Shown in pieces: positions 1 through 64,000 of a stretch of DNA of 64,000 nucleotides (positions within the stretch are counted from its first letter, which is position 1; each line of letters opens with the position of its first letter). The position numbers were made by a program, and so were the translations under genes. Source of the stretch: Pseudomonas hormoni (lineage in GTDB: Bacteria > Pseudomonadota > Gammaproteobacteria > Pseudomonadales > Pseudomonadaceae); contig NZ_CP075566.1 of NCBI RefSeq assembly GCF_018502625.1, positions 2,831,001 to 2,895,000 of the forward strand, read 5' to 3'. The notes beneath the pieces are model-generated. The model was given only the letters and a program-made list of their open reading frames with translations. It searched no databases and had not been told where the DNA came from.

Positions 1-335
1 TGCAGCGTGGTGGTGCCGGAATCGAACATCACGATCTGGCCATTCTCCACCCGGCCTGCGGCGAGCTGCGCCAAGCGGGTTTTCACCTCATCGGTTTCGC
101 TGACCCGGGTGAAGTAATCCTTGCCCGTGTCTTTGGGCCGAGGCAGCGCCCCGCCGTGTACGCGCTGCACCAGACCGGCCGTGGCCAGCTCCGACAGATC
201 GCGGCGGATAGTATCTTCGGAGACTGCGAAATGTTGACTCAACTCGGAGGCCATGACCTTGCCGTCGCGTTCGAGGATCAGGAGGATTTTTTGCCGGCGC
301 AGTTGAGGAAGCTGGGCCGCCGAGTGATCGTGCAT
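1..335 (-). CDS. DeoR-family transcriptional regulator (N-terminal part, cut by window edge)
   Basis: Translating the complement from the ATG at 335 gives an open frame that runs off the left edge (111 codons). It opens with the classic DeoR helix-turn-helix: residues RRQKILLILERDG, then SELSQHFAVSEDTIRRDLSEL, then the RVHGGALP turn. This is followed by the start of the DeoR C-terminal effector domain (TRLAQLAAGRVENGQ, DSGTTTL). DeoR regulators repress sugar or nucleoside catabolic genes and sense a phosphorylated sugar. The genes it controls would lie to the left and are not visible, so the ligand cannot be named. Confidence 0.9.
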   Translation of the reverse strand, partial: MHDHSAAQLPQLRRQKILLILERDGKVMASELSQHFAVSEDTIRRDLSELATAGLVQRVHGGALPRPKDTGKDYFTRVSETDEVKTRLAQLAAGRVENGQIVMFDSGTTTL

Positions 336-414
336 GTTTTCGCCTGAATGTGCGGGTTTGTGCGAGATTAGCCAAACCCAGGCGTAAACACAATCGGCGC
401 GGCGATGGGCACCG

Positions 415-1083
415 TCAGTTGCTCGCGACTTGAGCCACAGTGCCCGAAGTCACCAGCGTTTTCAGCGAGGCGTCGAACTGTTTCAACGCGTTCACTTGCA
501 GCTCGGTTTGCTGGTCGATCTGCGCGGCGATTTCTGGCGCGGCCTTGCCATGCACCCACACCGAAGGCATTTGTTGTGCGCGGGCGCCTTCGGCCTTGCC
601 GATGTATTGCAGGTTCGAGTCATAGAATTTCGCCATGAACCGCGCTTCGACCTGGTTGTTGCGCTTCGACACCAGCCGGCTGTAAGTGTCCAGCATCACA
701 ACCACGTCCGGGTGCGCTTGCACCAGTGCGTCGAGGTTGTCGTAGACGGTCACCGAGGCAAATTGTTTTTGCAACGAACCCATCAGCCAGTTGATTGCCC
801 GTTTCGGATCGGAGCTGTTGACGAAGGCACTGCTGATGCGCGAATCCAGCGCCGGGTTCTTCGCGCCGTTCAGCGCAACCGAGTGGTATTGCTCAAGGTA
901 TTCGAGGGTGCTGACGGTGTTTTCGCTGTAGAGCACGCCCACCGATTGGGCAGGCTTCAGGCTGGCTGCGCTGTCGGCGACCGGCAAGAAGTGGCAGGTC
1001 TGTTCAGCGGCGTAAGCCGGTACGGTGGCGGCAGCGCTGCCGGTCAATACAGCGACAAGGGCCAGCAAGGTAGAAATTCTCAT
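415..1083 (-). CDS. Secreted protein of unknown function
   Basis: The product has 222 residues. It begins with a signal peptide of about 25 residues (MRIS, a hydrophobic stretch, then PAYAA) and is predicted to be periplasmic. The mature part has one early cysteine (QTCHF) and alternates alpha and beta segments. A pattern of VGVLYSEN near residue 50 and DVVVMLDTYSRL near residue 128 suggests a Rossmann-like or lipoprotein-like fold, but I recognise no catalytic motif. It is transcribed alone, about 80 bases downstream of the DeoR gene's start and on the same strand as that gene. No function is assigned. Confidence 0.8.
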   Translation of the reverse strand: MRISTLLALVAVLTGSAAATVPAYAAEQTCHFLPVADSAASLKPAQSVGVLYSENTVSTLEYLEQYHSVALNGAKNPALDSRISSAFVNSSDPKRAINWLMGSLQKQFASVTVYDNLDALVQAHPDVVVMLDTYSRLVSKRNNQVEARFMAKFYDSNLQYIGKAEGARAQQMPSVWVHGKAAPEIAAQIDQQTELQVNALKQFDASLKTLVTSGTVAQVASN

Positions 1084-1462
1084 CGCGCAGGTTCCTTCGG
1101 AGGCGAATTCGGTATGTGGCTATCCTCCTCCGTTGCCGGAAAAACAGAACTTGCGTTTATTGATGGTGGCTATTGATTAAACGAATGGTTGCTAGTGCCC
1201 CTCATGATGCGTCACGACGCGGAAGTCGAAAAAGTCTATCTCTACGCCGGCCCGTCGACCGACGAAATCCATCGACGGCTTCAAGCCCTTCGTAAAAATC
1301 GATGCGAGCCCTGATGCCACTGCTCACTCAAATCCCGGGTTTACTTGCCCAAACAGAGACTGGGTGCTTAAGTTGATGTAATGAGGGCTCTTCCGGTGGC
1401 TGGCTCCCTGCTCCCTTGTTTCAAATGTTTCACTTGTTCTATGAATTCAAGGACTGAACGAT
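1084..1462. other. Intergenic region upstream of the AT-rich sulfatase gene
   Basis: This stretch separates the minus-strand secreted protein from the plus-strand sulfatase. Its middle holds a decayed transposase scrap (listed separately). The last 100 bases hold the likely promoter and an AAGGA ribosome site just before the sulfatase start. I see no other gene or RNA. Confidence 0.6.
1204..1320 (+). pseudogene. Remnant of IS66-type tnpB
   Basis: Reading from the ATG at 1204 gives MMRHDAEVEKVYLYAGP, which matches the start of one branch of IS66 TnpB (VEKVYLY.KPVDFRKSIDG). After a one-base shift near 1258 the next frame continues as KSIDGFKPFVKIDASPDA, again TnpB-like. Only about 40 codons survive, and no inverted repeats, tnpA or tnpC lie alongside. 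It is a scar of an old insertion at the edge of the AT-rich segment and is a different lineage from the IS66 unit near 37-40 kb. Confidence 0.6.
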
Positions 1463-3349
1463 ATGAGGATAAGAGCCTATTTACTAAACATAACTGTTCT
1501 TCTCGCTGTTTCTCTGTTTCTTGCACCGAAGATTATTTTGATAGAGTTTTTTTCTAGTAGATGGATTGACACTGGGATAGCCAGTATTTTTTTGTTCATA
1601 TTACAAGACTTGATTCTTTCAACAATTATATACCTGATAACAACAACCCTAATAAGCAAGAATAAATTCTATTTTTACTTGCTGAGCATTTCCTCAGGGT
1701 TTATTTTGCTATGCCTTCTATTGGATATGAGGGTTAGAGAATTATGGCTCAAACCTTTAGATTTCCAAATAATAAGTTATAGCTTGCAACACGCAAGTAA
1801 TTTAACTTCAGGAATAGAAATATTTCTCAATCAATCCTCTGGCTTTGGATTAACTTTTCGATTCATTGTATTTATCCTCTTCCTTGCTTACCTGACAACC
1901 TGGCTTCTCGTTGGATTGACCACCTATAAAATACACACGCACCAAATAACAAACAAAGAAGCGAAAAGCAAACACAGCGCATTGCTTATATTATTCTTAT
2001 CAACCCTATTTTTAGGGTCAATTTTTACGAAAGACGCTCGCTACGACTTGAATGTAAATATTTTCACAAACCCTTTGATTGCTACTTTTAAAAGCATCAG
2101 CTCTTTAAATCCAACTCAAGCTAAAGCCATACTGGAATTCGAACAACCCACTTACCCCTTATCAGCAATCAACGACATTCAAAAGCTTGACTCCCTGCCC
2201 ACTCCAGACTTTAAGAACCTGGTATTTATTGTTCTGGAATCGGTTCGATGGAACAGTATTTTTGGTGCCGGTGTAAACACCGGTGAAAAATACCCGGTAT
2301 TTGAAAAACTTTCCCGGGAAGGAATGCTTTCTAAATCGTATGTGTCAGTCCCTCATTCATCCAAAGGCTATTACTCAATACTGACCGGGTTGCATGCATA
2401 CCCGGATATCGAAATCAAAGAGGCGATGCCCCTATATCAACCCAGCATAATTCATGAATTAATAAAGAAAAGAAACATGGAAGCGATTGCATTCAGTTCG
2501 TTATTTTTACAATTTGAAAACATGGATGGTTTTTTAAAATCTGTGGGCGTGTCGAACTCGTATGCAGTTTCTGATATTGCCTCAGATAAAAATCACCCCC
2601 AAAACAATAATAGTTTTGGAGAAAGCGATGAACATCTGTTCTCGTCAAGTGTTTCGCACCTGAAAGACATTACCAACAAAGGCAAAGGGTTCATTGCGCT
2701 GTATTTTCCATTCGCAGCACATTACCCATACAGTTGCACTACTAATTCAACCCCACAAACAACGCTAGCAAAATACGAAGAATGCATAATGAAAACGGAC
2801 ACCCTGATAGGTGAAATGTTGGATACCTTCGACAAGTCAGGCATCTTGGATTCAACGTTATTTGTGCTTGTTGGCGATCATGGAGAATCTTTTGGGGAGC
2901 ATGGGCTATTTATTCACAACTCCTCCATGCACGAAGAGGAGGTGACTGTGCCGTTAATATTCTGGGCGAATGGCAAGATATTACCCAAGAACACGTCAAC
3001 GACAAGCCACCAGACTGACATCGCCCCAACAATTGCTGATTTTTTCGGAGTGACTGATTCGCCCCTCAATATACAAGGCGTTAGTTTGTTGAGGGAGCAA
3101 GGGAATCGAGTGTTTTTCATGTCTACTTTTTTTGACGAGTTGTCATCAGCACTCGTTGAGTACCCCCACAAATACATATACGAATACAGTCAAGACGCTA
3201 TTACAAAATACAACATCGAAGACGATCCGCAAGAAAAAACACCTCAAACCATTCTTGGCAATGAATTCGACACCATTAAAAACAGATTACTTTCTTACAA
3301 CTTGTACCAAAAAGCTGTTTTTGCAAAACAACCTGAACAAACCGAGTGA
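1463..3349 (+). CDS. Membrane sulfatase / LTA-synthase-like phosphotransferase
   Basis: The product has 628 residues. About five hydrophobic segments occupy residues 1-190, and an extracytoplasmic sulfatase-fold domain follows at 250-560, the layout of LtaS, OpgB and phosphoethanolamine transferases. Metal and catalytic residues can be seen: Glu259 in VFIVLESVRW, a nucleophile Ser299/Ser300 in VPHSSKGYYS, and Asp472-His473 in VGDHGESFGEHG. The family moves phosphoglycerol or phosphoethanolamine from phospholipid onto a glycan or lipid; the true substrate is unknown here. The gene is far richer in A and T than its neighbours, which points to recent transfer. It converges on the adenylation/acyltransferase gene. 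The start is placed at the ATG that follows an AAGGA site. Confidence 0.82.
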   Translation: MRIRAYLLNITVLLAVSLFLAPKIILIEFFSSRWIDTGIASIFLFILQDLILSTIIYLITTTLISKNKFYFYLLSISSGFILLCLLLDMRVRELWLKPLDFQIISYSLQHASNLTSGIEIFLNQSSGFGLTFRFIVFILFLAYLTTWLLVGLTTYKIHTHQITNKEAKSKHSALLILFLSTLFLGSIFTKDARYDLNVNIFTNPLIATFKSISSLNPTQAKAILEFEQPTYPLSAINDIQKLDSLPTPDFKNLVFIVLESVRWNSIFGAGVNTGEKYPVFEKLSREGMLSKSYVSVPHSSKGYYSILTGLHAYPDIEIKEAMPLYQPSIIHELIKKRNMEAIAFSSLFLQFENMDGFLKSVGVSNSYAVSDIASDKNHPQNNNSFGESDEHLFSSSVSHLKDITNKGKGFIALYFPFAAHYPYSCTTNSTPQTTLAKYEECIMKTDTLIGEMLDTFDKSGILDSTLFVLVGDHGESFGEHGLFIHNSSMHEEEVTVPLIFWANGKILPKNTSTTSHQTDIAPTIADFFGVTDSPLNIQGVSLLREQGNRVFFMSTFFDELSSALVEYPHKYIYEYSQDAITKYNIEDDPQEKTPQTILGNEFDTIKNRLLSYNLYQKAVFAKQPEQTE

Positions 3350-3418
3350 CGTTCAATAATCGTTGCTTTGCAAATTAATCGGCACCTGCATTCATGGAAT
3401 AGCGGACTCCAGGTGCAT

Positions 3419-6220
3419 TCACGCCACTCGCTCTACCGTATCCACACTGGTTTTCTTCCTTCCTCTGTACCAGCGCATCAAGACAATTCGAACGACCTTG
3501 TTCCAGGCATAACCAACCCCGACGCCACCGACGATGGCAACGACGACCGCGAGCGCCGGCACATCAACGATGTGACGGGCCAGGGACTGAAACTGGAAAT
3601 GCGTCAGATAGATATACAGCGTTGACGAGGCTATCGACGCAAGCCCGCGCGCGATCATGCCTGGCACGGGAATCGATTTGATCCAGATCACCGCGAGAAC
3701 GGCAGGCACGGCGATATCGGTATATCCCCTGATGTCCAGTTCGTGCGGCCCATAGACGAGCAGAAGATCCTGCCCGCCCAGCACAATGACGGTCACCGCA
3801 CTGACAACCCATTTCTGGAAGGTTGAATTGGCGTAATGAATGGCCATTCCGAGCACCATGATCGCAAGATAGTGTTGCGGCACTCTTTCATAGAGTGCCT
3901 CAGCATCAAACACATAGGCATCAATCAGAATATCCGCCACTGCCAATACGCAGGCGGCAATGACCAGATGTTGAAACGGGTTTGACATGATCAATGTTCT
4001 GACTCGCTCGAACGACAGGGCGAATCCAATGATCAGGATCATTTGCAGAAGAACTTCAACATACCAATAGGTAAAGGTGCCTACGACGCTTTCTGGAAAC
4101 CAGTTCGAAACAAGCAGCACCGTTTGCCAATGAACCCTGCCGAAGACTATCTGGACCAATAGGGCGTACAGGATTGTGGGTGTCGCGATACTGACAATGG
4201 ACTTTAAAAGTGTACGCGCGTTACCGCGCTCATTGATCGCTTGAAGTTGAAACCTTGCCAGGCTGATGCCGGACACGATAAACAATACCTTCGTCTCGCC
4301 TGCAATCAGAAACTTTGAAAAAAGATCAAGATGCCCGATAACAATCAGCAAAATGGACATGACGCGCAGAAGAACAGGAACTTCCATTGCCCGAAGTGAA
4401 AACCGGGAAGACCGGGTTTTATGGCTCAGCTCACACAATTGGCGCACCGGTATCATTTCCCACTGATCCGGGAGATGGCCAATGAGCGCTTCAAGTGCCA
4501 TGGAAGCTTGTACAAACGAGAGCGAATCCCCACCCAGCTCGACGAACGACAAATTTGCATCAATACGCGGGACTTCGAGTATTTCCGACCATGCGGCCAC
4601 CAGCAGGAGCGCCAGCGGTGACAGGTCCTGGCTCGAATTCATCGACGCGTCCTTATCAATCGAGGGCAACGCGCGCCTGTCAATCTTTCCGTTCGGCGTG
4701 AGTGGTATGGCATCCAGGAAGACGAACAACGCCGGGACCATATAGTCGGGGAGTTCCTTGCCGACATGGTCACGCAATTCACTCGATGAAACCGGCGTTG
4801 TCGCAACGCAGTAGGCAACCAGCCTGGCGAGCGACGTGGCATGGTTGGCGAGCACAACGCACTGTTTGATTCGGGGGTGCCGTGACAGTGCGCCTTCGAT
4901 TTCAGTCAGTTCGATTCGATGGCCGCGAATCTTGACCTGACTGTCACCCCGCCCCAGAAAGCTGACACTGCCATCGATAAGATAAGTGCCAAGGTCACCG
5001 GTTTTATAACAAATATCGTGCTCGGCATTCGTAAACGGGTTCACCACAAACTTTTCTCTGGTTTGCGATGTGTCATTCCAGTAACCCAATGACAAATAAG
5101 GGCTGCGTATCAGTATTTCTCCGGCCTCCCCTTCACTGACCAGCTGATTTGATTTATTCACGACCAGTAGTTGTGCGCCTTCAATCCCCTTGCCCAGCGG
5201 AATTTTGACATTATCGGCATCAGGATCGACAGGATGGTACGCCATGGCCTGCGGCGTTTCCGTCGTGCCGTAGAAGTTCACGCTCACGGCATTTGGAGCA
5301 ACGACGCGTATTTGTTTGTACAGCGTATGACTTAATGCTTCTCCGCCCCAGAACAGATATCGCAGGGCGCCTAATTCAAGTCGGCGAGGTTTGGCCCCCG
5401 TTTCAATCAGTTTCCCCAGCGGGGGTGTCAGATGAATAATGGATATTTCGTTCTCTTGTATCCACGCAGCCAGAGCAAAAGGGTCTATGACGATTGACTG
5501 GGCCGGAACAACAACTTTCGCGCCAATGGAGAGCGGCGTGAATACATCACGGTACACCGGGTCGTGACCCAGACCGGACAGCAAGGAAAAGCGATCGTCT
5601 TGCGATAAGGAATGACACTGGGTATGCCATTCAATGAAGTGAACCAGAGGCGCGTGATGGGTCACAATCCCTTTCGGCTCACCCGTGCTGCCCGAGGTGA
5701 AGGTGATATAGGCCGGAACGGCCGGGTCGACTTCAGGCAAGCTCGTTTGATCACAGGCGAACGCCTGCAGTGCATCGGCGGGACGTTCCGGTATTTGGAC
5801 GACCCGCGGATTTGACGCAAGGCGCTCAAGCTCGAGTTCGACAGTCGCCTCGCCGCACACCAGTACAAAAGAAGGCTCAAGCGTCCGAATAATTTGCCCT
5901 ATACGCGCTGGCGGGTAGGCGACGTCGGCCACCGTGAACATCAATCCGGCACGTGATGCTCCGAGCATTGCATAGACCAGCCCCGCACAACGACTCGAAA
6001 CAATAACAACCCGGTCGGATTGTTTAGCGCCCTCTCTGATCAGGGAGGACGCAATGCCCCGGCTTATCGCTTCAAGTTGTCGATAGCTGCACGTCGCGTC
6101 TTGAGCGATGACAGCGATTGCATCAGGCGAACGCTTCGCCTGCTGCAGGAAGTCCATGAATATCGGGCGTTCGGCACAGTACTTCAGACTGAGCGTTGGG
6201 TCTGGGCGAAGATCGTGCAT
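3419..6220 (-). CDS. NRPS-like adenylation-carrier protein fused to a membrane acyltransferase-3 domain
   Basis: One polypeptide, numbered here from an upstream in-frame ATG at 6238 (939 residues). Residues 30-525 form an adenylation domain with motifs A3 (TFTSGSTGEPKG, about 179-190), A5 (NFYGTTETPQA), A7 (YKTGDLG), A8 (RGDSQVKIRGHRIE) and A10 (TPNGKIDRR). The A4 region reads GLGHDPVYRD, as in Lys2-type aminoadipate-activating enzymes. Residues 540-600 are a carrier domain with Ser572 in ELGGDSLSF. Residues 615-930 are about ten membrane segments with the acyltransferase-3 signature Arg625-x10-His636. No condensation, reductase or thioesterase domain is present. The inferred role is to activate an amino or hydroxy acid, load it on the carrier and pass it across the membrane to an outer acceptor, analogous to DltA/C/B in one chain. 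The ATG at 6220 is preferred because a GGAG lies upstream of it. Confidence 0.82.
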   Translation of the reverse strand: MHDLRPDPTLSLKYCAERPIFMDFLQQAKRSPDAIAVIAQDATCSYRQLEAISRGIASSLIREGAKQSDRVVIVSSRCAGLVYAMLGASRAGLMFTVADVAYPPARIGQIIRTLEPSFVLVCGEATVELELERLASNPRVVQIPERPADALQAFACDQTSLPEVDPAVPAYITFTSGSTGEPKGIVTHHAPLVHFIEWHTQCHSLSQDDRFSLLSGLGHDPVYRDVFTPLSIGAKVVVPAQSIVIDPFALAAWIQENEISIIHLTPPLGKLIETGAKPRRLELGALRYLFWGGEALSHTLYKQIRVVAPNAVSVNFYGTTETPQAMAYHPVDPDADNVKIPLGKGIEGAQLLVVNKSNQLVSEGEAGEILIRSPYLSLGYWNDTSQTREKFVVNPFTNAEHDICYKTGDLGTYLIDGSVSFLGRGDSQVKIRGHRIELTEIEGALSRHPRIKQCVVLANHATSLARLVAYCVATTPVSSSELRDHVGKELPDYMVPALFVFLDAIPLTPNGKIDRRALPSIDKDASMNSSQDLSPLALLLVAAWSEILEVPRIDANLSFVELGGDSLSFVQASMALEALIGHLPDQWEMIPVRQLCELSHKTRSSRFSLRAMEVPVLLRVMSILLIVIGHLDLFSKFLIAGETKVLFIVSGISLARFQLQAINERGNARTLLKSIVSIATPTILYALLVQIVFGRVHWQTVLLVSNWFPESVVGTFTYWYVEVLLQMILIIGFALSFERVRTLIMSNPFQHLVIAACVLAVADILIDAYVFDAEALYERVPQHYLAIMVLGMAIHYANSTFQKWVVSAVTVIVLGGQDLLLVYGPHELDIRGYTDIAVPAVLAVIWIKSIPVPGMIARGLASIASSTLYIYLTHFQFQSLARHIVDVPALAVVVAIVGGVGVGYAWNKVVRIVLMRWYRGRKKTSVDTVERVA

Positions 6221-6418
6221 TATCCGTATGCTCCGCATGATCTAGACGAGGTTTACGTCGTACCCCCGAAAATCCTCAATGAGATGGCGCGGAATTTATC
6301 GGCGGCCGAGTAAAAACATGCAGCGTAGTTCCAGTTCAGGACGACTGCATGAACGTTAGTTCAGAGTGGTCGTTGGCGCCGATAATTTCGAAGGGCAGCG
6401 ATGCCCTGCCCGGTGTCA

Positions 6419-7891
6419 TCAATGTTCGGCGATCACCCGCGCAAGAATCCGAATGCCTTCATGAATCTCCTGCGTCGTCAGGCCCGCATAGCCCAGAATG
6501 AGCCCTGCGGGTCGCTCGGACGCAGACGCCACGGGGCCGGCAAACAGCGGCGACAGCGGATAAACACCGACCCCGCGCTCGAGCGCGGCGGCCTGCAATG
6601 AGGGCTCATCCTGAGCACGAAGTCCCGGCAACAGCAGCACGCCATGCAGCCCCGCGGCCATGCCGACCAACTGCCCTTGCCCCGCCAAATGCTGTTCAAC
6701 CGCGTCCAGCAGCGCTCTTCGCCGTCGCTCGTTCTCCCGGCGCAGGCGGCGAACGTGGCGCTCATACGTACCACTTTCGATCAGCGAGGCCAGCACGTTT
6801 TGCTCCCAGCGTGGTGAGTGCCGGTCCGTCAGCCGCTTGGCTTCGCGGAAAACGCTGACCAACTCGCGCGGAAGCACCAGATAACCCAGCCTGAGCTGCG
6901 GTGACAGTGCTTTGGAGAACGTGCCGACATAAATGACACGCCCGTCCGTATCCATGGATTGCAGCGCGTCGATGGGGCGCTGGCCATAACGGAACTCGCC
7001 GCCGTAATCGTCCTCGATGATCCACGCGCGCTGCCGACTCGCCCACCTCAGCAGTTCCAGGCGCCGTGCAACGGGAATCACCGCCCCCATCGGAAACTGG
7101 TGCGACGGCGTCACATAGGCCAACCGCACGCAGTCGTCTTCGGGTAAATCACGGGTATCCAGCCCGGAGGCATCGACAGGGGTTGGCAACGCCGTCGCAC
7201 CCGTGGCCTCAAAGCAATACCTCGCCATGCGGTAGCCCGGCTCCTCGAAGACGAATGCGTCTCCCGGGTTCAGCAAAAGACGTGCGCACAGGTCGAGCCC
7301 CTGCTGCGAGCCATGCACCACGAGGATCTGGTCCGCATCGCAGGTCAAACCCCGTGCGCGTCGCAGATAGCCTTGCAGCGCGCTGCGCAAGCGCTCTTCC
7401 CCTTCGGGTTGGCCGTAATAATGGTTGGGCTGACGCTTGACCAGTTCGGCACGGTAGGCGCGCTGCCACCCCAGCGCCGGAAAATCCCTCGAGGCGACCG
7501 AGCCATATCTGAAGTCGATACGGGCATGCGGAGTCGCCATACTGTAAGGCTTCACAGCGGCCACACGCTGTCCGTACAGGGAAAGCGCAGGCGGCAAATG
7601 CTCGCGTGGCGCCGAGTCCGTTTTGGCCGACCCGGACGGGGCATTCCTCACGGCGCCTACCCTGGCGGCCTTTCCTGCCGATGTCACGACAAAGCCCTCG
7701 GCGGCCAGTTGCTCGTAGGCCGCCGTCACAGTGGTTCGTGATACGCCGAGTTCGGCCGCCAGCGCTCGCGTGGACACAAGCCGGGTGCCTGCTGCGAGCG
7801 TGCCGTCTTCTATTTGCGTGCGCAGCCTGGTGTAGATACGGCGTTCTGCGCCGCGTGTGTTTGCTTCCGGTTTGGTAGGCAACTGGCCCAT
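6419..7891 (-). CDS. MocR-type (GntR/aminotransferase) transcriptional regulator
   Basis: The product has 490 residues, the usual MocR length. The N-terminus is a GntR winged helix (RIYTRLRTQIEDGTL, TRALAAELGVSRTTVTAAYEQL, EGFV). From about residue 110 a fold-type-I aminotransferase domain follows, with the likely PLP lysine in VGTFSKALSPQLRLGY and EDDYGGEFRYG before it. MocR proteins use PLP and an amine or amino acid as signal. It lies head to head with a TSUP exporter, and the shared 150-base gap should hold both promoters; that arrangement suggests it controls the exporter. A GAGG site precedes the ATG. The ligand (PLP, GABA or taurine as in PdxR, GabR, TauR) cannot be chosen from sequence. 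Confidence 0.9.
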   Translation of the reverse strand: MGQLPTKPEANTRGAERRIYTRLRTQIEDGTLAAGTRLVSTRALAAELGVSRTTVTAAYEQLAAEGFVVTSAGKAARVGAVRNAPSGSAKTDSAPREHLPPALSLYGQRVAAVKPYSMATPHARIDFRYGSVASRDFPALGWQRAYRAELVKRQPNHYYGQPEGEERLRSALQGYLRRARGLTCDADQILVVHGSQQGLDLCARLLLNPGDAFVFEEPGYRMARYCFEATGATALPTPVDASGLDTRDLPEDDCVRLAYVTPSHQFPMGAVIPVARRLELLRWASRQRAWIIEDDYGGEFRYGQRPIDALQSMDTDGRVIYVGTFSKALSPQLRLGYLVLPRELVSVFREAKRLTDRHSPRWEQNVLASLIESGTYERHVRRLRRENERRRRALLDAVEQHLAGQGQLVGMAAGLHGVLLLPGLRAQDEPSLQAAALERGVGVYPLSPLFAGPVASASERPAGLILGYAGLTTQEIHEGIRILARVIAEH

Positions 7892-8038
7892 GGGGAAACC
7901 TCAAAACTGGCACTTTTTATTGTGCAGGTGCTGATCGAGATTATGGGTTGTCATCATTGCGAGTGAAATCCCCATGTGTCCGTGCCCGACTCCAGATCAG
8001 AAGGTTTTTCAAGCCGACAAAAACAGGGAGGAAGCTCC

Positions 8039-8797
8039 GTGGAACTGACCGTCACTACCCTTCTCGTCACGTTCGCCGGTGTCTTTCTGATCTGTTTCAT
8101 GAAAGGCGCGTTCGGCGGCGGCTTTGCCATTGTCGGTATTCCGCTTCTGTCATTGGTGATGGACCCGATCACGGCCGGCGGCCTGCTCGCGCCATTGTTC
8201 ATCGCAATGGATGTGTACGGCTTGCGTTACTGGAAGCCGTCCACCTGGTCAAAACCGGACTTGAAGCTGCTTGTACCCGGCCTTGTCGTCGGCATCGGCG
8301 TCGGTTATCTGCTCTTTCGCGTGCTGGACCACCGCGCGATCGCCATTGTGATGGCAGCGGTCACGCTGTTTTTTGTCGGCCTCTGGTTCAAGGCCGGCGG
8401 AGAAGTCAGGGTACGGCCGCGCTCATCGCCCAAGGCCGTGGCCGCCGGTCTCACTTCAGGCATCACGACCATGGTCGCGCATTCAGGCGGGCCACCGTTG
8501 GCGATGTACTTGCTGCCGCTCGGCCTGAGCAAACAGGTCTATGCCGGAACGACCAGCATGTTCTTCACCGTGGGCAATCTGCTCAAGGCCGCGCCTTGGC
8601 TGCTACTGGCCAGACCCACGGGCAACGTGCTGAGCCTGATGCTGATCTGCTTGCTCGCCGTGCCGAGCGGCGTCTGGCTGGGCTGGCGTCTGCACGCAAG
8701 ACTGGACCAACGCCAGATGTACCGCGCCTGTTACGGCTTGCTGGTCGTCACGGCCCTGAAGCTATTGTGGGACGGCGTCGGCGGGTATCTGGCCTGA
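8039..8797 (+). CDS. TauE/SafE (TSUP) family membrane exporter
   Basis: The product has 252 residues when started at the GTG that follows a strong GGGAGGAAG site; an earlier in-frame start would add 21 polar residues that do not look like this family. It has about eight hydrophobic segments, with the TSUP glycine-rich repeats FMKGAFGGGFAIVGIPLLS near the N-terminus and AGLTSGITTMVAHSGGPPLAMYLL in the middle. TSUP proteins move sulfite, sulfoacetate or other organosulfur or small organic anions across the inner membrane. It is divergent from the MocR regulator, which probably controls it. The substrate is not determined. Confidence 0.87.
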   Translation: MELTVTTLLVTFAGVFLICFMKGAFGGGFAIVGIPLLSLVMDPITAGGLLAPLFIAMDVYGLRYWKPSTWSKPDLKLLVPGLVVGIGVGYLLFRVLDHRAIAIVMAAVTLFFVGLWFKAGGEVRVRPRSSPKAVAAGLTSGITTMVAHSGGPPLAMYLLPLGLSKQVYAGTTSMFFTVGNLLKAAPWLLLARPTGNVLSLMLICLLAVPSGVWLGWRLHARLDQRQMYRACYGLLVVTALKLLWDGVGGYLA

Positions 8798-8896
8798 AAC
8801 GGGTGCGTCAGGGTTCGAAGTCGTCGGCTACACTTTGCTGTCTGCGCCACGGCAGCCAAGTGGCCAAATCCCTGTCTCCTGACCTGGAGGTTTCCC

Positions 8897-9928
8897 ATGA
8901 GCGATGACACCGAACTCACGTCCTTCACTGGCTGGGCCGCAACGGCGGCCGGCGCGCCACTGGAGCGCTACAGCTACGATCCCGGCCCATTGGGAGAAGA
9001 TGAAGTGGAAGTCGCGGTGGAATATTGCGGCGTCTGCCATTCAGACCAGTCGCTGATCGATAACGATTGGGGCATCAGCCAATACCCGTTTATCCCGGGC
9101 CATGAGGTGGTCGGCCGTATCGTGCGAATGGGCGCACAGGTACGCGGTCTCGAAACGGGGCAACGGGTGGGCATCGGCTGGTACAAGGGCAGTTGCATGC
9201 ATTGCGCTTCGTGTATCGGTGGTTCCCATCACCTGTGTGGCACGGCCCAACCCACCATCATTGGCAGCAACGGCGGCTTCGCCGACCGCGTGCGCTCGCA
9301 TTGGGCCTGGGCACTGGCGATACCGGACGGCCTCGATCCCGCCATGGCTGGCCCGCTGTTCTGTGCCGGCTCGACAGTGTTCAACCCGCTGGTGGAATTT
9401 GACGTCAAGCCGACCGACCGGGTCGGTGTGGTGGGCATCGGCGGCCTCGGTCACCTGGCACTACGCTTCCTCAATGCCTGGGGCTGCGAAGTCACGGCCT
9501 TCACTTCGTCTCTGAGCAAGCAAGACGAAGCCAAGCGTCTGGGCGCGCACAACGTCGTCGCCTCGACCGACAGCGCTGCGCTGAACGCCATCGCCGGCAC
9601 CCTGGATTTTCTACTGATCACTGCCAATGCCGACCTCGATTGGCCGGCCATGCTCGGCACCCTGCGCGGCAAGGGTCGCCTGCACTTTGTCGGCATCGTG
9701 CCCGGCGCGATTCCCGTGCACGTGTTCAACCTGATTCCCCAACAGAAGAGCCTGTCTGCCTCGCCGGTCGGTTCGCCTGCTACTACGGCGACCATGCTGG
9801 AATTCTGCGCACGGCATCAGATCCTGCCGCAGGTCGAGCACTTCCCCATGAGCCGGGTCAACGAAGCCATCGATCACCTGCGCAGTGGCAAGGCCCGTTA
9901 CCGCGTCGTGCTCGACGCCAGCAAATGA
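8897..9928 (+). CDS. Zinc-dependent alcohol dehydrogenase, cinnamyl-alcohol-dehydrogenase-like
   Basis: The product has 343 residues of the medium-chain dehydrogenase family. The catalytic zinc site shows as GVCHSDQSLI and PFIPGHEVVG, and the structural zinc site as four cysteines in SCMHCASC...HHLC. The nucleotide-binding loop is GVVGIGGLGHLALRF. The sequence resembles the YahK/AdhC branch that reduces aldehydes with NADPH. A GGAGG site stands seven bases before the ATG. It lies 100 bases after the TSUP gene on the same strand and may be cotranscribed; no pathway is implied by the neighbours. Confidence 0.9.
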   Translation: MSDDTELTSFTGWAATAAGAPLERYSYDPGPLGEDEVEVAVEYCGVCHSDQSLIDNDWGISQYPFIPGHEVVGRIVRMGAQVRGLETGQRVGIGWYKGSCMHCASCIGGSHHLCGTAQPTIIGSNGGFADRVRSHWAWALAIPDGLDPAMAGPLFCAGSTVFNPLVEFDVKPTDRVGVVGIGGLGHLALRFLNAWGCEVTAFTSSLSKQDEAKRLGAHNVVASTDSAALNAIAGTLDFLLITANADLDWPAMLGTLRGKGRLHFVGIVPGAIPVHVFNLIPQQKSLSASPVGSPATTATMLEFCARHQILPQVEHFPMSRVNEAIDHLRSGKARYRVVLDASK

Positions 9929-9973
9929 CTGACGGGCGCGTCGGCTGACACCGAGCGCGCCTTCAGTGGCGTA

Positions 9974-10912
9974 TCAGGTCTTTGATTCGAAGGCATTTCG
10001 CTCGCCCACGGGCGCATGGTGCGCCATCACCTCAACGACCCAATCGATGAACACGCGCAACTTGAGGCTGATATGCCGGTTCGGCGGAAACGCCACGTAA
10101 AGCGGCATCGTATCGAGGTGCCAGTCTTCGAACAGCGGCACTAACTCGCCACTCGCCTCAAAAGTTTTGGACATGTACTTGGGCAACCAGAGTACGCCCA
10201 ACCCGGCCAGTCCGGCCGCGAGGTAGGCATTGCCATCGTCGACGGCCAACACGTAGCGACCTTTGACCTGCACACTTTCACTGTGGTTGCGCATGGCATA
10301 CGGCAGCGGTTTGCCGGTGCGCGCCCACAGGAAACCGACGATTCGATGATCCGACTCTTCCAGCTCCCGCGGATGCGAGGGCGTGCCGACCCGAGCCAGA
10401 TAGCTCGGTGCTGCAAAAACGCCGAGCGGCAGATCAGCGACGCGCCGGGCCATCAGCGACTGATCCGTGAGTTCACCACCGCGCACCACGCAATCAACGT
10501 TCTCGTCGATCATATCGACGATACGATCGCTGACGCCCATGTCGATCTGGATGTCCGGATATCGCGCGTAAAACCCGGGCAATGCCGGCACCAGAATCAT
10601 GCTCGCCAGGGGACTCGGCACATCGACTCGCAACCGCCCTCGGGGCAATGCCGAGGCGCCGGACAGACTGGTTTCAGCGTCGTCGATGTCGGCCAGCAGT
10701 TTGATCACCCGCTCGTAATAAACGGCGCCATCGGCGGTGACGTTGACTTTGCGCGTCGTACGGTTGAGCAACTTGACGCGCAACCGCGCCTCCAGTTGCT
10801 GCACCAGTTGGGTCACGGTGGTCTTGCTCATGTGCAGCGTGTCAGCCGCCTTGGTGAAGCTGCCTGCCTCTACCACGCGCGCAAATGCCTGCATCGCATC
10901 AAAACGGTCCAT
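9974..10912 (-). CDS. LysR-family transcriptional regulator
   Basis: The product has 312 residues. The N-terminal winged helix is DAMQAFARVVEAGSFTKAADTLHMSKTTVTQLVQQLEARL, followed by LLNRTTRKVNVTADG, and the periplasmic-binding-like effector domain fills residues 90-300. It belongs to the group near DmlR/PA-type regulators with the RGGELTDQSLMARRV motif. It is divergent from the RidA gene, with a 143-base shared promoter region, so control of that gene is the natural inference. Confidence 0.92.
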   Translation of the reverse strand: MDRFDAMQAFARVVEAGSFTKAADTLHMSKTTVTQLVQQLEARLRVKLLNRTTRKVNVTADGAVYYERVIKLLADIDDAETSLSGASALPRGRLRVDVPSPLASMILVPALPGFYARYPDIQIDMGVSDRIVDMIDENVDCVVRGGELTDQSLMARRVADLPLGVFAAPSYLARVGTPSHPRELEESDHRIVGFLWARTGKPLPYAMRNHSESVQVKGRYVLAVDDGNAYLAAGLAGLGVLWLPKYMSKTFEASGELVPLFEDWHLDTMPLYVAFPPNRHISLKLRVFIDWVVEVMAHHAPVGERNAFESKT

Positions 10913-11055
10913 CGCCGCCCCTCGTATCGATCAGATTGTTTGGGTTTCCCAAACAGTGATCGCCAAGGTTGCTCGTTTATCGCCCCGGCGCAAGTCCCTA
11001 CAGTCCCTTCAACGTTGGTTTCGGGTCGGCTTTGGCCCTTTGATGGAGGCACTTT

Positions 11056-11460
11056 ATGACAACGCGTGATGTGGTTTTTCCGAGCGGACGCCAAGCACTT
11101 TATGAGCGCAATCGCTACTCGCCGGCGATTCGCTCCAATGGTTTTCTGTTCGTGTCGGGGCAAGTCGGCAGCAAGGAGGATGGATCGCCCGAGCCCGACC
11201 TGGAGAATCAGGTCCGGCTCGCCTTCAACAACCTGAACGCGATCCTGGGCGCGGCCGGTTGCACCTTCGACGACGTGATTGATGTCACCGTCTTCATCGT
11301 CGATCCCGAATCGACGTTCGAAACGATCTGGAAGATCGTGCCGGAGTTCTGGGGCAACGCGCCGCACCCGACGCTGACCGGGATTGGCGTCACGTGGCTG
11401 TATGGTTTCCAGTTCGAGATCAAGGTGATCGCCAGGCTTCCGGAAACCGTCCAGGGATGA
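11056..11460 (+). CDS. RidA/YjgF-family protein
   Basis: The product has 134 residues, the normal size of the RidA family, which hydrolyses reactive enamine/imine intermediates or related molecules in the cytoplasm as a trimer. Typical segments are RSNGFLFVSGQVG, ENQVRLAFNNLNAILGAAGCTFDDVIDVTVFI and a C-terminal strand with HPTLTGIGVTWL. A GGAGG site precedes the ATG. The canonical RidA arginine motif near the C-terminus is not obvious, so it may be one of the non-deaminase subfamilies. It is divergent from a LysR gene. Confidence 0.88.
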   Translation: MTTRDVVFPSGRQALYERNRYSPAIRSNGFLFVSGQVGSKEDGSPEPDLENQVRLAFNNLNAILGAAGCTFDDVIDVTVFIVDPESTFETIWKIVPEFWGNAPHPTLTGIGVTWLYGFQFEIKVIARLPETVQG

Positions 11461-11491
11461 ACGACCGTTGTTCAGGGTGGGTAGCCTGTCT

Positions 11492-14098
11492 CTAACGAGC
11501 TTCCTCGAAGAGGCCTATCAACTCATTGAAAGCACCAATATCCAGCGGCCGGCTCAGGAAATAGCCTTGACCTTCATCGCACGATACCGCCTTCAGCAAT
11601 TTCAAGTGATCGGCCGTTTCAATGCCCTCAGCGGTAACGGTCAGCGATAACGCACGTCCCAGGCCCACGATAGCCCGGATGATCGCCTTGTCATCCTCGC
11701 TATCGGCCAGCCTGTTCAAAAAGCTGCGGTCAATTTTCAGGCCGTCGAACGGGAATGCGCGAAGGTAGCTCAGCGATGAATATCCCGTTCCGAAGTCGTC
11801 CATTGATATCCGTACGCCGAGACGTTTGAGCGTACGCATTACCTCAATTGCACCGGTGGCGTCTTCAAGCATGACGCTTTCGGTAATCTCCAGCTCAACA
11901 CGGGCAGGGTTGATTCCTGAGTCGGTGAGTGTTTTCTGAATGCGCTCGACCAGATTGCCTTGTTTGAATTCGGTCGGTGACAGGTTGACTGATACGAACA
12001 AACTTTCCGGCCACCGTGCGGCGCAGCGGCACGCGGTATCGAGAACCCAGTTGCTCAGGGAAAGAATCAGTCCGGATTCCTCGGCAATCGGAATGAACGT
12101 GTCGGGAGGTATCAAACCGCGCTCAGGATGTTGCCAACGGACCAGCGCTTCGGCCCCCACCATCTGACCGTCAGCGATACGAAAGCGTGGCTGGAAATGC
12201 AGCCGCAGCTCTCCATGTTTGATCGCGAAGCGCAGGTCACTTTCCAGTTGACGGCGCTCAATGATCCTGGCGTTCATATCGCCGGCATAAAAGCGCCAGG
12301 TGTTACGCCCTCCGGCCTTGGCTTCGTACAGTGCGATATCCGCATAGCGAAGCAGTTCGGTCGCCTCGCAGGCGTCATGAGGCGCCATCGCAATGCCAAC
12401 ACTGGCGCTGACGAACACTTCCTGCTCATCGATCGTTATCGGCTGCTCGACGGACTCGATCAAGCGGCGACAGAGCGTCTCGACTTCTTCCTGGGAACTC
12501 ACGTCGGTCAGGATCAATACAAACTCATCCCCGCCGACCCGAGCAACCAGGTCGCCATGGCGCACGCAGTCTGCCAGGCGACTCGACACTTCATTGAGGA
12601 CCAGATCACCTGCGGCATGCCCGAGCAAGTCATTCACCGGTTTGAAACGATCCAGGTCCAGGCTGAGCATGACCAGCGGCTGGTCTATCGTCGGCAATGC
12701 CTTGAGTTTACCGTCGAGAAACTCTTGAAGACGGGTTCTGTTCGGTAGCCCGGTCAGGGCGTCATGTTGTGAGAGGAATTCGATACGCCGACGGGCTTCG
12801 ACTTCCTCTGTCACATCCGTCGCAGTCCCCCGGAACCCTCCACCCGCCATTTTTCGAGCCGAAAGACGAGTGATTCGCTCCTGGCCTTCGGTATCGACGT
12901 ATCGGCACTGAATGCTGATATCCGGACGACGGTTCGGGATGCTGAGCCACTGAGCCAGCGTGCCCAGTTCGGTGCTCAGCAGATCATCGATCACCGCACC
13001 AATCCAGACGTCTCTGGAGAGCCCCGTCACGCCTTCGAATCGTTCTGACAAATAGGTGAAATGCCACTCGGGATCAATTTCCCATACCCAGTCCGAGCTG
13101 GCTTCAACGACGTCGCGAAAGCGTGCTTCGCTGGTGGCAAGGGCGTCCTGACTGCTTTGCAGTGACGCATAGCTGGCATCAAGTGCCAGCGCACCAGCGG
13201 TCGTGCGACGCAAAATGACCCACGTCATCAGGCACACCAGTAACGCGGCAATGCCGATCAATGGCAACCCTATCCCCAACAACCGCAGGCCCGGCCTTTC
13301 CGGACTCCATTGCAGGCTGCCGGCCGAACCGTCATCGCCCAGAGGAAGGAGCGACGCAGTGCCCGTTTCGCCGGACGTCGCAACGTGCAGACGATCGACC
13401 CCGAAATCGTCGCCGATCATCTGCAGCTTGGCGCTGTTCAACACGTCGACGAAAACCAGCACTGAAGGTGGCCCGTCATCAGGCACCACTGTCGGATCGG
13501 TTCCCGGCGTAATAGCTGCTGCCGCGACGAGGGCGGGCACTCCTCCCACATTGATGAAGGCTGTTGTCGGCGTCTCTGTTTCCGCTCCTGCACGCGCCTT
13601 ATCAAGAATCCCGGCGATGGACTGCTTGAGCCACTCAGTGACTTCCACGGATTTCAGCTCACCCTTGACCACAGAGTAAACAGTGCGATCGACGTCGTTG
13701 ATGACAAACAGTCCCTGGACCCCGAAATCCGTATAAAGCGTTGGTCCGACGTTCTGTCGTACGAAGGCCCAGTCAGGGTCCACTTCGGTATGCAGGTGCT
13801 TGTAGGCGTCGCCCCAGAATGCGTAATCCTTGACGGTCGAGCGCAGCGATTTTTCCAGCGATTGGACTGCCTTCTTTGTGTAGAACGCGCTTTCGGCCTC
13901 CTCCGTCCGGTCTAGATCATGTGCAAGGTAAACGAGTGAATAGCTGGCCAGTAAAAACACGCCTGCCAATAGACCCACGAACTTGAACAGCGAGGCCCGA
14001 GCCAGTACCACGCTGGAACGACGGGAGGAAGAAGGGTTACTGGAGGCGAGACTGTTCGGCATAAATTCCCGCTTGTCGTTGGAAAAAGTACTTTGCAT
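11492..14098 (-). CDS. CHASE4-PAS-GGDEF-EAL membrane c-di-GMP signalling protein
   Basis: The product has 868 residues. A membrane segment at 36-60 and another near 271-297 flank a periplasmic CHASE4 sensor (KDYAFWGDAYKHL, TDFGVQGLFVI). A PAS domain (320-430), a GGDEF domain with RVGGDEF at 520-526 and an EAL domain with GAEALVRW (649-656) and DDFGTGYSS (767-775) follow. Both active-site signatures look intact, so it could make or break c-di-GMP. The ATG at 14062 has a closer GGGAA site than the ATG at 14098 and may be the real start. It is a single gene. It could influence the c-di-GMP-binding glycosyltransferase encoded at 25-27 kb, but nothing in the sequence shows that link. Confidence 0.92.
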   Translation of the reverse strand: MQSTFSNDKREFMPNSLASSNPSSSRRSSVVLARASLFKFVGLLAGVFLLASYSLVYLAHDLDRTEEAESAFYTKKAVQSLEKSLRSTVKDYAFWGDAYKHLHTEVDPDWAFVRQNVGPTLYTDFGVQGLFVINDVDRTVYSVVKGELKSVEVTEWLKQSIAGILDKARAGAETETPTTAFINVGGVPALVAAAAITPGTDPTVVPDDGPPSVLVFVDVLNSAKLQMIGDDFGVDRLHVATSGETGTASLLPLGDDGSAGSLQWSPERPGLRLLGIGLPLIGIAALLVCLMTWVILRRTTAGALALDASYASLQSSQDALATSEARFRDVVEASSDWVWEIDPEWHFTYLSERFEGVTGLSRDVWIGAVIDDLLSTELGTLAQWLSIPNRRPDISIQCRYVDTEGQERITRLSARKMAGGGFRGTATDVTEEVEARRRIEFLSQHDALTGLPNRTRLQEFLDGKLKALPTIDQPLVMLSLDLDRFKPVNDLLGHAAGDLVLNEVSSRLADCVRHGDLVARVGGDEFVLILTDVSSQEEVETLCRRLIESVEQPITIDEQEVFVSASVGIAMAPHDACEATELLRYADIALYEAKAGGRNTWRFYAGDMNARIIERRQLESDLRFAIKHGELRLHFQPRFRIADGQMVGAEALVRWQHPERGLIPPDTFIPIAEESGLILSLSNWVLDTACRCAARWPESLFVSVNLSPTEFKQGNLVERIQKTLTDSGINPARVELEITESVMLEDATGAIEVMRTLKRLGVRISMDDFGTGYSSLSYLRAFPFDGLKIDRSFLNRLADSEDDKAIIRAIVGLGRALSLTVTAEGIETADHLKLLKAVSCDEGQGYFLSRPLDIGAFNELIGLFEEAR

Positions 14099-14324
14099 AC
14101 CCTGCTATCGGCTACTTTGGCAGAACGATGAGCCGGGGCATTCCATGAGTGGCCGCTTTCTATTAAAGCCTATGGTTCTGTACCCGACACGATCCAGCCA
14201 TGAAGAGATTTCACCGGGGAAAGATCTGGCGCCCGCGCCGAACAGGAATTTGCGGCACCCATCGTTATCGGTTCAGCGTTAAAATCCGCCCGGTCCGGTT
14301 CACATTCTTGAGGATGATCCAGGT

Positions 14325-14819
14325 ATGTCCACGCTCGACACTTCCCTGCAAGACACCGCCGCGCCTGACGGCGTTTGTTACGGCTGCGGCGGCAGCAATC
14401 CGCACGGGCTGCACATCAAGAGCTTCTGGCATGAGGACGGCGAGCATGTCATCGCCGAGCACATGCCAGAGGCCAAATATTGTGGTTGGCCGGATCTGGT
14501 TTACGGTGGTTTGATCGCGATGCTGGTTGACTGCCATTCCAACTGGACGGCGATGGCCTATCACTACCGGATGGAAAACCGCGACGTCGCCAGCCTCCCG
14601 CGCATCAACTGCGTCACTGGCAACCTGGGCATCAAGTTCATCAAGCCTACACCGATGGGCGTACCGCTGACCCTGCGTGCGAAAGTGGAAGGTGAAGTCG
14701 GACGCAAAACCCGCGTCATCTGCGAGGTCTACGCGGAGGATGTGCTCACGGCTGTCGGAGACTCCACTTTTGTGCGCGTCGATACCGAGCAACTGGCGGC
14801 GGTTGCGCATGGCCGGTAG
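14325..14819 (+). CDS. PaaI-family hotdog thioesterase
   Basis: The product has 164 residues. The N-terminal motif CYGCGGSNPHGL and the hotdog core YGGLIAMLVDCHSNWTA with LGIKFIKPTPMGVPLTL place it in the PaaI/4HBT family, which hydrolyses acyl-CoA or acyl-carrier thioesters. The cytoplasmic substrate is unknown. A GAGGATG site stands before the ATG. It lies alone between the minus-strand GGDEF-EAL gene and a gene of unknown function. Confidence 0.85.
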   Translation: MSTLDTSLQDTAAPDGVCYGCGGSNPHGLHIKSFWHEDGEHVIAEHMPEAKYCGWPDLVYGGLIAMLVDCHSNWTAMAYHYRMENRDVASLPRINCVTGNLGIKFIKPTPMGVPLTLRAKVEGEVGRKTRVICEVYAEDVLTAVGDSTFVRVDTEQLAAVAHGR

Positions 14820-14917
14820 GTTGCAACCCTCTGCAAAAACCTGAGCGATTCAAGTGGGGCTACCAGGCTTTTCCTGGGTGCCGACTCCCTGTGCTGCTAT
14901 GCCAACTGGAAAGACCT

Positions 14918-15646
14918 ATGCCGCTAAAAACCCGCGACTTTATTCTTGAGACCCTTGAAGACCTCGGCATCGGTGACTTCGCTGCCCGCCCCTTCGACTG
15001 CGCCTTCGAATTGCTCGCCGCACCGCCCAGCCGCAAGCGCCTGATCATGATCGGCTTCAACGGCTCCCTCGCCGACGACATCCACACCAATGCCGGTGCG
15101 GTACACGCAGGCTACGAACAACCTGCGTTTTCCAATGTCGCCCATGGCCTGGAAGGCGGCTGGGGTTCGACGCCCCTGCCCCGACGATTGACCGAGTTGC
15201 CAGCCGAGCTTGGTTTTGACTGGCGCGACACCCTCTACACCAATGCGTTGCTGCTGTGCTCCGCAGATGCAGCGTGCATAAAAAAAGTCGCGAGGCAATC
15301 TTCGGCGGGGAGCCTGGAGTCGCTGACACGCAAATCAATGGATTTTTTCGAGCGGGTGACGGTGCCGCTAGCGGAACCCGAGTTGATCATTGCTTACAGC
15401 AACGGCTTGGGAAGCCCATCGGCGGCCAGGATTCTGTGGGAGAGATTCGGGAATGGGGAAGCGCTGGATCACGTTGACGTTTCTTCCTACCGGGCGACTT
15501 ATGGGTTCACTGCAACCATTGGCAGCCGCAAGATTCCGGTCGTGGGGATTCGGCACATGTCCAGATTCGAGCCGAGCATTGAGGCAATCAAACTGGCGTG
15601 GGAGCGGCAAAAAGCGTGCATCGGCACTCAGCCAGGCCCGTGTTAA
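14918..15646 (+). CDS. Conserved protein of unknown function
   Basis: The product has 242 residues when started at the ATG behind a GGAAAG site; an upstream in-frame start would add nine residues. No signal peptide or membrane segment is present. Short beta-strands with glycine turns (KRLIMIGFNGSLAD, EPELIIAYSNGLGSPSA, KIPVVGIRHMSRF) faintly recall the uracil-DNA-glycosylase fold, where the last would be the HPS-like loop, but the key residues are not clear and I do not assign that function. Confidence 0.75.
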   Translation: MPLKTRDFILETLEDLGIGDFAARPFDCAFELLAAPPSRKRLIMIGFNGSLADDIHTNAGAVHAGYEQPAFSNVAHGLEGGWGSTPLPRRLTELPAELGFDWRDTLYTNALLLCSADAACIKKVARQSSAGSLESLTRKSMDFFERVTVPLAEPELIIAYSNGLGSPSAARILWERFGNGEALDHVDVSSYRATYGFTATIGSRKIPVVGIRHMSRFEPSIEAIKLAWERQKACIGTQPGPC

Positions 15647-15680
15647 CGTGCGCATACCCTCAATTTGAAGTCACACACCC

Positions 15681-16301
15681 ATGTCTATCGCCGACAACCT
15701 TCTGGCTTTTACCTTCGCTGCCACGTTGCTGACACTGACGCCTGGGCTCGACACTGCGTTGGTCTTGAGAACCGCCACGGTGGAAGGCAAACAGCAGGCG
15801 CTTCGCGCTGCGTTGGGCATCAATGCGGGTTGCTTGTTGTGGGGCGCGGCCGTCGCCTTTGGTCTGGGCGCTTTGATTGCGGTCTCGGAACTGGCCTATG
15901 ACCTCTTGAAATACTGCGGCGCCGCTTACCTGGCGTGGCTTGGATTGAACATGCTGTTGCGCCCGCGCAGCGCTCTGTCGCCCGTCGAAGCGGGCGCGAC
16001 GCCTGCGGCCAACTGGTTCCTGAAGGGCATGACGGGGAATGTCCTCAACCCGAAGATCGGCATTTTCTACGTGTCTTTTCTCCCGCAGTTCATTCCGCAA
16101 GGACAGCCACTGGTTGCCTGGACATTTGGTCTTGTCAGCATCCATGTGGTGATCGGATTGATCTGGTCAACGATGCTGATTGCCGCGACTCGCCCACTCG
16201 CCGGCATTCTGAGGCGTGAAAAAGTGATCAAGTGGATGGATCGCACGACGGGCATGATCTTTGTTCTGTTTGCCGCTCGGTTGGCCTTTAGTAAACGTTG
16301 A
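15681..16301 (+). CDS. LysE/RhtB-family amino acid exporter
   Basis: The product has 206 residues with six hydrophobic segments. Diagnostic RhtB segments are LLTLTPGLDTALVLRTA near the N-terminus, KYCGAAYLAWLGLNML in the middle and GMTGNVLNPKIGIFYVSFLPQF. The family exports amino acids such as homoserine, threonine or lysine from the cytoplasm. The gene is followed directly by a REP-type repeat pair, which often marks a transcript end in Pseudomonas. Confidence 0.92.
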   Translation: MSIADNLLAFTFAATLLTLTPGLDTALVLRTATVEGKQQALRAALGINAGCLLWGAAVAFGLGALIAVSELAYDLLKYCGAAYLAWLGLNMLLRPRSALSPVEAGATPAANWFLKGMTGNVLNPKIGIFYVSFLPQFIPQGQPLVAWTFGLVSIHVVIGLIWSTMLIAATRPLAGILRREKVIKWMDRTTGMIFVLFAARLAFSKR

Positions 16302-16342
16302 GGCGGCAAGCCGCCCGGGAACGAAACGTTAAGCGCAAAGGC

Positions 16343-16477
16343 CTTTGTGGCGAGCGAGCTTGCTCGCGCTGGGCTGCGTAGCGGCCCCAAAAATCTGGTA
16401 ACCATTGCAGATTTTTGTGAGTGCTACGCACTTAAGCGGGACGGTGCGGCGATCCGACAAGCTCCCTCGCCACAAAG
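16343..16477. repeat. REP doublet (REPIN-like) intergenic repeat
   Basis: Two REP units face each other: CTTTGTGGCGAGCGAGCTTG at 16343-16362 and its near-perfect reverse complement at 16458-16477, with one mismatch over 20 bases. Between them lies a low-conservation loop of about 95 bases containing a second small inverted element around CAGATTTTTG. The layout is that of REPINs, which spread in fluorescens-group genomes through a RAYT transposase encoded elsewhere. It sits between convergent genes. Confidence 0.8.
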
Positions 16478-16562
16478 TTCTTGCTGGCCTGAAGATTGTC
16501 TTGTGTGAACAGCATTACGATGAAATCGGGCCTTGCCGGTTCAACCTCATCGTACCCGCTGT

Positions 16563-17960
16563 TTACAGATCGGTAATTTCCTTATGGCGCGGTACCAGCA
16601 GTTTCATCACGCTCCAGGCCACCAGATAAGCCACCGCACAGATGCCGAACATGATCATGTAGCCGGTGTGAATGTCGTTGATCGATTTGTAGTAGTCGAA
16701 CACCCAACCACCGACCTTGGTCATCACCACCCCGCCCATACCGCCGGCCAAGCCGCCAATGCCGACCACCGATGCGATGGATTTTTGCGGGAACATGTCG
16801 GACACGGTGGTGAAGATGTTGCACGACCACGCCTGATGCGCCGACGCGCCTACGCCAATCAACAGCACCGGCACCCAGAAACTGATGTAACCGAAGGGTT
16901 GCGCCAGCAGTACCAGCAGCGGGAAGAAAGCGATCACCAACATGGCTTTCATACGGCCGTCATACGGCGCATCGCCGCGAGCCATGAAGTAGCTGGGGAA
17001 CCAGCCGCCGCCGATGCTGCCCACCATGGTCATGCTGTACAACACAGCCAGCGGCCACACGATGGCCTGGCCTTTCATGCCGTATTGCGCCGACAGATAA
17101 GTCGGAAGCCAGAACAGGAAGAACCACCACACGCCGTCAGTCATGAATTTGCCGAAGGCAAAAGCCCAGGTCTGGCGGTAAGTCAGCAACTTGAACCACG
17201 ATACTTTTTTCTCGGCGACGCCCGGCTCCGGGGTAGCAACCACCTGCGCATCACTGCGGATGTAGGCCAGTTCCTGTGCCGAGAGACGTTTTTGCTGTTC
17301 GGGTTTTTCGTACAGCGCAATCCACACGGTCACCCAGACGAAGCCCAGCATGCCGATCACGATGAATGCCGCTTCCCAACCCCACAGGCCGGCAATCAGC
17401 GGTACGCAGATCGGCGCCAGGATCGCGCCCACGTTGGCGCCGGAGTTGAAGATACCGGTGGCGAAGGAGCGTTCCTTCTTCGGGAAGTATTCGGCAGTGG
17501 CCTTGATCGCAATCGGGAAGTTACCCGCTTCGCCTATCGCCAGCACGGCGCGCGACAGCATGAAGCCTGCGATCGACACCGGGATGACGGCCAGTCCGAA
17601 CGCGCCGCACACGGCCGCGATGCCCTCGCCCATCGGCACTGAAAAGGCATGCATCATGGCGCCGGTCGACCAGATACTGATCGCGATGATGTAGGCCTTC
17701 TTGGTGCCGATCTTGTCGACGAAACGGCCAGCAAACAGCATGGAAATCGCGTAGACAAACTGGAACACGGAAGCGATGTTGGCGTAGTCGCTGTTGCTCC
17801 AGCCGAATTGCGTAGACAAATCCGGCGCCAACAGGCTGAGCACCTGGCGGTCGAGGTAGTTGACGGTGGTTGCGAAAAACAACAGCGCACAGATCGTCCA
17901 GCGGTACTTGCCGACAGCCTGGCCGATTCGTTGCGGATTGATGGGCTCGTTCAGATTCAT
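16563..17960 (-). CDS. MFS transporter, hexuronate/sugar-acid type (ExuT-like)
   Basis: The product has 465 residues with twelve hydrophobic segments. The N-terminal part shows the anion:cation symporter signature (ICALLFFATTVNYLDRQVLS) and the loop FAGRFVDKIGTKKAY. These match the ExuT/GudP branch that imports galacturonate, glucuronate or glucarate with protons. The long leader upstream contains two exact matches to the FadR-type GntR operator, so control by a sugar-acid GntR repressor is likely; that regulator is not in the window. No catabolic genes adjoin it. Confidence 0.88.
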   Translation of the reverse strand: MNLNEPINPQRIGQAVGKYRWTICALLFFATTVNYLDRQVLSLLAPDLSTQFGWSNSDYANIASVFQFVYAISMLFAGRFVDKIGTKKAYIIAISIWSTGAMMHAFSVPMGEGIAAVCGAFGLAVIPVSIAGFMLSRAVLAIGEAGNFPIAIKATAEYFPKKERSFATGIFNSGANVGAILAPICVPLIAGLWGWEAAFIVIGMLGFVWVTVWIALYEKPEQQKRLSAQELAYIRSDAQVVATPEPGVAEKKVSWFKLLTYRQTWAFAFGKFMTDGVWWFFLFWLPTYLSAQYGMKGQAIVWPLAVLYSMTMVGSIGGGWFPSYFMARGDAPYDGRMKAMLVIAFFPLLVLLAQPFGYISFWVPVLLIGVGASAHQAWSCNIFTTVSDMFPQKSIASVVGIGGLAGGMGGVVMTKVGGWVFDYYKSINDIHTGYMIMFGICAVAYLVAWSVMKLLVPRHKEITDL

Positions 17961-18213
17961 GGCATCACTTTATTATTGGATTATGGTGATGATCTCTCGG
18001 TTTCAAGCGAGATCACTTCTTACGCGCAGCACACCGCTCAGCGGCTCGCGTCAGACGAGTAGCACGTGTAGATCAGGGGGTTGGCGGAGCTGGCACAGAC
18101 AATGCGCAGGCAGTCAGGTCCGGACCATATGAAGCGGCATGCAGGGAGGCGAGAAAGCGGATTGAGTTCATGATGGGACCCGGTTTTTGTTTTTAGGGGT
18201 GTAACATCGTATG

Positions 18214-18224
18214 TCGTCGTACAA
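18214..18224 (-). promoter_or_regulatory. Putative FadR-subfamily GntR operator
   Basis: On the minus strand this reads TTGTACGACGA, an exact fit to the FadR-subfamily consensus TNGTNNNACNA. It lies about 255 bases before the start of the sugar-acid permease. A second exact match lies 170 bases further upstream. Such pairs are common before GntR-controlled sugar-acid genes. Confidence 0.45.
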
Positions 18225-18394
18225 CTGTGCCTTTTATAGCGAGTCCCCTACCCGGCTGTCAATCTGGAAAATTGCCGTTCGTCTCGGCGTCCACCCTCGC
18301 TGAAGTTTCGCTATCGGCCAAACGACGTGGGCCGAAGCAGCTCAATAGCCTTTAGCTTGAGCGAAATTGCCAGCAGATTTTTAATTTCAGATAG

Positions 18395-18405
18395 TCGTAC
18401 GACAA
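18395..18405 (-). promoter_or_regulatory. Putative FadR-subfamily GntR operator with palindromic core
   Basis: On the minus strand this reads TTGTCGTACGA, an exact fit to TNGTNNNACNA, and contains the perfect palindrome GTCGTACGAC (18394-18403). It is close to the 3' end of the GlxA-type gene and 435 bases from the permease start, so its role depends on where the promoter lies. Confidence 0.4.
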
Positions 18406-18457
18406 CGCATGTCGCACGCTTAGATAGCCGATCTCGAAGAACCGGCTCAGAAGAGTC

Positions 18458-19483
18458 TCATTTGACCAGCCGTGTTTCCTTCGACGGCCTGTACCCGAAA
18501 TACGAGCTATAGCACTTGCTGAAATGACTCGGCGACACAAAACCACACGCCACCAGCACATCCACCTGGGACAGCTCCGTGTGCTGCAGCAGTCGACGCG
18601 CTTCGGTAATCCTCAGCTCCATGTAATAGCGCTGCGGCGTGGTGCCGAGTTGCTCCTTGAACAAACGCTCGAGTTGTCGACGAGATCGACCTGCGTACAC
18701 CGCCAGTTGCTCCAGCTCCAGCGGCTCTTCGAGGTTGGCGTCCATCAGCTTCACCACCTCGCGCAAGGGTGCGCTGACGCAGACATTTTCCGTCGGTTTG
18801 ATGCGCCGGTAGCGGGACTCTTCGAACGCGAGGATGTCTTCAATACCCTCGACGAGCGCCTTGTCGTGCAAGCCCTTGATCCAGTCCAGCGCCATGTGGA
18901 AAGCACCTGACGGACTGGATGCCGTGAGCCGGTCACGGTCGATGACAAAAGGCTCGCTGGTGACGTGCGTGGCCTTGGCAATTTCCGCGAGCGCGGGGCG
19001 ATGTTCGGGGTGAATCGCGCAACGGTAACTGTCGAGCAAACCGGCGATCCCGAGGAACCATGCGCCATTCCACAATCCGGCCAGGCTGACACCCTGGTCG
19101 GCGGCCGTTCTCAACAGACTGATCAACTCGTCAGTCGCCTTCAGCTCGGTTCTGTAGCCACCGCAAATGACCAGCAGATCGAGGTCGTGAACCACAGAGC
19201 AATCGATGCGTGCATCCGGCCGAATCACCAGCCCCAGGTCGCTGACGACCTCCCCGTCGCTCAAGCCGAACGTGCGGGACGAAAACAGTTTTGGTCGTAG
19301 CAGATTCGCGGTGACGATCGTATCCAGCGCCTGGGTAAAAGCAGGCAGCGAGAAATGTTCGAGCAGCAAAAAGCCTGTCCGTGTCGTTTGAACAGGCTCG
19401 TTGGGGTTGTCGTTCAGATAGCGAAGATTCTTCCCCTTCATGCCTCCGCTAAATTGGCGTCGTTCGATCAATGTTTTTGGCAC
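18458..19483 (-). CDS. GlxA-family (DJ-1/AraC) transcriptional regulator
   Basis: The product has 341 residues. Residues 36-190 form a DJ-1/PfpI-like domain (FLLLEHFSLPAFTQALD, LLVICGGY, GLWNGAWFLGIAGLLD) without the catalytic cysteine context. The C-terminal 100 residues are an AraC-type double helix-turn-helix (LEQLAVYAGRSRRQLERLFKEQLGTTPQRYYMELRI, VACGFVSPSHFSKCYSSYFG). This group includes ArgR, CdhR and GbdR of Pseudomonas, which activate amine and amino acid catabolism. The target genes are not obvious. An alternative ATG lies 42 bases inside. Confidence 0.9.
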   Translation of the reverse strand: MPKTLIERRQFSGGMKGKNLRYLNDNPNEPVQTTRTGFLLLEHFSLPAFTQALDTIVTANLLRPKLFSSRTFGLSDGEVVSDLGLVIRPDARIDCSVVHDLDLLVICGGYRTELKATDELISLLRTAADQGVSLAGLWNGAWFLGIAGLLDSYRCAIHPEHRPALAEIAKATHVTSEPFVIDRDRLTASSPSGAFHMALDWIKGLHDKALVEGIEDILAFEESRYRRIKPTENVCVSAPLREVVKLMDANLEEPLELEQLAVYAGRSRRQLERLFKEQLGTTPQRYYMELRITEARRLLQHTELSQVDVLVACGFVSPSHFSKCYSSYFGYRPSKETRLVK

Positions 19484-19573
19484 TCGGTTGCGTTAACGGA
19501 CAGGGAGTCTGGTACATCAGGATATCGCAAAACGGTCTACGCTCCTCCCATCGGTTCCTCTGGAGACAGCGCC

Positions 19574-20479
19574 ATGATTCGCACCTTGCTGACGGCTTCC
19601 CTGCTCATGACTCTGAGCCTTCCGTCCCATGCTGGCGTGCCCTCCTTCCCCTCCTCGTTCCATACTCAGGACATCCCCGTAGAAGGCGCAAAAATCCACG
19701 TCCGCGTCGGCGGCAAGGGACCCGCCGTGGTGCTGTTGCATGGCTTCGGCGACACCGGCGACATGTGGGCGCCACTCGCGGCCGACCTGGCCAGGGATCA
19801 CACGGTCGTGGTGCCGGACCTGCGTGGCATGGGTTTGTCGTCGATCCCTGAAAACGGTTACGACAAGAAGACGCAAGCGGGCGACGTGCGTGCGGTGTTG
19901 GCCTCGCTGAGGATCGAACACTCGGTGGTCATCGGCCACGACATCGGCACCATGGTCGCCTTCGCCTACGCCTCGCGTTATCCGCAGCAAACCGATCGCC
20001 TGGTGGTGATGGATGCGCCGGTGCCGGGCATTCCGCCGTGGAACGACATTGTGCGTTCGCCGATGCTGTGGCACTTCGACTTCGGTGGCCCGGACGCCGA
20101 GCGGCTGGTGGCCGGGCGTGAGCGCATCTACCTGGACCGCTTCTGGAACGAGTTCGCCGGCGACCCCACCAAGGTGGACGAGGCAACCCGTCAGCACTAC
20201 GCCAAACTCTACGCCCGCCCCGGCGCGATGCATGCGGCGTTCGCGCAGTTCCGCAGCATTCGTCAGGATGCGGTGGATAACGAAGCGTCGATGAAGACGC
20301 GATTGACCATGCCGGTGCTGGCGGTGGGTGGGGAAAAATCCTTTGGCAACAACGAAGCCATCGTCATGCGCAACGCTGCGGACAACGTCACGGAAGTGGT
20401 GATTCCGGGGGCAGGACATTGGCTGATGGAGGAAGCGCCCAAGCAGACCATTCAAGCAATTCGCGACTTTTTGCAGTGA
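19574..20479 (+). CDS. Secreted alpha/beta hydrolase, epoxide-hydrolase-like
   Basis: The product has 301 residues when started at the ATG behind a GGAGA site. It has a signal peptide ending in SHAG. The oxyanion loop is LLHGFGDTGDMW. The nucleophile elbow is VVIGHDIGTMVA, with aspartate in place of serine as in epoxide hydrolases and haloalkane dehalogenases. The histidine is in PGAGHWLMEEAP. The Asp nucleophile argues against an esterase. The protein is exported, which is unusual for this branch but seen in CFTR-inhibitory-factor-type enzymes of Pseudomonas. The natural substrate is unknown. Confidence 0.88.
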   Translation: MIRTLLTASLLMTLSLPSHAGVPSFPSSFHTQDIPVEGAKIHVRVGGKGPAVVLLHGFGDTGDMWAPLAADLARDHTVVVPDLRGMGLSSIPENGYDKKTQAGDVRAVLASLRIEHSVVIGHDIGTMVAFAYASRYPQQTDRLVVMDAPVPGIPPWNDIVRSPMLWHFDFGGPDAERLVAGRERIYLDRFWNEFAGDPTKVDEATRQHYAKLYARPGAMHAAFAQFRSIRQDAVDNEASMKTRLTMPVLAVGGEKSFGNNEAIVMRNAADNVTEVVIPGAGHWLMEEAPKQTIQAIRDFLQ

Positions 20480-20589
20480 CAGCCCGTAGCAGATCAAAAA
20501 CGAATGGAACCCCGCGCGTCATCGTGTTTTCGAAACTTTATCAGCGCTGCCCCCTGATCCGGCAAGGCGCCCTTGTAGAGGAAACCTCG

Positions 20590-21015
20590 ATGAACAGTAG
20601 AGTTCTGTTTCTGATCGCCAGTCTCAGCCCGACCCTGGTTTTCGCTGAAGGCTGCGACGTACTGACCCGCTCCCAAAGCCCTTCGGTGCCCGTGGTCGAA
20701 TCCCATAGCTGCTATGAGTACGAAGGCATGCCGGTAAACTCCATCGACTGGTCATGCAGCAATGAAAGCAAGGAAATGACGACCAGCACCAAGAAGAAGG
20801 TCGAACAGTGCGACGATCATTATCAGGCCACTTGCATCGCGACCTTGACTCAGGAGTCGCTGGCCAACCCTCATTCCACCAGTAAGGACAAGAACGCCAA
20901 GTCGCTTAACATTCCCGACAATGCCCAAGTGACGACGTATTACTACGACACCGAGCACTTGAGCCAGGTGAAGATCGATTGCGAGTCGGGTGGTGGGCAC
21001 TGGAAAGCGAAGTAA
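20590..21015 (+). CDS. Small secreted protein of unknown function
   Basis: The product has 141 residues, started at the ATG behind a GAGGAA site. It has a signal peptide (MNSRVLFLIASLSPTLVFA) and a mature part rich in Ser, Thr and Lys with six cysteines (EGCDV, HSCYEY, WSCSN, EQCDDHYQATC, KIDCESGGGH), probably disulfide-bonded in the periplasm. It lies 110 bases downstream of the hydrolase gene on the same strand. I do not recognise the family. Confidence 0.75.
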   Translation: MNSRVLFLIASLSPTLVFAEGCDVLTRSQSPSVPVVESHSCYEYEGMPVNSIDWSCSNESKEMTTSTKKKVEQCDDHYQATCIATLTQESLANPHSTSKDKNAKSLNIPDNAQVTTYYYDTEHLSQVKIDCESGGGHWKAK

Positions 21016-21133
21016 TCAGCCAGGTTTTATTTCGTCGACCAAAACACTTTCCCTGCCAACTCGCAGCGGGACCTTTATAAAACACTTATGACTCCGAACA
21101 TAAAACATTATTGCGCCGCGACAATATACAGGC

Positions 21134-21147
21134 GTCACTTAAGTGAC
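21134..21147. promoter_or_regulatory. Perfect palindrome resembling a FleQ box
   Basis: The sequence is GTCACTTAAGTGAC, a perfect palindrome. It keeps the GTCA-N6-TGAC half-sites and the TA-rich centre of the FleQ site known from Pseudomonas exopolysaccharide promoters (close to GTCANTAAATTGAC). FleQ switches between repressor and activator on binding c-di-GMP. The position is about 420 bases before wecB, in the leader of a polysaccharide operon whose synthase also has c-di-GMP-type domains. Confidence 0.45.
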
Positions 21148-21462
21148 TATTACCCGCTATACTTCAGACAGCCGATGACTTACAGCGCAGCCCCGACGCT
21201 TATACGGCCGGAATAATTCACACGTCCCGACGAACGGATTACTATCACAATAAAATACATGAAAATCAGTACGTTATCTTTAAACAAACAACCACCAACA
21301 TCTGTACTGAAATTTCGAAAAACTATAAAAGACCGACCAAAAATTCAAAAGTTTCAAACTTTTTAATTTAATAAAAAAATACATATAACACTTTTAAATA
21401 CTGTTCTTCGATGCTAATAATCCGGCGTTCCGGGCTCCAGGCAACGCACTTTCTCACCTGAA

Positions 21463-21478
21463 GTGAACATCAGTTCAC
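21463..21478. promoter_or_regulatory. Inverted repeat upstream of wecB
   Basis: GTGAAC and GTTCAC are perfect reverse complements separated by ATCA. The element lies about 85-100 bases before the probable wecB start, where an operator or a small transcript hairpin would act. I cannot name a regulator for it. Confidence 0.35.
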
Positions 21479-21557
21479 CTCACACGCCGATGACCCGACC
21501 TTAATTAAATTCAAATACCGCTAGCTTGCTCAAGTTCCAATAAAACCTGGGCCGCTG

Positions 21558-22832
21558 TTGTGTTGCGCACTAAAACTGCGCGAGGAAGGCATCATCGCTC
21601 GCCAAAATATTAAAATCCTTTCGATCTTCGGGACCCGTCCGGAAGCCATCAAGATGGCGCCGTTAGTCAAAGCCCTCGCCGCGGAACCGGGCATTGATTC
21701 GCAGATCTGCGTCACCGGCCAGCATCAAAGCATGCTGAAACAGGTGCTGGATCTGTTCGACCTCAAGGCTGATTACACCCTTGATGTGATGACGCCACAC
21801 CAGACGCTCAACTCGCTGACCGCGGCGTTATACGCAGCGATTGACCCAGTGCTGGAATCGACCCGCCCGGACCGGGTGCTGGTGCATGGCGACACCACCT
21901 CAGCCATGGTCGCCGCGATGGCGGCGTTTCATCGACGCATTCCGGTCGGCCACGTGGAGGCCGGGCTGCGAACCGGGGATATCTACAGCCCGTGGCCGGA
22001 AGAAATGAACCGTCGCTGCATCGACCTGGGCGCGGACATGCTATTCGCGCCGACCCACGAGTCGTGCCAGAACCTGCTCGACGAACGCCTGCAGGGTCGC
22101 ACCTTCGTGACCGGCAATACGGTGATCGACGCGTTGCAGATGACCGCGCGACGCATCGAGCAGGACGCCGACTTGCGGGCCAGCCTGGACCAGCAGTTTT
22201 CGTTCCTGCAGAGCGGCCGCAAAGTCCTGCTGGTCACCGGGCATCGTCGGGAAAACTTCGGCGAAGGCTTCCTCGATATCTGCAAGGCCCTGAGTCATCT
22301 GGCCCGGCGCGCGGATATCCAGATCGTCTATCCGGTGCATTTGAACCCCAATGTCATCGGCCCGGTCACCGAGCAACTGGGCGATCTGCCCAACGTGCAC
22401 CTGATCAAGCCGCTGGATTACCTGGCCTTCGTACGCCTGATGCAACGCGCCCACGTGATCCTCACTGACTCCGGTGGCGTGCAGGAAGAAGCGCCGTCAC
22501 TGGGCAAACCGGTGCTGGTCATGCGTGACGTAACGGAACGCCCGGAAGCGGTCGCGGCGGGCACGGTTCGCCTGGTTGGCACCTCACCGGACTCGATCAT
22601 CGCCGGCGTCAACGCGCTGTTCGATGACGATCTGCTGTGGCGTCGATGCTCCCAGGCAGCCAACCCTTACGGGGATGGCAAGGCCAGTTCGCGCATCGTC
22701 GACGCCCTGATGGGACGCCCGGTCGATGATTTCGTCGTGGCTCGCGTGCTGCCCAGGTTCCACCCGACCGCGGTTGCCATGCCCGAGCCACACCGGCCCG
22801 AAAAAAACCAACCGGCCTTCACCTCTCTATAA
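21558..22832 (+). CDS. wecB: UDP-N-acetylglucosamine 2-epimerase (non-hydrolysing)
   Basis: The enzyme converts UDP-GlcNAc to UDP-ManNAc in the cytoplasm. Family motifs are complete: ILSIFGTRPEAIKMAPLV, VHGDTTSAM, GHVEAGLRTGD, VTGHRRENFGEGF and SGGVQEEAPSLGKPVLVMRDVTERPEA. The product has up to 424 residues, about 40 longer than usual through a C-terminal tail (VLPRFHPTAVAMPEPHR...). No ATG precedes the conserved core. The TTG at 21558 is the first possible start, while a strong GAGGAAGG site stands just before ATC codons at 21591/21594, so the true start is uncertain. It is the first gene of the operon and presumably supplies UDP-ManNAc to the downstream glycosyltransferase. Confidence 0.92.
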   Translation: MCCALKLREEGIIARQNIKILSIFGTRPEAIKMAPLVKALAAEPGIDSQICVTGQHQSMLKQVLDLFDLKADYTLDVMTPHQTLNSLTAALYAAIDPVLESTRPDRVLVHGDTTSAMVAAMAAFHRRIPVGHVEAGLRTGDIYSPWPEEMNRRCIDLGADMLFAPTHESCQNLLDERLQGRTFVTGNTVIDALQMTARRIEQDADLRASLDQQFSFLQSGRKVLLVTGHRRENFGEGFLDICKALSHLARRADIQIVYPVHLNPNVIGPVTEQLGDLPNVHLIKPLDYLAFVRLMQRAHVILTDSGGVQEEAPSLGKPVLVMRDVTERPEAVAAGTVRLVGTSPDSIIAGVNALFDDDLLWRRCSQAANPYGDGKASSRIVDALMGRPVDDFVVARVLPRFHPTAVAMPEPHRPEKNQPAFTSL

Positions 22833-22874
22833 ACCAAAAACGCTCCTCCCCTTATCAGCTCGAGATCTACCTGA

Positions 22875-25088
22875 ATGAAGTCTTCCGTTGCCATCCATAC
22901 GGGTGCGCTCAGTGCCCTTGCCTGTGGCGTGAGCCTGCTCGCGCTCATGCCGACCTTTGCCTTGGCCGCGGACAGCCCGCTCACCCAGGCGATCAACCGG
23001 CTCAACGCCGACACTCGCCAGGAGCGTGAGGTGCGCTTGAGCGATCTGGGGATCGACGCGCCGATCATTCTCGGTTCCACCGATGCCCGTCGCGAGCTGT
23101 ATCTGCCGGTGCCGGCGGGTGTGCCGCTGACGGAGGCCACCCTGAATTTCGACGCCAGCTATCTCAATGGCGAAGGCGGCCGCAACACGTTGCTGCTGTC
23201 GCTGGACGGTTATCCGGTGCGCGCCGAAGGGCTCAGCGAACCTCAGGGCGACGCCAGCGCCACGCTCGGCGTGGACAAGAAAGCGCGGGACAGCGGCTCG
23301 CTGCGCCTGGGCATTGCCTGGTCGTCCATCGTGTCCCGCGTGTTGTGCGAAGACGAACGCGCCATCGGCAACGTCTTGCGCATCGAACCGGACACGCGCC
23401 TCACCTACAGCTACGACGCCAGCCAGTTGCAGGACGTCGGCGCCGCGTGGACGGCATTGCCGGGCAAACCGGGCATCATGGTCGCGTCCGGCACCTTGTC
23501 CGCCGAAAGCTACGATGCGGCGTGGCGCCTCGGGGTAGCGCTGGAGCGGATCGGCAAGCACAGCCGCATCCTGCCCTTCCCTGCCATTCAAGACAGCGTT
23601 GACCTCAGCGGCCTGCGCATTCCCGTCGAACTGCTGACGATTCCGGCGTTCGCCAGCCTCAACGGCAAGGGTGCGCATGTTCTGGCGGACGCTGCACAAA
23701 TCGGCGCCCTGCTGATGCTGGGCCAGACGCCGAACGTCCAGGCGGACCTGGCCATCAACGACCCGCAACTGCTCAAGGCCGTCAATGCATCTCTGGACGC
23801 GCTGCAGAACCAGATAAAAGGTCTCGACGCCACGGCCGCCAACGCACTGTTGCAGTGGCGTGAGCGGCATATCAACGCAGGTCTGGCCGCCACCGGTACT
23901 GACAACGTGCGCCTGGCACTACTGGGCACACGCCCGGTGCTGATGATCGCGCCGCAAGCCACCGGCAAGGCTCTGGCCTTGTTCAGCTCGGCCTGGAACA
24001 CACTGGCACGCAGCCGCCAATTGACGGTCAGCGAAGCACAGTTGCCATTGAGCGCCGACGGCCGTGTGGCCTTGTCGCGCCTGGGCGGTAATCCTGGCGC
24101 CATCGACGTGCTGGCCAAATCCGACTGGAGCACTTCATTCCCGCTCGGCAGCGTGGCCTATGACGGCCGCTTGCCAGTCAAGGCGGTGATCGATGTGTCT
24201 GCCGCGCCTGGCGCCTCGGACACCGCGCCGGTGGCCTCGCTGTTTCTCAACGACTATCTGATTGGCGCGCAACAGCTCGTGGCCAACGGTGAAATGCAGC
24301 GCATCGAAGCGCGTATCCCGCGTTATGCGGTGGGCGCAACGAACGTTTTGCGTGTGTCGTTCCAGCGCCAGCCAGTGAGTGATCGCTGCCTGGAAACGCC
24401 ACAAGCCTTCCCGGTCTCGGTGCTGCCAACCAGCCATATCGTGCTGGATAAAACGGCCCTGGGTGATGACTTCTCCGGCATGGCTGCGCGCTTTGCCATG
24501 GACACGCAAATCCTCGTGCCCCAGGCCTACCTCGACCACCCGGCAAGCAGCTTGCCGCAAGTGATTTCGGTGGCTGACGGCGCCGGGGTTTCGCCGCTGC
24601 GGGCACAACTGAAAGTCAGTGCCGATCCAAAGATTTCGGTCACACCGGACAAAGCCTTCCTCGCCTTCGAGCTGCCGATCAAGGACAGCAAGGAATCGGT
24701 ACAAGCGGATGAGCAGGGTCGCCTGCGCATCAATCACAAGGATCAGGTGTTGCTGGACGTGCATCCCCTCAACCACCTGGCCTCGTTGCAAGTGGTCAAT
24801 GCCGGCGGACAGCACGGTCTGGTCTATCGACCGCTGGGCACTGACGCACCACGCTTCGCCAAACAGATTCTGCTGACCCGCGGCGATGTGGCGATCCTCG
24901 GCGACAACGGTGCACTGACCACCTTCGACACCCAGGATCCGAGCGGCAACCAATTGATCGACAACGAAGAACCCAAGGGTCTCGACGCCTGGCGCACGCC
25001 ATCGCTGTTGTGGCTGATTCCGGGTGGCATCCTGTTGGTTCTCATCCTGTTGCTGGCCGGCCGTAACGCCCGTCGCAATCGCCAGTAA
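22875..25088 (+). CDS. BcsB-like periplasmic polysaccharide export/synthase partner
   Basis: The product has 737 residues. A signal or anchor segment at the N-terminus (about 10-32) and a C-terminal membrane helix (LLWLIPGGILLVLILLLAG, then Arg-rich) enclose a large periplasmic part. That part alternates carbohydrate-binding-like and flavodoxin-like regions as in BcsB (ELYLPVPAGVPLTEATLNFDASY, NTLLLSLDGYPVRA, VASLFLNDYLIGAQQL). BcsB of cellulose synthase guides the nascent glycan through the periplasm and binds the synthase. It stands between wecB and nfrB, 12 bases before nfrB, so it is likely the periplasmic partner of that glycosyltransferase rather than of cellulose synthase, which is not encoded here. 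A GAGAT site precedes the ATG. Confidence 0.85.
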   Translation: MKSSVAIHTGALSALACGVSLLALMPTFALAADSPLTQAINRLNADTRQEREVRLSDLGIDAPIILGSTDARRELYLPVPAGVPLTEATLNFDASYLNGEGGRNTLLLSLDGYPVRAEGLSEPQGDASATLGVDKKARDSGSLRLGIAWSSIVSRVLCEDERAIGNVLRIEPDTRLTYSYDASQLQDVGAAWTALPGKPGIMVASGTLSAESYDAAWRLGVALERIGKHSRILPFPAIQDSVDLSGLRIPVELLTIPAFASLNGKGAHVLADAAQIGALLMLGQTPNVQADLAINDPQLLKAVNASLDALQNQIKGLDATAANALLQWRERHINAGLAATGTDNVRLALLGTRPVLMIAPQATGKALALFSSAWNTLARSRQLTVSEAQLPLSADGRVALSRLGGNPGAIDVLAKSDWSTSFPLGSVAYDGRLPVKAVIDVSAAPGASDTAPVASLFLNDYLIGAQQLVANGEMQRIEARIPRYAVGATNVLRVSFQRQPVSDRCLETPQAFPVSVLPTSHIVLDKTALGDDFSGMAARFAMDTQILVPQAYLDHPASSLPQVISVADGAGVSPLRAQLKVSADPKISVTPDKAFLAFELPIKDSKESVQADEQGRLRINHKDQVLLDVHPLNHLASLQVVNAGGQHGLVYRPLGTDAPRFAKQILLTRGDVAILGDNGALTTFDTQDPSGNQLIDNEEPKGLDAWRTPSLLWLIPGGILLVLILLLAGRNARRNRQ

Positions 25089-25100
25089 CGGAACCCTTCG

Positions 25101-27215
25101 ATGACGTCGCTTTATTGGCCCTACTGGCTGGCCCACTACTACAGCTTCCTGGAGATCTCGACCATCGTGGTCGCGGTGCTGATCCTGATCTCCAGCCTGG
25201 ACGATCTGTTCATTGACCTGTGGTACTGGTCTCGACGCCTGTTCCGCAAGTTCACCGTGGACCGAAAATACCGGCCGCTGACCGCCGAGCAATTGATGGC
25301 CCGGGACGAACAGCCGCTGGCAATCATGGTCCCGGCCTGGCTGGAATACGACGTCATCGCGCCGATGATCGAGAACATGGTGTCGACCCTGGATTACCAG
25401 AACTATGTGGTCTTCGTCGGCACCTACATCAACGATCAGCGCACCATTGATGAAGTGGAGCGCATGCGTCGGCGCTACAAGCAACTGCATCGAGTGGAAG
25501 TCCCGCATGCCGGGCCGACCTGCAAGGCTGACTGCCTGAACTGGGTGATCCAGGCGATTTTCCTGTACGAAAAAACCCACGGCATGACCTTCGCCGGCGT
25601 GGTTCTGCACGACAGCGAAGACGTGCTGCACCCAATGGAATTGCGTCTATTCAACTACTTGCTGCCGCGCAAGGACATGATTCAGTTGCCCGTGGTGTCG
25701 CTGGAGCGCAACTGGTACGAGTGGGTGGCCGGCACCTACATGGACGAATTCGCCGAATGGCACGGCAAGGATCTGGTGGTGCGTGAAAGCATGACCGACA
25801 CGGTGCCGTCCGCCGGGGTCGGCACCTGTTTCTCCCATCGTGCCCTGCGTGTGCTGGCCGGGGAGACCCAGAACCAGCCATTCAACACCGACAGCCTCAC
25901 CGAGGACTACGACGTTGGCGCGCGCCTGGCCAAGGTCGGAATGAACGCGATCTTCGTGCGTTTCCCGGTGCAGTTTCGCGTGCTGCGTAAATCCTGGTTT
26001 CGCAAGCCTTACGAATCGACCCTGAAGATGCCGTTGTGCGTGCGCGAATTCTTTCCCGATACCTTCCGCACCGCGTTCCGCCAGAAAGCTCGCTGGACGC
26101 TGGGCATTGGCCTGCAAGGCTGGGAACAAATGGGTTGGAACGGTTCGCTGGCCAACCGTTATTTGCTGTTCCGTGATCGCAAAGGCGTGGTGACTGCGTT
26201 TGTCAGCATCATCGCCTACGTGATTCTGGTGCAGCTTCTGGGCCTGATCATCCTGCGCCAGAGCGGCCTGTGGGACGTGAGTTTCCCGACGCCGTTCGAG
26301 ACCAATGGCTTCATCCAATACCTGCTGCTGGCCAACGGCATCGCGCTGGCCTGGCGTATCGCCCACCGCTGCTATTTCACCACCGTGCTGTACGGCTGGC
26401 AGCACGGTTTGCTATCCATCCCGCGTATGGTCGTGGGTAACTTCGTCAACTTCATGGCCGCTTCCCGCGCGTGGCGCATGTTCATCGTCGGCAAGGTGAT
26501 GAACCGCAAACTGGTGTGGGACAAGACCATGCACGACTTCCCGTCCACCGACCTGGTCGCGGCCGCACCGCGCAAGCTCGGCAGCGTGCTGCTGTCCTGG
26601 CAGGCAATCAACGAAACCGACCTGCAAAGTGCCCTCATCGAACAGAAAACCCGGCACATGCCATTGGGGCGGATTTTGCTCAGCAACGGTTGGCTGGATG
26701 ACGAGACACTGGCGGAAGCCATCGCCTTCCAGAATGACCTGCCGCGGGTGTTCGATGTGGCCGCCAAGGCGCAGTCGTCGACCCTGACCCTGGACGATGA
26801 ATTCGCCCTGCGCTGGCGCGTAGTGCCGCTTGGTTTGAATGCCGACGGCCGCGCACAAGTTGCCGTGGCCAGCCCGTTGCCGGCCGCCGGCCTGCAACAG
26901 GTCAGCGAGGTACTGGGTAGCGAACCGGTGCAGCTGATTGCCCGGGAAAGCGAAATCGTTGCGCAGTTGCGTCAACTGAACGTGCGCGATGGCCAAGCCC
27001 TGCCCGATGCCCGCGCACCACTGTTGGGTGACCTGCTGATCGAAATGGGCCTGCTGGATCGCGACGAGTTCAACCGCGCCATGTTGCAGTACCGCCCGCA
27101 GCGTCACGGGCGCATCGGCGACTATCTGGTCGATAGCGGCGTGTTGCCGCGCGCCACTATCGAAAAGGCCGTGGCACGTCAGCACAGTCACTACCCTGCG
27201 GAGCTTTCAGTATGA
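25101..27215 (+). CDS. nfrB: NfrB-like inner-membrane glycosyltransferase with MshEN-type c-di-GMP domains
   Basis: The product has 704 residues. There are membrane segments near 16-32, 364-386 and 405-440. A GT2 catalytic domain lies between, with the acidic motif HDSED (170-174), TEDYDV (267-272) and QKARW (328-332, the QxxRW motif). The C-terminus holds two GSPII_E_N/MshEN modules: MPLGRILLSNGWL (520-532) and RIGDYLVDSGVLPRATIEKAVARQ (671-694, close to the c-di-GMP-binding pattern). The E. coli homologue NfrB polymerises an N-acetylmannosamine glycan under c-di-GMP control and serves, with NfrA, as phage N4 receptor. The stop overlaps the nfrA start by four bases, showing translational coupling. 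Confidence 0.9.
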   Translation: MTSLYWPYWLAHYYSFLEISTIVVAVLILISSLDDLFIDLWYWSRRLFRKFTVDRKYRPLTAEQLMARDEQPLAIMVPAWLEYDVIAPMIENMVSTLDYQNYVVFVGTYINDQRTIDEVERMRRRYKQLHRVEVPHAGPTCKADCLNWVIQAIFLYEKTHGMTFAGVVLHDSEDVLHPMELRLFNYLLPRKDMIQLPVVSLERNWYEWVAGTYMDEFAEWHGKDLVVRESMTDTVPSAGVGTCFSHRALRVLAGETQNQPFNTDSLTEDYDVGARLAKVGMNAIFVRFPVQFRVLRKSWFRKPYESTLKMPLCVREFFPDTFRTAFRQKARWTLGIGLQGWEQMGWNGSLANRYLLFRDRKGVVTAFVSIIAYVILVQLLGLIILRQSGLWDVSFPTPFETNGFIQYLLLANGIALAWRIAHRCYFTTVLYGWQHGLLSIPRMVVGNFVNFMAASRAWRMFIVGKVMNRKLVWDKTMHDFPSTDLVAAAPRKLGSVLLSWQAINETDLQSALIEQKTRHMPLGRILLSNGWLDDETLAEAIAFQNDLPRVFDVAAKAQSSTLTLDDEFALRWRVVPLGLNADGRAQVAVASPLPAAGLQQVSEVLGSEPVQLIARESEIVAQLRQLNVRDGQALPDARAPLLGDLLIEMGLLDRDEFNRAMLQYRPQRHGRIGDYLVDSGVLPRATIEKAVARQHSHYPAELSV

Positions 27216-29755
27216 ACCGCCCCTTGCTGACCCTCATGGCCACGGGGCTGAGCCTGCTGCCCGCGTTTGTGCACGGCGAAACACTGCCGCTGCCGTTGAC
27301 CGGCCCGGCCTATGTCACCGCCAACGAGGCGTACAGTGCCTACGAGCGCAAAGACTATGACCTGGCCATCGCCAAGGCACGCGAAGCCTTGCGTCAGCGC
27401 GCCGACATCACGCGCCTGAATACGCTGATTACGCTGGCTCAACGCGACAAGGAATTGCGTGACCATCCCAAGCGCTATCCGCAGTCTCGTCAGGCTCCCG
27501 GCTTCGGTGCCGCGGCAAAGGCTTTCAAGGCCTATGATCGCGATGATTTCGGCGCGGCGGCTCAAGCGGCACGTATCGCCATCGCTCAAGCACCCAAACG
27601 CATGGATTATCGACTGCTGCTGATCGAGTCCCTGCAGCGCCAGCAACATCTGCAGGACGCAGATCAGGCCACCACCCAGGCCCTGGCCGTGTTCCCGAAC
27701 GACGATACGTTGCTGATGCGCCGCGAAGCGATTCGTCGGCAACTGGCGGCGCCACTGGCGGTTGCGGGGTATCGCGCCCTGGAGCAAGGCCGTGTGCCGC
27801 TGGCTGTGGACCAGGCCAGGAAAGCCGTGGCCTGGGCGCCGGAAATCGGCGCCAATCAGCAACTGCTGATCAGTGCCCTGCTCGCCGCCAACGACTACCG
27901 TGGCGCCGAACTTGCGGCGTCAGGCGCATTGGCCCAGGACGACGGGGAAATCGCACCGTGGATTCTGCGCAGTTATGCCCTCGATCGACAGGGCAAAACC
28001 CAGGCGGCCCAGGCGGACCTGAATCACGCCCTGGCCATCGATGGCCTGCTGGCAACAGAAACCCGCGACATTCGTTTCTTCGCCGCCGACACCGCACTGG
28101 CCCACGGCGAGCCGCAACAAGCGCTCGATCATCTGCAGGCACTGGCCGACGATGACAACGGTGAAGTGGCCCGCCGACGTACCGCTGCTCGCATGGCGTT
28201 GCGACAGAAAGTCAACGGCTCGAACGCTGTGGCGCGCTTTCCGGCACCGGCCCTGAATTGTCAGGAAACCGCCTTCGGCCTGGTCTGCGATATCTGGCCG
28301 GGCAACCAGCGCGACGGCGGAACCGAGATGGCCGCTCAGGCCTACGCCGCGCTGGCTCGCAAAGACCCGGCAACAACGGGTGCCCTGGCGACTGAAGCCA
28401 TTCGCCGTGCGCCGCAGAATCCGGCTTACCGACGTCTGCTGGTCAGCGCCCTGAGCGAGCAGAAACGTGTGCCCGAAGCCATCGCGGCGGCCAGCGATGG
28501 TCTGAAGAACACCGGCGATGACGCTCGGCTGCTGGCCCAACGCGGTCGCCTGCGTCAGCAATCGGGTGACGATTCCGGTGCACGTCAGGACTTTACTCAG
28601 GCCCTGGCTCTGGGCAGTCTACCCGCTTACGAAGAGGCCAGCCTGTATGCCGCCATCGGCCAGCGCCGGACCGCGCGCGAACGATTGCAACAAGCGCGGG
28701 ACACCGGCGAACTGGAGTCGATGAGCGATTTGCAGATCGCTTATTTGTCGGTCCAGACCGGCGATGACGACGGCGCCCACGCGTCATTTCGTAAATCCGA
28801 TGCCGTCACCCGACTCACGCCGACCGCCACTCAGGACGCGGCCTATAACGCCATGCGGGTCAATGACGACGAGCAGGCCGTCGCCTACTTCAAACGCGTC
28901 ATCGATGCGCAAGCATCCGGTGATCTGGACATGCCTGCGCAACAGCTGTTCGACACCCGCCGCGCAGTGGGCGATGTGTCGCGCAGGATCGGCTTGACCA
29001 GCACCACCAGCTATCGCGGCAACAATTCCAGCAGTGGCCTGAGTTCAGCGCCGAGCAGCGGCAGTAGCAGCAATGACAGCCTGCAAAACAGCACCGAACT
29101 GTCCTGGCGCCCTTTGGGTTATCGCAACGCTCGCTTTGTCGAACTCTACGGCCGCGTCACTGACACGCTGTGGAGCAAGAACGGCGATTCGGATACCGGC
29201 TTCGATGCGCTGCAAGGCGCCGTCGGAGTCCGGGTCAAACCGTTCACGTCGCTGAACGTGATGGCCGCCGTCGAACGCACATTCCCGATTGGATCATCGG
29301 ACGTCGATGGCGACTGGCTGGTGCGCCTGGGTTATGGCTCAAGCGTCGGCACCGATCTGCGGGTCGACGCCTCCAGTTGGTGGACCTCGCAGTTCTTCGC
29401 TGAAGCCGGTCATTACATCAACGACTCGCGTGACTATTTCAACAGCGAATGGCAGGTCGGTCGCAGCTACGCCATCGGCGGCGCGGGCTCGCGCTGGGTC
29501 AGTTTTCCCCATGTGGTGGCCGCGTTCGACTACGACTCGAAAATGAACAGCGCGACCGATGCCGATGGCAGCACCGACTCGTCATCCGGCAAGGCCGGGG
29601 GCGTGGGTGTCGGCAATAACGTCCGCTACTGGTTCCGCGAGGACGCGTACAACGCGCCCCGCTCCTACGTGGATTTTTCCCTGCAGTACCGCGTGAAGGT
29701 GTTGGGCGATGATCGCGCTCAAGGCGTATTCGGTCGCCTGACTTACTCCTATTGA
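27212..29755 (+). CDS. nfrA: NfrA-like TPR and outer-membrane protein
   Basis: The product has 847 residues. A signal peptide (ending near VHGE) is followed by many TPR-like helical repeats (EAYSAYERKDYDLAIAKAR, KAFKAYDRDDFGAAAQAAR, LLVSALSEQKRVPEAIAAAS). The last 270 residues resemble the NfrA C-terminal domain: a Ser-rich linker (SSGLSSAPSSGSSSN) and then amphipathic strands ending in FGRLTYSY, an outer-membrane-type terminus. In E. coli NfrA is the outer-membrane phage N4 adsorption protein and presents or exports the glycan. Both ends are coupled to neighbours by short overlaps. Confidence 0.87.
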   Translation: MNRPLLTLMATGLSLLPAFVHGETLPLPLTGPAYVTANEAYSAYERKDYDLAIAKAREALRQRADITRLNTLITLAQRDKELRDHPKRYPQSRQAPGFGAAAKAFKAYDRDDFGAAAQAARIAIAQAPKRMDYRLLLIESLQRQQHLQDADQATTQALAVFPNDDTLLMRREAIRRQLAAPLAVAGYRALEQGRVPLAVDQARKAVAWAPEIGANQQLLISALLAANDYRGAELAASGALAQDDGEIAPWILRSYALDRQGKTQAAQADLNHALAIDGLLATETRDIRFFAADTALAHGEPQQALDHLQALADDDNGEVARRRTAARMALRQKVNGSNAVARFPAPALNCQETAFGLVCDIWPGNQRDGGTEMAAQAYAALARKDPATTGALATEAIRRAPQNPAYRRLLVSALSEQKRVPEAIAAASDGLKNTGDDARLLAQRGRLRQQSGDDSGARQDFTQALALGSLPAYEEASLYAAIGQRRTARERLQQARDTGELESMSDLQIAYLSVQTGDDDGAHASFRKSDAVTRLTPTATQDAAYNAMRVNDDEQAVAYFKRVIDAQASGDLDMPAQQLFDTRRAVGDVSRRIGLTSTTSYRGNNSSSGLSSAPSSGSSSNDSLQNSTELSWRPLGYRNARFVELYGRVTDTLWSKNGDSDTGFDALQGAVGVRVKPFTSLNVMAAVERTFPIGSSDVDGDWLVRLGYGSSVGTDLRVDASSWWTSQFFAEAGHYINDSRDYFNSEWQVGRSYAIGGAGSRWVSFPHVVAAFDYDSKMNSATDADGSTDSSSGKAGGVGVGNNVRYWFREDAYNAPRSYVDFSLQYRVKVLGDDRAQGVFGRLTYSY

Positions 29756-29763
29756 GGACTTGC

Positions 29764-30417
29764 ATGAACGTTCGAATCTTTTTGTGGCTGGGCCTTGGCC
29801 TGCTCCCGTCGTGGGCCCAGGCCGCTCCCGAAATTGCCCAGTTGTACGCGCCAAAATTGCCCGAGGGTTCGGCGTGGCTGCGGGTGGTCAATCCATCCGA
29901 CACGGCCATGCAGGTTCGGGTGGGCCAAGGCGTGAGTGTCGCCCTCTCCGCGCAGAGTGCGGTGGCCAGTCCCTTTCAGGTCGTGGACTCGCGACAGCCG
30001 TTGCAGGTCACCGTCAATGGTCGCGAGATACAGGGTCTGAGCGCACCCAAAAGTGCGTGGGTCACGCTGATTCTCGACAGCGATCCGGCACGTGCGCCAC
30101 GCCTGGTGATCGACCCGCCCCTGCGCGGTAAAGACCTGCGCGCGGAACTCAACGTGTACAACCTGGGCAGCGGTTGCGAAAAGGCCAACGTCCAATTGGC
30201 CAATGGCGCTCCGGTATTCAGTCAGGTGCCGTTCAACGGACAAGCCCAGCGCACGATCAACCCGGTGCAGGCGACGCTGGTTGCCAGCTGCAATGAGCAC
30301 AAAAGCCTGCCGTTGAAGCTGGAACCCTTCAAGGCCGGCGATCGTTACAGCCTGTTCCTGATCGGCTCCGGCCAGGCACCACGATTGATTGGCCTTGTGG
30401 ACCAGACCGCGCCATGA
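29764..30417 (+). CDS. AlgF-like periplasmic polysaccharide O-acetylation protein
   Basis: The product has 217 residues when started at the ATG behind a GAGGA site; a TTG 12 bases earlier also overlaps the nfrA stop. It has a signal peptide ending in AQA. The mature N-terminus (IAQLYAPKLPEGSAWLRVVNPS) matches AlgF of the alginate system (ALYGPTAPKGSSFVRVYN), and the body repeats the same beta-rich pattern (LVIDPPLRGK, RAELNVYNLG, INPVQATLVA). AlgF helps acetyl transfer from the membrane to the polymer in the periplasm. Two cysteines occur that could pair. Four-base overlap with the next gene. Confidence 0.75.
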   Translation: MNVRIFLWLGLGLLPSWAQAAPEIAQLYAPKLPEGSAWLRVVNPSDTAMQVRVGQGVSVALSAQSAVASPFQVVDSRQPLQVTVNGREIQGLSAPKSAWVTLILDSDPARAPRLVIDPPLRGKDLRAELNVYNLGSGCEKANVQLANGAPVFSQVPFNGQAQRTINPVQATLVASCNEHKSLPLKLEPFKAGDRYSLFLIGSGQAPRLIGLVDQTAP

Positions 30418-31403
30418 CCACTCCCTTCCAACACGAACGCTTTACCCCTCGCCTGGCGGTTTCCACCCTGATTGCGGGTCTGTTGCTGATCCTCTCGAGC
30501 ACCGCCGTCCAAGCGGCATCGGCCGTGATCACGGGCAACGGCGGGTGGTTGTTCCCGGCCTGGGAAAGCCTGAGCAAGGTCGACAACACCGGCACTGCCC
30601 GCAACATTGCGCTGGTCAAGGAACTCCAGCAGCAACTCGAACGCGAACATATCGGGCTGATCGTGCTGGTGGTGCCGATGAAAGCGCCGTTCTATGCCCA
30701 ACGCCTGCCGGCCGATCAGCCGATCAGCGCGGCGGTGATGCAGCGTTACGACCACTTGCAAAGTGACCTGACTCGCGCCGGCCTGAGCACGCTGAACATC
30801 AAGCCCATCCTGCAAAAGACCGAGCAAGGCAAACAAACCGCGTTTTACCGCGCCGACTATCACTGGACCGCCTGGAGCGCCGAAAACACCGCCGACGCCA
30901 CGGCGCAACTGATTACCGAACGCTATCGGCTGCAAGGCGAACCCGGTAGTGGCGCCGCACTGGGTCAGTGGTTCGACCGCCGCGCGTTCGGCGACCTGGC
31001 GAGCAACTTTCTACCGGCGATCAAACGCAAGGCGATTGGTCGCGACATCTACACCGTTCGCCATCAGGCAGAAAACGACTTGCTGATCGATGACGCGCCG
31101 GCACCGGTGCAAGTCATTGGCAACAGCTTTGTCCAGCCTTACCTGGGTTTTACCCAGAAGCTCTCCAATGCCCTGGACCGCCCCGTCGCACTGACGTGGA
31201 ACCCCGGCGATGTCGGTCCGTGGGCTACGCTGCTGCAGTACTTGGAGTCGGCGGATTTTGCCCAACACAAGCCGCAAGTGATCGTCTGGCAATTCAATGA
31301 GGGGCAGTTCCATCTCGGCCCCGATGCGACTGCCAACTGGAGCGCCAAAGGCGTCACCTCGCTGAGCCAATGGCATCAGCGCATCAACAAGGCACTGCCG
31401 TGA
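30414..31403 (+). CDS. AlgJ/AlgX-like SGNH O-acetyltransferase
   Basis: The product has 329 residues. A signal or anchor segment at 14-34 precedes an SGNH-hydrolase-like domain. The AlgX/AlgJ signature residues are visible: Asp148-Tyr-His150 in FYRADYHWTAWS and a serine Ser238 in VIGNSFVQPY. These enzymes place acetyl groups on exopolysaccharide in the periplasm. The usual membrane partner, the MBOAT protein AlgI, is not in this operon, so the acetyl donor route is open. It overlaps the AlgF-like gene and the next gene by four bases each. Confidence 0.82.
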   Translation: MTTPFQHERFTPRLAVSTLIAGLLLILSSTAVQAASAVITGNGGWLFPAWESLSKVDNTGTARNIALVKELQQQLEREHIGLIVLVVPMKAPFYAQRLPADQPISAAVMQRYDHLQSDLTRAGLSTLNIKPILQKTEQGKQTAFYRADYHWTAWSAENTADATAQLITERYRLQGEPGSGAALGQWFDRRAFGDLASNFLPAIKRKAIGRDIYTVRHQAENDLLIDDAPAPVQVIGNSFVQPYLGFTQKLSNALDRPVALTWNPGDVGPWATLLQYLESADFAQHKPQVIVWQFNEGQFHLGPDATANWSAKGVTSLSQWHQRINKALP

Positions 31404-32260
31404 ACATTTTTGGCTACACCGCCAGCCGCGCGACCGTGGCAGCGGTGTTGTTTGCCGTCACCCTCAGCGCAGGAACCAGCATGCTCTACATGACAAACAA
31501 GGCCCTGAGCCCGGGGATTGTCGGCATCGTCTGGCAGCCGGATAACAAAACGGTCGGCATCAAAGGCCACTGGGAAAAACTCGGTGCGCGCGAACTGCTG
31601 GTGCAATGGACCGTCGTTGACGATCAGGCATTTGTTCCCGGCACCGGCCTGCCCAGTGTGCCGGTGCTGCCCGACTGGACGCGCATCGCCAAGGCGCCCT
31701 GGGCGCAGGATGTGATCCTCGGGTTGGCCGGTTATTTCAGCGAGAATCGCTCGCGGGACAACATCGAGCAACTGGCTAAAGTCTCGGAACGCATCGCCAA
31801 ACTGCCGACGCCACTCCACGTCACCGGCTGGTATTTCCCTGCCGAAGTCGACCCCAGCTGGACACGCGCCAAAGAATTGCCCGCCCTGCTCGCTAAACTG
31901 CCGCGACCGTTGTGGATCAGCGTTTACGACGGCGCAAATATCGGCCCCGCCGCCACCGCCGAATGGCTCAAGCAGTGGCTGCCGAATGACATTGGCGTGT
32001 TTTTCCAGGATGGCGTCGGTGTCTACGCCCGCACCGCACCGGTCGCCCGAACCTACGCCGACGCCCTGCGCCAGCGTCTGGGCAAAGACCGGGTGCGGAT
32101 CATCGTCGAAGCCTTCCGCCCCAACTTCGGTGGCGGATTCCGCTCTGCCACCGCCGCCGAACTCAAACCGCAGTTGGCCGCCTATGACGGTTATCCGCTC
32201 TACCTGTTCGACGGGCCGCATTACGTGACGCCTGAGTTGGTGGAGCAACTCGGGCGATAA
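31400..32260 (+). CDS. Putative exported glycosidase-like (DUF4434-type) protein
   Basis: The product has 286 residues when started at the GTG that overlaps the preceding stop as GTGA, in line with the other junctions of this operon. A hydrophobic N-terminus (VAAVLFAVTLSAGTSMLYM) anchors or exports it. The rest looks like a TIM-barrel of the DUF4434/glycoside-hydrolase kind: VGIVWQPD, LLVQWTVVD, VTGWYFPAEVD, PLWISVYDG, IGVFFQDGVG, VRIIVEAFRPN, YPLYLFDGPHY. Acidic residues at strand ends (Glu in FPAEVD, Asp in FFQDG, Glu in IVEAF) are candidate catalytic groups. A role in trimming the polymer is inferred from position only. Confidence 0.7.
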   Translation: MNIFGYTASRATVAAVLFAVTLSAGTSMLYMTNKALSPGIVGIVWQPDNKTVGIKGHWEKLGARELLVQWTVVDDQAFVPGTGLPSVPVLPDWTRIAKAPWAQDVILGLAGYFSENRSRDNIEQLAKVSERIAKLPTPLHVTGWYFPAEVDPSWTRAKELPALLAKLPRPLWISVYDGANIGPAATAEWLKQWLPNDIGVFFQDGVGVYARTAPVARTYADALRQRLGKDRVRIIVEAFRPNFGGGFRSATAAELKPQLAAYDGYPLYLFDGPHYVTPELVEQLGR

Positions 32261-32404
32261 TGTAGATCGGGAAGCGTCAGGCGCGTGCTTTCGGCCAAAG
32301 GCGGTTCCTCGCAATGGGGAACAATCAGCCTTGAGCAGTCGCTCGACACTGCATCCGCCCACCGCTTAAAGTGCCGTCCCCTCATCAGTGGATCGCCACC
32401 AAAA

Positions 32405-32806
32405 ATGACTGATACGTTCCAAGGCAGTTGCCTTTGCGGTGCCGTCCAATACCAGCTCCAGTCACGCCCCAAAGCAGTTTCGCACTGCCATTGCAGCCAG
32501 TGCCGCAAAAGCCATGGAGCCGCATTTGCGAGCTACGGCAGTGTGTTGCGTAACGATTTTGTTCTTGTACGGGGTGGCGATGACATCCGGTCTTACCCAT
32601 CCTCTGAATCTGTCGAGCGCCAGTTTTGTACTCACTGCGGTTCGTCGCTCTTCTGGTCAAACAGCCAGGGCGAATACTCCGGTTGGATCTCCATAGCCCT
32701 CGGTACGCTGGACACGCCCTTTACCAGCGACAAACAGAAGCATGTCGAGGTGACGTCAAGGGCGCCATGGCATGACATTCAGGATCACTGGCCGCAGTCT
32801 CGATAA
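32405..32806 (+). CDS. GFA-family zinc protein
   Basis: The product has 133 residues. The family's zinc ligands are plain: CLCGAVQY, HCHCSQCRKSHGAAF and FCTHCGSSLFW. The group is named after glutathione-dependent formaldehyde-activating enzyme, but most members have unknown activity. The start chosen is the ATG just before the first strand; an upstream in-frame start would add 40 residues without homology. It is the last gene before a short low-information stretch with a hexanucleotide repeat. Confidence 0.88.
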   Translation: MTDTFQGSCLCGAVQYQLQSRPKAVSHCHCSQCRKSHGAAFASYGSVLRNDFVLVRGGDDIRSYPSSESVERQFCTHCGSSLFWSNSQGEYSGWISIALGTLDTPFTSDKQKHVEVTSRAPWHDIQDHWPQSR

Positions 32807-32887
32807 CGCTTCGAGCCTGGATGACAATATCGCTGACGACTCACTACAGAATCCTTTTTCTATCACGCCAGCACTGACAAAAACGAT

Positions 32888-32917
32888 TTCATCTTCATCT
32901 TCATCTTCATCTTCATC
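32888..32917. repeat. Five tandem copies of TTCATC
   Basis: TTCATC repeats five times without a mismatch. On the minus strand an open frame turns this into a run of alternating Asp and Glu, but that frame shows no ribosome site and overlaps the GFA gene, so I do not call it a gene. Hexamer repeats of this kind change length by slippage. Confidence 0.85.
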
Positions 32918-32993
32918 GACATGCATGTAGAGAACGTGAAGTAGACTGTTTGTTAACTCCGAGCCTGATACGAATTTCAAACTCCGCCTCTAG

Positions 32994-33659
32994 TTACGCA
33001 CCGAAGTTAAAAGCTATAGAGATTCGCGGCCTTGCCCCTTCAAAACGTCGCACTGAATGCATTAGCCACGACGGAAACATGATGAATGTTCCACTTCTGG
33101 CAGCACAACTACAACTAAAGCCGGCAGTAAGGCAATCTTCGACTCTCATTCGCAGAGCAGGATTGTATGTCGATGCAACCATACCGCGCGGGTCTACAAA
33201 CTCTAGATCACCTCCAACTGCTGGATCGTCCTCTCGGCCGCCGGCGTCGACCCAGTAAACCCCTGACCAAAATGCACCAGGGTGCCCATGAAGTGAATTG
33301 CTGTGGCCTGCCTCATTAACATTTGCCCAAGCGTTGAGTTTCCATTCGAAACTGGGCTCAGTTAATCCGTATTGCTCGCTATGAACCGCTGTAAGTTGAA
33401 TGGCGAACTCTGTGGCAAACCTCACCAAAGCATCGCAGGCTTCCCCTCCCCATTCAGGGAAATCGTTCGCGGACTGCCAGCCGCCGTCATTGCTACGCTG
33501 CGCGCCGCTGCGATCTTCCGCCATACGACGTGTGACTATAGCTTTCAGCTCAGCATTGAGTCTTTCAGCGTCGGGGTACTGGATACTGGCAAGGGGGGTT
33601 GCAAACAGCCGTTGAATCTTTATCAGTTCAGGATCTATTAGATTAGTGCTCGACTGCAT
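32994..33659 (-). CDS. Putative 2OG-Fe(II) oxygenase (TIGR02466-type)
   Basis: The product has 221 residues and no signal peptide. The double-stranded beta-helix core is visible as AWANVNEAGHSNSLHGHPGAFWSGVYWVDAG, with histidines as likely iron ligands, then GTFIMFPSWLMHSVRRFEG with the distal histidine and RPRISIAFNF with the 2-oxoglutarate arginine. This family is largely uncharacterised. It stands alone, downstream of a promoter region shared with nothing obvious. Base composition is close to neutral and lower in GC than the flanks. Confidence 0.78.
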   Translation of the reverse strand: MQSSTNLIDPELIKIQRLFATPLASIQYPDAERLNAELKAIVTRRMAEDRSGAQRSNDGGWQSANDFPEWGGEACDALVRFATEFAIQLTAVHSEQYGLTEPSFEWKLNAWANVNEAGHSNSLHGHPGAFWSGVYWVDAGGREDDPAVGGDLEFVDPRGMVASTYNPALRMRVEDCLTAGFSCSCAARSGTFIMFPSWLMHSVRRFEGARPRISIAFNFGA

Positions 33660-33784
33660 TGCGTTTTTTCCAAGTGGTGCCCGTTGAAAAAAACTATACC
33701 GACCGAAATAGATAGGAGATGTAAACCTTTGTTAAAGTCTTTGTCTTTAGTCACTCAATTCCCATCTGTGCCATCGACCCACTA

Positions 33785-33820
33785 AAAAGCCCGCTGACGG
33801 TTAACGTCCAGCGGGCTTTT
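33785..33820 (-). terminator. Rho-independent terminator of mqo
   Basis: AAAAGCCCGCTG and CAGCGGGCTTTT form a 12-base stem with a loop of about 12, and on the minus strand a T-run follows. It lies about 50 bases after the mqo stop. It can also work for the opposite strand. Confidence 0.85.
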
Positions 33821-33868
33821 ATCTCTAGGTCAGCGACACCGAACACTCCGAATGAGTGGTCTTGTTAA

Positions 33869-35515
33869 TCACAGAGCCATGTCAGCCGGTGCCTTTTCCT
33901 TCATCGGCTTACCCTCCTCCTTTTCAGCAATCGGCGTAGCGACTTGACTGATCGCCGGTGGGGGCATCAGTTCAAGTATCTTGGCTGTATAGGCCCACTC
34001 TTCAGCCACTTTTGCCGGATCGTCGTTAAGTTGGGTACCGTAGCTCGGGAGGATCTGATGCAGTTTCTCCTGCCAGGCGGGCGTCGCGACTTTGTCTTTG
34101 AAGACTTTCTGCAGCAAGCTCACCATGATGGGTACTGCGGTCGACGCGCCTGGAGAGGCACCCAGCAAACCGGCAATGGTGCCGTCCTGGGACGTAACAA
34201 TCTCCGTGCCCAGTTTCAGGACGCCACCAGCAGCTTCGTCGCGCTTGATCACCTGCACGCGCTGGCCTGCCTGCCACAGATGCCAGTCTTCGGCTTTGGC
34301 GTTGGGGAAGTATTCTTTCAATGCATTGAGCCGATCCTCGTCCGACAGAATCAGTTGGCCAGCCAGGTATTGGACCAGTGGATATTGTTTGATGCCGACG
34401 CGAGTCATCGGCCACACATTGTCTATCGTGGTGGTATTCAGCAGGTCAAGGAAGGAGCCCTGCTTGAGAAACTTGGTACTGAAGGTTGCGAATGGCCCGA
34501 ACAGGATCAGGCGCTTACCGTCCAGTACACGGGTATCCAGATGCGGAACCGACATGGGTGGTGCCCCCACCGACGCCTGGCCGTAGGCCTTGGCCAGATG
34601 CCGCTCGGTGATGGCCGGGTTTTCTGTCACCAGGAATGAGCCGCCCACTGGAAAGCCCGCATATTCCCTGGCCTCGGGAATACCCGATTTCTGCAACAGC
34701 TTCAGCGCGCCACCACCCGCACCGATGAACAGGAACCTGGCATCGGTTACGGTTTCGCTACCGTCTTTGAGGTTTTTGTAGCTGACGCGCCAACTACCGT
34801 CCTCGTTTCGCGTGATGTCCTGCACTTCGCTTGACAGTTTCAGGGCAAATTTCGGCGAGGTTTGCAGGTAACCGACCAGTTGGCGGGTAACTTCTCCAAA
34901 ATTGACATCGGTGCCATTGGGGTTCCACGTGGCCGCGATTTTTTGCTTCGGATCACGCCCTTCCATCATGAGCGGAACCCATTTTTTGATCACGGCCGGG
35001 TCTTCGGAATACTGCATGCCGCGGAACAACGGGCTAGCCTGCAACGCCTCATAACGCTTTTTCAGAAAGCTGGCGTTGGCATCGCCCCAGACGAAGCTCA
35101 TGTGCGGGGTTGAATTGATGAACGAACGCGGGTTCTTCAGCACGCCTTGCCTGACCTGCCAAGCCCAGAATTGACGGGTCAACTGGAAGCCTTCATTGAC
35201 TTCAACGGCCTTCGAGATCGTGACTTTTCCGTTCTCGTCTTGCGGTGTGTAATTCAATTCGGCCAAAGCCGAATGACCTGTACCCGCGTTGTTCCAGCCA
35301 TTGGAACTTTCCAGGGCGACACCGTCCAGGCGCTCGACCATTTCCATCGAGAGCCCCGGCTCCAACTCATTTAGCCAAACGCCCAGTGTCGCGCTCATGA
35401 TCCCGCCACCGATCAACAGTACATCGACTTTTTTGGCCTCTTCGGCGTGCGAATGAACAGCGCCAAAAGACAGCGTTAAACCGGCAAGAATGTGTCTCAG
35501 TTTTTTCGTGTTCAT
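33869..35515 (-). CDS. mqo: Malate:quinone oxidoreductase
   Basis: The enzyme oxidises malate to oxaloacetate and passes electrons to the quinone pool, a membrane-associated step of the citric acid cycle. The product has 548 residues from the ATG behind a GGGAGA site. The FAD loop is [14 protein letters not shown]; further family segments are [38 protein letters not shown] and [16 protein letters not shown]. The first 25 residues ([26 protein letters not shown]) look like a cleavable signal peptide, unusual for this family. The C-terminal tail beyond about 510 is Lys/Glu/Pro-rich. Confidence 0.93.
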
Positions 35516-35545
35516 CTTGTGCTTCTCCCGCAAAATTACGGTCAT

Positions 35546-35796
35546 CCCTACCGCTCAGTTGGCTCTATCGTTGGTGATCGGTGGTAAAGACCTGGTGAGA
35601 AGCTTCAAGATCAAGCATCACGTGAATCCAGGAGCCCGATTGGGTTTTATGCTCGGCACCCAATGGAAATGAGGGTAACGAGGATTGAAGAGTCCTGTTC
35701 AGGTGTTTGCATACTTTTTGTGCCAATTTGCATTTAATTCAGGCCACACCCGGAATCCGGTCGAAATCAGCACTACACGACAGGCGCCTATCGGCC
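35546..35796. other. Gap between mqo and the IS1182-type element
   Basis: About 250 bases contain the mqo promoter on the minus strand. No gene, repeat or RNA is recognised. The left end of the mobile element appears to begin near 35797. Confidence 0.5.
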
Positions 35797-35865
35797 CAGA
35801 GTGTGTAAAAACGCCTTCGCGAACCCTTGCTATGATTTCTGAGGATTTCATCGCAGGGATCGCCC

Positions 35866-36927
35866 ATGAAGCGCTTTATCCAAGGTGAACATCGAGACCA
35901 AGCACCTTACTTCCCGAGAGCCTCGACGACTACGTCAGCGATACCAATCCGGTGCGCGTGGTCGACGTCTTTGTCGACGAACTCGACCTGGTCAATCTGG
36001 GTTTTGAAGGAGCCATTCCAGCCGATACTGGCCGGCCGGCTTACCACCCCGCGATCCTGTTGAAGATCTACATCTACGGCTATCTCAACCGCATCCAATC
36101 GAGCCGACGTTTGGAGCGAGAAGCCCAGCGAAACGTCGAACTGATGTGGTTGACCGGGCGTTTGATGCCGGACTTCAAGACCATCGCCAACTTCCGAAAA
36201 GACAACAGCAAGGCCATCCGAGGCGTCTGTCGCCAGTTCGTTGTGCTGTGTCAGCAGTTGGGATTGTTTGGAGAACATCTGGTCGCCATCGATGGCAGTA
36301 AATTCAAAGCAGTCAACAACCGCGACCGCAACTTCACCAGCGCCAAACTGAAGCGGCGAATGGAAGAAATTGAATCGAGCATCAGCCGTTATCTGGCGGC
36401 ACTCGATGCTGCCGATCGGCAAGAACCAACAGCTTCCGAGCCCAGCGCCGTGCGGCTGGAAGAGAAAATCGCCAAGCTCAAAACTCAAATGAAGGAGCTT
36501 CAAGCGATCGAAATCCAGCTCAATGAATCGCCGGATAAACAGGTCTCACTGACCGATCCAGACGCCCGGTCCATGATGACACGCGGCACAGGAATCGTCG
36601 GCTACAACGTGCAGACAGCGGTCGATACGCAGCACCATTTGATCGTTGCGCACGAGGTGACCAACGTCAGTTCCGACCGCGATCAACTCAGTTCAATGGC
36701 CAAGCAGGCCCGCGAGGCGATAGCGTCAGAAACGTTGTCGGTGGTGGCGGACCGAGGTTATTTCAAAAGCGAACAAATCCTGGCTTGTCACGATGCCGGC
36801 ATCACCGCCTATGTGCCCAAACCGATGACCTCTGGAGCCAAGGCTGACGGGCGTTTCAATAACGATGCCTTCGTCTATGACGCGGCAAAAAACGAATACA
36901 TTTGCCCGGCTGCAGAGGCGCTGATCT
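35866..36927 (+). pseudogene. IS1182-family transposase, 5' part (frameshifted and interrupted)
   Basis: Translation starts as MKRFIQGEHRDQ and then must shift by one base near 35902 to continue as LLPESLDDYVSDTNPVRVVDVF, the standard IS1182 N-terminus; one base appears to have been lost. From there the frame is open through GRPAYHPAILLKIYIYGYL, MPDFKTIANFRKDN, VAIDGSKFKAVNN and VVADRGYFK to EALI, where the IS66 unit cuts in. The matching C-terminal part resumes at 40081. Confidence 0.85.
36920..36927 (+). repeat. 8-bp target-site duplication, left copy
   Basis: GCTGATCT stands directly before the left inverted repeat of the IS66 unit and recurs directly after its right end. Eight bases is the duplication length of the IS66 family. 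Confidence 0.85.
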
Positions 36928-36957
36928 GTAAGCGTCCGCCCAACACACCTTGCGTGG

Positions 36958-37090
36958 TTAAACGGGCGTCCACCTATGCGGCAGCAACTCGTCAATTTCA
37001 CTCGCCCGCTGCATCGGCGGGCGTGTCAGGACGTCCTTCAAATACTCGTATGGATCATGCCCATTGAGTCGCGCCGACTGGATCAAACTC
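36958..37090 (-). pseudogene. Diverged 3' fragment of an IS66 tnpC
   Basis: On the minus strand the frame reads SLIQSARLNGHDPYEYLKDV followed by LTRPPMQRASEIDELLPHRWTPV, which aligns with the C-terminus of the intact tnpC next door at roughly 80% identity. It lacks everything upstream. It borders the left inverted repeat, so this end of the unit comes from a related but distinct IS66 element. Confidence 0.8.
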
Positions 37091-37096
37091 GTCGCA

Positions 37097-37215
37097 GTGG
37101 AGGAGCTTTCCGATTGGGTAGAGCAGCGCGGATCGGCCGGCATCGCCGATAACGTGCGCTGCGCGCTTACCACGGGATGAAAACCTGGAGTTCATCAGCA
37201 CCGAATCACAGAGCT
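37097..37215 (+). pseudogene. Decayed tail of an unidentified small gene
   Basis: A plus-strand frame reads VEELSDWVEQRGSAGIADNV then RCALTTG and stops; with a one-base shift it continues as DENLEFISTES. The two pieces read like one protein tail broken by a frameshift. I cannot name the family. It lies between the tnpC fragment and the passenger gene. Confidence 0.35.
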
Positions 37216-37339
37216 TTCAACCTCTGGCCGCCACGTACCTGACAGCAGGCTGGAGCAGGTCAAACCGACGTCGCAGCGTGATACGGTAGAAAACCGCATT
37301 GGAGTAACCATCGCGGTGATAAGGACAGGAAGAGAGCGC

Positions 37340-37672
37340 ATGCAACTCGAAGTTAGCGGTAACTGGATTTTCGGAGAGGGGATAAGGTTTGAGGTTGAAT
37401 ATCCTGCCCTTGAAGCCGTATTGATCAACGGACGGGTGCTGGTGACGTTTGACTGGATGGCTTTTGAGAGGAATGCTCCTGCGCAAAATCTTTTTTGCTA
37501 CGACTCGTCAGGCAATCTACTTTGGCGAGCGCCAGCTATTGGAATGGGGGCCGTGGATGCCTATACCGGTGTAACGAACGAGGAGCCTCTTTGGGTAGGA
37601 AATTTTTCTGGATTCAATTGCCGGATAGATGAAACATCTGGCCAAGTTCTAGAGACTTGCTTCACGAAATAA
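37340..37672 (+). CDS. Passenger gene of unknown function inside the IS66 unit
   Basis: The product has 110 residues from the ATG behind AGGAAGAGAG. It is soluble, beta-rich and without signal peptide (MQLEVSGNWIFGEG, FEVEYPALEAVLINGRVLVTFDW, NLFCYDSSGNLLWRAPAIG, GNFSGFNCRIDETSGQVLE). The NLLWRAP and ETSGQVLE turns recall WD/PQQ-like or immunity-protein strands. Its base composition is lower in GC than the transposase genes. Being carried between IS66 ends, it is cargo rather than a transposition gene; an immunity-type role is possible but only a guess. Confidence 0.6.
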   Translation: MQLEVSGNWIFGEGIRFEVEYPALEAVLINGRVLVTFDWMAFERNAPAQNLFCYDSSGNLLWRAPAIGMGAVDAYTGVTNEEPLWVGNFSGFNCRIDETSGQVLETCFTK

Positions 37673-37697
37673 ACACTGCCCGCGTCTCCAAAGACGG

Positions 37698-39224
37698 TTA
37701 AACGGGCGCCCATTTGTGTGGCAGCAGCTCGGCAATCTCACTTGCCCGCTGCGTCGGTAGGCGCGTAAGTACATCCTTCAGGTAAGCGTACGGATCATGC
37801 CCATTAATCCGCGCCGACTGGATCAAACTCATGATCGCAGCCGCACGTTTGCCACTACGTAACGAGCCTGCAAACAACCAGTTCGAGCGCCCAAGTGCCC
37901 ACGGCCGGATTTGATTCTCGCACCAGTTATTATCGATGGGCACAGCACCGTCATCGAGATAGCGCGTCAGCGCTATCCAGCGTTTTAGGCTGTAATCCAA
38001 CGCCTTGGCGATGGCCGAGCCTTCAGGCACAAGCTGCCTCTGGGCGATCATCCAGGTATGAAGTGCGTCGATGATCGGCGCTGCTTTTTCCTGCCGTATT
38101 CGCTGCCGGACACCCGGTTCCAGCTCGCGTACCTCTCGTTCAATTTCGTACAAGGCTGCGATGTGGTGCAGCGCTTTTTCGGCGATCTGGCTCTTGTTGG
38201 TCGCGTGCAAGTCGAAGAACTTGCGGCGTGCATGGGCCATGCAGCCGATCTCCGTGACGCCCAGTTCAAAGCCTGCCTTGTAGCCAGCGAAGTCGTCGCA
38301 GACCAGCTTGCCGTTCCAGTTGCCAAGGAAGTTTCGGGCATGTTCGCCAGCACGGCTCGGACTGAAGTCATAAACGACCGCCGCCAGATCGGAGAACTGG
38401 CTGGTGGCATAGGCCCAGACATAAGCGCGATGAGTTTTCTTCGCGCCAGGCGTCAGCATTTGTACCGGGGTCTCGTCGGCGTGGACGACGCCGTGCGTCA
38501 GCACGGCTTCGCGCAGCGCATCAACCAGCGGCTGTAATTGCACGCCGCAGTTGCCCACCCATTGCGCCAAGGTCGAGCGAGCAATAGGCAGTCCGGCGCG
38601 GCCGAAGATTTTCTCCTGCCGATACAGCGGCAGATGGTCGGCAAACTTGGCCACCATGACGTGGGCCAGCAGGCCCGCCGTCGGGATGCCTTTGTCGATG
38701 ACGTGCGCCGGTACCGGCGCTTGGATCAGCGTTTCGCACTGCTCGCAGGCCCATTTCCCACGGATGTGGCGCTCGACGGTGAAGACACCCGGCGTGTAGT
38801 CGAGCTTTTCGCTCGCATCTTCGCCGATACGCTTGAGGGCGCAGCCGCATTGGCAGTGGCTGTTGTCCGGTTCGTGATGGATCAGCGTGCGAGGAAACTG
38901 CGGCGGCAGGGCAGCGCGTTTGGGTTGCTGGCGTACTTTGCCTTCAACGGGCGCCGGTTGCAGCGCTGCAAGCTCAGCTTCGATGGCGGCGATATCGGTG
39001 TCGATCAAGTCGTCGAGCAAGCTGGCTTGATCCGGACTTAGTTGCTCGCTGCGCTTGGCAAACTTGAAGCGTTTGAGCAGCGCGATCTCGTGGGCCAGCT
39101 TCTCGTTGACCGACTTGTGATGAGTGATTTGCTTGTCCATCGTCTCGACGCGCTGGGTCAACTGCGCCGCCAAGGCACGCAGTTCTTCAGGGTTTAATTG
39201 ATCGAGATTCGGATGCGAAGTCAT
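37698..39224 (-). CDS. tnpC: IS66-family transposase TnpC
   Basis: The product has 508 residues and appears intact. A leucine-rich coiled N-terminus is followed by a zinc-finger-like cysteine cluster (CQCGCALK and CEQCETLIQ). The DDE catalytic residues lie in VHADETPVQML, VCDDFAGYKAGF and NNWCENQIRPWALGR. It catalyses cut or copy of the element ends. It follows tnpB after about 80 bases, in the standard order tnpA-tnpB-tnpC. Confidence 0.93.
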   Translation of the reverse strand: MTSHPNLDQLNPEELRALAAQLTQRVETMDKQITHHKSVNEKLAHEIALLKRFKFAKRSEQLSPDQASLLDDLIDTDIAAIEAELAALQPAPVEGKVRQQPKRAALPPQFPRTLIHHEPDNSHCQCGCALKRIGEDASEKLDYTPGVFTVERHIRGKWACEQCETLIQAPVPAHVIDKGIPTAGLLAHVMVAKFADHLPLYRQEKIFGRAGLPIARSTLAQWVGNCGVQLQPLVDALREAVLTHGVVHADETPVQMLTPGAKKTHRAYVWAYATSQFSDLAAVVYDFSPSRAGEHARNFLGNWNGKLVCDDFAGYKAGFELGVTEIGCMAHARRKFFDLHATNKSQIAEKALHHIAALYEIEREVRELEPGVRQRIRQEKAAPIIDALHTWMIAQRQLVPEGSAIAKALDYSLKRWIALTRYLDDGAVPIDNNWCENQIRPWALGRSNWLFAGSLRSGKRAAAIMSLIQSARINGHDPYAYLKDVLTRLPTQRASEIAELLPHKWAPV

Positions 39225-39307
39225 GCCGCGGATTTTGCCAGAGAGGGCTAGTAGCGGCGATAGACTGATGGGCTAATTGCGCTGGCAAGCGCGCTATTGC
39301 GGACGAG

Positions 39308-39643
39308 TTAGAGCACCGTGATGGCTCCTCCGGAACCGACGCGTTGCCAAGGTAAACCGAGCACCAAGGCTTGAAGTTGCTCAGCATCTAACTCGACTTC
39401 AGAACCGTGCCGCACGCCCGGCCAAACGAAGCGTCCTTGATTCAAGCGTCGAGCGGCCAGCCAAATCCCGACACCGTCATGCACCAACACTTTCATGCGA
39501 TTGGCGCGGCGATTGGCGAACAGATAAGCACAGTGCGGCTTCGCCGCACCGAACACGGCCACGACCCGCGCCAACGCAGTTTCAGTGCCGGCGCGCATGT
39601 CCATGGGCTCGGTGGCGAGCCAGATGGTGTCGATGCGGATCAT
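39308..39643 (-). CDS. tnpB: IS66 accessory protein TnpB
   Basis: The product has 111 residues from the ATG that overlaps the tnpA stop as ATGA. It begins MIRIDTIWLATEPMDMRAGT and contains HCAYLFANRRANRMKVLVHDG and WLAARRLNQGRFVWP, all standard for IS66 Orf2. Translational coupling with tnpA is clear from the overlap. TnpB is needed for transposition of IS66 elements, though its activity is not known. Confidence 0.92.
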   Translation of the reverse strand: MIRIDTIWLATEPMDMRAGTETALARVVAVFGAAKPHCAYLFANRRANRMKVLVHDGVGIWLAARRLNQGRFVWPGVRHGSEVELDAEQLQALVLGLPWQRVGSGGAITVL

Positions 39644-39969
39644 CGCAGCAGGTCTCGTAAGAACGCGGAGCATGCCGCTGCACTTTCTGACGGCCAACTC
39701 ACCACGACTACCCCCTTTGAATGAGGCACTTCGACTCGAATCGTGGCAGGAAGAACTTGCTGCGTCGCTATCGGCGGCGTTGCCTTGACCGGAATAAACG
39801 CAGCTTGCTGCGCCAGGTTTTTCTGTGTGTACGCCCGAATCCATTTATGGACAAGGTTAGCGTTGAGGTTGTGAGTCAAGGCGACATTGGCAATCGAGCT
39901 GTCAGGCTGCGCGCATTCGGCAATGACTTGGGCCTTGAAAGACTTGGAATAAGAACGTTCTTGTGGCAT
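39640..39969 (-). CDS. tnpA: IS66 accessory protein TnpA
   Basis: The product has 109 residues from the ATG giving MPQERSYSKSFKAQVIAECA. It is a helix-turn-helix protein of the IS3/IS66 OrfA kind (SIANVALTHNLNANLVHKWIRAY). A longer frame begins 36 bases upstream but lacks family similarity. It is the first gene of the tnpABC set and lies beside the right end of the unit. Confidence 0.9.
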   Translation of the reverse strand: MPQERSYSKSFKAQVIAECAQPDSSIANVALTHNLNANLVHKWIRAYTQKNLAQQAAFIPVKATPPIATQQVLPATIRVEVPHSKGVVVVSWPSESAAACSAFLRDLLR

Positions 39970-40072
39970 GGGCGTCCGCTTAAAAAGGCTAAAAATGGTG
40001 TCCACTTAAATTTAGGTGGACACCATCGCCTCAAGCGACGGTGTCAGGAAGGTGTGTTGCCCGGACGGTTAC

Positions 40073-40080
40073 GCTGATCT
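40073..40080 (+). repeat. 8-bp target-site duplication, right copy
   Basis: GCTGATCT repeats the bases found at 36920-36927. The IS1182 transposase frame resumes right after it. Confidence 0.85.
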
Positions 40081-40460
40081 GGCACTACTCCTACGTTGAA
40101 AAAGGCCTGAAGTTGCATCGTTACTGGAGTTCGAAATGCCAGGGTTGCGCGTTGAAATTGCAGTGCACACCGAGCACGGAACGACGAGTTCGACGCTGGG
40201 AGCATGAAGACGTGTTGGAGGAGATGCAGCTGCGGCTGAGCAAAGCGCCAGAGATGATGCGAGTCCGAAAACGGACTGTTGAGCATCCCTTCGGGACGCT
40301 CAAACAATGGATGGGTGCGACGCACTTCCTGACGCGAAAGCTGGCCGGGGTGAGCGCGGAGATGAGCTTGAATGTGCTCGCCTACAACCTGAAACGGGTC
40401 ATGAAATCGAAATTCCTGACAATCAACAGTTCCGGGGCCGTCGTGCAATCTCCGTGTTGA
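40081..40460 (+). pseudogene. IS1182-family transposase, 3' part
   Basis: The frame continues from the left fragment as WHYSYVEKGLKLHRYWSSKC with QGCALKLQCTPSTERRVRRWEHE, then VEHPFGTLKQWMGATHFLTRKL and MSLNVLAYNLKRVM, the usual IS1182 C-terminus including the DDE glutamate in the HPFG.LK region. Removing the IS66 unit and one duplication copy would rejoin the two halves in frame. Confidence 0.85.
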
Positions 40461-40514
40461 AACCCCGGCTAGCGCACTTCGCGATGCGTCTGCGTGGCGC
40501 AGTCTGTTTCTGAA

Positions 40515-41039
40515 TCAAGGTTGTTTGCGGAAGAACAAGGTGATTTGGCCTACCTCCACCCCGAACTTGGTCATGAACGAGCGATTGATCATAGTGTTCT
40601 TGTCCATAAGGTACATCCAGTCGTCTAACTGAACCTGATACTCCTTGCCATCCACCGGCAGGCTCAGCACATATCTCCAGCGCAGTGTATTGCCTGCCAC
40701 CTCACCAAGCGCCTCGCCCACCACGTCGCCAGCGGTTCCGCGCCATTGACTGGAGCCAACCGGGGTTAACGTCCACACTCGTTTTTGCTTAGTACCGTCG
40801 CTGTACGTAAATGATTCGTCGAGTATCAGCCTGCTACCTTCGGAGTGGCCAATGATCTCCACGTGGAAGCGCTTGGTGACCACGCCAGAACGCTTTTGAA
40901 ACATACCCCAGGCTTCAACCCGACCCTCGAAGAATTCTCGCAACTCAAGCGTGGGCGTCTCCTGGCTGTAGGTTTGCACATCCACCCGGCTGCAACTTGC
41001 AAGGCCAATGCATAGCAGCAATATCCATATCTTCACCAT
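40515..41039 (-). CDS. DUF3833 lipoprotein
   Basis: The product has 174 residues from the second of two close ATGs; this one has a GAGGAA site at proper distance, while the first directly abuts it. A lipobox is visible in LLLCIGLASC, so it is a lipoprotein. The body carries the DUF3833 pattern (LRAFFEG-like LREFFEGRVEAWGMFQKRSG, FTYSDGTKQKRVWTL, WRYVLSLPVDGKEYQVQLDDWMYLMD). In Pseudomonas this family lies with chalcone-isomerase-like and cyclopropane-fatty-acid genes, and here it directly follows the former. Its stop lies at the right edge of the IS1182 element. Confidence 0.88.
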   Translation of the reverse strand: MVKIWILLLCIGLASCSRVDVQTYSQETPTLELREFFEGRVEAWGMFQKRSGVVTKRFHVEIIGHSEGSRLILDESFTYSDGTKQKRVWTLTPVGSSQWRGTAGDVVGEALGEVAGNTLRWRYVLSLPVDGKEYQVQLDDWMYLMDKNTMINRSFMTKFGVEVGQITLFFRKQP

Positions 41040-41058
41040 GTGCATTTCCTCAACGGTC

Positions 41059-41610
41059 TTAGGGTTTAGCTGCGCCCAGCAATTGGGCGCGCAGCTCCGG
41101 GTTGCGAGTTCGGGGATCTAGCCAGATGGCAAAAAAAGCCTTGGCAAACGCATCATCCCTCACCACATGCTGTAGCTTCTCGCCGACGTAAAAACGTGCG
41201 CCCTCTCCAGGCAAATAGACACCGGTGATGCGGTCACCGGCGCGCACATCGACAAACGCCTGCTGCATCTCCCTCTCCCAGCGAGCCATCAGCTTTGAAT
41301 TCGGGGGGGTGGGCGACAGGCGACGGATTTCCTTGATGCTGGCCTCGACCAGATCATCGCGACTAATAGCGCGACTGTAGGTCAGCTCCAGCGCAAAAGG
41401 CACATCCGCATCCAGCGGTTCACCTGCAATCAGGCGTGGGCTCCAGAACTGCGCGCTGTAGATGGAGAAACCGAATACGCGCATCTCCCCGCTACCCAGC
41501 CGACGAGCATTGGGAATAGCCTCGCGCCAATCAGCAAATAGTTCAGCGCTCTGGAACATCAGCACAAAACAGATAGCGTGGCGGATTAAGCGGCCCGTCT
41601 GCCTAGTCAT
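41059..41610 (-). CDS. Chalcone-isomerase-like periplasmic protein
   Basis: The product has 183 residues with a signal peptide (RHAICFVLMFQSAELFA). The family segment GEMRVFGFSIYSAQFWSP and ALELTYSRAISRDDLVEASIKEI identify the bacterial chalcone-isomerase-like group, which lacks known plant-type activity. It is 19 bases before the DUF3833 gene and surely cotranscribed. Upstream is an AT-rich region that may hold the promoter. Confidence 0.85.
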   Translation of the reverse strand: MTRQTGRLIRHAICFVLMFQSAELFADWREAIPNARRLGSGEMRVFGFSIYSAQFWSPRLIAGEPLDADVPFALELTYSRAISRDDLVEASIKEIRRLSPTPPNSKLMARWEREMQQAFVDVRAGDRITGVYLPGEGARFYVGEKLQHVVRDDAFAKAFFAIWLDPRTRNPELRAQLLGAAKP

Positions 41611-41854
41611 GCGAAGCCCTCGATATGACTCAATAGGCGCCTTTAAAAGTTATACCAAATATTTATTTTGTACAGCTTACGTCTCAAACAGCCGGCCAGA
41701 CACATCGGCTCGTCGTTGCGCTGGGTCTTTCGTTCAAGACAAGCCCCGACTTTTGATTACTCAATGTAATAAGTGAAATTCAATTCAGGGGCTCTATCGC
41801 CGCTCGCACTAGTAATAGGATGGCTCCATCAAACCATACCTACTGGAGAATCCC

Positions 41855-42685
41855 GTGAAAAAAACCATTATTGCCGCCCTGCTGGCCGCTGCCGCTAACT
41901 ATGCCAACGCCGGCACGGTATTGGTCGTACTGTCGGATCAGGATCAACTGGACCTGAAAGATGGCAAGGTCATGCAAACAGGTTTCTTCCTGAACGAGTT
42001 AATGCAACCGGTGCAGACCTTCATCGCGGCGGGTCAAACCGTCGTATTTGCCACCCCGAGCGGCAAGGCGCCAACCGCGGACCAGAAATCCAATGATGTG
42101 AGCTTCTGGGGCGGTGATGAGAAGGCCCGTCAGGAAAGTCTCGCGCTGCTGGACACGCTGAAGCTGACCTCGAAGAGCGGCTCTCCGGCAATCAGCTTCG
42201 CGCAGGTTCAGAAAATCGGCTACGACAAGTTCGATGCCGTATTCGTGCCTGGCGGCCATATCCCGATGCAGGATCTGCTGAAGGACAAGCAACTGGGCCA
42301 ACTGCTGACCAACTTCCATGAAAAAGGCAAGATCACCGGCTTCACCTGCCATGGCACCATAGCCATGTTGTCGGCGATCCCGGACGCGCACGGTTTTGTC
42401 TCCGCGCTGGAATCGGGCAAACAGCCGGCAGCGCCAGCCAATTGGATTTACAAGGGCTACAAAGTCACCGCCTTCACCGACGCGGAAGAGGAACAGGCCA
42501 AAGGTTTCCTCGGCGGCGGCCATATGAAACTGTTCCCGCAGGATGGCCTGACGGCAGCCGGTGCTAACTTCTCCGAAGCCAAGCCATGGAGCGAGAACGT
42601 GATCGAAGACCGCGAAGTCATTTCCGGCCAGAACCCACAGTCGGCCAAGGCAGTCGCCGTGGCCATGCTGGCGAAACTGAAGTAA
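41855..42685 (+). CDS. Exported DJ-1/PfpI-family (type 1 amidotransferase-like) protein
   Basis: The product has 276 residues, started at a GTG behind GGAGAA. A signal peptide (KKTIIAALLAAAANYANAG) sends it to the periplasm, which is uncommon for this fold. The nucleophile elbow is GKITGFTCHGTIAMLSAI with the Cys-His pair, and an acidic residue lies in VFVPGGHIPMQDL. Related cytoplasmic proteins (Hsp31, YajL) act as glyoxalases or deglycases. The actual activity is unknown. Confidence 0.85.
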   Translation: MKKTIIAALLAAAANYANAGTVLVVLSDQDQLDLKDGKVMQTGFFLNELMQPVQTFIAAGQTVVFATPSGKAPTADQKSNDVSFWGGDEKARQESLALLDTLKLTSKSGSPAISFAQVQKIGYDKFDAVFVPGGHIPMQDLLKDKQLGQLLTNFHEKGKITGFTCHGTIAMLSAIPDAHGFVSALESGKQPAAPANWIYKGYKVTAFTDAEEEQAKGFLGGGHMKLFPQDGLTAAGANFSEAKPWSENVIEDREVISGQNPQSAKAVAVAMLAKLK

Positions 42686-43051
42686 TCCTGGGCGGCCGTT
42701 CCAGGCAAGCCAGGCCGTAGGTGCTGCGGGTCGATCTGCTTTGGCTCCAGCACCACCGTCTATCCCGACACGCTGCAAGCTTATGTGTCGGAAGACCTTC
42801 CTCGAATGCGGAGAAACCGCGCGCCCATCCGGCTTTCCAGGCGAACTACACTTTTTCCCACTGCCGATCGGTTCAGACCGAGAGAGGCCGCCGCTGTGGT
42901 GAAGCTTCCAGCCTTCACGGCGCAGACAAATGCAGCGATGTCACCCAATCGGTTGGCTTCCATGGGTAGCTTTACTCCAAGTCATGCATAGAGTGTATGC
43001 GGAGCATGAAGCCCCCACAGTTTCCTTTTCATTTATCAATAGGACTGGATC
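42686..43051. other. Region between the DJ-1-like and cupin genes
   Basis: It contains a LysR-type remnant on the minus strand (listed separately) and, just before the cupin, an AT-rich patch and a weak AATAGGA ribosome site. The stretch 42690-42780 shows no recognisable coding. Confidence 0.5.
42781..42963 (-). pseudogene. LysR-type regulator remnant (HTH only)
   Basis: The frame gives LGDIAAFVCAVKAGSFTTAA, then ASLGLNRSAVGKSVVRLESRMGAR, a textbook LysR N-terminal helix-turn-helix, and ends after 60 residues in a non-homologous tail. The effector domain is absent and the following sequence does not restore it in any frame I checked. It is probably the former divergent regulator of the cupin gene, reduced by deletion. 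Confidence 0.75.
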
Positions 43052-43462
43052 ATGATCCTCAAGCGCACAGGCTCGCAGCCATCGATAAAAGCCCCTGAAG
43101 CGTACTTCACGGGCACCGTCCGTATGGACCCACTCAACAACCCTCCTGAACCCGCCCGAGCGTCCATCGTCAGCGTCACCTTTGAACCCGGTGCTCGTAG
43201 CGCCTGGCATACCCATCCGCTGGGTCAGACGCTGATTGTCACCGCAGGCTGTGGCTGGACTCAGTGTGAAGGCGAACCGATCGTGGAAATTCGTGCCGGC
43301 GACGTCATCTGGTGCCCACCGGGCCATAAACACTGGCACGGTGCAAGCGCAACCACCGCCATGACCCACATTGGCGTCCAGGAAGCGTTGGACGGTGTGA
43401 GTGTCGTCTGGATGGAAAAGGTCACCGACGAGGAATATAACGTCGGCCCGCCTGGCGAATGA
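43052..43462 (+). CDS. Cupin-domain protein
   Basis: The product has 136 residues. The two cupin motifs are [20 protein letters not shown] and [17 protein letters not shown], giving a His-rich metal site (His-x-His, Gln/Glu, His). It resembles small manganese cupins of the hydroxynitrile-lyase-like or carboxymuconolactone-decarboxylase-associated group. It lies between the LysR remnant and an intact LysR gene. Confidence 0.87.
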
Positions 43463-43509
43463 TTTGACGCCATTCATGACAGCGCCGTTTACATGCTGTC
43501 AGAGGATCG

Positions 43510-44418
43510 CTATGTGTTGCCCCCCCCCGACGTACGAATCCGCAACCGCGGCGTCACAAAATCGAAGAACGCGCGCAGCTTCAACGGCAGCGGCGTTTGC
43601 CCTTTGTGCACGAGGTTGATCGGCAAGGGCGCTGATTCAAACTCATCGAGCACAATGCTCAGTTCATTGTCTCGTACCGAGTCTGCGACCTGGTAGGACA
43701 GCACACGGATCAAGCCCACCCCAAGAATCGCCGCTGCGATAGCCGCTTCGGCGGTGTTGACGGTAAGCCGTGAATGCACGGGCACGGACAGTTCTGACTT
43801 GCCGGCGCCAAACACCCAGGCGCGCATGGACGCGAGGACTTCAAAGGTGATGCAGTCATGCCCGGCGAGATCTTGTGGTGTGGTCGGCACGCCATGGGTT
43901 GCCAGGTAGGCCGGACTCGCGCAAACAACCCGGCGCACTGTTCCGACTTCCGTCGCCATGAGCATGCTGTCGGGCAGTTCGCCAATTCGCACTGCGACAT
44001 CGGCGTGTTCGTCCATCAGATGCACAACGCGATCGGTCAGCACCAGGCTGATGTCGATCTCCGGGTAGTGCGCTAGAAATTCCGCCACCACTGGCACCAC
44101 GTGCAAGCGCCCGAACACGACCGGGGCGGTGACCACCAGTTCGCCTTTAGGGCTGGCGTATTCACCCGTCGCCGCGCGTTCGGCTTCGCCAATGTCTTCG
44201 AGAATGCGCCGGCAGGCCGCCACGTACGAGTCGCCGGCCTCGGTCAACGAAAGCTGTCGCGTCGTCCGATGCAACAGGCGTGTGTGCAGATGCGCTTCCA
44301 GTTCCGCCACCTTCCGGCTGACGGTTGTCAGGGGCATGCCGAGGCGACGCGCGGCCGCCGACAGACTGCCCGCATCAACGACGGCGATGAGGATAGACAT
44401 GGATTCAAGACGATTCAT
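43510..44418 (-). CDS. LysR-family transcriptional regulator
   Basis: The product has 302 residues. N-terminal helix-turn-helix: ESMSILIAVVDAGSLSAAARRLGMPLTTVSRKVAELEAHL, then LLHRTTRQLSLTEAG. The effector domain shows VTAPVVFGRLHVVPVVAEFLAHYPEIDI and HADVAVRIGELPDSMLMATEVG. It is divergent from an MFS transporter with a 140-base gap, so it probably controls that transporter. A run of eight C near the 3' end (43521-43528) is prone to slippage. Confidence 0.92.
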   Translation of the reverse strand: MNRLESMSILIAVVDAGSLSAAARRLGMPLTTVSRKVAELEAHLHTRLLHRTTRQLSLTEAGDSYVAACRRILEDIGEAERAATGEYASPKGELVVTAPVVFGRLHVVPVVAEFLAHYPEIDISLVLTDRVVHLMDEHADVAVRIGELPDSMLMATEVGTVRRVVCASPAYLATHGVPTTPQDLAGHDCITFEVLASMRAWVFGAGKSELSVPVHSRLTVNTAEAAIAAAILGVGLIRVLSYQVADSVRDNELSIVLDEFESAPLPINLVHKGQTPLPLKLRAFFDFVTPRLRIRTSGGGNT

Positions 44419-44558
44419 CAGACTCTACCAAATTTCGGAAGGATGCTTCCCAATCCTATGTGATTCTCTTGATAAATACGAGTAGGTAAGGTTCAACCCT
44501 AACCTCCGGCCCGCGGCGTCCCGCTGCACATACTGGGGAGATTGATAAGGAGAGCGCC

Positions 44559-45785
44559 GTGAGCGGCCTGCCCAATATATCTGCTAGTTCACCTGCACCC
44601 GCAGTAGCGTCGCGCGGCAAGATCATCATGATGGCGATCATCGCTGGCGCTGTGATCACCAACATCTACGCCACTCAACCGATCCTGCCGTTGATCTCGT
44701 CGGGCCTGGGGATCGACCTGACGACGGTCGATCTCGTCGCCGGCGCAGCGCTGCTCGGCGTCGCATTCGGGCTAGCCTTTCTGTTGCCGCTGGGTGACCG
44801 TTTTGATCGGCGCAAGCTAGTGCTTGGGCAGATTGCGGTCGCTTTTTTATTCGGCCTGGCGGCGGCGTTTGCGCCCGGCATCTGGGCGCTGATCGCTGCT
44901 TCTTTTGGCCTTGGCGTCGTCAGTTGCGTGCCCCAGCAACTTGTACCCTTCGCCGCGGTGATGTCGCGGCCGGAAGAGCGTGGGCGTTCGGTCGGCACCG
45001 TGGTCAGCGGCATCATGGTTGGCATCCTGCTTGGTCGCACAATCAGCGGCGTGGTTGGGGAAGCCTGGGGATGGCGCGCGGTCTACGGCGTGGAAGCAGC
45101 GTTCATGATCCCGGTGTTTATCGCTGCGGCGATGCTCCTGCCGCGGGGGGTGCCCACCACCACCCTGTCCTACGGAAAGCTGCTCGCCTCGCTCTGGCCA
45201 CTGGCGCGCGACAATCGTCCGATCCGTGAATCAATGATGGTCCAGGCGCTGTTGTGGGCGTGTTTCAACGCCTTTTGGGTCAACCTCGCGGCGCTCCTGA
45301 GCGATGGTCCCTGGCACCTTGGCAGTGCGTGGGCAGGCGGCTTCGGCATCATCGGAGCAGCCGGTGCGCTTGCAGCTTCACTGGGTGGTCGCGCCACCGA
45401 CCGGCTGGGCTCGCGGACTGTGATTGGGGCCAGTATCGGCATCGTTACCCTGGCTTTCCTGCTCCTCGCTGGGGCGCAGACCTCGATTATTTTCCTGGTG
45501 ATCGGCGTTATTGTTCTCGATATCGGCGTGCAGTCGGGACTGGTGTCCAACCAGACTCGCGCCTTCGCAGTCGATCCGAAAGCACAGGGCCGCATCAACA
45601 GCCTCTATATGACCGCCACCTTCCTCGGCGGCGCGCTAGGCGTGACCATCAGCGGCTGGCTGATGACCCGTTACGGCTGGCCGGGCATCGTGGTCTTCGG
45701 CATTGCGCTCGGGCTGATTGCGTTGGCCATCCACTGGCTCGGCGCGCCGCGCCGCCAGGCAAGCGCGGATGTCGGCGTGCGATAA
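44559..45785 (+). CDS. MFS transporter (12-TM drug/sugar efflux type)
   Basis: The product has 408 residues, started at a GTG behind AAGGAGA. Twelve hydrophobic segments are visible, with the MFS loop LLPLGDRFDRRKLVLGQ between segments 2 and 3 and a proline-glycine motif-C region (GTVVSGIMVGILLGRTISGVVGE) in segment 5 that marks antiporters. It is divergent from a LysR gene. Similar proteins are annotated as arabinose or drug efflux; the substrate here is unknown. Confidence 0.9.
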   Translation: MSGLPNISASSPAPAVASRGKIIMMAIIAGAVITNIYATQPILPLISSGLGIDLTTVDLVAGAALLGVAFGLAFLLPLGDRFDRRKLVLGQIAVAFLFGLAAAFAPGIWALIAASFGLGVVSCVPQQLVPFAAVMSRPEERGRSVGTVVSGIMVGILLGRTISGVVGEAWGWRAVYGVEAAFMIPVFIAAAMLLPRGVPTTTLSYGKLLASLWPLARDNRPIRESMMVQALLWACFNAFWVNLAALLSDGPWHLGSAWAGGFGIIGAAGALAASLGGRATDRLGSRTVIGASIGIVTLAFLLLAGAQTSIIFLVIGVIVLDIGVQSGLVSNQTRAFAVDPKAQGRINSLYMTATFLGGALGVTISGWLMTRYGWPGIVVFGIALGLIALAIHWLGAPRRQASADVGVR

Positions 45786-45808
45786 AGCAAAACAGATTAC
45801 CGATACCC

Positions 45809-45842
45809 GTAGGAGCAGGGTTTGTACGCGAGCCGCTCCTAC
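45809..45842. repeat. Single REP-like hairpin
   Basis: GTAGGAGC and GCTCCTAC are perfect reverse complements enclosing about 18 bases (AGGGTTTGTACGCGAGCC), matching the GTAGGAGCGAGCTTGC class of Pseudomonas REPs. It lies 25 bases after the MFS stop and may end its transcript or stabilise it. Confidence 0.65.
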
Positions 45843-45963
45843 GGACTTGGTCGGCTTATACCTTCTTGCTGCATAACACCCACAAACGCGTCGTCCCGGA
45901 TGTCGAGGTCTGGGCCTCTCGCCGGTCCTCGATTTTTTTATAACGCTTATCTGGAAACTTCCC

Positions 45964-48900
45964 ATGCTAGGCCTTGTGCGCGTTGCTTTGAGACGGCCGT
46001 ATACCTTTGTCGTACTCGCCATCCTGATCCTCATCGTCGGGCCTCTGGCGGCCCTGCGGACACCCACGGATATTTTTCCGGAAATCCGCATTCCGGTGAT
46101 CGCGGTCATCTGGCAATACACCGGGCTGTCACCGGATCAGATGGCGGGCCGCATCACCTCGCCGTTCCAGCGGGTACTGACCACCACGGTCAGCGACATT
46201 CGCCATCTCGAAGCGCAGTCGTTCAATGGCTATGGCATCGTCAAGGTGTTTTTCCAGCCCGGAGTGAACATCGCCACGGCTAACGCGCAACTGACCTCGG
46301 TGTCGCAGTTCATGTTGCGTAACCTGCCGCCGGGCACGGTGCCACCGTTGATCCTCAGTTACAGCGCCTCGACCGTGCCCATTGTGCAACTGGCCCTGTC
46401 GGGCAAGAACCTCAGCGAGCAGAAGCTGGGCGACCTGGGCCTGAACAGTGTGCGCCTGCCATTGACCACCGTGCCCGGCGCGTCAGTACCCTTTCCGTAC
46501 GGCGGCAAGTCTCGACAAGTGCAGATTGATCTCGACCCGGCCCAGATGCAGGCGCGAGGGCTGTCAGCCCAGGACGTCGCCACTGCGCTGGCGGCGCAGA
46601 ACCAGATCACTCCCGTGGGCACGCAGAAGATCGGCGGCTACGAATACTCGCTGCAATTGAACAACTCGCCAGTGGCCTTCAAGGACCTTGAAGACTTGCC
46701 GATCAAGTCCGCCAATGGCACCACGGTGCTGATTCGCGACATTGGCACGGTCAAGGACGGCAACCCACCGCAAACCAACATCGTGCATGTCAATGGCAGT
46801 CCTTCCGTGCTGATTCCGGTACTCAAGACCGGTTCGGCATCGACCCTTGGGGTAATCGCCGGCATCAAGAGCAAACTCGCCGACTCGAAAGCACAGTTCC
46901 CGGAAAACCTGAGCATCGAACCGATTGGTGACCAATCCTTGTTCGTCCGCGCCGCAATCAGTGGTGTGGCCCGTGAAGGTTTGATCGCCGCCGGTTTGAC
47001 CAGTCTGATGATTCTGCTGTTTCTGGGCAGCTGGCGTTCGACGCTAATCATCGCGGTGTCGATCCCGCTGGCAATTCTGGCATCAATTACCACGCTGTCG
47101 GCGCTGGGCGAAACGCTTAACATCATGACGCTGGGAGGGCTGGCGCTGGCCGTCGGCATCCTGGTCGACGATGCCACGGTGACCATCGAAAACATCAACT
47201 GGCACCTCGAGCAAGGCAAGTCGGTGCAGGACGCGATCCTGGACGGCGCCGCGCAAATCGTGACCCCGGCGTTCGTCGCGCTGCTGTGTATCTGCATCGT
47301 GTTCGTGCCGATGTTCTTTCTCGAGGGTGTGGCGCGCTTTCTGTTCGTGCCGATGGCGTTGGCGGTGATTTTTGCGATGATCGCCTCATTCATCCTGTCG
47401 CGGACCCTGGTACCGACCATGGCCAATTACCTGCTCAAGCCCCATGTGCCGGGTGAAGGCAGCGCCCACAGCCGCAATCCGCTGGTGCGTTTCCAGCAGG
47501 GGTTCGAGGTACGTTTCGAGCGCATCCGCAAGGGCTACCACGATTTGCTGCACCTGGCGCTGGAGCATCGCAAGACGGTGCTGGTCGCGGTGTTCGGCTT
47601 CATTGTCGCTTCCTTCGCACTGGTGCCATCCCTGGGTCGAAACTTCTTCCCGGCGGTCGATTCCGGGCAAATTCTGATGCACGTCCGCCCCCCCGTCGGT
47701 ACACGCCTGGAAACCACCACGCGGACCATCGCGGAGGTGGAAAACGCGATTCGCCTGATCATCCCCGCCGGTGAGCTCAACACCGTGGTGGACAACATTG
47801 GTCAGCCAATCAGCGGTATCAACATGGCGTACAACAACACCGGCACCATCGGCGCGCAGGACGGCGATATACAGATCAGCCTCAAGGAAGGACACAAGCC
47901 GACCGCCGAATACATACGCCAGTTTCGCGAGCAACTGCCCCGACAGTTCCCCGAGGTGGTGTTCTCGTTCCCGCCGGCGGACATCGTCGGGCAGATCCTC
48001 AATTTCGGCACGCCGGCGCCAATCGACGTGCAGATCATCGGCGGCAACCTGCCGGCCAACTTCGCCTACGCCGACACGCTGCTGCGGGAAATCCGCCGCG
48101 TCCCCGGTGTGGTCGACGCACGGATCCAGCAGTCTCAGCAGTTGCCGACCTTCAACATCAATGTTGATCGCACCCGTGCGCAACTGGTGGGGATCAGTGA
48201 GCGCGATGTCACCAACAGCCTGGTGGTGAACCTGGCCGGATCCAGTCAAGTGGCGCCGACATTCTGGCTCAACACCGTCAACGGCGTGTCGTACCCGATC
48301 GTGCTCCAGACGCCGCAATCGAGCCTCGACACACTGGCAGCGCTGCGAAATCTGCCGCTCTCATCGGCGACGACGGCAGCCGGTGGCAATGGTAACGCGC
48401 AGGTCCTTGGCGGTCTTGCCACCGTGGAGCGAACCCACAGCAACTCCGTGGTGACGCAATCGGACATCCAGCCGATGGTGAATATTCTGACCTCGATTCA
48501 GGGCCGTGACCTTGGCGGTGTCGCCGCGGATATCCAGAAGATCATCGCCGCCCACGCCAACGACGTACCGAAAGGTTCGAAGGTGGGGCTACAGGGACAG
48601 ATCACCACGATGAACAGCGCGTTCAGCGGCATGCTGTTCGGCCTGCTCGGTGCGGTGGTGCTGATTTATCTGCTGATCGTCGTCAACTTCCAGTCCTGGA
48701 GCGACCCGTTCGTGATCATCACCGCGCTGCCAGCGGCACTGGCCGGCATCGTCTGGATGTTGTTCGTCACCCACACGCCGCTGTCAGTGCCGGCCCTGAC
48801 CGGGGCGATCATGTGCATGGGGGTAGCCACCGCCAACGCGATTCTAGTGGTGAGCTTTTGCCGCGAACGCCTGGCCGAGCATGGCGATCCGGTGCTGGCG

Positions 48901-49152
48901 GCGCTGGAAGCCGGTTTTACCCGCTTCCGTCCGGTATTGATGACCGCGATCTCGATGATCATCGGCATGGCGCCCATGGCATTGAGCCTGGGCGAAGGCG
49001 GCGAGCAGAACGCGCCGCTGGGACGCGCCGTGATCGGCGGGCTGGGCTTTGCGACGGCCGCGACCCTGTTCCTGGTGCCGCTCATTTTCAGTCTCGTCCA
49101 CGCGCGCCAGGGTCATGCACGCGTTCAGACCACCGCTATCCAAAGGTTTTGA
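45964..49152 (+). CDS. RND efflux pump inner-membrane permease
   Basis: The product has 1062 residues with the RND layout: a first helix at 13-33, a large periplasmic loop, six helices near 335-500, then the same again. The proton-relay helix 4 reads LTLGGLALAVGILVDDATVTIENI with the adjacent aspartates intact. It pumps substrates from the periplasm or inner leaflet together with an adaptor and outer-membrane channel. Those two follow at once (2 bases, then an 8-base overlap), with the permease first, which differs from the adaptor-first order of mexAB-oprM. It is of the HAE1/multidrug kind in overall look; substrates are unknown. Confidence 0.92.
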   Translation: MLGLVRVALRRPYTFVVLAILILIVGPLAALRTPTDIFPEIRIPVIAVIWQYTGLSPDQMAGRITSPFQRVLTTTVSDIRHLEAQSFNGYGIVKVFFQPGVNIATANAQLTSVSQFMLRNLPPGTVPPLILSYSASTVPIVQLALSGKNLSEQKLGDLGLNSVRLPLTTVPGASVPFPYGGKSRQVQIDLDPAQMQARGLSAQDVATALAAQNQITPVGTQKIGGYEYSLQLNNSPVAFKDLEDLPIKSANGTTVLIRDIGTVKDGNPPQTNIVHVNGSPSVLIPVLKTGSASTLGVIAGIKSKLADSKAQFPENLSIEPIGDQSLFVRAAISGVAREGLIAAGLTSLMILLFLGSWRSTLIIAVSIPLAILASITTLSALGETLNIMTLGGLALAVGILVDDATVTIENINWHLEQGKSVQDAILDGAAQIVTPAFVALLCICIVFVPMFFLEGVARFLFVPMALAVIFAMIASFILSRTLVPTMANYLLKPHVPGEGSAHSRNPLVRFQQGFEVRFERIRKGYHDLLHLALEHRKTVLVAVFGFIVASFALVPSLGRNFFPAVDSGQILMHVRPPVGTRLETTTRTIAEVENAIRLIIPAGELNTVVDNIGQPISGINMAYNNTGTIGAQDGDIQISLKEGHKPTAEYIRQFREQLPRQFPEVVFSFPPADIVGQILNFGTPAPIDVQIIGGNLPANFAYADTLLREIRRVPGVVDARIQQSQQLPTFNINVDRTRAQLVGISERDVTNSLVVNLAGSSQVAPTFWLNTVNGVSYPIVLQTPQSSLDTLAALRNLPLSSATTAAGGNGNAQVLGGLATVERTHSNSVVTQSDIQPMVNILTSIQGRDLGGVAADIQKIIAAHANDVPKGSKVGLQGQITTMNSAFSGMLFGLLGAVVLIYLLIVVNFQSWSDPFVIITALPAALAGIVWMLFVTHTPLSVPALTGAIMCMGVATANAILVVSFCRERLAEHGDPVLAALEAGFTRFRPVLMTAISMIIGMAPMALSLGEGGEQNAPLGRAVIGGLGFATAATLFLVPLIFSLVHARQGHARVQTTAIQRF

Positions 49153-49153
49153 C

Positions 49154-50344
49154 ATGCATATCGACACGGCTCCATCCCATCCGCAACCCCGCCCTGGCAA
49201 AGGGCGCGCGCGCGTCGGCCTGCTGCTGGCGCTGATTGTCCTGATCGCCATCGTGGCTTTCGGTATGACCGGACGCGCCAGCGAATCCGCCGCATTGCAA
49301 ACCTGGACCGAAAAACAGGCACTGCCCAGTGTGCTGCTGGTCAAACCGCTGGCCGTGCCCCAGTTGCCCGCGCTGGTACTGCCCGGGCGCCTGGAAGCCT
49401 GGTCGCGGGCCGCGATCTTTGCCCGGGTCGGCGGTTACCTGAAATCCTGGAAGGCCGAGATCGGCACCCGAGTCAAAGCCGGACAACTGCTCGCCGAGAT
49501 CGACACTCCGGAGCTGGATCAGCAACTTTTGCAGGCCCGCGCCGACCTGGCCACAGCCAAGGCCAATGCCACGCTGGCCGGCACCAGCGCCAAGCGCTGG
49601 CAGGCCATGCTGGCCTCCGATTCGGTATCGAAACAGGAGGTCGACGAGCGCAACGGCGACCTCGCGGCCAAACAGGCGCAGGTCATGGCGGCTCAGGCCA
49701 ATGTCGAACGGTTGACCGCGACCAAGAGTTTCCAGCGCCTGGTGGCTCCTTTTGACGGGGTCGTCACCGCGCGCACCACTGATGTCGGCGCACTGATCAA
49801 TGCCGGCAACAATAGTGGTGGGCAAGAGCTGTTTGCAGTGTCCGAGGTCAGCCACCTGCGGGTTTACGTGCAGGTGCCGCAGTCGTATGCGGCGCAGATC
49901 AAGCTCGGTAGCAACGCGCAGATCAGCGTGCCGGAATATCCAAAGGAGGTGTTCATGGCTACAGTCATCGCCTCGGCCGAATCCGTCAGTCCGGCGACGG
50001 GTACCACGCTGGTGCAACTGCAAGTCGATAATCAGGCCGCGCGCCTGTTGCCAGGTGCCTACACCAGCGTGCGTTTCGAGCTATCGGCACAGGCCGGTGT
50101 GGTGCGGATACCGGCCAGCGCCTTGAAATACGATGATCATGGCCTGCGGGTCGCGACACTGGATACGCACGATCGCGTGTTGTTCAAGACCGTGACCATC
50201 GCTCGCGATTTTGGCGACAGCGTTGAAATCGGCTCCGGACTCACCGCGACCGACCGCATCATCGACACGCCACCCGATGCCCTGAGTGATCAGGATGCCG
50301 TGCAGATCTCGTCGGCGAACGCCGAGGGAAATCCCCATGGTTAA
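49154..50344 (+). CDS. RND periplasmic adaptor (membrane-fusion) protein
   Basis: The product has 396 residues from the ATG right after the permease stop. An N-terminal anchor (VGLLLALIVLIAIVAFG) is followed by the lipoyl half-motif (FARVGGYLKSWKAEIGTRVKAGQLLAEIDTPE), a helical hairpin (QLLQARADLATAKANATLAG, LAAKQAQVMAAQANVERL), the second lipoyl half (FQRLVAPFDGVVTARTTDVGALIN) and a beta-barrel. It links the permease to the outer-membrane channel. Overlaps the next gene by eight bases. Confidence 0.93.
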   Translation: MHIDTAPSHPQPRPGKGRARVGLLLALIVLIAIVAFGMTGRASESAALQTWTEKQALPSVLLVKPLAVPQLPALVLPGRLEAWSRAAIFARVGGYLKSWKAEIGTRVKAGQLLAEIDTPELDQQLLQARADLATAKANATLAGTSAKRWQAMLASDSVSKQEVDERNGDLAAKQAQVMAAQANVERLTATKSFQRLVAPFDGVVTARTTDVGALINAGNNSGGQELFAVSEVSHLRVYVQVPQSYAAQIKLGSNAQISVPEYPKEVFMATVIASAESVSPATGTTLVQLQVDNQAARLLPGAYTSVRFELSAQAGVVRIPASALKYDDHGLRVATLDTHDRVLFKTVTIARDFGDSVEIGSGLTATDRIIDTPPDALSDQDAVQISSANAEGNPHG

Positions 50345-51755
50345 GCACAGCCTGTTGTTTGCCGCGCTGCTTGCAATCGGCGCCTGCTCATTCGCGCCGC
50401 ACTACGAGACCCCGCCGGTGCCGACTCCTGAGCAGTTCAAGACCCTGGGCATCTGGAACACCGCCACGCCCAGCGATCAAATCAGTCGTGATGACTGGTG
50501 GCATGTTTACAACGACCCGCAATTGGACGCCCTGCAACAGCAGTTGTTGGCGAACAACCCGAACCTGAGTGCCGCACTCGCCCATTACCAGCAGGCACAG
50601 GCATTCGTCAGCCAGGTCAGCTCCAGACAGTTGCCGACGGTCAATAGCATCGGCAGCGCCCAACGCAATCGCCAGTCCGATACCCGACCGCTGCGTGCCA
50701 GCAGCACCGGGGACGTTTACAACGCCGGTACACTGGGCCTGCAGGTGGACTATGAAGTCGATCTGTGGGGACGCGTTCGCGATTCGGTGGCCGCTGGCAC
50801 CGATGAAGAGCAGGCATCGCGCGCCGATCTGGCCTCGGTACGCCTGAGCCTGCAGGCGCAACTCGCTGACAGCTACATCCGCCTGAGGGGGCTGGACCAG
50901 CAGACAAGGCTGCTCAGCGAAACCAGCGCGGCGTTTTCCCGGGCATTGGAGCTGACCCAGGGTCTTCATGACGGTGGCATTGTGTCCGGGCTGGATGTCT
51001 CTCGCGCCAACGCACAACTGTCCTCGGCAAAATCCCTGCTTAAACAGAACCAGGTGCAGCGCGATTTGCTGGAGCACGCGATCGCCGCGCTGGTGGGCAC
51101 CTCGGCGTCGACCTTCAGTCTCGAACAACGGACCGCCACGCTGCTAGTGCCAATGGTGCCCCCCGGGGTTCCGTCGGCGTTGTTGCAACGCCGTCCAGAC
51201 ATCGCCGCGGCCGAACGGCGTGTGGAGGCAGCCAATGCGCGCATCGGCGTGGCGCGCAGTGCCTGGTTTCCGACACTGTCGTTAAGCGCTCAAGGGGGTT
51301 ACCAGAGCAATGAATTCGCCAATCTCCTGAGCGCACCCAACCTGTTTTGGGCCATCGGCCCGTCGTTGGCCGTTACGCTGTTGGACGGTGGTCTGCGTAA
51401 GGCACAAATCGATTCGGCCACGGCCGCCACCGCCGAAGCGGCGGGTAAATACCGTGCCCAGGTCCTGGCCGCGTTCGAGCAGGTGGAAAACAACCTGTCG
51501 ATCATCGACGGCCTGGGCTCGGCGCTGGACGATCAGCGCGCGGCGGCAGAGGCTGCGCAGTTCACGGAAAACCTGTCGATGGCCCGTTACAAACAAGGCG
51601 CGGTCGGTTACCTCGATGTGGTGGTGGCGCAGACCGCTTCGTTGCAAACCCAACGCAACGTGCTCGACTTGCAGACGCAACAGTTGGCGGCGAGCGTCGC
51701 CCTGATCAAGGCCTTGGGAGGGGGATGGGACACTCAGGAACTATCAGTCAGGTGA
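50337..51755 (+). CDS. RND outer-membrane channel lipoprotein (OprM/NodT family)
   Basis: The product has 472 residues. A lipoprotein signal (FAALLAIGAC, Cys at 17) precedes the repeated TolC-type domains: NNPNLSAALAHYQQAQAFVSQVSSRQLPTV, GLQVDYEVDLWGRVRDS and PSALLQRRPDIAAAERRVEAANARIGVARSAWFPTLSLS. It forms the outer-membrane exit of the pump. It is the last gene of the three-gene operon. Confidence 0.93.
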   Translation: MVKHSLLFAALLAIGACSFAPHYETPPVPTPEQFKTLGIWNTATPSDQISRDDWWHVYNDPQLDALQQQLLANNPNLSAALAHYQQAQAFVSQVSSRQLPTVNSIGSAQRNRQSDTRPLRASSTGDVYNAGTLGLQVDYEVDLWGRVRDSVAAGTDEEQASRADLASVRLSLQAQLADSYIRLRGLDQQTRLLSETSAAFSRALELTQGLHDGGIVSGLDVSRANAQLSSAKSLLKQNQVQRDLLEHAIAALVGTSASTFSLEQRTATLLVPMVPPGVPSALLQRRPDIAAAERRVEAANARIGVARSAWFPTLSLSAQGGYQSNEFANLLSAPNLFWAIGPSLAVTLLDGGLRKAQIDSATAATAEAAGKYRAQVLAAFEQVENNLSIIDGLGSALDDQRAAAEAAQFTENLSMARYKQGAVGYLDVVVAQTASLQTQRNVLDLQTQQLAASVALIKALGGGWDTQELSVR

Positions 51756-51896
51756 TGTCCGGCTCATCAAGCATAGCCTGCGGTAATGCCTCGCCGTAGG
51801 CTGGCCAATGTTTTCGATTCTGAGCCTGGTCCTCAGGAGTGCGGGTTCTCCTTCATTTGTTGCCCTTTGCGACGGACAACAATCGGCCAAGAGCAG

Positions 51897-52823
51897 TCAT
51901 TGGATTTTGCTAGCAGACGGCACCAAACCATCGGCAAGTGCCTCCAATAATGCACTGACCTTGGGAAGCGCCTGACGGCTCCTTAGCCAAATCAGATTGA
52001 TCGCCAGGCCATCAGTTGCCAAGTGGGGAAGCACTTCAACCAATGTCCCCTCTTCAAGCTGACGTTTGATCAACCATGAAGGTAACTGCGCGATCCCGCA
52101 TCCCGCCGATACCGCGATCACCAGACCTTCGCCATCTCCCACAACGAACTTTGCGGCTATCGCCCTGCGTTCAATTTCGCCCGGGTGCTTTCCTGAAAAA
52201 CTCCAAGGGCTAACCGTTCCGTCCGCCCAGCCGTAAGCGATGCAGTGATGCTGTTCCAGATCGCGATCGGTCACAGGCGTGCCGTGCTTACTCAAATATG
52301 CGGGAGACGCACAGAAGATATGCCACTCACTGCCCAGGTAGCGGTGCTCCAATGCGGCGGGCCAAACGTCCGAACCACCGATGCGTACGACGATATCGAC
52401 GCCTTCCTCGATAGGGTCGATCAAACGGTCGGAAAACGAAATGTGCGGGAGCAGCAGCGCATGTTCCTGGGCAAATCGCAGAATAACCGGAAGTGCCTGC
52501 AGGCGGCCGAATGCACCTGGAAGGTCAATGCGAATCCTGCCTCGAGGCTCGGTGTTTTCGGCAAGTAGGGACAGCTCAGCCTCTTCGAGGTCAGCCAGCA
52601 CGCCTGTGCATGTGCGATAGAACGCAATCCCCGCATCCGTCAGTGACAAGCTTCGAGTTGTTCGATGGAACAACCGAGTTCCAAGCCTGCTCTCCAATCG
52701 AGCTATCCCTTTGCTGATTGCCGAAGCCGTCAGACTCATCCGCTCGGCAGCGCCTTTGAAGCTGCCGGAGTCGGCGACGCAGACAAATACATCAATGCCC
52801 TTTAATCGTTCGGAGGAAAACAT
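51897..52823 (-). CDS. LysR-family transcriptional regulator
   Basis: The product has 308 residues. The DNA-binding part reads LKGIDVFVCVADSGSFKGAAERMSLTASAISKGIARLESRL, followed by LFHRTTRSLSLTDAG. The effector domain contains SFSDRLIDPIEEGVDIVVRIGG. It is divergent from an MFS transporter with a 153-base gap that is rich in A and T, the probable control region. Confidence 0.92.
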   Translation of the reverse strand: MFSSERLKGIDVFVCVADSGSFKGAAERMSLTASAISKGIARLESRLGTRLFHRTTRSLSLTDAGIAFYRTCTGVLADLEEAELSLLAENTEPRGRIRIDLPGAFGRLQALPVILRFAQEHALLLPHISFSDRLIDPIEEGVDIVVRIGGSDVWPAALEHRYLGSEWHIFCASPAYLSKHGTPVTDRDLEQHHCIAYGWADGTVSPWSFSGKHPGEIERRAIAAKFVVGDGEGLVIAVSAGCGIAQLPSWLIKRQLEEGTLVEVLPHLATDGLAINLIWLRSRQALPKVSALLEALADGLVPSASKIQ

Positions 52824-52976
52824 GGCCGCCCGGTATTCATGAATTGAGTTCTGTCGACTCGATAAAAAACATCATAAATCAGAACACAATTCCCCAGTAA
52901 GCTTGATTCGCGCATCAATCAACACTATGCGACTGACGAACACCATAAAAATAACCTGCTGAACGATGAGGCAAGG

Positions 52977-54182
52977 ATGCTGACCACGCTAAAAAACTAT
53001 CCGACAACAATAAATTTGCTGCTGTCGGCGTCCCTGATATTGACCCTGGCGCGAGCAATCACCCTGCCCTATCTGGTCATTTACCTTTCCGGCAGTTTCA
53101 GCTTGAGCGTCGCCGATATCGGCCTGGTTATTGGCAGCACACTGATCATCGGGTCGTTATTGAGTCTTTACGGTGGCTTTCTTGTCGACAAGATGTCCAG
53201 TTACCGGCTGATCCTGGGCTTCAGTGGTGTGTTCACGCTGGGGTTTCTCGGGACGTTTCTGGCTCGTGATCTTTGGCTGTTCTACAGCTGCCTGGTACTG
53301 ATCAACCTGGCTTATGCGGTCATTGATATCGCGGTCAAATCAGGATTTGGCAGCCTGCTTCCTGTCACTGATCGAAGCGAAGTTTTCTCGATCAAATACA
53401 CGCTGACCAATATCGGGTATGCCGTCGGCCCGTTTCTTGGCGCAGGCATGGCCAAGCTGGATATCAGTTTGCCATTCCTGTTATCTGCCGGGCTTGGAGC
53501 AGGATTCTTCTTCATCTATTTCGTTTGGGGCAATAGAGACCTGAACGCTACCGATAAAGCTCAGAAACCAGTACCGTTTCTGGCCGTGGGAAAACTGTTA
53601 CTCCAGGATTATCGGCTGGTGTGTTTCACCCTTGGTGGGCTGCTCAGTGCGGTGGTCTTTGGCCAGTTCACCGCTTATCTCTCGCAGTATCTGGTGGTCA
53701 CTACTACACCAGAATCCACCTACCAGATCATCAGTACCGTTGTGGCGACCAATGCGCTGATCGTGATCAGCTTGCAATACTCCATAGGCAGGAAGATCTC
53801 TCACAGACATCTGAATCTGTGGCTGGCGGCAGGACTGAGTATGTTCATGATGGGGTTGGCGGGGTTTGCCCTGTCGACCTCTGTTCTGCTCTGGGTGATT
53901 TCCATGGCCATTTTCACGGTGGGTGAAATCATCGTATTCCCCGCCGAGTACATGTTCATCGACAAAATCGCCCCGGACAACCTGCGTGGCATGTATTACG
54001 GAGCGCAAAACCTGTCCAACCTCGGTGCGGCACTGGGCCCGGTGCTTTGCGGAGTCGTACTGGCGACTCAGCCTCCCCACTACATCTTCTACATGCTTAC
54101 GCTCTTCATTGTTGCAGGTGGAATGTTTTACTTCCTGGGAGCTTCCAATTTGAGCGCTACAACGGGTATGGATCCTGATTGA
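52977..54182 (+). CDS. MFS transporter (MdtH-like)
   Basis: The product has 401 residues with about twelve hydrophobic segments. The loop GGFLVDKMSSYRLIL after segment 2 is the MFS signature, and the second half has VGEIIVFPAEYMFIDKIAPDNLRGMYYGAQNLSNLGAALGP as in MdtH-type exporters. The ATG follows GAGG at five bases. It is probably controlled by the divergent LysR gene. The substrate is unknown. Confidence 0.9.
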   Translation: MLTTLKNYPTTINLLLSASLILTLARAITLPYLVIYLSGSFSLSVADIGLVIGSTLIIGSLLSLYGGFLVDKMSSYRLILGFSGVFTLGFLGTFLARDLWLFYSCLVLINLAYAVIDIAVKSGFGSLLPVTDRSEVFSIKYTLTNIGYAVGPFLGAGMAKLDISLPFLLSAGLGAGFFFIYFVWGNRDLNATDKAQKPVPFLAVGKLLLQDYRLVCFTLGGLLSAVVFGQFTAYLSQYLVVTTTPESTYQIISTVVATNALIVISLQYSIGRKISHRHLNLWLAAGLSMFMMGLAGFALSTSVLLWVISMAIFTVGEIIVFPAEYMFIDKIAPDNLRGMYYGAQNLSNLGAALGPVLCGVVLATQPPHYIFYMLTLFIVAGGMFYFLGASNLSATTGMDPD

Positions 54183-54269
54183 AGGGCATCAATGAGAAAG
54201 ACAGTGAGGAATCAAAAAATCACCTTATAAATGTCCATTGCTTTGGGTCGAAAGCGGGCACTCCCAGAT

Positions 54270-54599
54270 TCAATCCACAACAAACAACCTGGCACCCGTA
54301 GTGCTGAAAGATCGATGCCCCTCAGCGTTGCTACCCACCTGATAGCTCATCCCGGCGGTGAGCGTGAACTGGCGACCATCCTCCAGTTCCGTGTGCAACT
54401 CGCCTTCCAGGCACAACAGGATATGACCTCTCCAGCACCAATGATCGGCCAGGTAGCCGGGGCTGTATTCAACCATTCGCACGCGCGTCGATCCAAACTG
54501 GCAGGTTCGCCAATAGGCCGTGCCCGTTGCTCCAGCATGCTGGACAGTTTCGACAGTCGACCAATCGGTCGTACCAAAGGGAACAGCCGTTAGATCCAT
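54270..54599 (-). CDS. DHCW-motif cupin-fold protein
   Basis: The product has 109 residues from the ATG behind GAGGCAACC. The name-giving motif shows in GYLADHWCWRGHILLCLEGEL, followed by GRQFTLTAGMSYQVGS and a C-terminal strand. This small cupin family is common in proteobacteria and has no assigned activity. It is convergent with the preceding MFS gene. Confidence 0.85.
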   Translation of the reverse strand: MDLTAVPFGTTDWSTVETVQHAGATGTAYWRTCQFGSTRVRMVEYSPGYLADHWCWRGHILLCLEGELHTELEDGRQFTLTAGMSYQVGSNAEGHRSFSTTGARLFVVD

Positions 54600-54698
54600 G
54601 GTTGCCTCATCAATCAAAGAGTGTCTGTAGACCGTAGCCATCCAGCGACACTCTCGATAGACACAGATGCCTCGCATTTATGAGATACAGGGGCCCTC

Positions 54699-55670
54699 TC
54701 AAGCATGAAGGCCAGAGGCAATCACTCTCGCATACACCGCCCGGTCAACATTCCCGCCGGACAGAATCACCCCGACCCTTTTGCCCTCCATCGTTTCACG
54801 CTCCTGAATAAGCGCTGCCAGGGCCGCCGCACCTGCCCCTTCAGCGAGGTTGTGGGTATCGGTGTAATACACGAGCATGGCGTCGGCAATCTGGCTGTCG
54901 CTGACGGATACGATTCGCGCCGCCGCTGCCCCGTAGATGGCGAAGGCCTCGGGCACTGGCTTGCGCACGGCGAGGCCGTCGGCAAAGGTATTCGCCGAGG
55001 CGGTTTCGCAGATTGTTCCAGCTTCAAACGATAACTTTGCGCCTGCCGCCTCTGTGGAAACCACACCCACCACTTGGGTTTTCAAGCCCAGTGCGTCGCG
55101 GGCAGCGATCACTCCACAAATCCCCGATCCACAGCCAATCGGCACGTAGACGGTATCCAGGTCCGGCGCAGCCTTGAACAACTCCAGCGCATACGTGGCC
55201 ACGCCTTTGACCAATTCGGTGTGAAATGGCGGCACGAGGTAGAGGTCATGCACTTGCGCCAGGCGTGCAGCCTCTTCACGGGCTTCATCGAAATCGCGGC
55301 CGTACTCAACCACCTCGCCGCCGAAGCCGCGCATGGCATTGTTCTTTTCCAGCGAATTGCCTTCCGGCACTACGATCAACGCCCGCAAGCCTTGCGCGCT
55401 TGCGGCCATCGCCAGGCTCTGGCCATGGTTGCCGCGGGTAGCGGAAACAATGCCCTTCACGCTTGGGTGCTCTCGTTTGAGCCAGTGCATGAAGTTGATG
55501 CCGCCGCGCACCTTGAAAGCCCCCGTCGGGGTGTGGTTTTCATGCTTGACCCACACCGTGCAACCCAACCGCTCAGCCAGCAATGGCCAAGGGTACTGGG
55601 CGGTGGCGGGCATCACCTGGTACACGTGGTGAGCGGCTTGTTCGATATCGTCGCGAGTCAGTCTGTTCAT
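54699..55670 (-). CDS. PLP-dependent threonine/serine dehydratase
   Basis: The product has 323 residues from the ATG behind AGGGAAG; an upstream in-frame start would overlap the divergent gene. The PLP lysine is in ENHTPTGAFKVRGG, the substrate loop is SATRGNHGQSLA and the phosphate-binding loop is PIGCGSGICGV. It belongs to the catabolic IlvA/TdcB-like branch without the regulatory ACT domain and deaminates threonine or serine to the 2-oxoacid. It is divergent from an AraC-type gene that likely controls it. Confidence 0.9.
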   Translation of the reverse strand: MNRLTRDDIEQAAHHVYQVMPATAQYPWPLLAERLGCTVWVKHENHTPTGAFKVRGGINFMHWLKREHPSVKGIVSATRGNHGQSLAMAASAQGLRALIVVPEGNSLEKNNAMRGFGGEVVEYGRDFDEAREEAARLAQVHDLYLVPPFHTELVKGVATYALELFKAAPDLDTVYVPIGCGSGICGVIAARDALGLKTQVVGVVSTEAAGAKLSFEAGTICETASANTFADGLAVRKPVPEAFAIYGAAAARIVSVSDSQIADAMLVYYTDTHNLAEGAGAAALAALIQERETMEGKRVGVILSGGNVDRAVYARVIASGLHA

Positions 55671-55776
55671 GAAGCAGCTTCCCTGAGGTTTTGCCCAGTC
55701 TAGGCAGGGGTGCTTTGCGCTGGCTTTCAAAAAACTGACCTGACTTTTGTGCGCCCTCTTCACTACTATGGTGTTC

Positions 55777-56577
55777 ATGAGTCATCGAAACCGCCCGCAA
55801 CCATTGCTCGTTACTGAACCGATCCGCCGTGTCGAGGCCGGGCCCTGGGCGATCGAATTGTTGCCCGGCTGCGCCTACTCTGCCCGATATGTAGCGACCC
55901 ATGCCGCGATTGGCTTTGCCTTCGACAGCCAGCGAGGCCTGCACGCCATCGGCAGCGACCGGGTGCACCCCTTCGTCGCCACGCCTAATAGCCTGGCGTT
56001 CGTCCCGGCCGGTTGTGACGTGTTGTCCGAGTCATCCGACGGCGGTGAGTACCTGCGGGTCATACATACCGAGGGTATGGAATGGATGGGCGATCGCGCC
56101 TTCAACAATCGTATTGATCCGCAGGCCATAACCCTCGCGCTGCGAATGCGCAGCGCCCTGTTGCGTGCCTCGCTGGATGACGATTGGGAGGTCTGGGCAT
56201 TTGCCCTGGCTGAACGGGCGAAGGAGCACGACGCGTTGTCGGCACCGCTCCAGGGTTCTATCACCCACAGCCGGATGCGCCTGCTCGATGAGTTCATTGA
56301 CGCTGGCCTTGAGGACCCCCTCAGTGTGCAGGCGATGGCAGGAGTGCTTGAATTGTCCGAAGGCTATTTCATGCGGGCATTCAAGAGCGCAACGGGCAAA
56401 AGCCCGCACAGTTACCTGATCGACCGACGCCTCGCCAAGGCCCGTGCCCGTCTACGAGATTCAACAGCCAGCCTGTCGGAGATCGCCCTCACCTGCGGTT
56501 TCAACTCCCAGGCGCACATGGCAACCGCCTTCAAGCAACGACTTGGCGTGAGTCCGGCGCAGTTGCGGAGAGGTTAA
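55777..56577 (+). CDS. AraC-family transcriptional regulator
   Basis: The product has 266 residues from the ATG giving MSHRNRPQPLL; two earlier in-frame starts (TTG, ATG) exist and no site has a good ribosome signal. The N-terminal 150 residues form a cupin-like sensor. The C-terminus is the double helix-turn-helix (LSVQAMAGVLELSEGYFMRAFKSATGKSPHSYLIDRRLAKAR, ALTCGFNSQAHMATAFKQRLGVSP). It is head to head with the dehydratase gene. Confidence 0.88.
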   Translation: MSHRNRPQPLLVTEPIRRVEAGPWAIELLPGCAYSARYVATHAAIGFAFDSQRGLHAIGSDRVHPFVATPNSLAFVPAGCDVLSESSDGGEYLRVIHTEGMEWMGDRAFNNRIDPQAITLALRMRSALLRASLDDDWEVWAFALAERAKEHDALSAPLQGSITHSRMRLLDEFIDAGLEDPLSVQAMAGVLELSEGYFMRAFKSATGKSPHSYLIDRRLAKARARLRDSTASLSEIALTCGFNSQAHMATAFKQRLGVSPAQLRRG

Positions 56578-56696
56578 AGTCCGTTCAGGGCCTGGTTATC
56601 GGATAGCAGGCATTTGTAATGCACGGCGTTGCTGGGCAGAATCGCGTCCCGATCCGGCCAGAGGTGCCGGACGTTCGTGGTGAAAAGGGGCTGCAG

Positions 56697-57392
56697 TTGA
56701 ACGAACAGACATTGTCCATGCGCCTGGAGCGCGTGGCGGCGCAGGTGCCAGCAGGTGCGCGCCTGGCCGATATCGGCTCGGATCACGGCTACCTGCCGGT
56801 GGCGTTGATGCGCCGTGGCGCCATCGCAGCGGCGGTGGCCGGCGAGGTGGCAGAGACGCCGTTTCACTCGGCCGAACGCACCGTGCGCGAGAACGGTCTG
56901 GACCAGTGGATCACCGTGCGCCTGGCCAATGGCCTGGCGGCGATCGAGCCGGCAGACGGGATCACGGCGATCAGCATCTGTGGCATGGGCGGCGAGACGA
57001 TCCGCGAGATCCTCGACAGCGGCAAGGCGCGCATGAGCGGCCAGGAGCGCCTGATCCTGCAACCCAACGGCGGCGAGCAGCCACTGCGCCAATGGCTGAT
57101 GGACAATGGCTACCAAATCCTCTTCGAGGAGGTGCTGCGGGAAAACCGCTTCGACTACGAAATCATCGTCGCCGAGCGCACCGGGTCGGTGATGTACACC
57201 CCCGAGGAGCTGTATTTCGGCCCGCTGCAGATGAAGAAACGCAGCCCGGCGTTTCTGGTCAAGTGGCAGCGCATCCTGCGCCATAAGCAGCAGACCCTGA
57301 CCCACTTCGCCCGAGCGCGGCAGGCCGTGCCCGAGGAGAAGATGCAGGACGTCGCCCGGCAGGCCCGGTGGATCACCGAACTGCTGGCTTGA
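56697..57392 (+). CDS. trmK: TrmK-family tRNA (adenine-N1)-methyltransferase
   Basis: The product has 231 residues when started at a TTG behind AAGGGG; no ATG is available before the conserved domain. The SAM-binding motif is GARLADIGSDHGYLPVALM, and further family motifs are VAETPFHSAERTVRENGL, ISICGMGGETIREIL and RLILQPNGGEQPLRQWLMDNGY. TrmK methylates N1 of adenine 22 in tRNA in Bacillus; target in Pseudomonas is inferred from family only. The start is inferred from the ribosome site. Confidence 0.83.
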   Translation: MNEQTLSMRLERVAAQVPAGARLADIGSDHGYLPVALMRRGAIAAAVAGEVAETPFHSAERTVRENGLDQWITVRLANGLAAIEPADGITAISICGMGGETIREILDSGKARMSGQERLILQPNGGEQPLRQWLMDNGYQILFEEVLRENRFDYEIIVAERTGSVMYTPEELYFGPLQMKKRSPAFLVKWQRILRHKQQTLTHFARARQAVPEEKMQDVARQARWITELLA

Positions 57393-57501
57393 GCCCGGTC
57401 AATGAACGGCACGACAAAGCGTGCCGGCCACTTTCTACCGTCTAATCTGATAAGTACACGACTACACACACGCTGCTAGCCGCCTCTTTCAGGAAAACGC
57501 C

Positions 57502-57801
57502 ATGACCGGAAAAACAGCACGTCAATACTCGTCATGGATCCTGCCCTCCCTGCTTGCCATCAACCTGGTGTTGATGGCGGGATGCTCGGGTAAAACGTCT
57601 ACGGCCAGGTATTCGGCGTCGAACGTCGGCTCGAGCTGCTATGCCAAAGCGCTGCCCACTTCCGGCGAGGGCGGCCTCGCTTGGGGGGATACGTTGAACA
57701 TCGCGCGCACGAAATCACTTAATAACTGCATTCGCTATGCCGGCCGCTCCGGTGGTACGCCGGATACCTGCCAGGTGGTGTTGGCCGAGTGTAGAAACTA
57801 G
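57502..57801 (+). CDS. Small lipoprotein of unknown function
   Basis: The product has 99 residues. The N-terminal hydrophobic stretch ends in the lipobox LMAGC, so it is anchored to a membrane. Four more cysteines (SSCYAK, NNCIRY, DTCQVV, AECRN) suggest two disulfides in the periplasm. It lies between trmK and the TonB-receptor gene without overlap. I do not recognise the family. Confidence 0.78.
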   Translation: MTGKTARQYSSWILPSLLAINLVLMAGCSGKTSTARYSASNVGSSCYAKALPTSGEGGLAWGDTLNIARTKSLNNCIRYAGRSGGTPDTCQVVLAECRN

Positions 57802-58114
57802 CCATGCAGCCATGTGCGTTTGCGCTCATCAAACATCCGCGGAAGGCGCGTGTTTAAGCGACCTCATGCTTACTTCCTGAAAGCTGGAAATCACGGCAAA
57901 CCGCGTACTCGATCAGATCGATCCGCCCGCGTAAGACGCCAGGCAGCGGTCCCATTTGCGGGACTGCATTTCTGCAACAACGCATGACCGGGCAGCAAGA
58001 AAATCCTGCCCTCCCCATTTCCCTCGCCAAAAAACAAAATTGCCATGTGTTTCCTTCGTTCTTCTATGCGTCGCAGTTCTTCACTGCCCGTTCCTGTCCG
58101 TCTGGAGTTTCTCA
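57802..58114. other. Leader of the TonB-dependent receptor gene
   Basis: The region holds no recognisable gene. The frame of the receptor stays open upstream of its signal peptide, but the signal peptide and a GGAG site fix the start at 58115. I looked for a Fur-box-like palindrome and did not find a convincing one. Confidence 0.5.
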
Positions 58115-60241
58115 ATGCCCTCGCCCAAATCCTTGCCCGCTGCGTTGCTGGGCCTGGCCCTTGTTTGTCCGGCCATGGCCGAAGCTCAGGGCCTGGAACT
58201 TGCACAAGTGCTGATTGGGGCTGAGGACCGGAGCGGCGAAGACGCGTCGGTCGAGGATGCCAAGGCCCGCCTTGCCGAAGTGCCCGGCGGCACCAATGTG
58301 GTTGACCTGCGCCGCCCCCTGCAGGGCCGCGTGGCCAGCAACCAGGATGTGTTGGCTTATCAGCCGGGGGTCTATGCCCAGTCTGCGGGCAACGAAGGGG
58401 TAAAAATCTCGATCCGCGGCTCGGGGATCAACCGCGCACCGGGCGCCCATGCTTCGGGTTTGTACAGCCTGCTCGACGGTCTGCCGCTGACTGGTCCGGG
58501 CGGAACGCCCTACGAATTGCTGGAGCCGCTGTGGCTCGACCACGTGGAAGTGCTGCGCGGCGCCAACGGTTTCGACCGGGGCGCGCTGGCCTTGGGCGGG
58601 GCGATCGATTACGTCAGCCACACCGGTTACAACGCACCGCGGTTGCAGGTGCGCTATGCGATGGGCAGCCACGGTTATCAGCAACGCCAGGTCAGCTCCG
58701 GGCAGGTATTGGGGGACTTCGACTACTACGTGTCCATGACCGACGCGAGTTCCGATGGCTATCAGGACCACACCGCCAGCGAGAGCCAGGGCGTCATCGC
58801 CAACTTCGGTTATCGCTTCAACCCGAACCTGGAAACGCGCTTCTACCTGCGCTATCGCCAGACCGACAACGAGCTCGCCGGGCGGGTGACCAAGCACTCC
58901 ATCGAGCACAACCCACGGGCGGCCAACCCCGCTTACGTGTCGCGGGATGACAGCCGTGAACAGCCGGGCAGCACCTTCATCGGCAACAAGACCACCTACT
59001 ACATCGATGACGATTCGAGCGTTCAAACCGGCCTTGTCTACCACGACTATCCCATGGACTTGCGTGAAGGGCCCAACCGCCTGAAGGTCGCGTACACCGA
59101 CGTCAGCGGCACGTTCGACTACAAGCGTCGCGACACACTCTGGGGTATGGAAAGCCGCAGTACTCTGGGTCTGCGAGTGACCAAACACCTGCCCAATGCC
59201 GGCGCCAGCGAGTTGGTGCGTATCCCCACCGGCAACACCGCCCGCTACGCGCCGGGCACGCACATTCGCAACTTCACCTATCAGGGCTCGGACACCGTCC
59301 TGCATATGGGTAACGACCTGGAGATTGCCAACGACCTTTGGCTGACGACAGGCCTTGCCGCTGTCTACACCCGCCGCGAAAGCGCCGTGACCTACCCGCA
59401 AGGAGGCGGCAAGACCAGCCTTAACGACTGGGACTATGCACCACGTTTAGGTCTGCGCTACCAACTGACACCCGACCTGCAACTGTTCGGCAATCTCAGC
59501 CGCTCGGTCGAAGCGCCACACCCCTGGTCGCTGATCTACAGCTCCAACGTTCGATTCCCGGCAGGCAGCGGCGTCGCCACAGGTGCCCAGCGTGACCCGA
59601 TCAAGCTGCAAAACCAGACCGCGACCACCCTGGAAATCGGCGGCCGTGGTGACAGCGCGATGGGGCAATGGAGCCTGGCCTGGTACTTCGCCCAAGTGCG
59701 CCACGAATTGCTCTCGGTGCTACCGGATGCCAACGCCACCACGCCTTACGAACTCAACGCCAGCCCCACCGTGCACCAGGGCGTGGAAGCCAGCCTGCAG
59801 AGCAACCTGTGGTCGCGGGACGACGGCGGCCAACTGAGCCTGCGCCAGAGCTACACCTTCAGTGATTTCCACTACCGCGACGACGACCGCTTCGGCGACA
59901 ACCGCCTGCCGGGCCTACCGATGCACTACTACCAGGGAGAGCTGCGCTACGACTGGCCGCAAGGCTTTTTCGCCGCGCTCAACACGCAATGGGTGTCCAA
60001 AGTTGCGGTGGATTACGCCAACAGTTATTACGCCGATCCCTACGCGCTGTTCGGCGCAACCCTGGGTTACAACGCACCCAAGGGCGACTGGCAGACCTGG
60101 CTGGACGTGCGCAACCTGACTGACAAGCACTACGCCGCCACTGTCACTCCGGGCTATGACGACAAAGGGCTGGACGCAGCACGATCCACGCCGGGTGAAG
60201 GTTTGGGGGTGTATGTCGGGGTGTCGTGGAGTTTGCTCTGA
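58115..60241 (+). CDS. TonB-dependent outer-membrane receptor
   Basis: The product has 708 residues. A signal peptide (SLPAALLGLALVCPAMAEAQG) is followed by a plug domain with DVLAYQPGVYAQSAGNEGVK, SIRGSGIN and LEPLWLDHVEVLRGANGFDRGALALGGAIDYVS, then a beta-barrel that ends GVYVGVSWSLL with the expected terminal aromatic pattern. There is no N-terminal signalling domain, so it does not drive its own sigma factor. The plug resembles ferric-citrate or siderophore receptors of the FecA/YncD kind; no Fur box or siderophore genes adjoin, so the ligand is open. Confidence 0.9.
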   Translation: MPSPKSLPAALLGLALVCPAMAEAQGLELAQVLIGAEDRSGEDASVEDAKARLAEVPGGTNVVDLRRPLQGRVASNQDVLAYQPGVYAQSAGNEGVKISIRGSGINRAPGAHASGLYSLLDGLPLTGPGGTPYELLEPLWLDHVEVLRGANGFDRGALALGGAIDYVSHTGYNAPRLQVRYAMGSHGYQQRQVSSGQVLGDFDYYVSMTDASSDGYQDHTASESQGVIANFGYRFNPNLETRFYLRYRQTDNELAGRVTKHSIEHNPRAANPAYVSRDDSREQPGSTFIGNKTTYYIDDDSSVQTGLVYHDYPMDLREGPNRLKVAYTDVSGTFDYKRRDTLWGMESRSTLGLRVTKHLPNAGASELVRIPTGNTARYAPGTHIRNFTYQGSDTVLHMGNDLEIANDLWLTTGLAAVYTRRESAVTYPQGGGKTSLNDWDYAPRLGLRYQLTPDLQLFGNLSRSVEAPHPWSLIYSSNVRFPAGSGVATGAQRDPIKLQNQTATTLEIGGRGDSAMGQWSLAWYFAQVRHELLSVLPDANATTPYELNASPTVHQGVEASLQSNLWSRDDGGQLSLRQSYTFSDFHYRDDDRFGDNRLPGLPMHYYQGELRYDWPQGFFAALNTQWVSKVAVDYANSYYADPYALFGATLGYNAPKGDWQTWLDVRNLTDKHYAATVTPGYDDKGLDAARSTPGEGLGVYVGVSWSLL

Positions 60242-60333
60242 GGCATTGCGCGCAGGCTCATCGACGGGCTGAGGCAAAAACAGCCGCCTCAAAAGCGTAC
60301 GGGATAACCGGCCTGGATTGAGTTTGACCCCTG

Positions 60334-60367
60334 CATATGGATAACCGTATATTCGATTATCCATATG
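60334..60367. promoter_or_regulatory. Large palindrome before arsC (ArsR-type operator)
   Basis: CATATGGATAA and TTATCCATATG are perfect 11-base arms around a 12-base centre (CCGTATATTCGA). The 5' arm and centre fit the AT-rich sites recognised by ArsR/SmtB-type repressors (ATA...TTCG..). It ends 27 bases before arsC, overlapping the expected promoter, so it is the likely arsenite-responsive operator. Confidence 0.6.
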
Positions 60368-60394
60368 TACATGCTCATCTGAAGAGGAGTCACC

Positions 60395-60865
60395 ATGCGC
60401 GTTCTGTTCATGTGCACCGCCAATAGCTGTCGCAGCATCCTGTCCGAAGCGATGTTCAATCATCTTGCAGCGCATGGCTTCCAGGCGATCAGCGCTGGCA
60501 GCTTCCCCAAGGGGCAGGTGCTGCCGCGCAGCCTTGCGACGCTGCAGGAAGCAGGCATCGCAATTGACGGTTTGAGCAGTAAAGGCAACGACGCCTTCGA
60601 AGCCAATCCCCCGGACATTGTCATCACCGTCTGCGACAAGGCCGCCGGCGAGGCATGCCCGGTCTACTTCGGACCAGCCCTGAAAGCTCATTGGGGATTG
60701 GAAGATCCCTCCGAGGTGAAGGGCGATGAGGCCGTCGTAACCGCGGCCTTCCACTCGACACTGGCGCACATCGAGACACGCTGCCGGGCCTTTCTCGCCC
60801 TGCCCTTCGCCGAACTTGACCGCGATGCCTTGAAGCGCGAACTCGACCGTATCAGCACCCTCTGA
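60395..60865 (+). CDS. arsC: Arsenate reductase, low-molecular-weight phosphatase type
   Basis: The product has 156 residues. The P-loop Cys7-x5-Arg13 ([10 protein letters not shown]) and the general-acid aspartate in HWGLEDPS mark the phosphatase fold. A redox cysteine pair in [17 protein letters not shown] identifies the thioredoxin-coupled ArsC that reduces arsenate to arsenite. A GAGGAG site precedes the ATG. It is 11 bases before arsH. The arsenite exporter and the ArsR repressor normally beside it are missing here. Confidence 0.92.
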
Positions 60866-60876
60866 CCGGAGCCCTC

Positions 60877-61569
60877 ATGCCCCACGAACTGCCCCATCTC
60901 GACGCTTCCTTGTTTGAGTCGATAACCGGTGATGACACCCGGCACAAGCCGCGAATTCTGCTGCTGTATGGATCGACCCGACCGCGTTCATTCAGTCGCC
61001 TCCTGATTGAAGAAGCCGCCCGATTGCTCGAACACTTCGGTGCAGAAACGCGGATCTTCAATCCATCGGGACTACCGCTACCGGATGACGCCCCAAACGA
61101 TCACCCGAAAGTTCAGGAGTTACTGGAGCTGATGCAATGGTCTGAAGGCCAGGTCTGGTGTTCGCCCGAGCGCCACGGCTCGATGTCTGCCGTGTTCAAG
61201 GCGCAGATCGACTGGGTGCCGCTCGCAATAGGCGCCATTCGCCCGACCCAGGGCAAAACGCTCGCGGTCATGCAAGTCAGCGGTGGCTCCCAGTCTTTTA
61301 ATGTGGTGAATCAACTGCGCGTGCTGGGACGGTGGATGCGGATGTTCACCATCCCCAATCAGTCATCCGTGCCGAAGGCCTTTCTGGAATTCGACGAAAG
61401 CAATCGCATGAAACCGTCCTCCCTCTATGACCGGGTGGTCGATGTCATGGAAGAACTGGTGAAGTTCACACTGTTGCTAAGGGATCGCCCGGATCTGGTC
61501 GACCGCTATTCGGAACGCAAGGAGTCGGCAGAAGAACTGACCCGGCGCGTCAATCAACGGTCGATTTGA
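60877..61569 (+). CDS. arsH: ArsH, NADPH-dependent FMN oxidoreductase
   Basis: The product has 230 residues. The flavodoxin-like FMN-binding loop is [18 protein letters not shown] and the second is [20 protein letters not shown]. ArsH oxidises trivalent organoarsenicals such as methylarsenite to less toxic pentavalent forms. It is cotranscribed with arsC at 11 bases spacing, the last gene of the unit. Confidence 0.92.
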
Positions 61570-61597
61570 ACCTTAAGCACCAGTCTTTGAAATACAA

Positions 61598-61624
61598 AAC
61601 GCCCGATGTGATGCATCGGGCGTT
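61598..61624 (-). terminator. Bidirectional-looking terminator between arsH and the EF-hand gene
   Basis: AACGCCCGATG and CATCGGGCGTT form an 11-base stem with a five-base loop. On the minus strand the stem is followed by TTGTATTT, so it fits best as terminator of the EF-hand gene, 38 bases after its stop; it may also stop arsH transcripts. Confidence 0.75.
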
Positions 61625-61661
61625 GGGGTGAAACAGGTGCAGTAGTCGGCAGCGCCCGCTA

Positions 61662-62123
61662 TCAGTTCTGCGCTTTGCTCATTTTGGTGAACAGCTCGGT
61701 CGGCACTTTCTTTCCGTTGGAGGTGAATTGGTTGGTGCGGAATTTGTAGACCTCGCCTTCGGAGAGGAAGCCGTCGTTGTTGGTATCCATCGCCTTGAAT
61801 TCCTCACCGCCTTTCGGGGCCACGGCCAGCAATTCTTTCAGGGAAACGCGGCCGTCGTGGTCGGTGTCGGTACGGGCAAAGGAAGCGTCGCCGCACTTGC
61901 CTTCACCGCACTTGCCTTCACCGGCCTTGGTGACCTTGGCACCGGTTTCGCTGGCGCCGCACTTGCCTTCGCCACACTTGCCTTCACTAGTCTTTTCCGC
62001 CGCGGCGAGTTGGTAGCCTTGAGGCAGTGCTTCAGCGGCGAAAGCGGACGACGCGAGGTTCATGCAGCCAACCAGCGAAACAGCCATCAGGCCAATACGG
62101 GATTTGTTCGAGAGACGGGACAT
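61662..62123 (-). CDS. Exported EF-hand protein with four EGKCG motifs (HvfA/bufferin-like)
   Basis: The product has 153 residues. A signal peptide ends near residue 30 (SSAFAA). Residues 47-78 hold four EGKCG motifs as two tandem pairs (47-56 and 69-78), each giving GKCGEGKCG. The C-terminal half has two EF-hand loops, DTDHDGRVSLKE (86-97) and DTNNDGFLSEGE (113-124), with the calcium-ligand pattern intact. EGKCG repeats are the modification sites in HvfA-type precursors, where an MNIO (DUF692) enzyme converts cysteines to copper-binding groups. No MNIO or partner gene lies beside it, so modification is an inference. It is read alone from the minus strand. Confidence 0.85.
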   Translation of the reverse strand: MSRLSNKSRIGLMAVSLVGCMNLASSAFAAEALPQGYQLAAAEKTSEGKCGEGKCGASETGAKVTKAGEGKCGEGKCGDASFARTDTDHDGRVSLKELLAVAPKGGEEFKAMDTNNDGFLSEGEVYKFRTNQFTSNGKKVPTELFTKMSKAQN

Positions 62124-62436
62124 GGTTATTACTCCGGATACGGTATGCGGTGAGGCCGTTTAGGGTCATGCCACTAGGGCGATAAGCCGTGGTGCGAGGT
62201 GCGTTTGCTTTCTCGCTAAGGCCAGGTTATTTGACTGCATCCGTGTATCCCGGATGTATCCGGATCGAGGGGCATTTGTACATCAGCATCTGTACAGCGG
62301 GTCTGGATACACAGCGATACATATGCCGCGCGGCCTGGAAGCCCCTGAATAATCCCGCATCAAACGCATCCCTGTGGCGAGGGAGCTTGCTCCCGCCGGG
62401 CCGCGCAGCTGCCCCAAAAGAGCCATACTGTTCAGC
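62124..62436. other. Divergent region with a REP fragment
   Basis: It holds the promoter of the EF-hand gene near its left side and, at 62371-62399, one REP unit (CTGTGGCGAGGGAGCTTGCT plus CCCGCCGGG). No further gene is visible. Confidence 0.6.
62371..62399 (+). repeat. Single REP unit
   Basis: The core CTGTGGCGAGGGAGCTTGCT belongs to the same class as the doublet at 16343-16477, with GAGCTTGCTC as the palindromic head. Only one copy is seen here. Confidence 0.7.
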
Positions 62437-63177
62437 ATGACCAGTGCAACTTTCCGCTTCTACGAGGAGCTCAACGATTTCCTGCCAGCCGAACGGCGGT
62501 GGCAGTCATTCACCTGCAAGTGCGCGCGGGGGGCGACCGTCAAGCACATGATCGAGGCGCTCGGGATACCGCACACGGAGGTCGAGCTGGTGCTGCTAAA
62601 CGGTGAGTCGGTGGGCTTCGAGCGGGTGATCTTCGACGATGACCGGCTGGCGGTGTATCCCAAGTTCGAAGCGCTGGACATCAGCCCGCTGCTGAAGGTT
62701 CGTGCGCAACCTTTACGGGTGCTGCGCTTCGTCGCTGATGCGCACCTGGGCGGGCTGGCCAGTCTGCTGCGCATGAGCGGCTTCGACACTCTTTACGACA
62801 ATGGCTTCGAGGATGGCGAGATCGCTGAGATCGCTGCGCAGCAAGGACGCATCGTGCTAACCCGTGACCGCGATCTGCTCAAGCGGCGGATCATCAGCCA
62901 CGGCTGTTACGTGCATGCCCTGAAACCGTCGCTGCAGCTGCGCGAATTGTACGAGCGCCTCGACCTGGCGCGTAGCGCGCGGCCATTCAGCCTGTGCCTG
63001 CATTGCAACCTGCCGGTGCACGAGATCAGCCCGGAACTGGCCCGACCGCAGGTGCCGCCACGCGTTGGCGCCCTCTATTCGCACTTCCTGCGCTGCGACG
63101 CCTGCCAACGGGTTTACTGGGAGGGTTCGCACTGGCGCGGCATGTGTGCACTGCTGGCACCTCTGCTGGGGCGATAG
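62437..63177 (+). CDS. Mut7-C RNase-domain protein with ubiquitin-like N-terminus
   Basis: The product has 246 residues. Residues 1-80 are a MoaD/ubiquitin-like domain (TFRFYEELNDFLPAERRWQ, VELVLLNGESVGF). Residues 95-170 are the PIN-like Mut7-C domain (RFVADAHLGGLASLLRMSGFDT, IVLTRDRDLLKRR) with its acidic residues. A four-cysteine zinc ribbon follows (CLHCNLPV, RCDACQRVYW). The family is predicted to be a ribonuclease; the target is unknown. A purine-poor site precedes the ATG, the first one in the conserved domain. It runs toward the rRNA operon. Confidence 0.87.
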   Translation: MTSATFRFYEELNDFLPAERRWQSFTCKCARGATVKHMIEALGIPHTEVELVLLNGESVGFERVIFDDDRLAVYPKFEALDISPLLKVRAQPLRVLRFVADAHLGGLASLLRMSGFDTLYDNGFEDGEIAEIAAQQGRIVLTRDRDLLKRRIISHGCYVHALKPSLQLRELYERLDLARSARPFSLCLHCNLPVHEISPELARPQVPPRVGALYSHFLRCDACQRVYWEGSHWRGMCALLAPLLGR

Positions 63178-63235
63178 CCGAGCGCATCGGGTTGCATAGA
63201 AATCGTCTTGGGCAGACTTTCCTGCGGGCAAAACA

Positions 63236-63267
63236 AAACCCCTACCTGCATACGCAGATAGGGGTTT
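63236..63267 (-). terminator. Terminator of the rRNA operon
   Basis: AAACCCCTA and TAGGGGTTT with CTGCGTATGCAG inside form a long perfect hairpin followed on the minus strand by T-rich sequence. It lies 10 bases after the 3' end of 5S rRNA. Confidence 0.85.
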
Positions 63268-63277
63268 CGGAATTTAA

Positions 63278-63393
63278 TCTTGACGATGACCTACTCTCAC
63301 ATGGGGAAACCCCACACTACCATCGGCGATGCATCGTTTCACTGCTGAGTTCGGGATGGGATCAGGTGGTTCCAATGCTCTATGGTCGTCAAG
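63278..63393 (-). rRNA. rrf: 5S ribosomal RNA
   Basis: On the minus strand the sequence opens TCTTGACGACCATAGAGCAT and contains the invariant GGAACCACCTGATCCCATCC, then CCGAACTCAGCAGTGAAACG and ends GTAGGTCATCGTCAAGA. The two ends pair, giving a length near 116 as in Pseudomonas. The exact ends may differ by one or two bases. Confidence 0.95.
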
Positions 63394-63547
63394 AAATTCG
63401 GTAGCCAGCTCGTGTACCTTGCGGTTCACGCTCCAGCGAATGGGTATGCGATAGTTTGTGTGTTTGTTTCTCGAACTTTCGGTTCGTTTCGTCTTCACAC
63501 ACCGCAATCTGATGCTCTTTCGAGTAGTCAAATTGCTTGGGTGTTAT

Positions 63548-64000
<453 letters not shown>

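Follow-up and report, generated by a model that had tools for sequence, protein, structure and literature searches.

A predicted Nfr/PGR-type exopolysaccharide operon with a partial acetylation kit in Pseudomonas hormoni

Gene content and order of the operon

The window analysed here, a 64,000-nucleotide stretch of the Pseudomonas hormoni contig NZ_CP075566.1, carries at 21558-32260 seven ORFs that all lie on the + strand, and their coordinates were checked in the window. The first-pass annotation had described seven genes on one strand with no gap over 42 bases, and this layout is confirmed, the distances from each stop to the next ORF start being, in order, 42, 12, -4, -4, -4 and -34 bases. 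For two of the ORFs a later start codon is likelier, namely ATG 29764 for the algF-like gene, which leaves an 8-base gap, and GTG 31400 for the last gene, which gives a 4-base overlap. The seven-gene order is identical across the 21 loci that have the full set, with the bcsB-like gene split in two of the 21. All seven genes are under purifying selection (median dN/dS 0.05 to 0.18 against eight relatives), and for this reason we do not regard the operon as a chance arrangement.

The leading gene, wecB (21558..22832, with an uncertain TTG start codon at 21558), encodes a non-hydrolysing UDP-GlcNAc 2-epimerase (TIGR00236, 467 bits against a cut-off of 210; PF02350, 384 bits) that would supply UDP-ManNAc. 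The second gene (22875..25088) is called BcsB-like on a weak Pfam match, PF03170 reaching 23.5 bits against a cut-off of 21 over residues 50-186 (about 138 of 606 positions) with no single stretch passing alone; a profile comparison with E. coli BcsB by hhalign was not significant (E 0.17), and no match was found in the PDB. The product of nfrB (25101..27215) is a GT2 synthase matching NF012033 at 1181 bits (cut-off 537), and it has the catalytic motifs HDSED (170-174), TED (267-269) and QKARW (328-332, of the form QxxRW). Its C-terminus holds a predicted c-di-GMP-binding domain of the MshEN type (PF05157, 36 bits; NF053729, 83 bits in two stretches). Five residues mutated in E. coli NfrB in published work, as far as the accessible part of that work describes them (D169, D267, W330, L490 and G491), correspond to D171, D269, W332, L493 and G494 here. 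The protein is 39% identical to E. coli NfrB and scores 668 bits against the equivalog NF008411 without reaching its cut-off of 1170, and we take it to work like NfrB, yet do not file it as the ortholog of the E. coli protein. A second Nfr locus lies elsewhere in the genome, and its NfrB is closer to that of E. coli (54% identity).

The product of nfrA (27212..29755) combines a TPR region with an outer-membrane C-terminal domain and is a predicted export pore; NfrA_C (PF13283) scores 195 bits against a cut-off of 25, and TPR_19 scores 22.7 bits, slightly below its cut-off of 25. The families and their order support the earlier proposal of a ManNAc-type exopolysaccharide, which would be of the synthase-dependent type with a c-di-GMP-type control domain.

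The next two genes form a putative acylation pair. The algF-like adaptor (29764..30417, the ORF opening at TTG 29752) matches PF11182 at 60.1 bits (cut-off 34.4), and the SGNH O-acyltransferase-like protein (30414..31403) matches the ALGX family PF16822 at 209 bits (cut-off 26.5). The AlgX carbohydrate-binding module PF16824 was not found in the SGNH protein and is present in an AlgX of the same genome; with the SGNH profile A2, AlgJ scored 104 bits against 53 bits for AlgX, so that by sequence comparison the operon protein appears nearer AlgJ than AlgX. Its catalytic triad is intact (D148, H150 and S238), and across 109 sequences the three positions hold D in 109, H in 109 and S in 108 (one gap), a count that, like the count of MBOAT termini below, is pooled from two overlapping samples of relatives and includes some genomes twice. 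Against the eight relatives, median dN/dS is 0.18 for the algF-like gene and 0.12 for the SGNH gene.

The operon closes with a candidate DUF4434/YbcH-type protein (31400..32260, the ORF opening at ATG 31370). PF14488 scores 27.4 bits, slightly below its cut-off of 30; BLAST against E. coli YbcH gives E 1e-6 at 26% identity, and NF007404 gives 47.6 bits against a cut-off of 344. The AlphaFold model (pLDDT 88) is a glycosidase barrel with an N-terminal helix that may be a signal or an anchor. Retaining barrels of the clan GH-A type carry their catalytic glutamates where strands 4 and 7 end, and E149 and E237, which do not vary among 20 sequences, lie in and at the ends of model strands 141-150 and 232-237, which are barrel strands 4 and 7. 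The model thus supports the first reading of this gene as glycosidase-like, and we predict a retaining, clan GH-A-like barrel. Searches of this protein against the PDB gave no useful match (best E 0.45), and neither it nor NfrA matched an entry in PHROGs.

Distribution and relation to known systems

An Nfr core of the operon's type (type A, by its nfrB) was present in 51 of 398 sampled Pseudomonas genomes, and the full seven-gene order in 21 loci shows that synteny extends beyond this strain. The numbers for types A, A3 and B were tallied by hand, the second sample kept 80 of 104 relatives, and two loci, L096 (no match) and L127 (4.5 kb), are outside all counts. Three of the 51 type A loci (L057, L102 and L119) have a split bcsB-like gene, and a stop lies within nfrB in L049. 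Types A and B co-occur in 2 genomes against 9.9 expected (p 0.0009, uncorrected for relatedness); we do not treat the near exclusion of the two types as statistically established.

The acylation pair is present in 21 of the 51 loci and absent in 30, with at least four state changes on the tree. The middle TPR segments of NfrA are missing in 21 of the 30 loci without the pair and in none of the 21 with it, and on a quick tree with long-branch warnings the loss of the segments coincides with absence of the pair in three independent pairs, with none to the contrary. Three independent pairs are too few for the association to count as statistically established; the TPR stretch is possibly a docking site for the acetylation pair.

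Much of this machine resembles systems already described. The N4 glycan receptor (NGR) of E. coli, as given in the accessible parts of the reports, consists of NfrBA-YbcH and WecB (PMC8669469, PMC8669472), and the published accounts state that the glycan phenotypes require NfrB and WecB. The operon has in common with it a GT2-MshEN synthase, a TPR/barrel exporter, a putative DUF4434 protein and a UDP-ManNAc epimerase, and differs from it in having a BcsB-like gene, the AlgF/SGNH pair and wecB inside the operon. The PGR locus of Acinetobacter baumannii, likened here by its description, also has a BcsB homologue, an NfrB-like protein, WecB, a porin and a PgaB-C-like protein; unlike the operon it has PgrA, a cyclase-like protein that lacks the GGDEF motif, and the available portion of the report mentions no acetylation genes (PMC12507263). 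An Achromobacter cluster of nfrA, nfrB and wecB is described, in the part of the source at hand, as lying together with homologues of BcsB and of periplasmic O-acetyltransferases (Sellner 2021, PMC8669472). The gene set is thus not new in kind, contrary to what had first been supposed: this cluster and the PGR core precede it. A literature search, which left subscription journals largely outside, found no account that ties the operon to a named Pseudomonas polymer. The core machinery has been described before, and the operon is a variant of it with a partial acetylation kit.

In sister clusters of Achromobacter, Bordetella, Delftia, Stenotrophomonas, Xanthomonas and Pseudomonas, a DltA/DltC/DltB-like module is present instead. 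The 13 Achromobacter loci of this type carry two SGNH genes, an MBOAT, AlgF, a carrier protein and an adenylating ligase, and their NfrB is short (~565 residues); they differ from the operon in the extra SGNH gene, the MBOAT of their own, the carrier, the ligase and the short NfrB, and no MshE motif was found at locus L145. A proline- or pyrrole-derived acyl group was considered on account of the ligase, the carrier and an acyl-CoA-dehydrogenase-like protein; the ligase comes closest to DltA, though its 336 bits fall short of the cut-offs of 560 and 476, and the dehydrogenase-like protein matches RedW at 212 bits, below the cut-off of 650. No account of a DltA/AlgI exopolysaccharide cluster was seen among the papers that a literature search listed.

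The missing MBOAT and the alginate AlgI

The operon shares with alginate AlgIJFX and cellulose WssFGHI the AlgF family and an SGNH family with a Ser-His-Asp triad, and differs from both in having no MBOAT and a single SGNH protein without a carbohydrate-binding module. The first-pass annotation had recognised alginate-type O-acetylation parts; the pair, with its intact triad, bears this out, and the kit is incomplete, since a search with Pfam profiles found no MBOAT among the seven genes. An acetyl relay through AlgI, AlgJ, AlgF and AlgX has been published for alginate, and in the available description this relay needs an MBOAT. The sole MBOAT found in the genome is AlgI of the alginate operon, at 339.6 kb, and since the operon lacks an MBOAT we propose AlgI as its acetyl supply.

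Elsewhere, an own MBOAT adjoins this SGNH gene at 44 of 45 non-Pseudomonas loci, and an MBOAT above 100 bits, the cut used in these counts, is absent at 25 of the 35 Pseudomonas loci that carry the gene. Kept in the counts are seven Xanthobacter loci (whose fetched stretches show no wecB, bcsB-like gene or nfrB), L140, L149 (assigned to the AlgI type solely on account of its contig end) and L172 (an algX-like gene only). The minimal locus of P. ovata (L188), scored as having none, holds an 80-bit MBOAT match on the opposite strand at the end of the stretch, and genome G181 has another two MBOATs at a distance of 14 to 19 kb from the operon, so AlgI is not the sole candidate in these two cases. 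All 51 genomes with the operon's nfrB type have an MBOAT, and 16 of the 21 that carry the pair have just that one; because the 30 genomes without the pair have one too, its presence does not discriminate.

In all 21 genomes with the pair, the AlgI-like MBOAT, assigned as AlgI by similarity and length, ends in the C-terminal shuttle peptide FLYFQF. The same ending is found in the dedicated MBOATs of other clusters (61 of 63 with own AlgI included; a split ORF and a contig end account for the other two). Among 17 other MBOATs of these genomes, 10 end in FLYFQF, 3 in FLYFNF, 2 in FIYASF and 2 in neither, and since 10 of the 17 have it we reject identity of this terminus as proof of AlgI sharing. 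The best model is that the alginate AlgI may be shared with the operon's pair.

Proposed mechanism and its alternatives

Gene content and order make it very probable that the seven genes serve to synthesise, modify and export a surface chain of the ManNAc type, like the E. coli receptor of phage N4. WecB would make UDP-ManNAc, and NfrB, assisted by the BcsB-like protein, would polymerise the chain and extrude it across the inner membrane once its MshEN repeats have bound c-di-GMP. The DUF4434 protein may trim or guide the chain in the periplasm, and NfrA would pass it across the outer membrane. O-acetylation of the chain would fall to the AlgF-like adaptor and the AlgJ-class SGNH enzyme, docked on the NfrA TPR repeats and supplied with acetyl groups by AlgI, or by AlgI and AlgJ together; for alginate, AlgX is published, in the material available, to dock on the TPRs of AlgK. 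We favour this reading, an Nfr/PGR-type exopolysaccharide operon whose pair acetylates the chain on NfrA with AlgI-derived acetyl, with some confidence.

The same glycan machine could have a pair that is charged from another source, such as another MBOAT or a non-MBOAT carrier of, for instance, the acyltransferase-3 kind, or that acts without a donor as an esterase or a chaperone binding the polymer. The lack of an MBOAT in the operon fits such a source, as does the pair behind a different core and with no MBOAT nearby in P. aegrilactucae (L143) and P. brassicae (L140, a 3.1 kb contig), and AlgJ, the nearer relative of the operon protein, showed acetylesterase activity in vitro without acetylating polymer in the part of the work available. 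These points make it a reading to be taken seriously if an unlikely one, given that an MBOAT adjoins the same SGNH gene at nearly all non-Pseudomonas loci, that the published relay requires one, and that AlgI is the only one found in the genome. Far less probable is a glycan that goes unacetylated like the E. coli NGR, with the acetylation genes a passenger being lost: this would fit the absence of the pair in 30 of 51 relatives and its repeated changes of state on the tree, and is opposed by the intact triad of all type A copies and the purifying selection on both genes. Equally improbable, in our estimate, is a different polymer, for example one based on GlcNAc or mixed sugars, with WecB serving another pathway as well. 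The score of NfrB below the E. coli equivalog cut-off and the presence of three PF02350 genes in the genome, one of them the operon's wecB, speak for it; against it, wecB heads the cluster in 51 of the 51 type A loci mapped and also adjoins the nfrB of the second locus, and linkage of wecB with nfrB is recorded in the published accounts available.

A role in phage reception, raised as a possibility by the first-pass annotation, gains support as such by analogy, from the core shared with the NGR and from PGR genetics, where, in the accessible part of the report, StAb3 no longer adsorbs once pgrD (the BcsB homologue) is deleted, and mutation of pgrF (wecB) confers resistance (PMC12507263). A region of N4 gp65 turns up again in phages of P. 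syringae.

The favoured reading, in which AlgI supplies the pair, leads to a broader and more tentative proposal of one acetyl pump serving two exopolysaccharides. AlgI, through its shuttle peptide FLYFQF, would charge the pair of the ManNAc glycan, and acylation would be a plug-in (none, AlgI-borrowing, an own AlgI-type enzyme, or DltABC-like aminoacylation together with an enzyme resembling acyl-CoA dehydrogenase), docked on optional NfrA TPRs and shaping phage binding. The operon extends a recently described phage-receptor glycan to plant- and soil-associated Pseudomonas, and its comparison among relatives shows modular decoration of the Nfr glycan; in the genera with sister clusters, the DltA-, DltC- and DltB-like genes predict exopolysaccharides decorated with aminoacyl or related esters. 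Should AlgI indeed serve both polymers, a gene of the alginate pathway would also govern the chemistry of another surface polymer, and algI mutants would have to be reinterpreted.

The seven-gene operon and its known relatives

The first-pass annotation had described a seven-gene, one-strand operon, and this is borne out by the ORF listing of the window, in which seven ORFs lie on the plus strand from 21558 to 32260, with stop-to-start distances of 42 (the largest), 12, -4, -4, -4 and -34. By Pfam and NCBIfam, they encode in order WecB, a BcsB-like protein (with a weak match confined to its N-terminal part), NfrB with MshEN-type repeats, NfrA with an NfrA_C domain, an AlgF-like protein, an SGNH protein of the ALGX family and a DUF4434 protein. 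The window spans bases 2831001-2895000 of the host genome, a single contig of 6.48 Mb. On the 5' side about 540 bases without a listed ORF follow an ORF ending at 21015, and on the 3' side are found a GFA-domain gene, a 2OG-Fe(II)-oxygenase-like ORF, a malate:quinone oxidoreductase gene and insertion sequences, with transposase genes at 35952-37067 (DUF772/DDE type) and 37698-39224 (IS66). No cyclase gene adjoins the operon among the neighbours searched by domain; a CHASE4-GGDEF-EAL gene is located at 11492-14098 on the opposite strand.

An NfrB above the NF012033 cut-off is present in 132 of 398 genomes of the genus, and by hand counts from the search listing, type A (that of the window) occurs in 51, the shorter type A3 (~570 residues) in 8, a fragment in 1 and the E. 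coli-like type B in 77, with two types together in five genomes. We mapped all 51 type-A loci, the window among them, and conserved synteny, a check named in the first-pass annotation, is found outside this strain: wecB, the bcsB-like gene, nfrB, nfrA and the DUF4434 gene keep the same order at every locus (the bcsB-like gene is split in three and nfrB interrupted in one), and the pair formed by the algF-like and SGNH genes accompanies them at 21 loci and is absent from 30. The operon is real and conserved. The window's genome also carries a B-type locus, wecB-nfrB-nfrA-DUF4434, at G000:C1:2087288-2094772 (L039:7288-14772). Types A and B co-occur only here and in G211, whose NfrB is 99% identical to that of the window, that is in 2 of 398 genomes against 9.9 expected (hypergeometric p 0.0009, a value that ignores the kinship of the genomes).

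The E. coli counterpart is the operon nfrBA-ybcH, with WecB supplying the sugar (PMC8669469; see also PMC8669472). The NfrB proteins of E. coli and the window share 39% identity, and the residues whose E. coli mutants were tested for N4 infection, D169, D267 and W330 in the glycosyltransferase and L490 and G491 in MshEN (PMC8669469), have their counterparts in D171, D269, W332, L493 and G494. The DUF4434 protein is 26% identical to YbcH (b0567; E 1e-6). The Acinetobacter PGR locus is reported to encode a BcsB homologue (pgrD), an NfrB-like protein, WecB and a PgaB-C-like protein, and deletion of pgrD abolished adsorption of phage StAb3 (PMC12507263). In Achromobacter, Sellner et al. described a gene cluster that joins nfrA, nfrB and wecB to a BcsB homologue and periplasmic O-acetyltransferase homologues (PMC8669472). 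Junkermeier and Hengge pointed out that wecB is linked, and that Simplicispira suum has an alginate-like acetyltransferase cluster (PMC8669469). Because of these precedents, the combination of an Nfr core with acetylation genes is already known in kind. The proposal of an undescribed polymer thus stands only in part, in that no named Pseudomonas polymer corresponding to the operon was found in the literature searched, subscription journals being mostly outside its coverage. No description of a partial acylation module was found in the literature searched.

Acylation modules across Nfr clusters

A scan of the named genomes with the window SGNH protein gave 104 relatives, of which 80 were retained and their gene maps drawn. 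Dlt-type clusters (n=41) carry two SGNH genes, AlgF, an MBOAT, a carrier protein and an adenylating ligase, and are found in Achromobacter, Bordetella, Burkholderia, Pandoraea, Trinickia, Delftia, Diaphorobacter, Stenotrophomonas, Xanthomonas, one Alcaligenaceae MAG and at 10 Pseudomonas loci. Nfr clusters with this set of genes were seen in L063-L070, L130-L139, L141-L142, L144-L148, L150-L171, L173 and L177. Among the examples searched, the ligases of L068 and L167 come closest to DltA and the MBOAT of L068 matches DltB, all below model cut-offs, while the carrier of L066 belongs to the PP-binding proteins; an acyl-CoA-dehydrogenase-like gene lies 3' of algF in the two loci read (L137, L167). 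AlgI-type clusters (n=13, one on a cut contig) combine AlgF with an MBOAT and two SGNH genes but lack the ligase and the carrier; they belong to Xanthobacter, Azorhizobium, Herbaspirillum, Janthinobacterium and two Rhizobiales MAGs. Minimal clusters (n=25), with only AlgF and one SGNH gene, are all from Pseudomonas. This form seems to have arisen twice, since the neighbours are of A3 type in P. aegrilactucae (L143) and apparently so in P. brassicae (L140, on a 3.1 kb contig). Achromobacter pestifer LMG 3431 (L172) has a second algX-like gene with no Nfr core in the 20.9 kb retrieved.

An own MBOAT is present at 44 of 45 non-Pseudomonas loci, whereas none above 100 bits occurs in the stretch mapped at 25 of 35 Pseudomonas loci; P. 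ovata (L188) has an 80-bit match on the opposite strand at the stretch end. This difference and the Dlt-type sister clusters are the strongest new points of our analysis.

NfrB has ~560-577 residues in L063-L070 and L130-L163 (except L140). Pfam detects no MshEN in that of L068, and those of L151 and L158 retain one half motif, so that c-di-GMP control of the synthase has probably been lost or moved in these short-NfrB clusters. The Stenotrophomonas NfrB proteins (L164, L167; ~715 residues) retain MshEN motifs.

Residues 440-709 of N4 gp65 match 98 phage records, of which 60 were listed, and the matches listed include E. coli phages, 17 Achromobacter, 2 Delftia, 4 Campylobacter-host and 11 Pseudomonas records (8 phages); larger E. 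coli phages are also among them, with lower similarity. The P. syringae phages are inbricus (63.5% identity, Schitoviridae), Arace01, BUCT553, Ulitu01, Ulina01 and uligo (Autographiviridae), with records MG018928, MG018929, PP179312, MT941682, PP179315 and PP179317; PspYZU01 and Ppu-503 are further Pseudomonas phages. Acinetobacter phage records match exclusively a different part of gp65. The recurrence of residues 440-709 in P. syringae phages, extending to the Autographiviridae phage uligo, suggests a common glycan-binding domain. Dlt-type or type-A clusters are present in mapped genomes of Achromobacter, Delftia and P. syringae GAW0119 (L196).

NfrA length and the acylation pair

In alginate synthesis AlgX binds the TPR protein AlgK (PMC9734138), and AlgF links AlgJ to AlgX (PMC10641220). 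At all 21 type-A loci with the pair, NfrA has its full length of 847 to 860 residues; among the 30 without it, 9 have full-length NfrA and 21 have an NfrA whose TPR part is shortened by in-frame internal deletions, at window residues 191-381 (15 loci), 230-343 plus 366-497 (2) or 289-337 plus 366-497 (4). By analogy, the optional TPR stretch may be a docking site for the pair. An NfrB tree built by a quick method, with long-branch warnings for outgroups, requires at least 4 changes of state for the pair and at least 8 for NfrA length; its supported branches give three independent lineage pairs with 0 contrary, too few for significance. Uniform-state branches total 1.67 without the pair against 0.87 with it, and one-sidedness alone is therefore weak evidence.

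The acetyl donor

None of the 51 type-A genomes lacks an MBOAT, and just one is present in 16 of the 21 that have the pair. In the window's genome, the single MBOAT at the search threshold is AlgI of a complete alginate operon (L041). An AlgI-like MBOAT ending in FLYFQF is present in this genome and the other 20 with the pair, and the same residues terminate the MBOATs adjoining the same SGNH gene in other clusters at 61 of 63 loci, the AlgI of this genome included; at the other two, the ORF is split or the contig ends. This C-terminus is consistent with the FXYXXF acyl-shuttle motif that carries the acetyl group in PatA (PMC12148441). It agrees with sharing of AlgI, yet is not specific, because 10 of 17 other MBOATs of these genomes also end in FLYFQF (3 in FLYFNF, 2 in FIYASF, 2 in neither). 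G181 has the pair, and two of these MBOATs (FLYFQF and FIYASF), located 14 to 19 kb away from its nfrB, could be alternative donors. The SGNH triad is intact in the sequences aligned, both genes of the pair are under purifying selection, and the SGNH profile is closer to AlgJ than to AlgX, with no AlgX carbohydrate-binding module detected by Pfam in the window protein. We infer that the glycan is acetylated and that the pair shares AlgI.

The same genome has a second alginate-type cluster at L040:2-12202 (G000:C1:2944001-2964000), with algD-, 8-, 44-, K-, E-, G-, X-, L- and A-like genes and lacking algI, algJ and algF. If its product is acetylated, this cluster would have to draw on AlgI as well.
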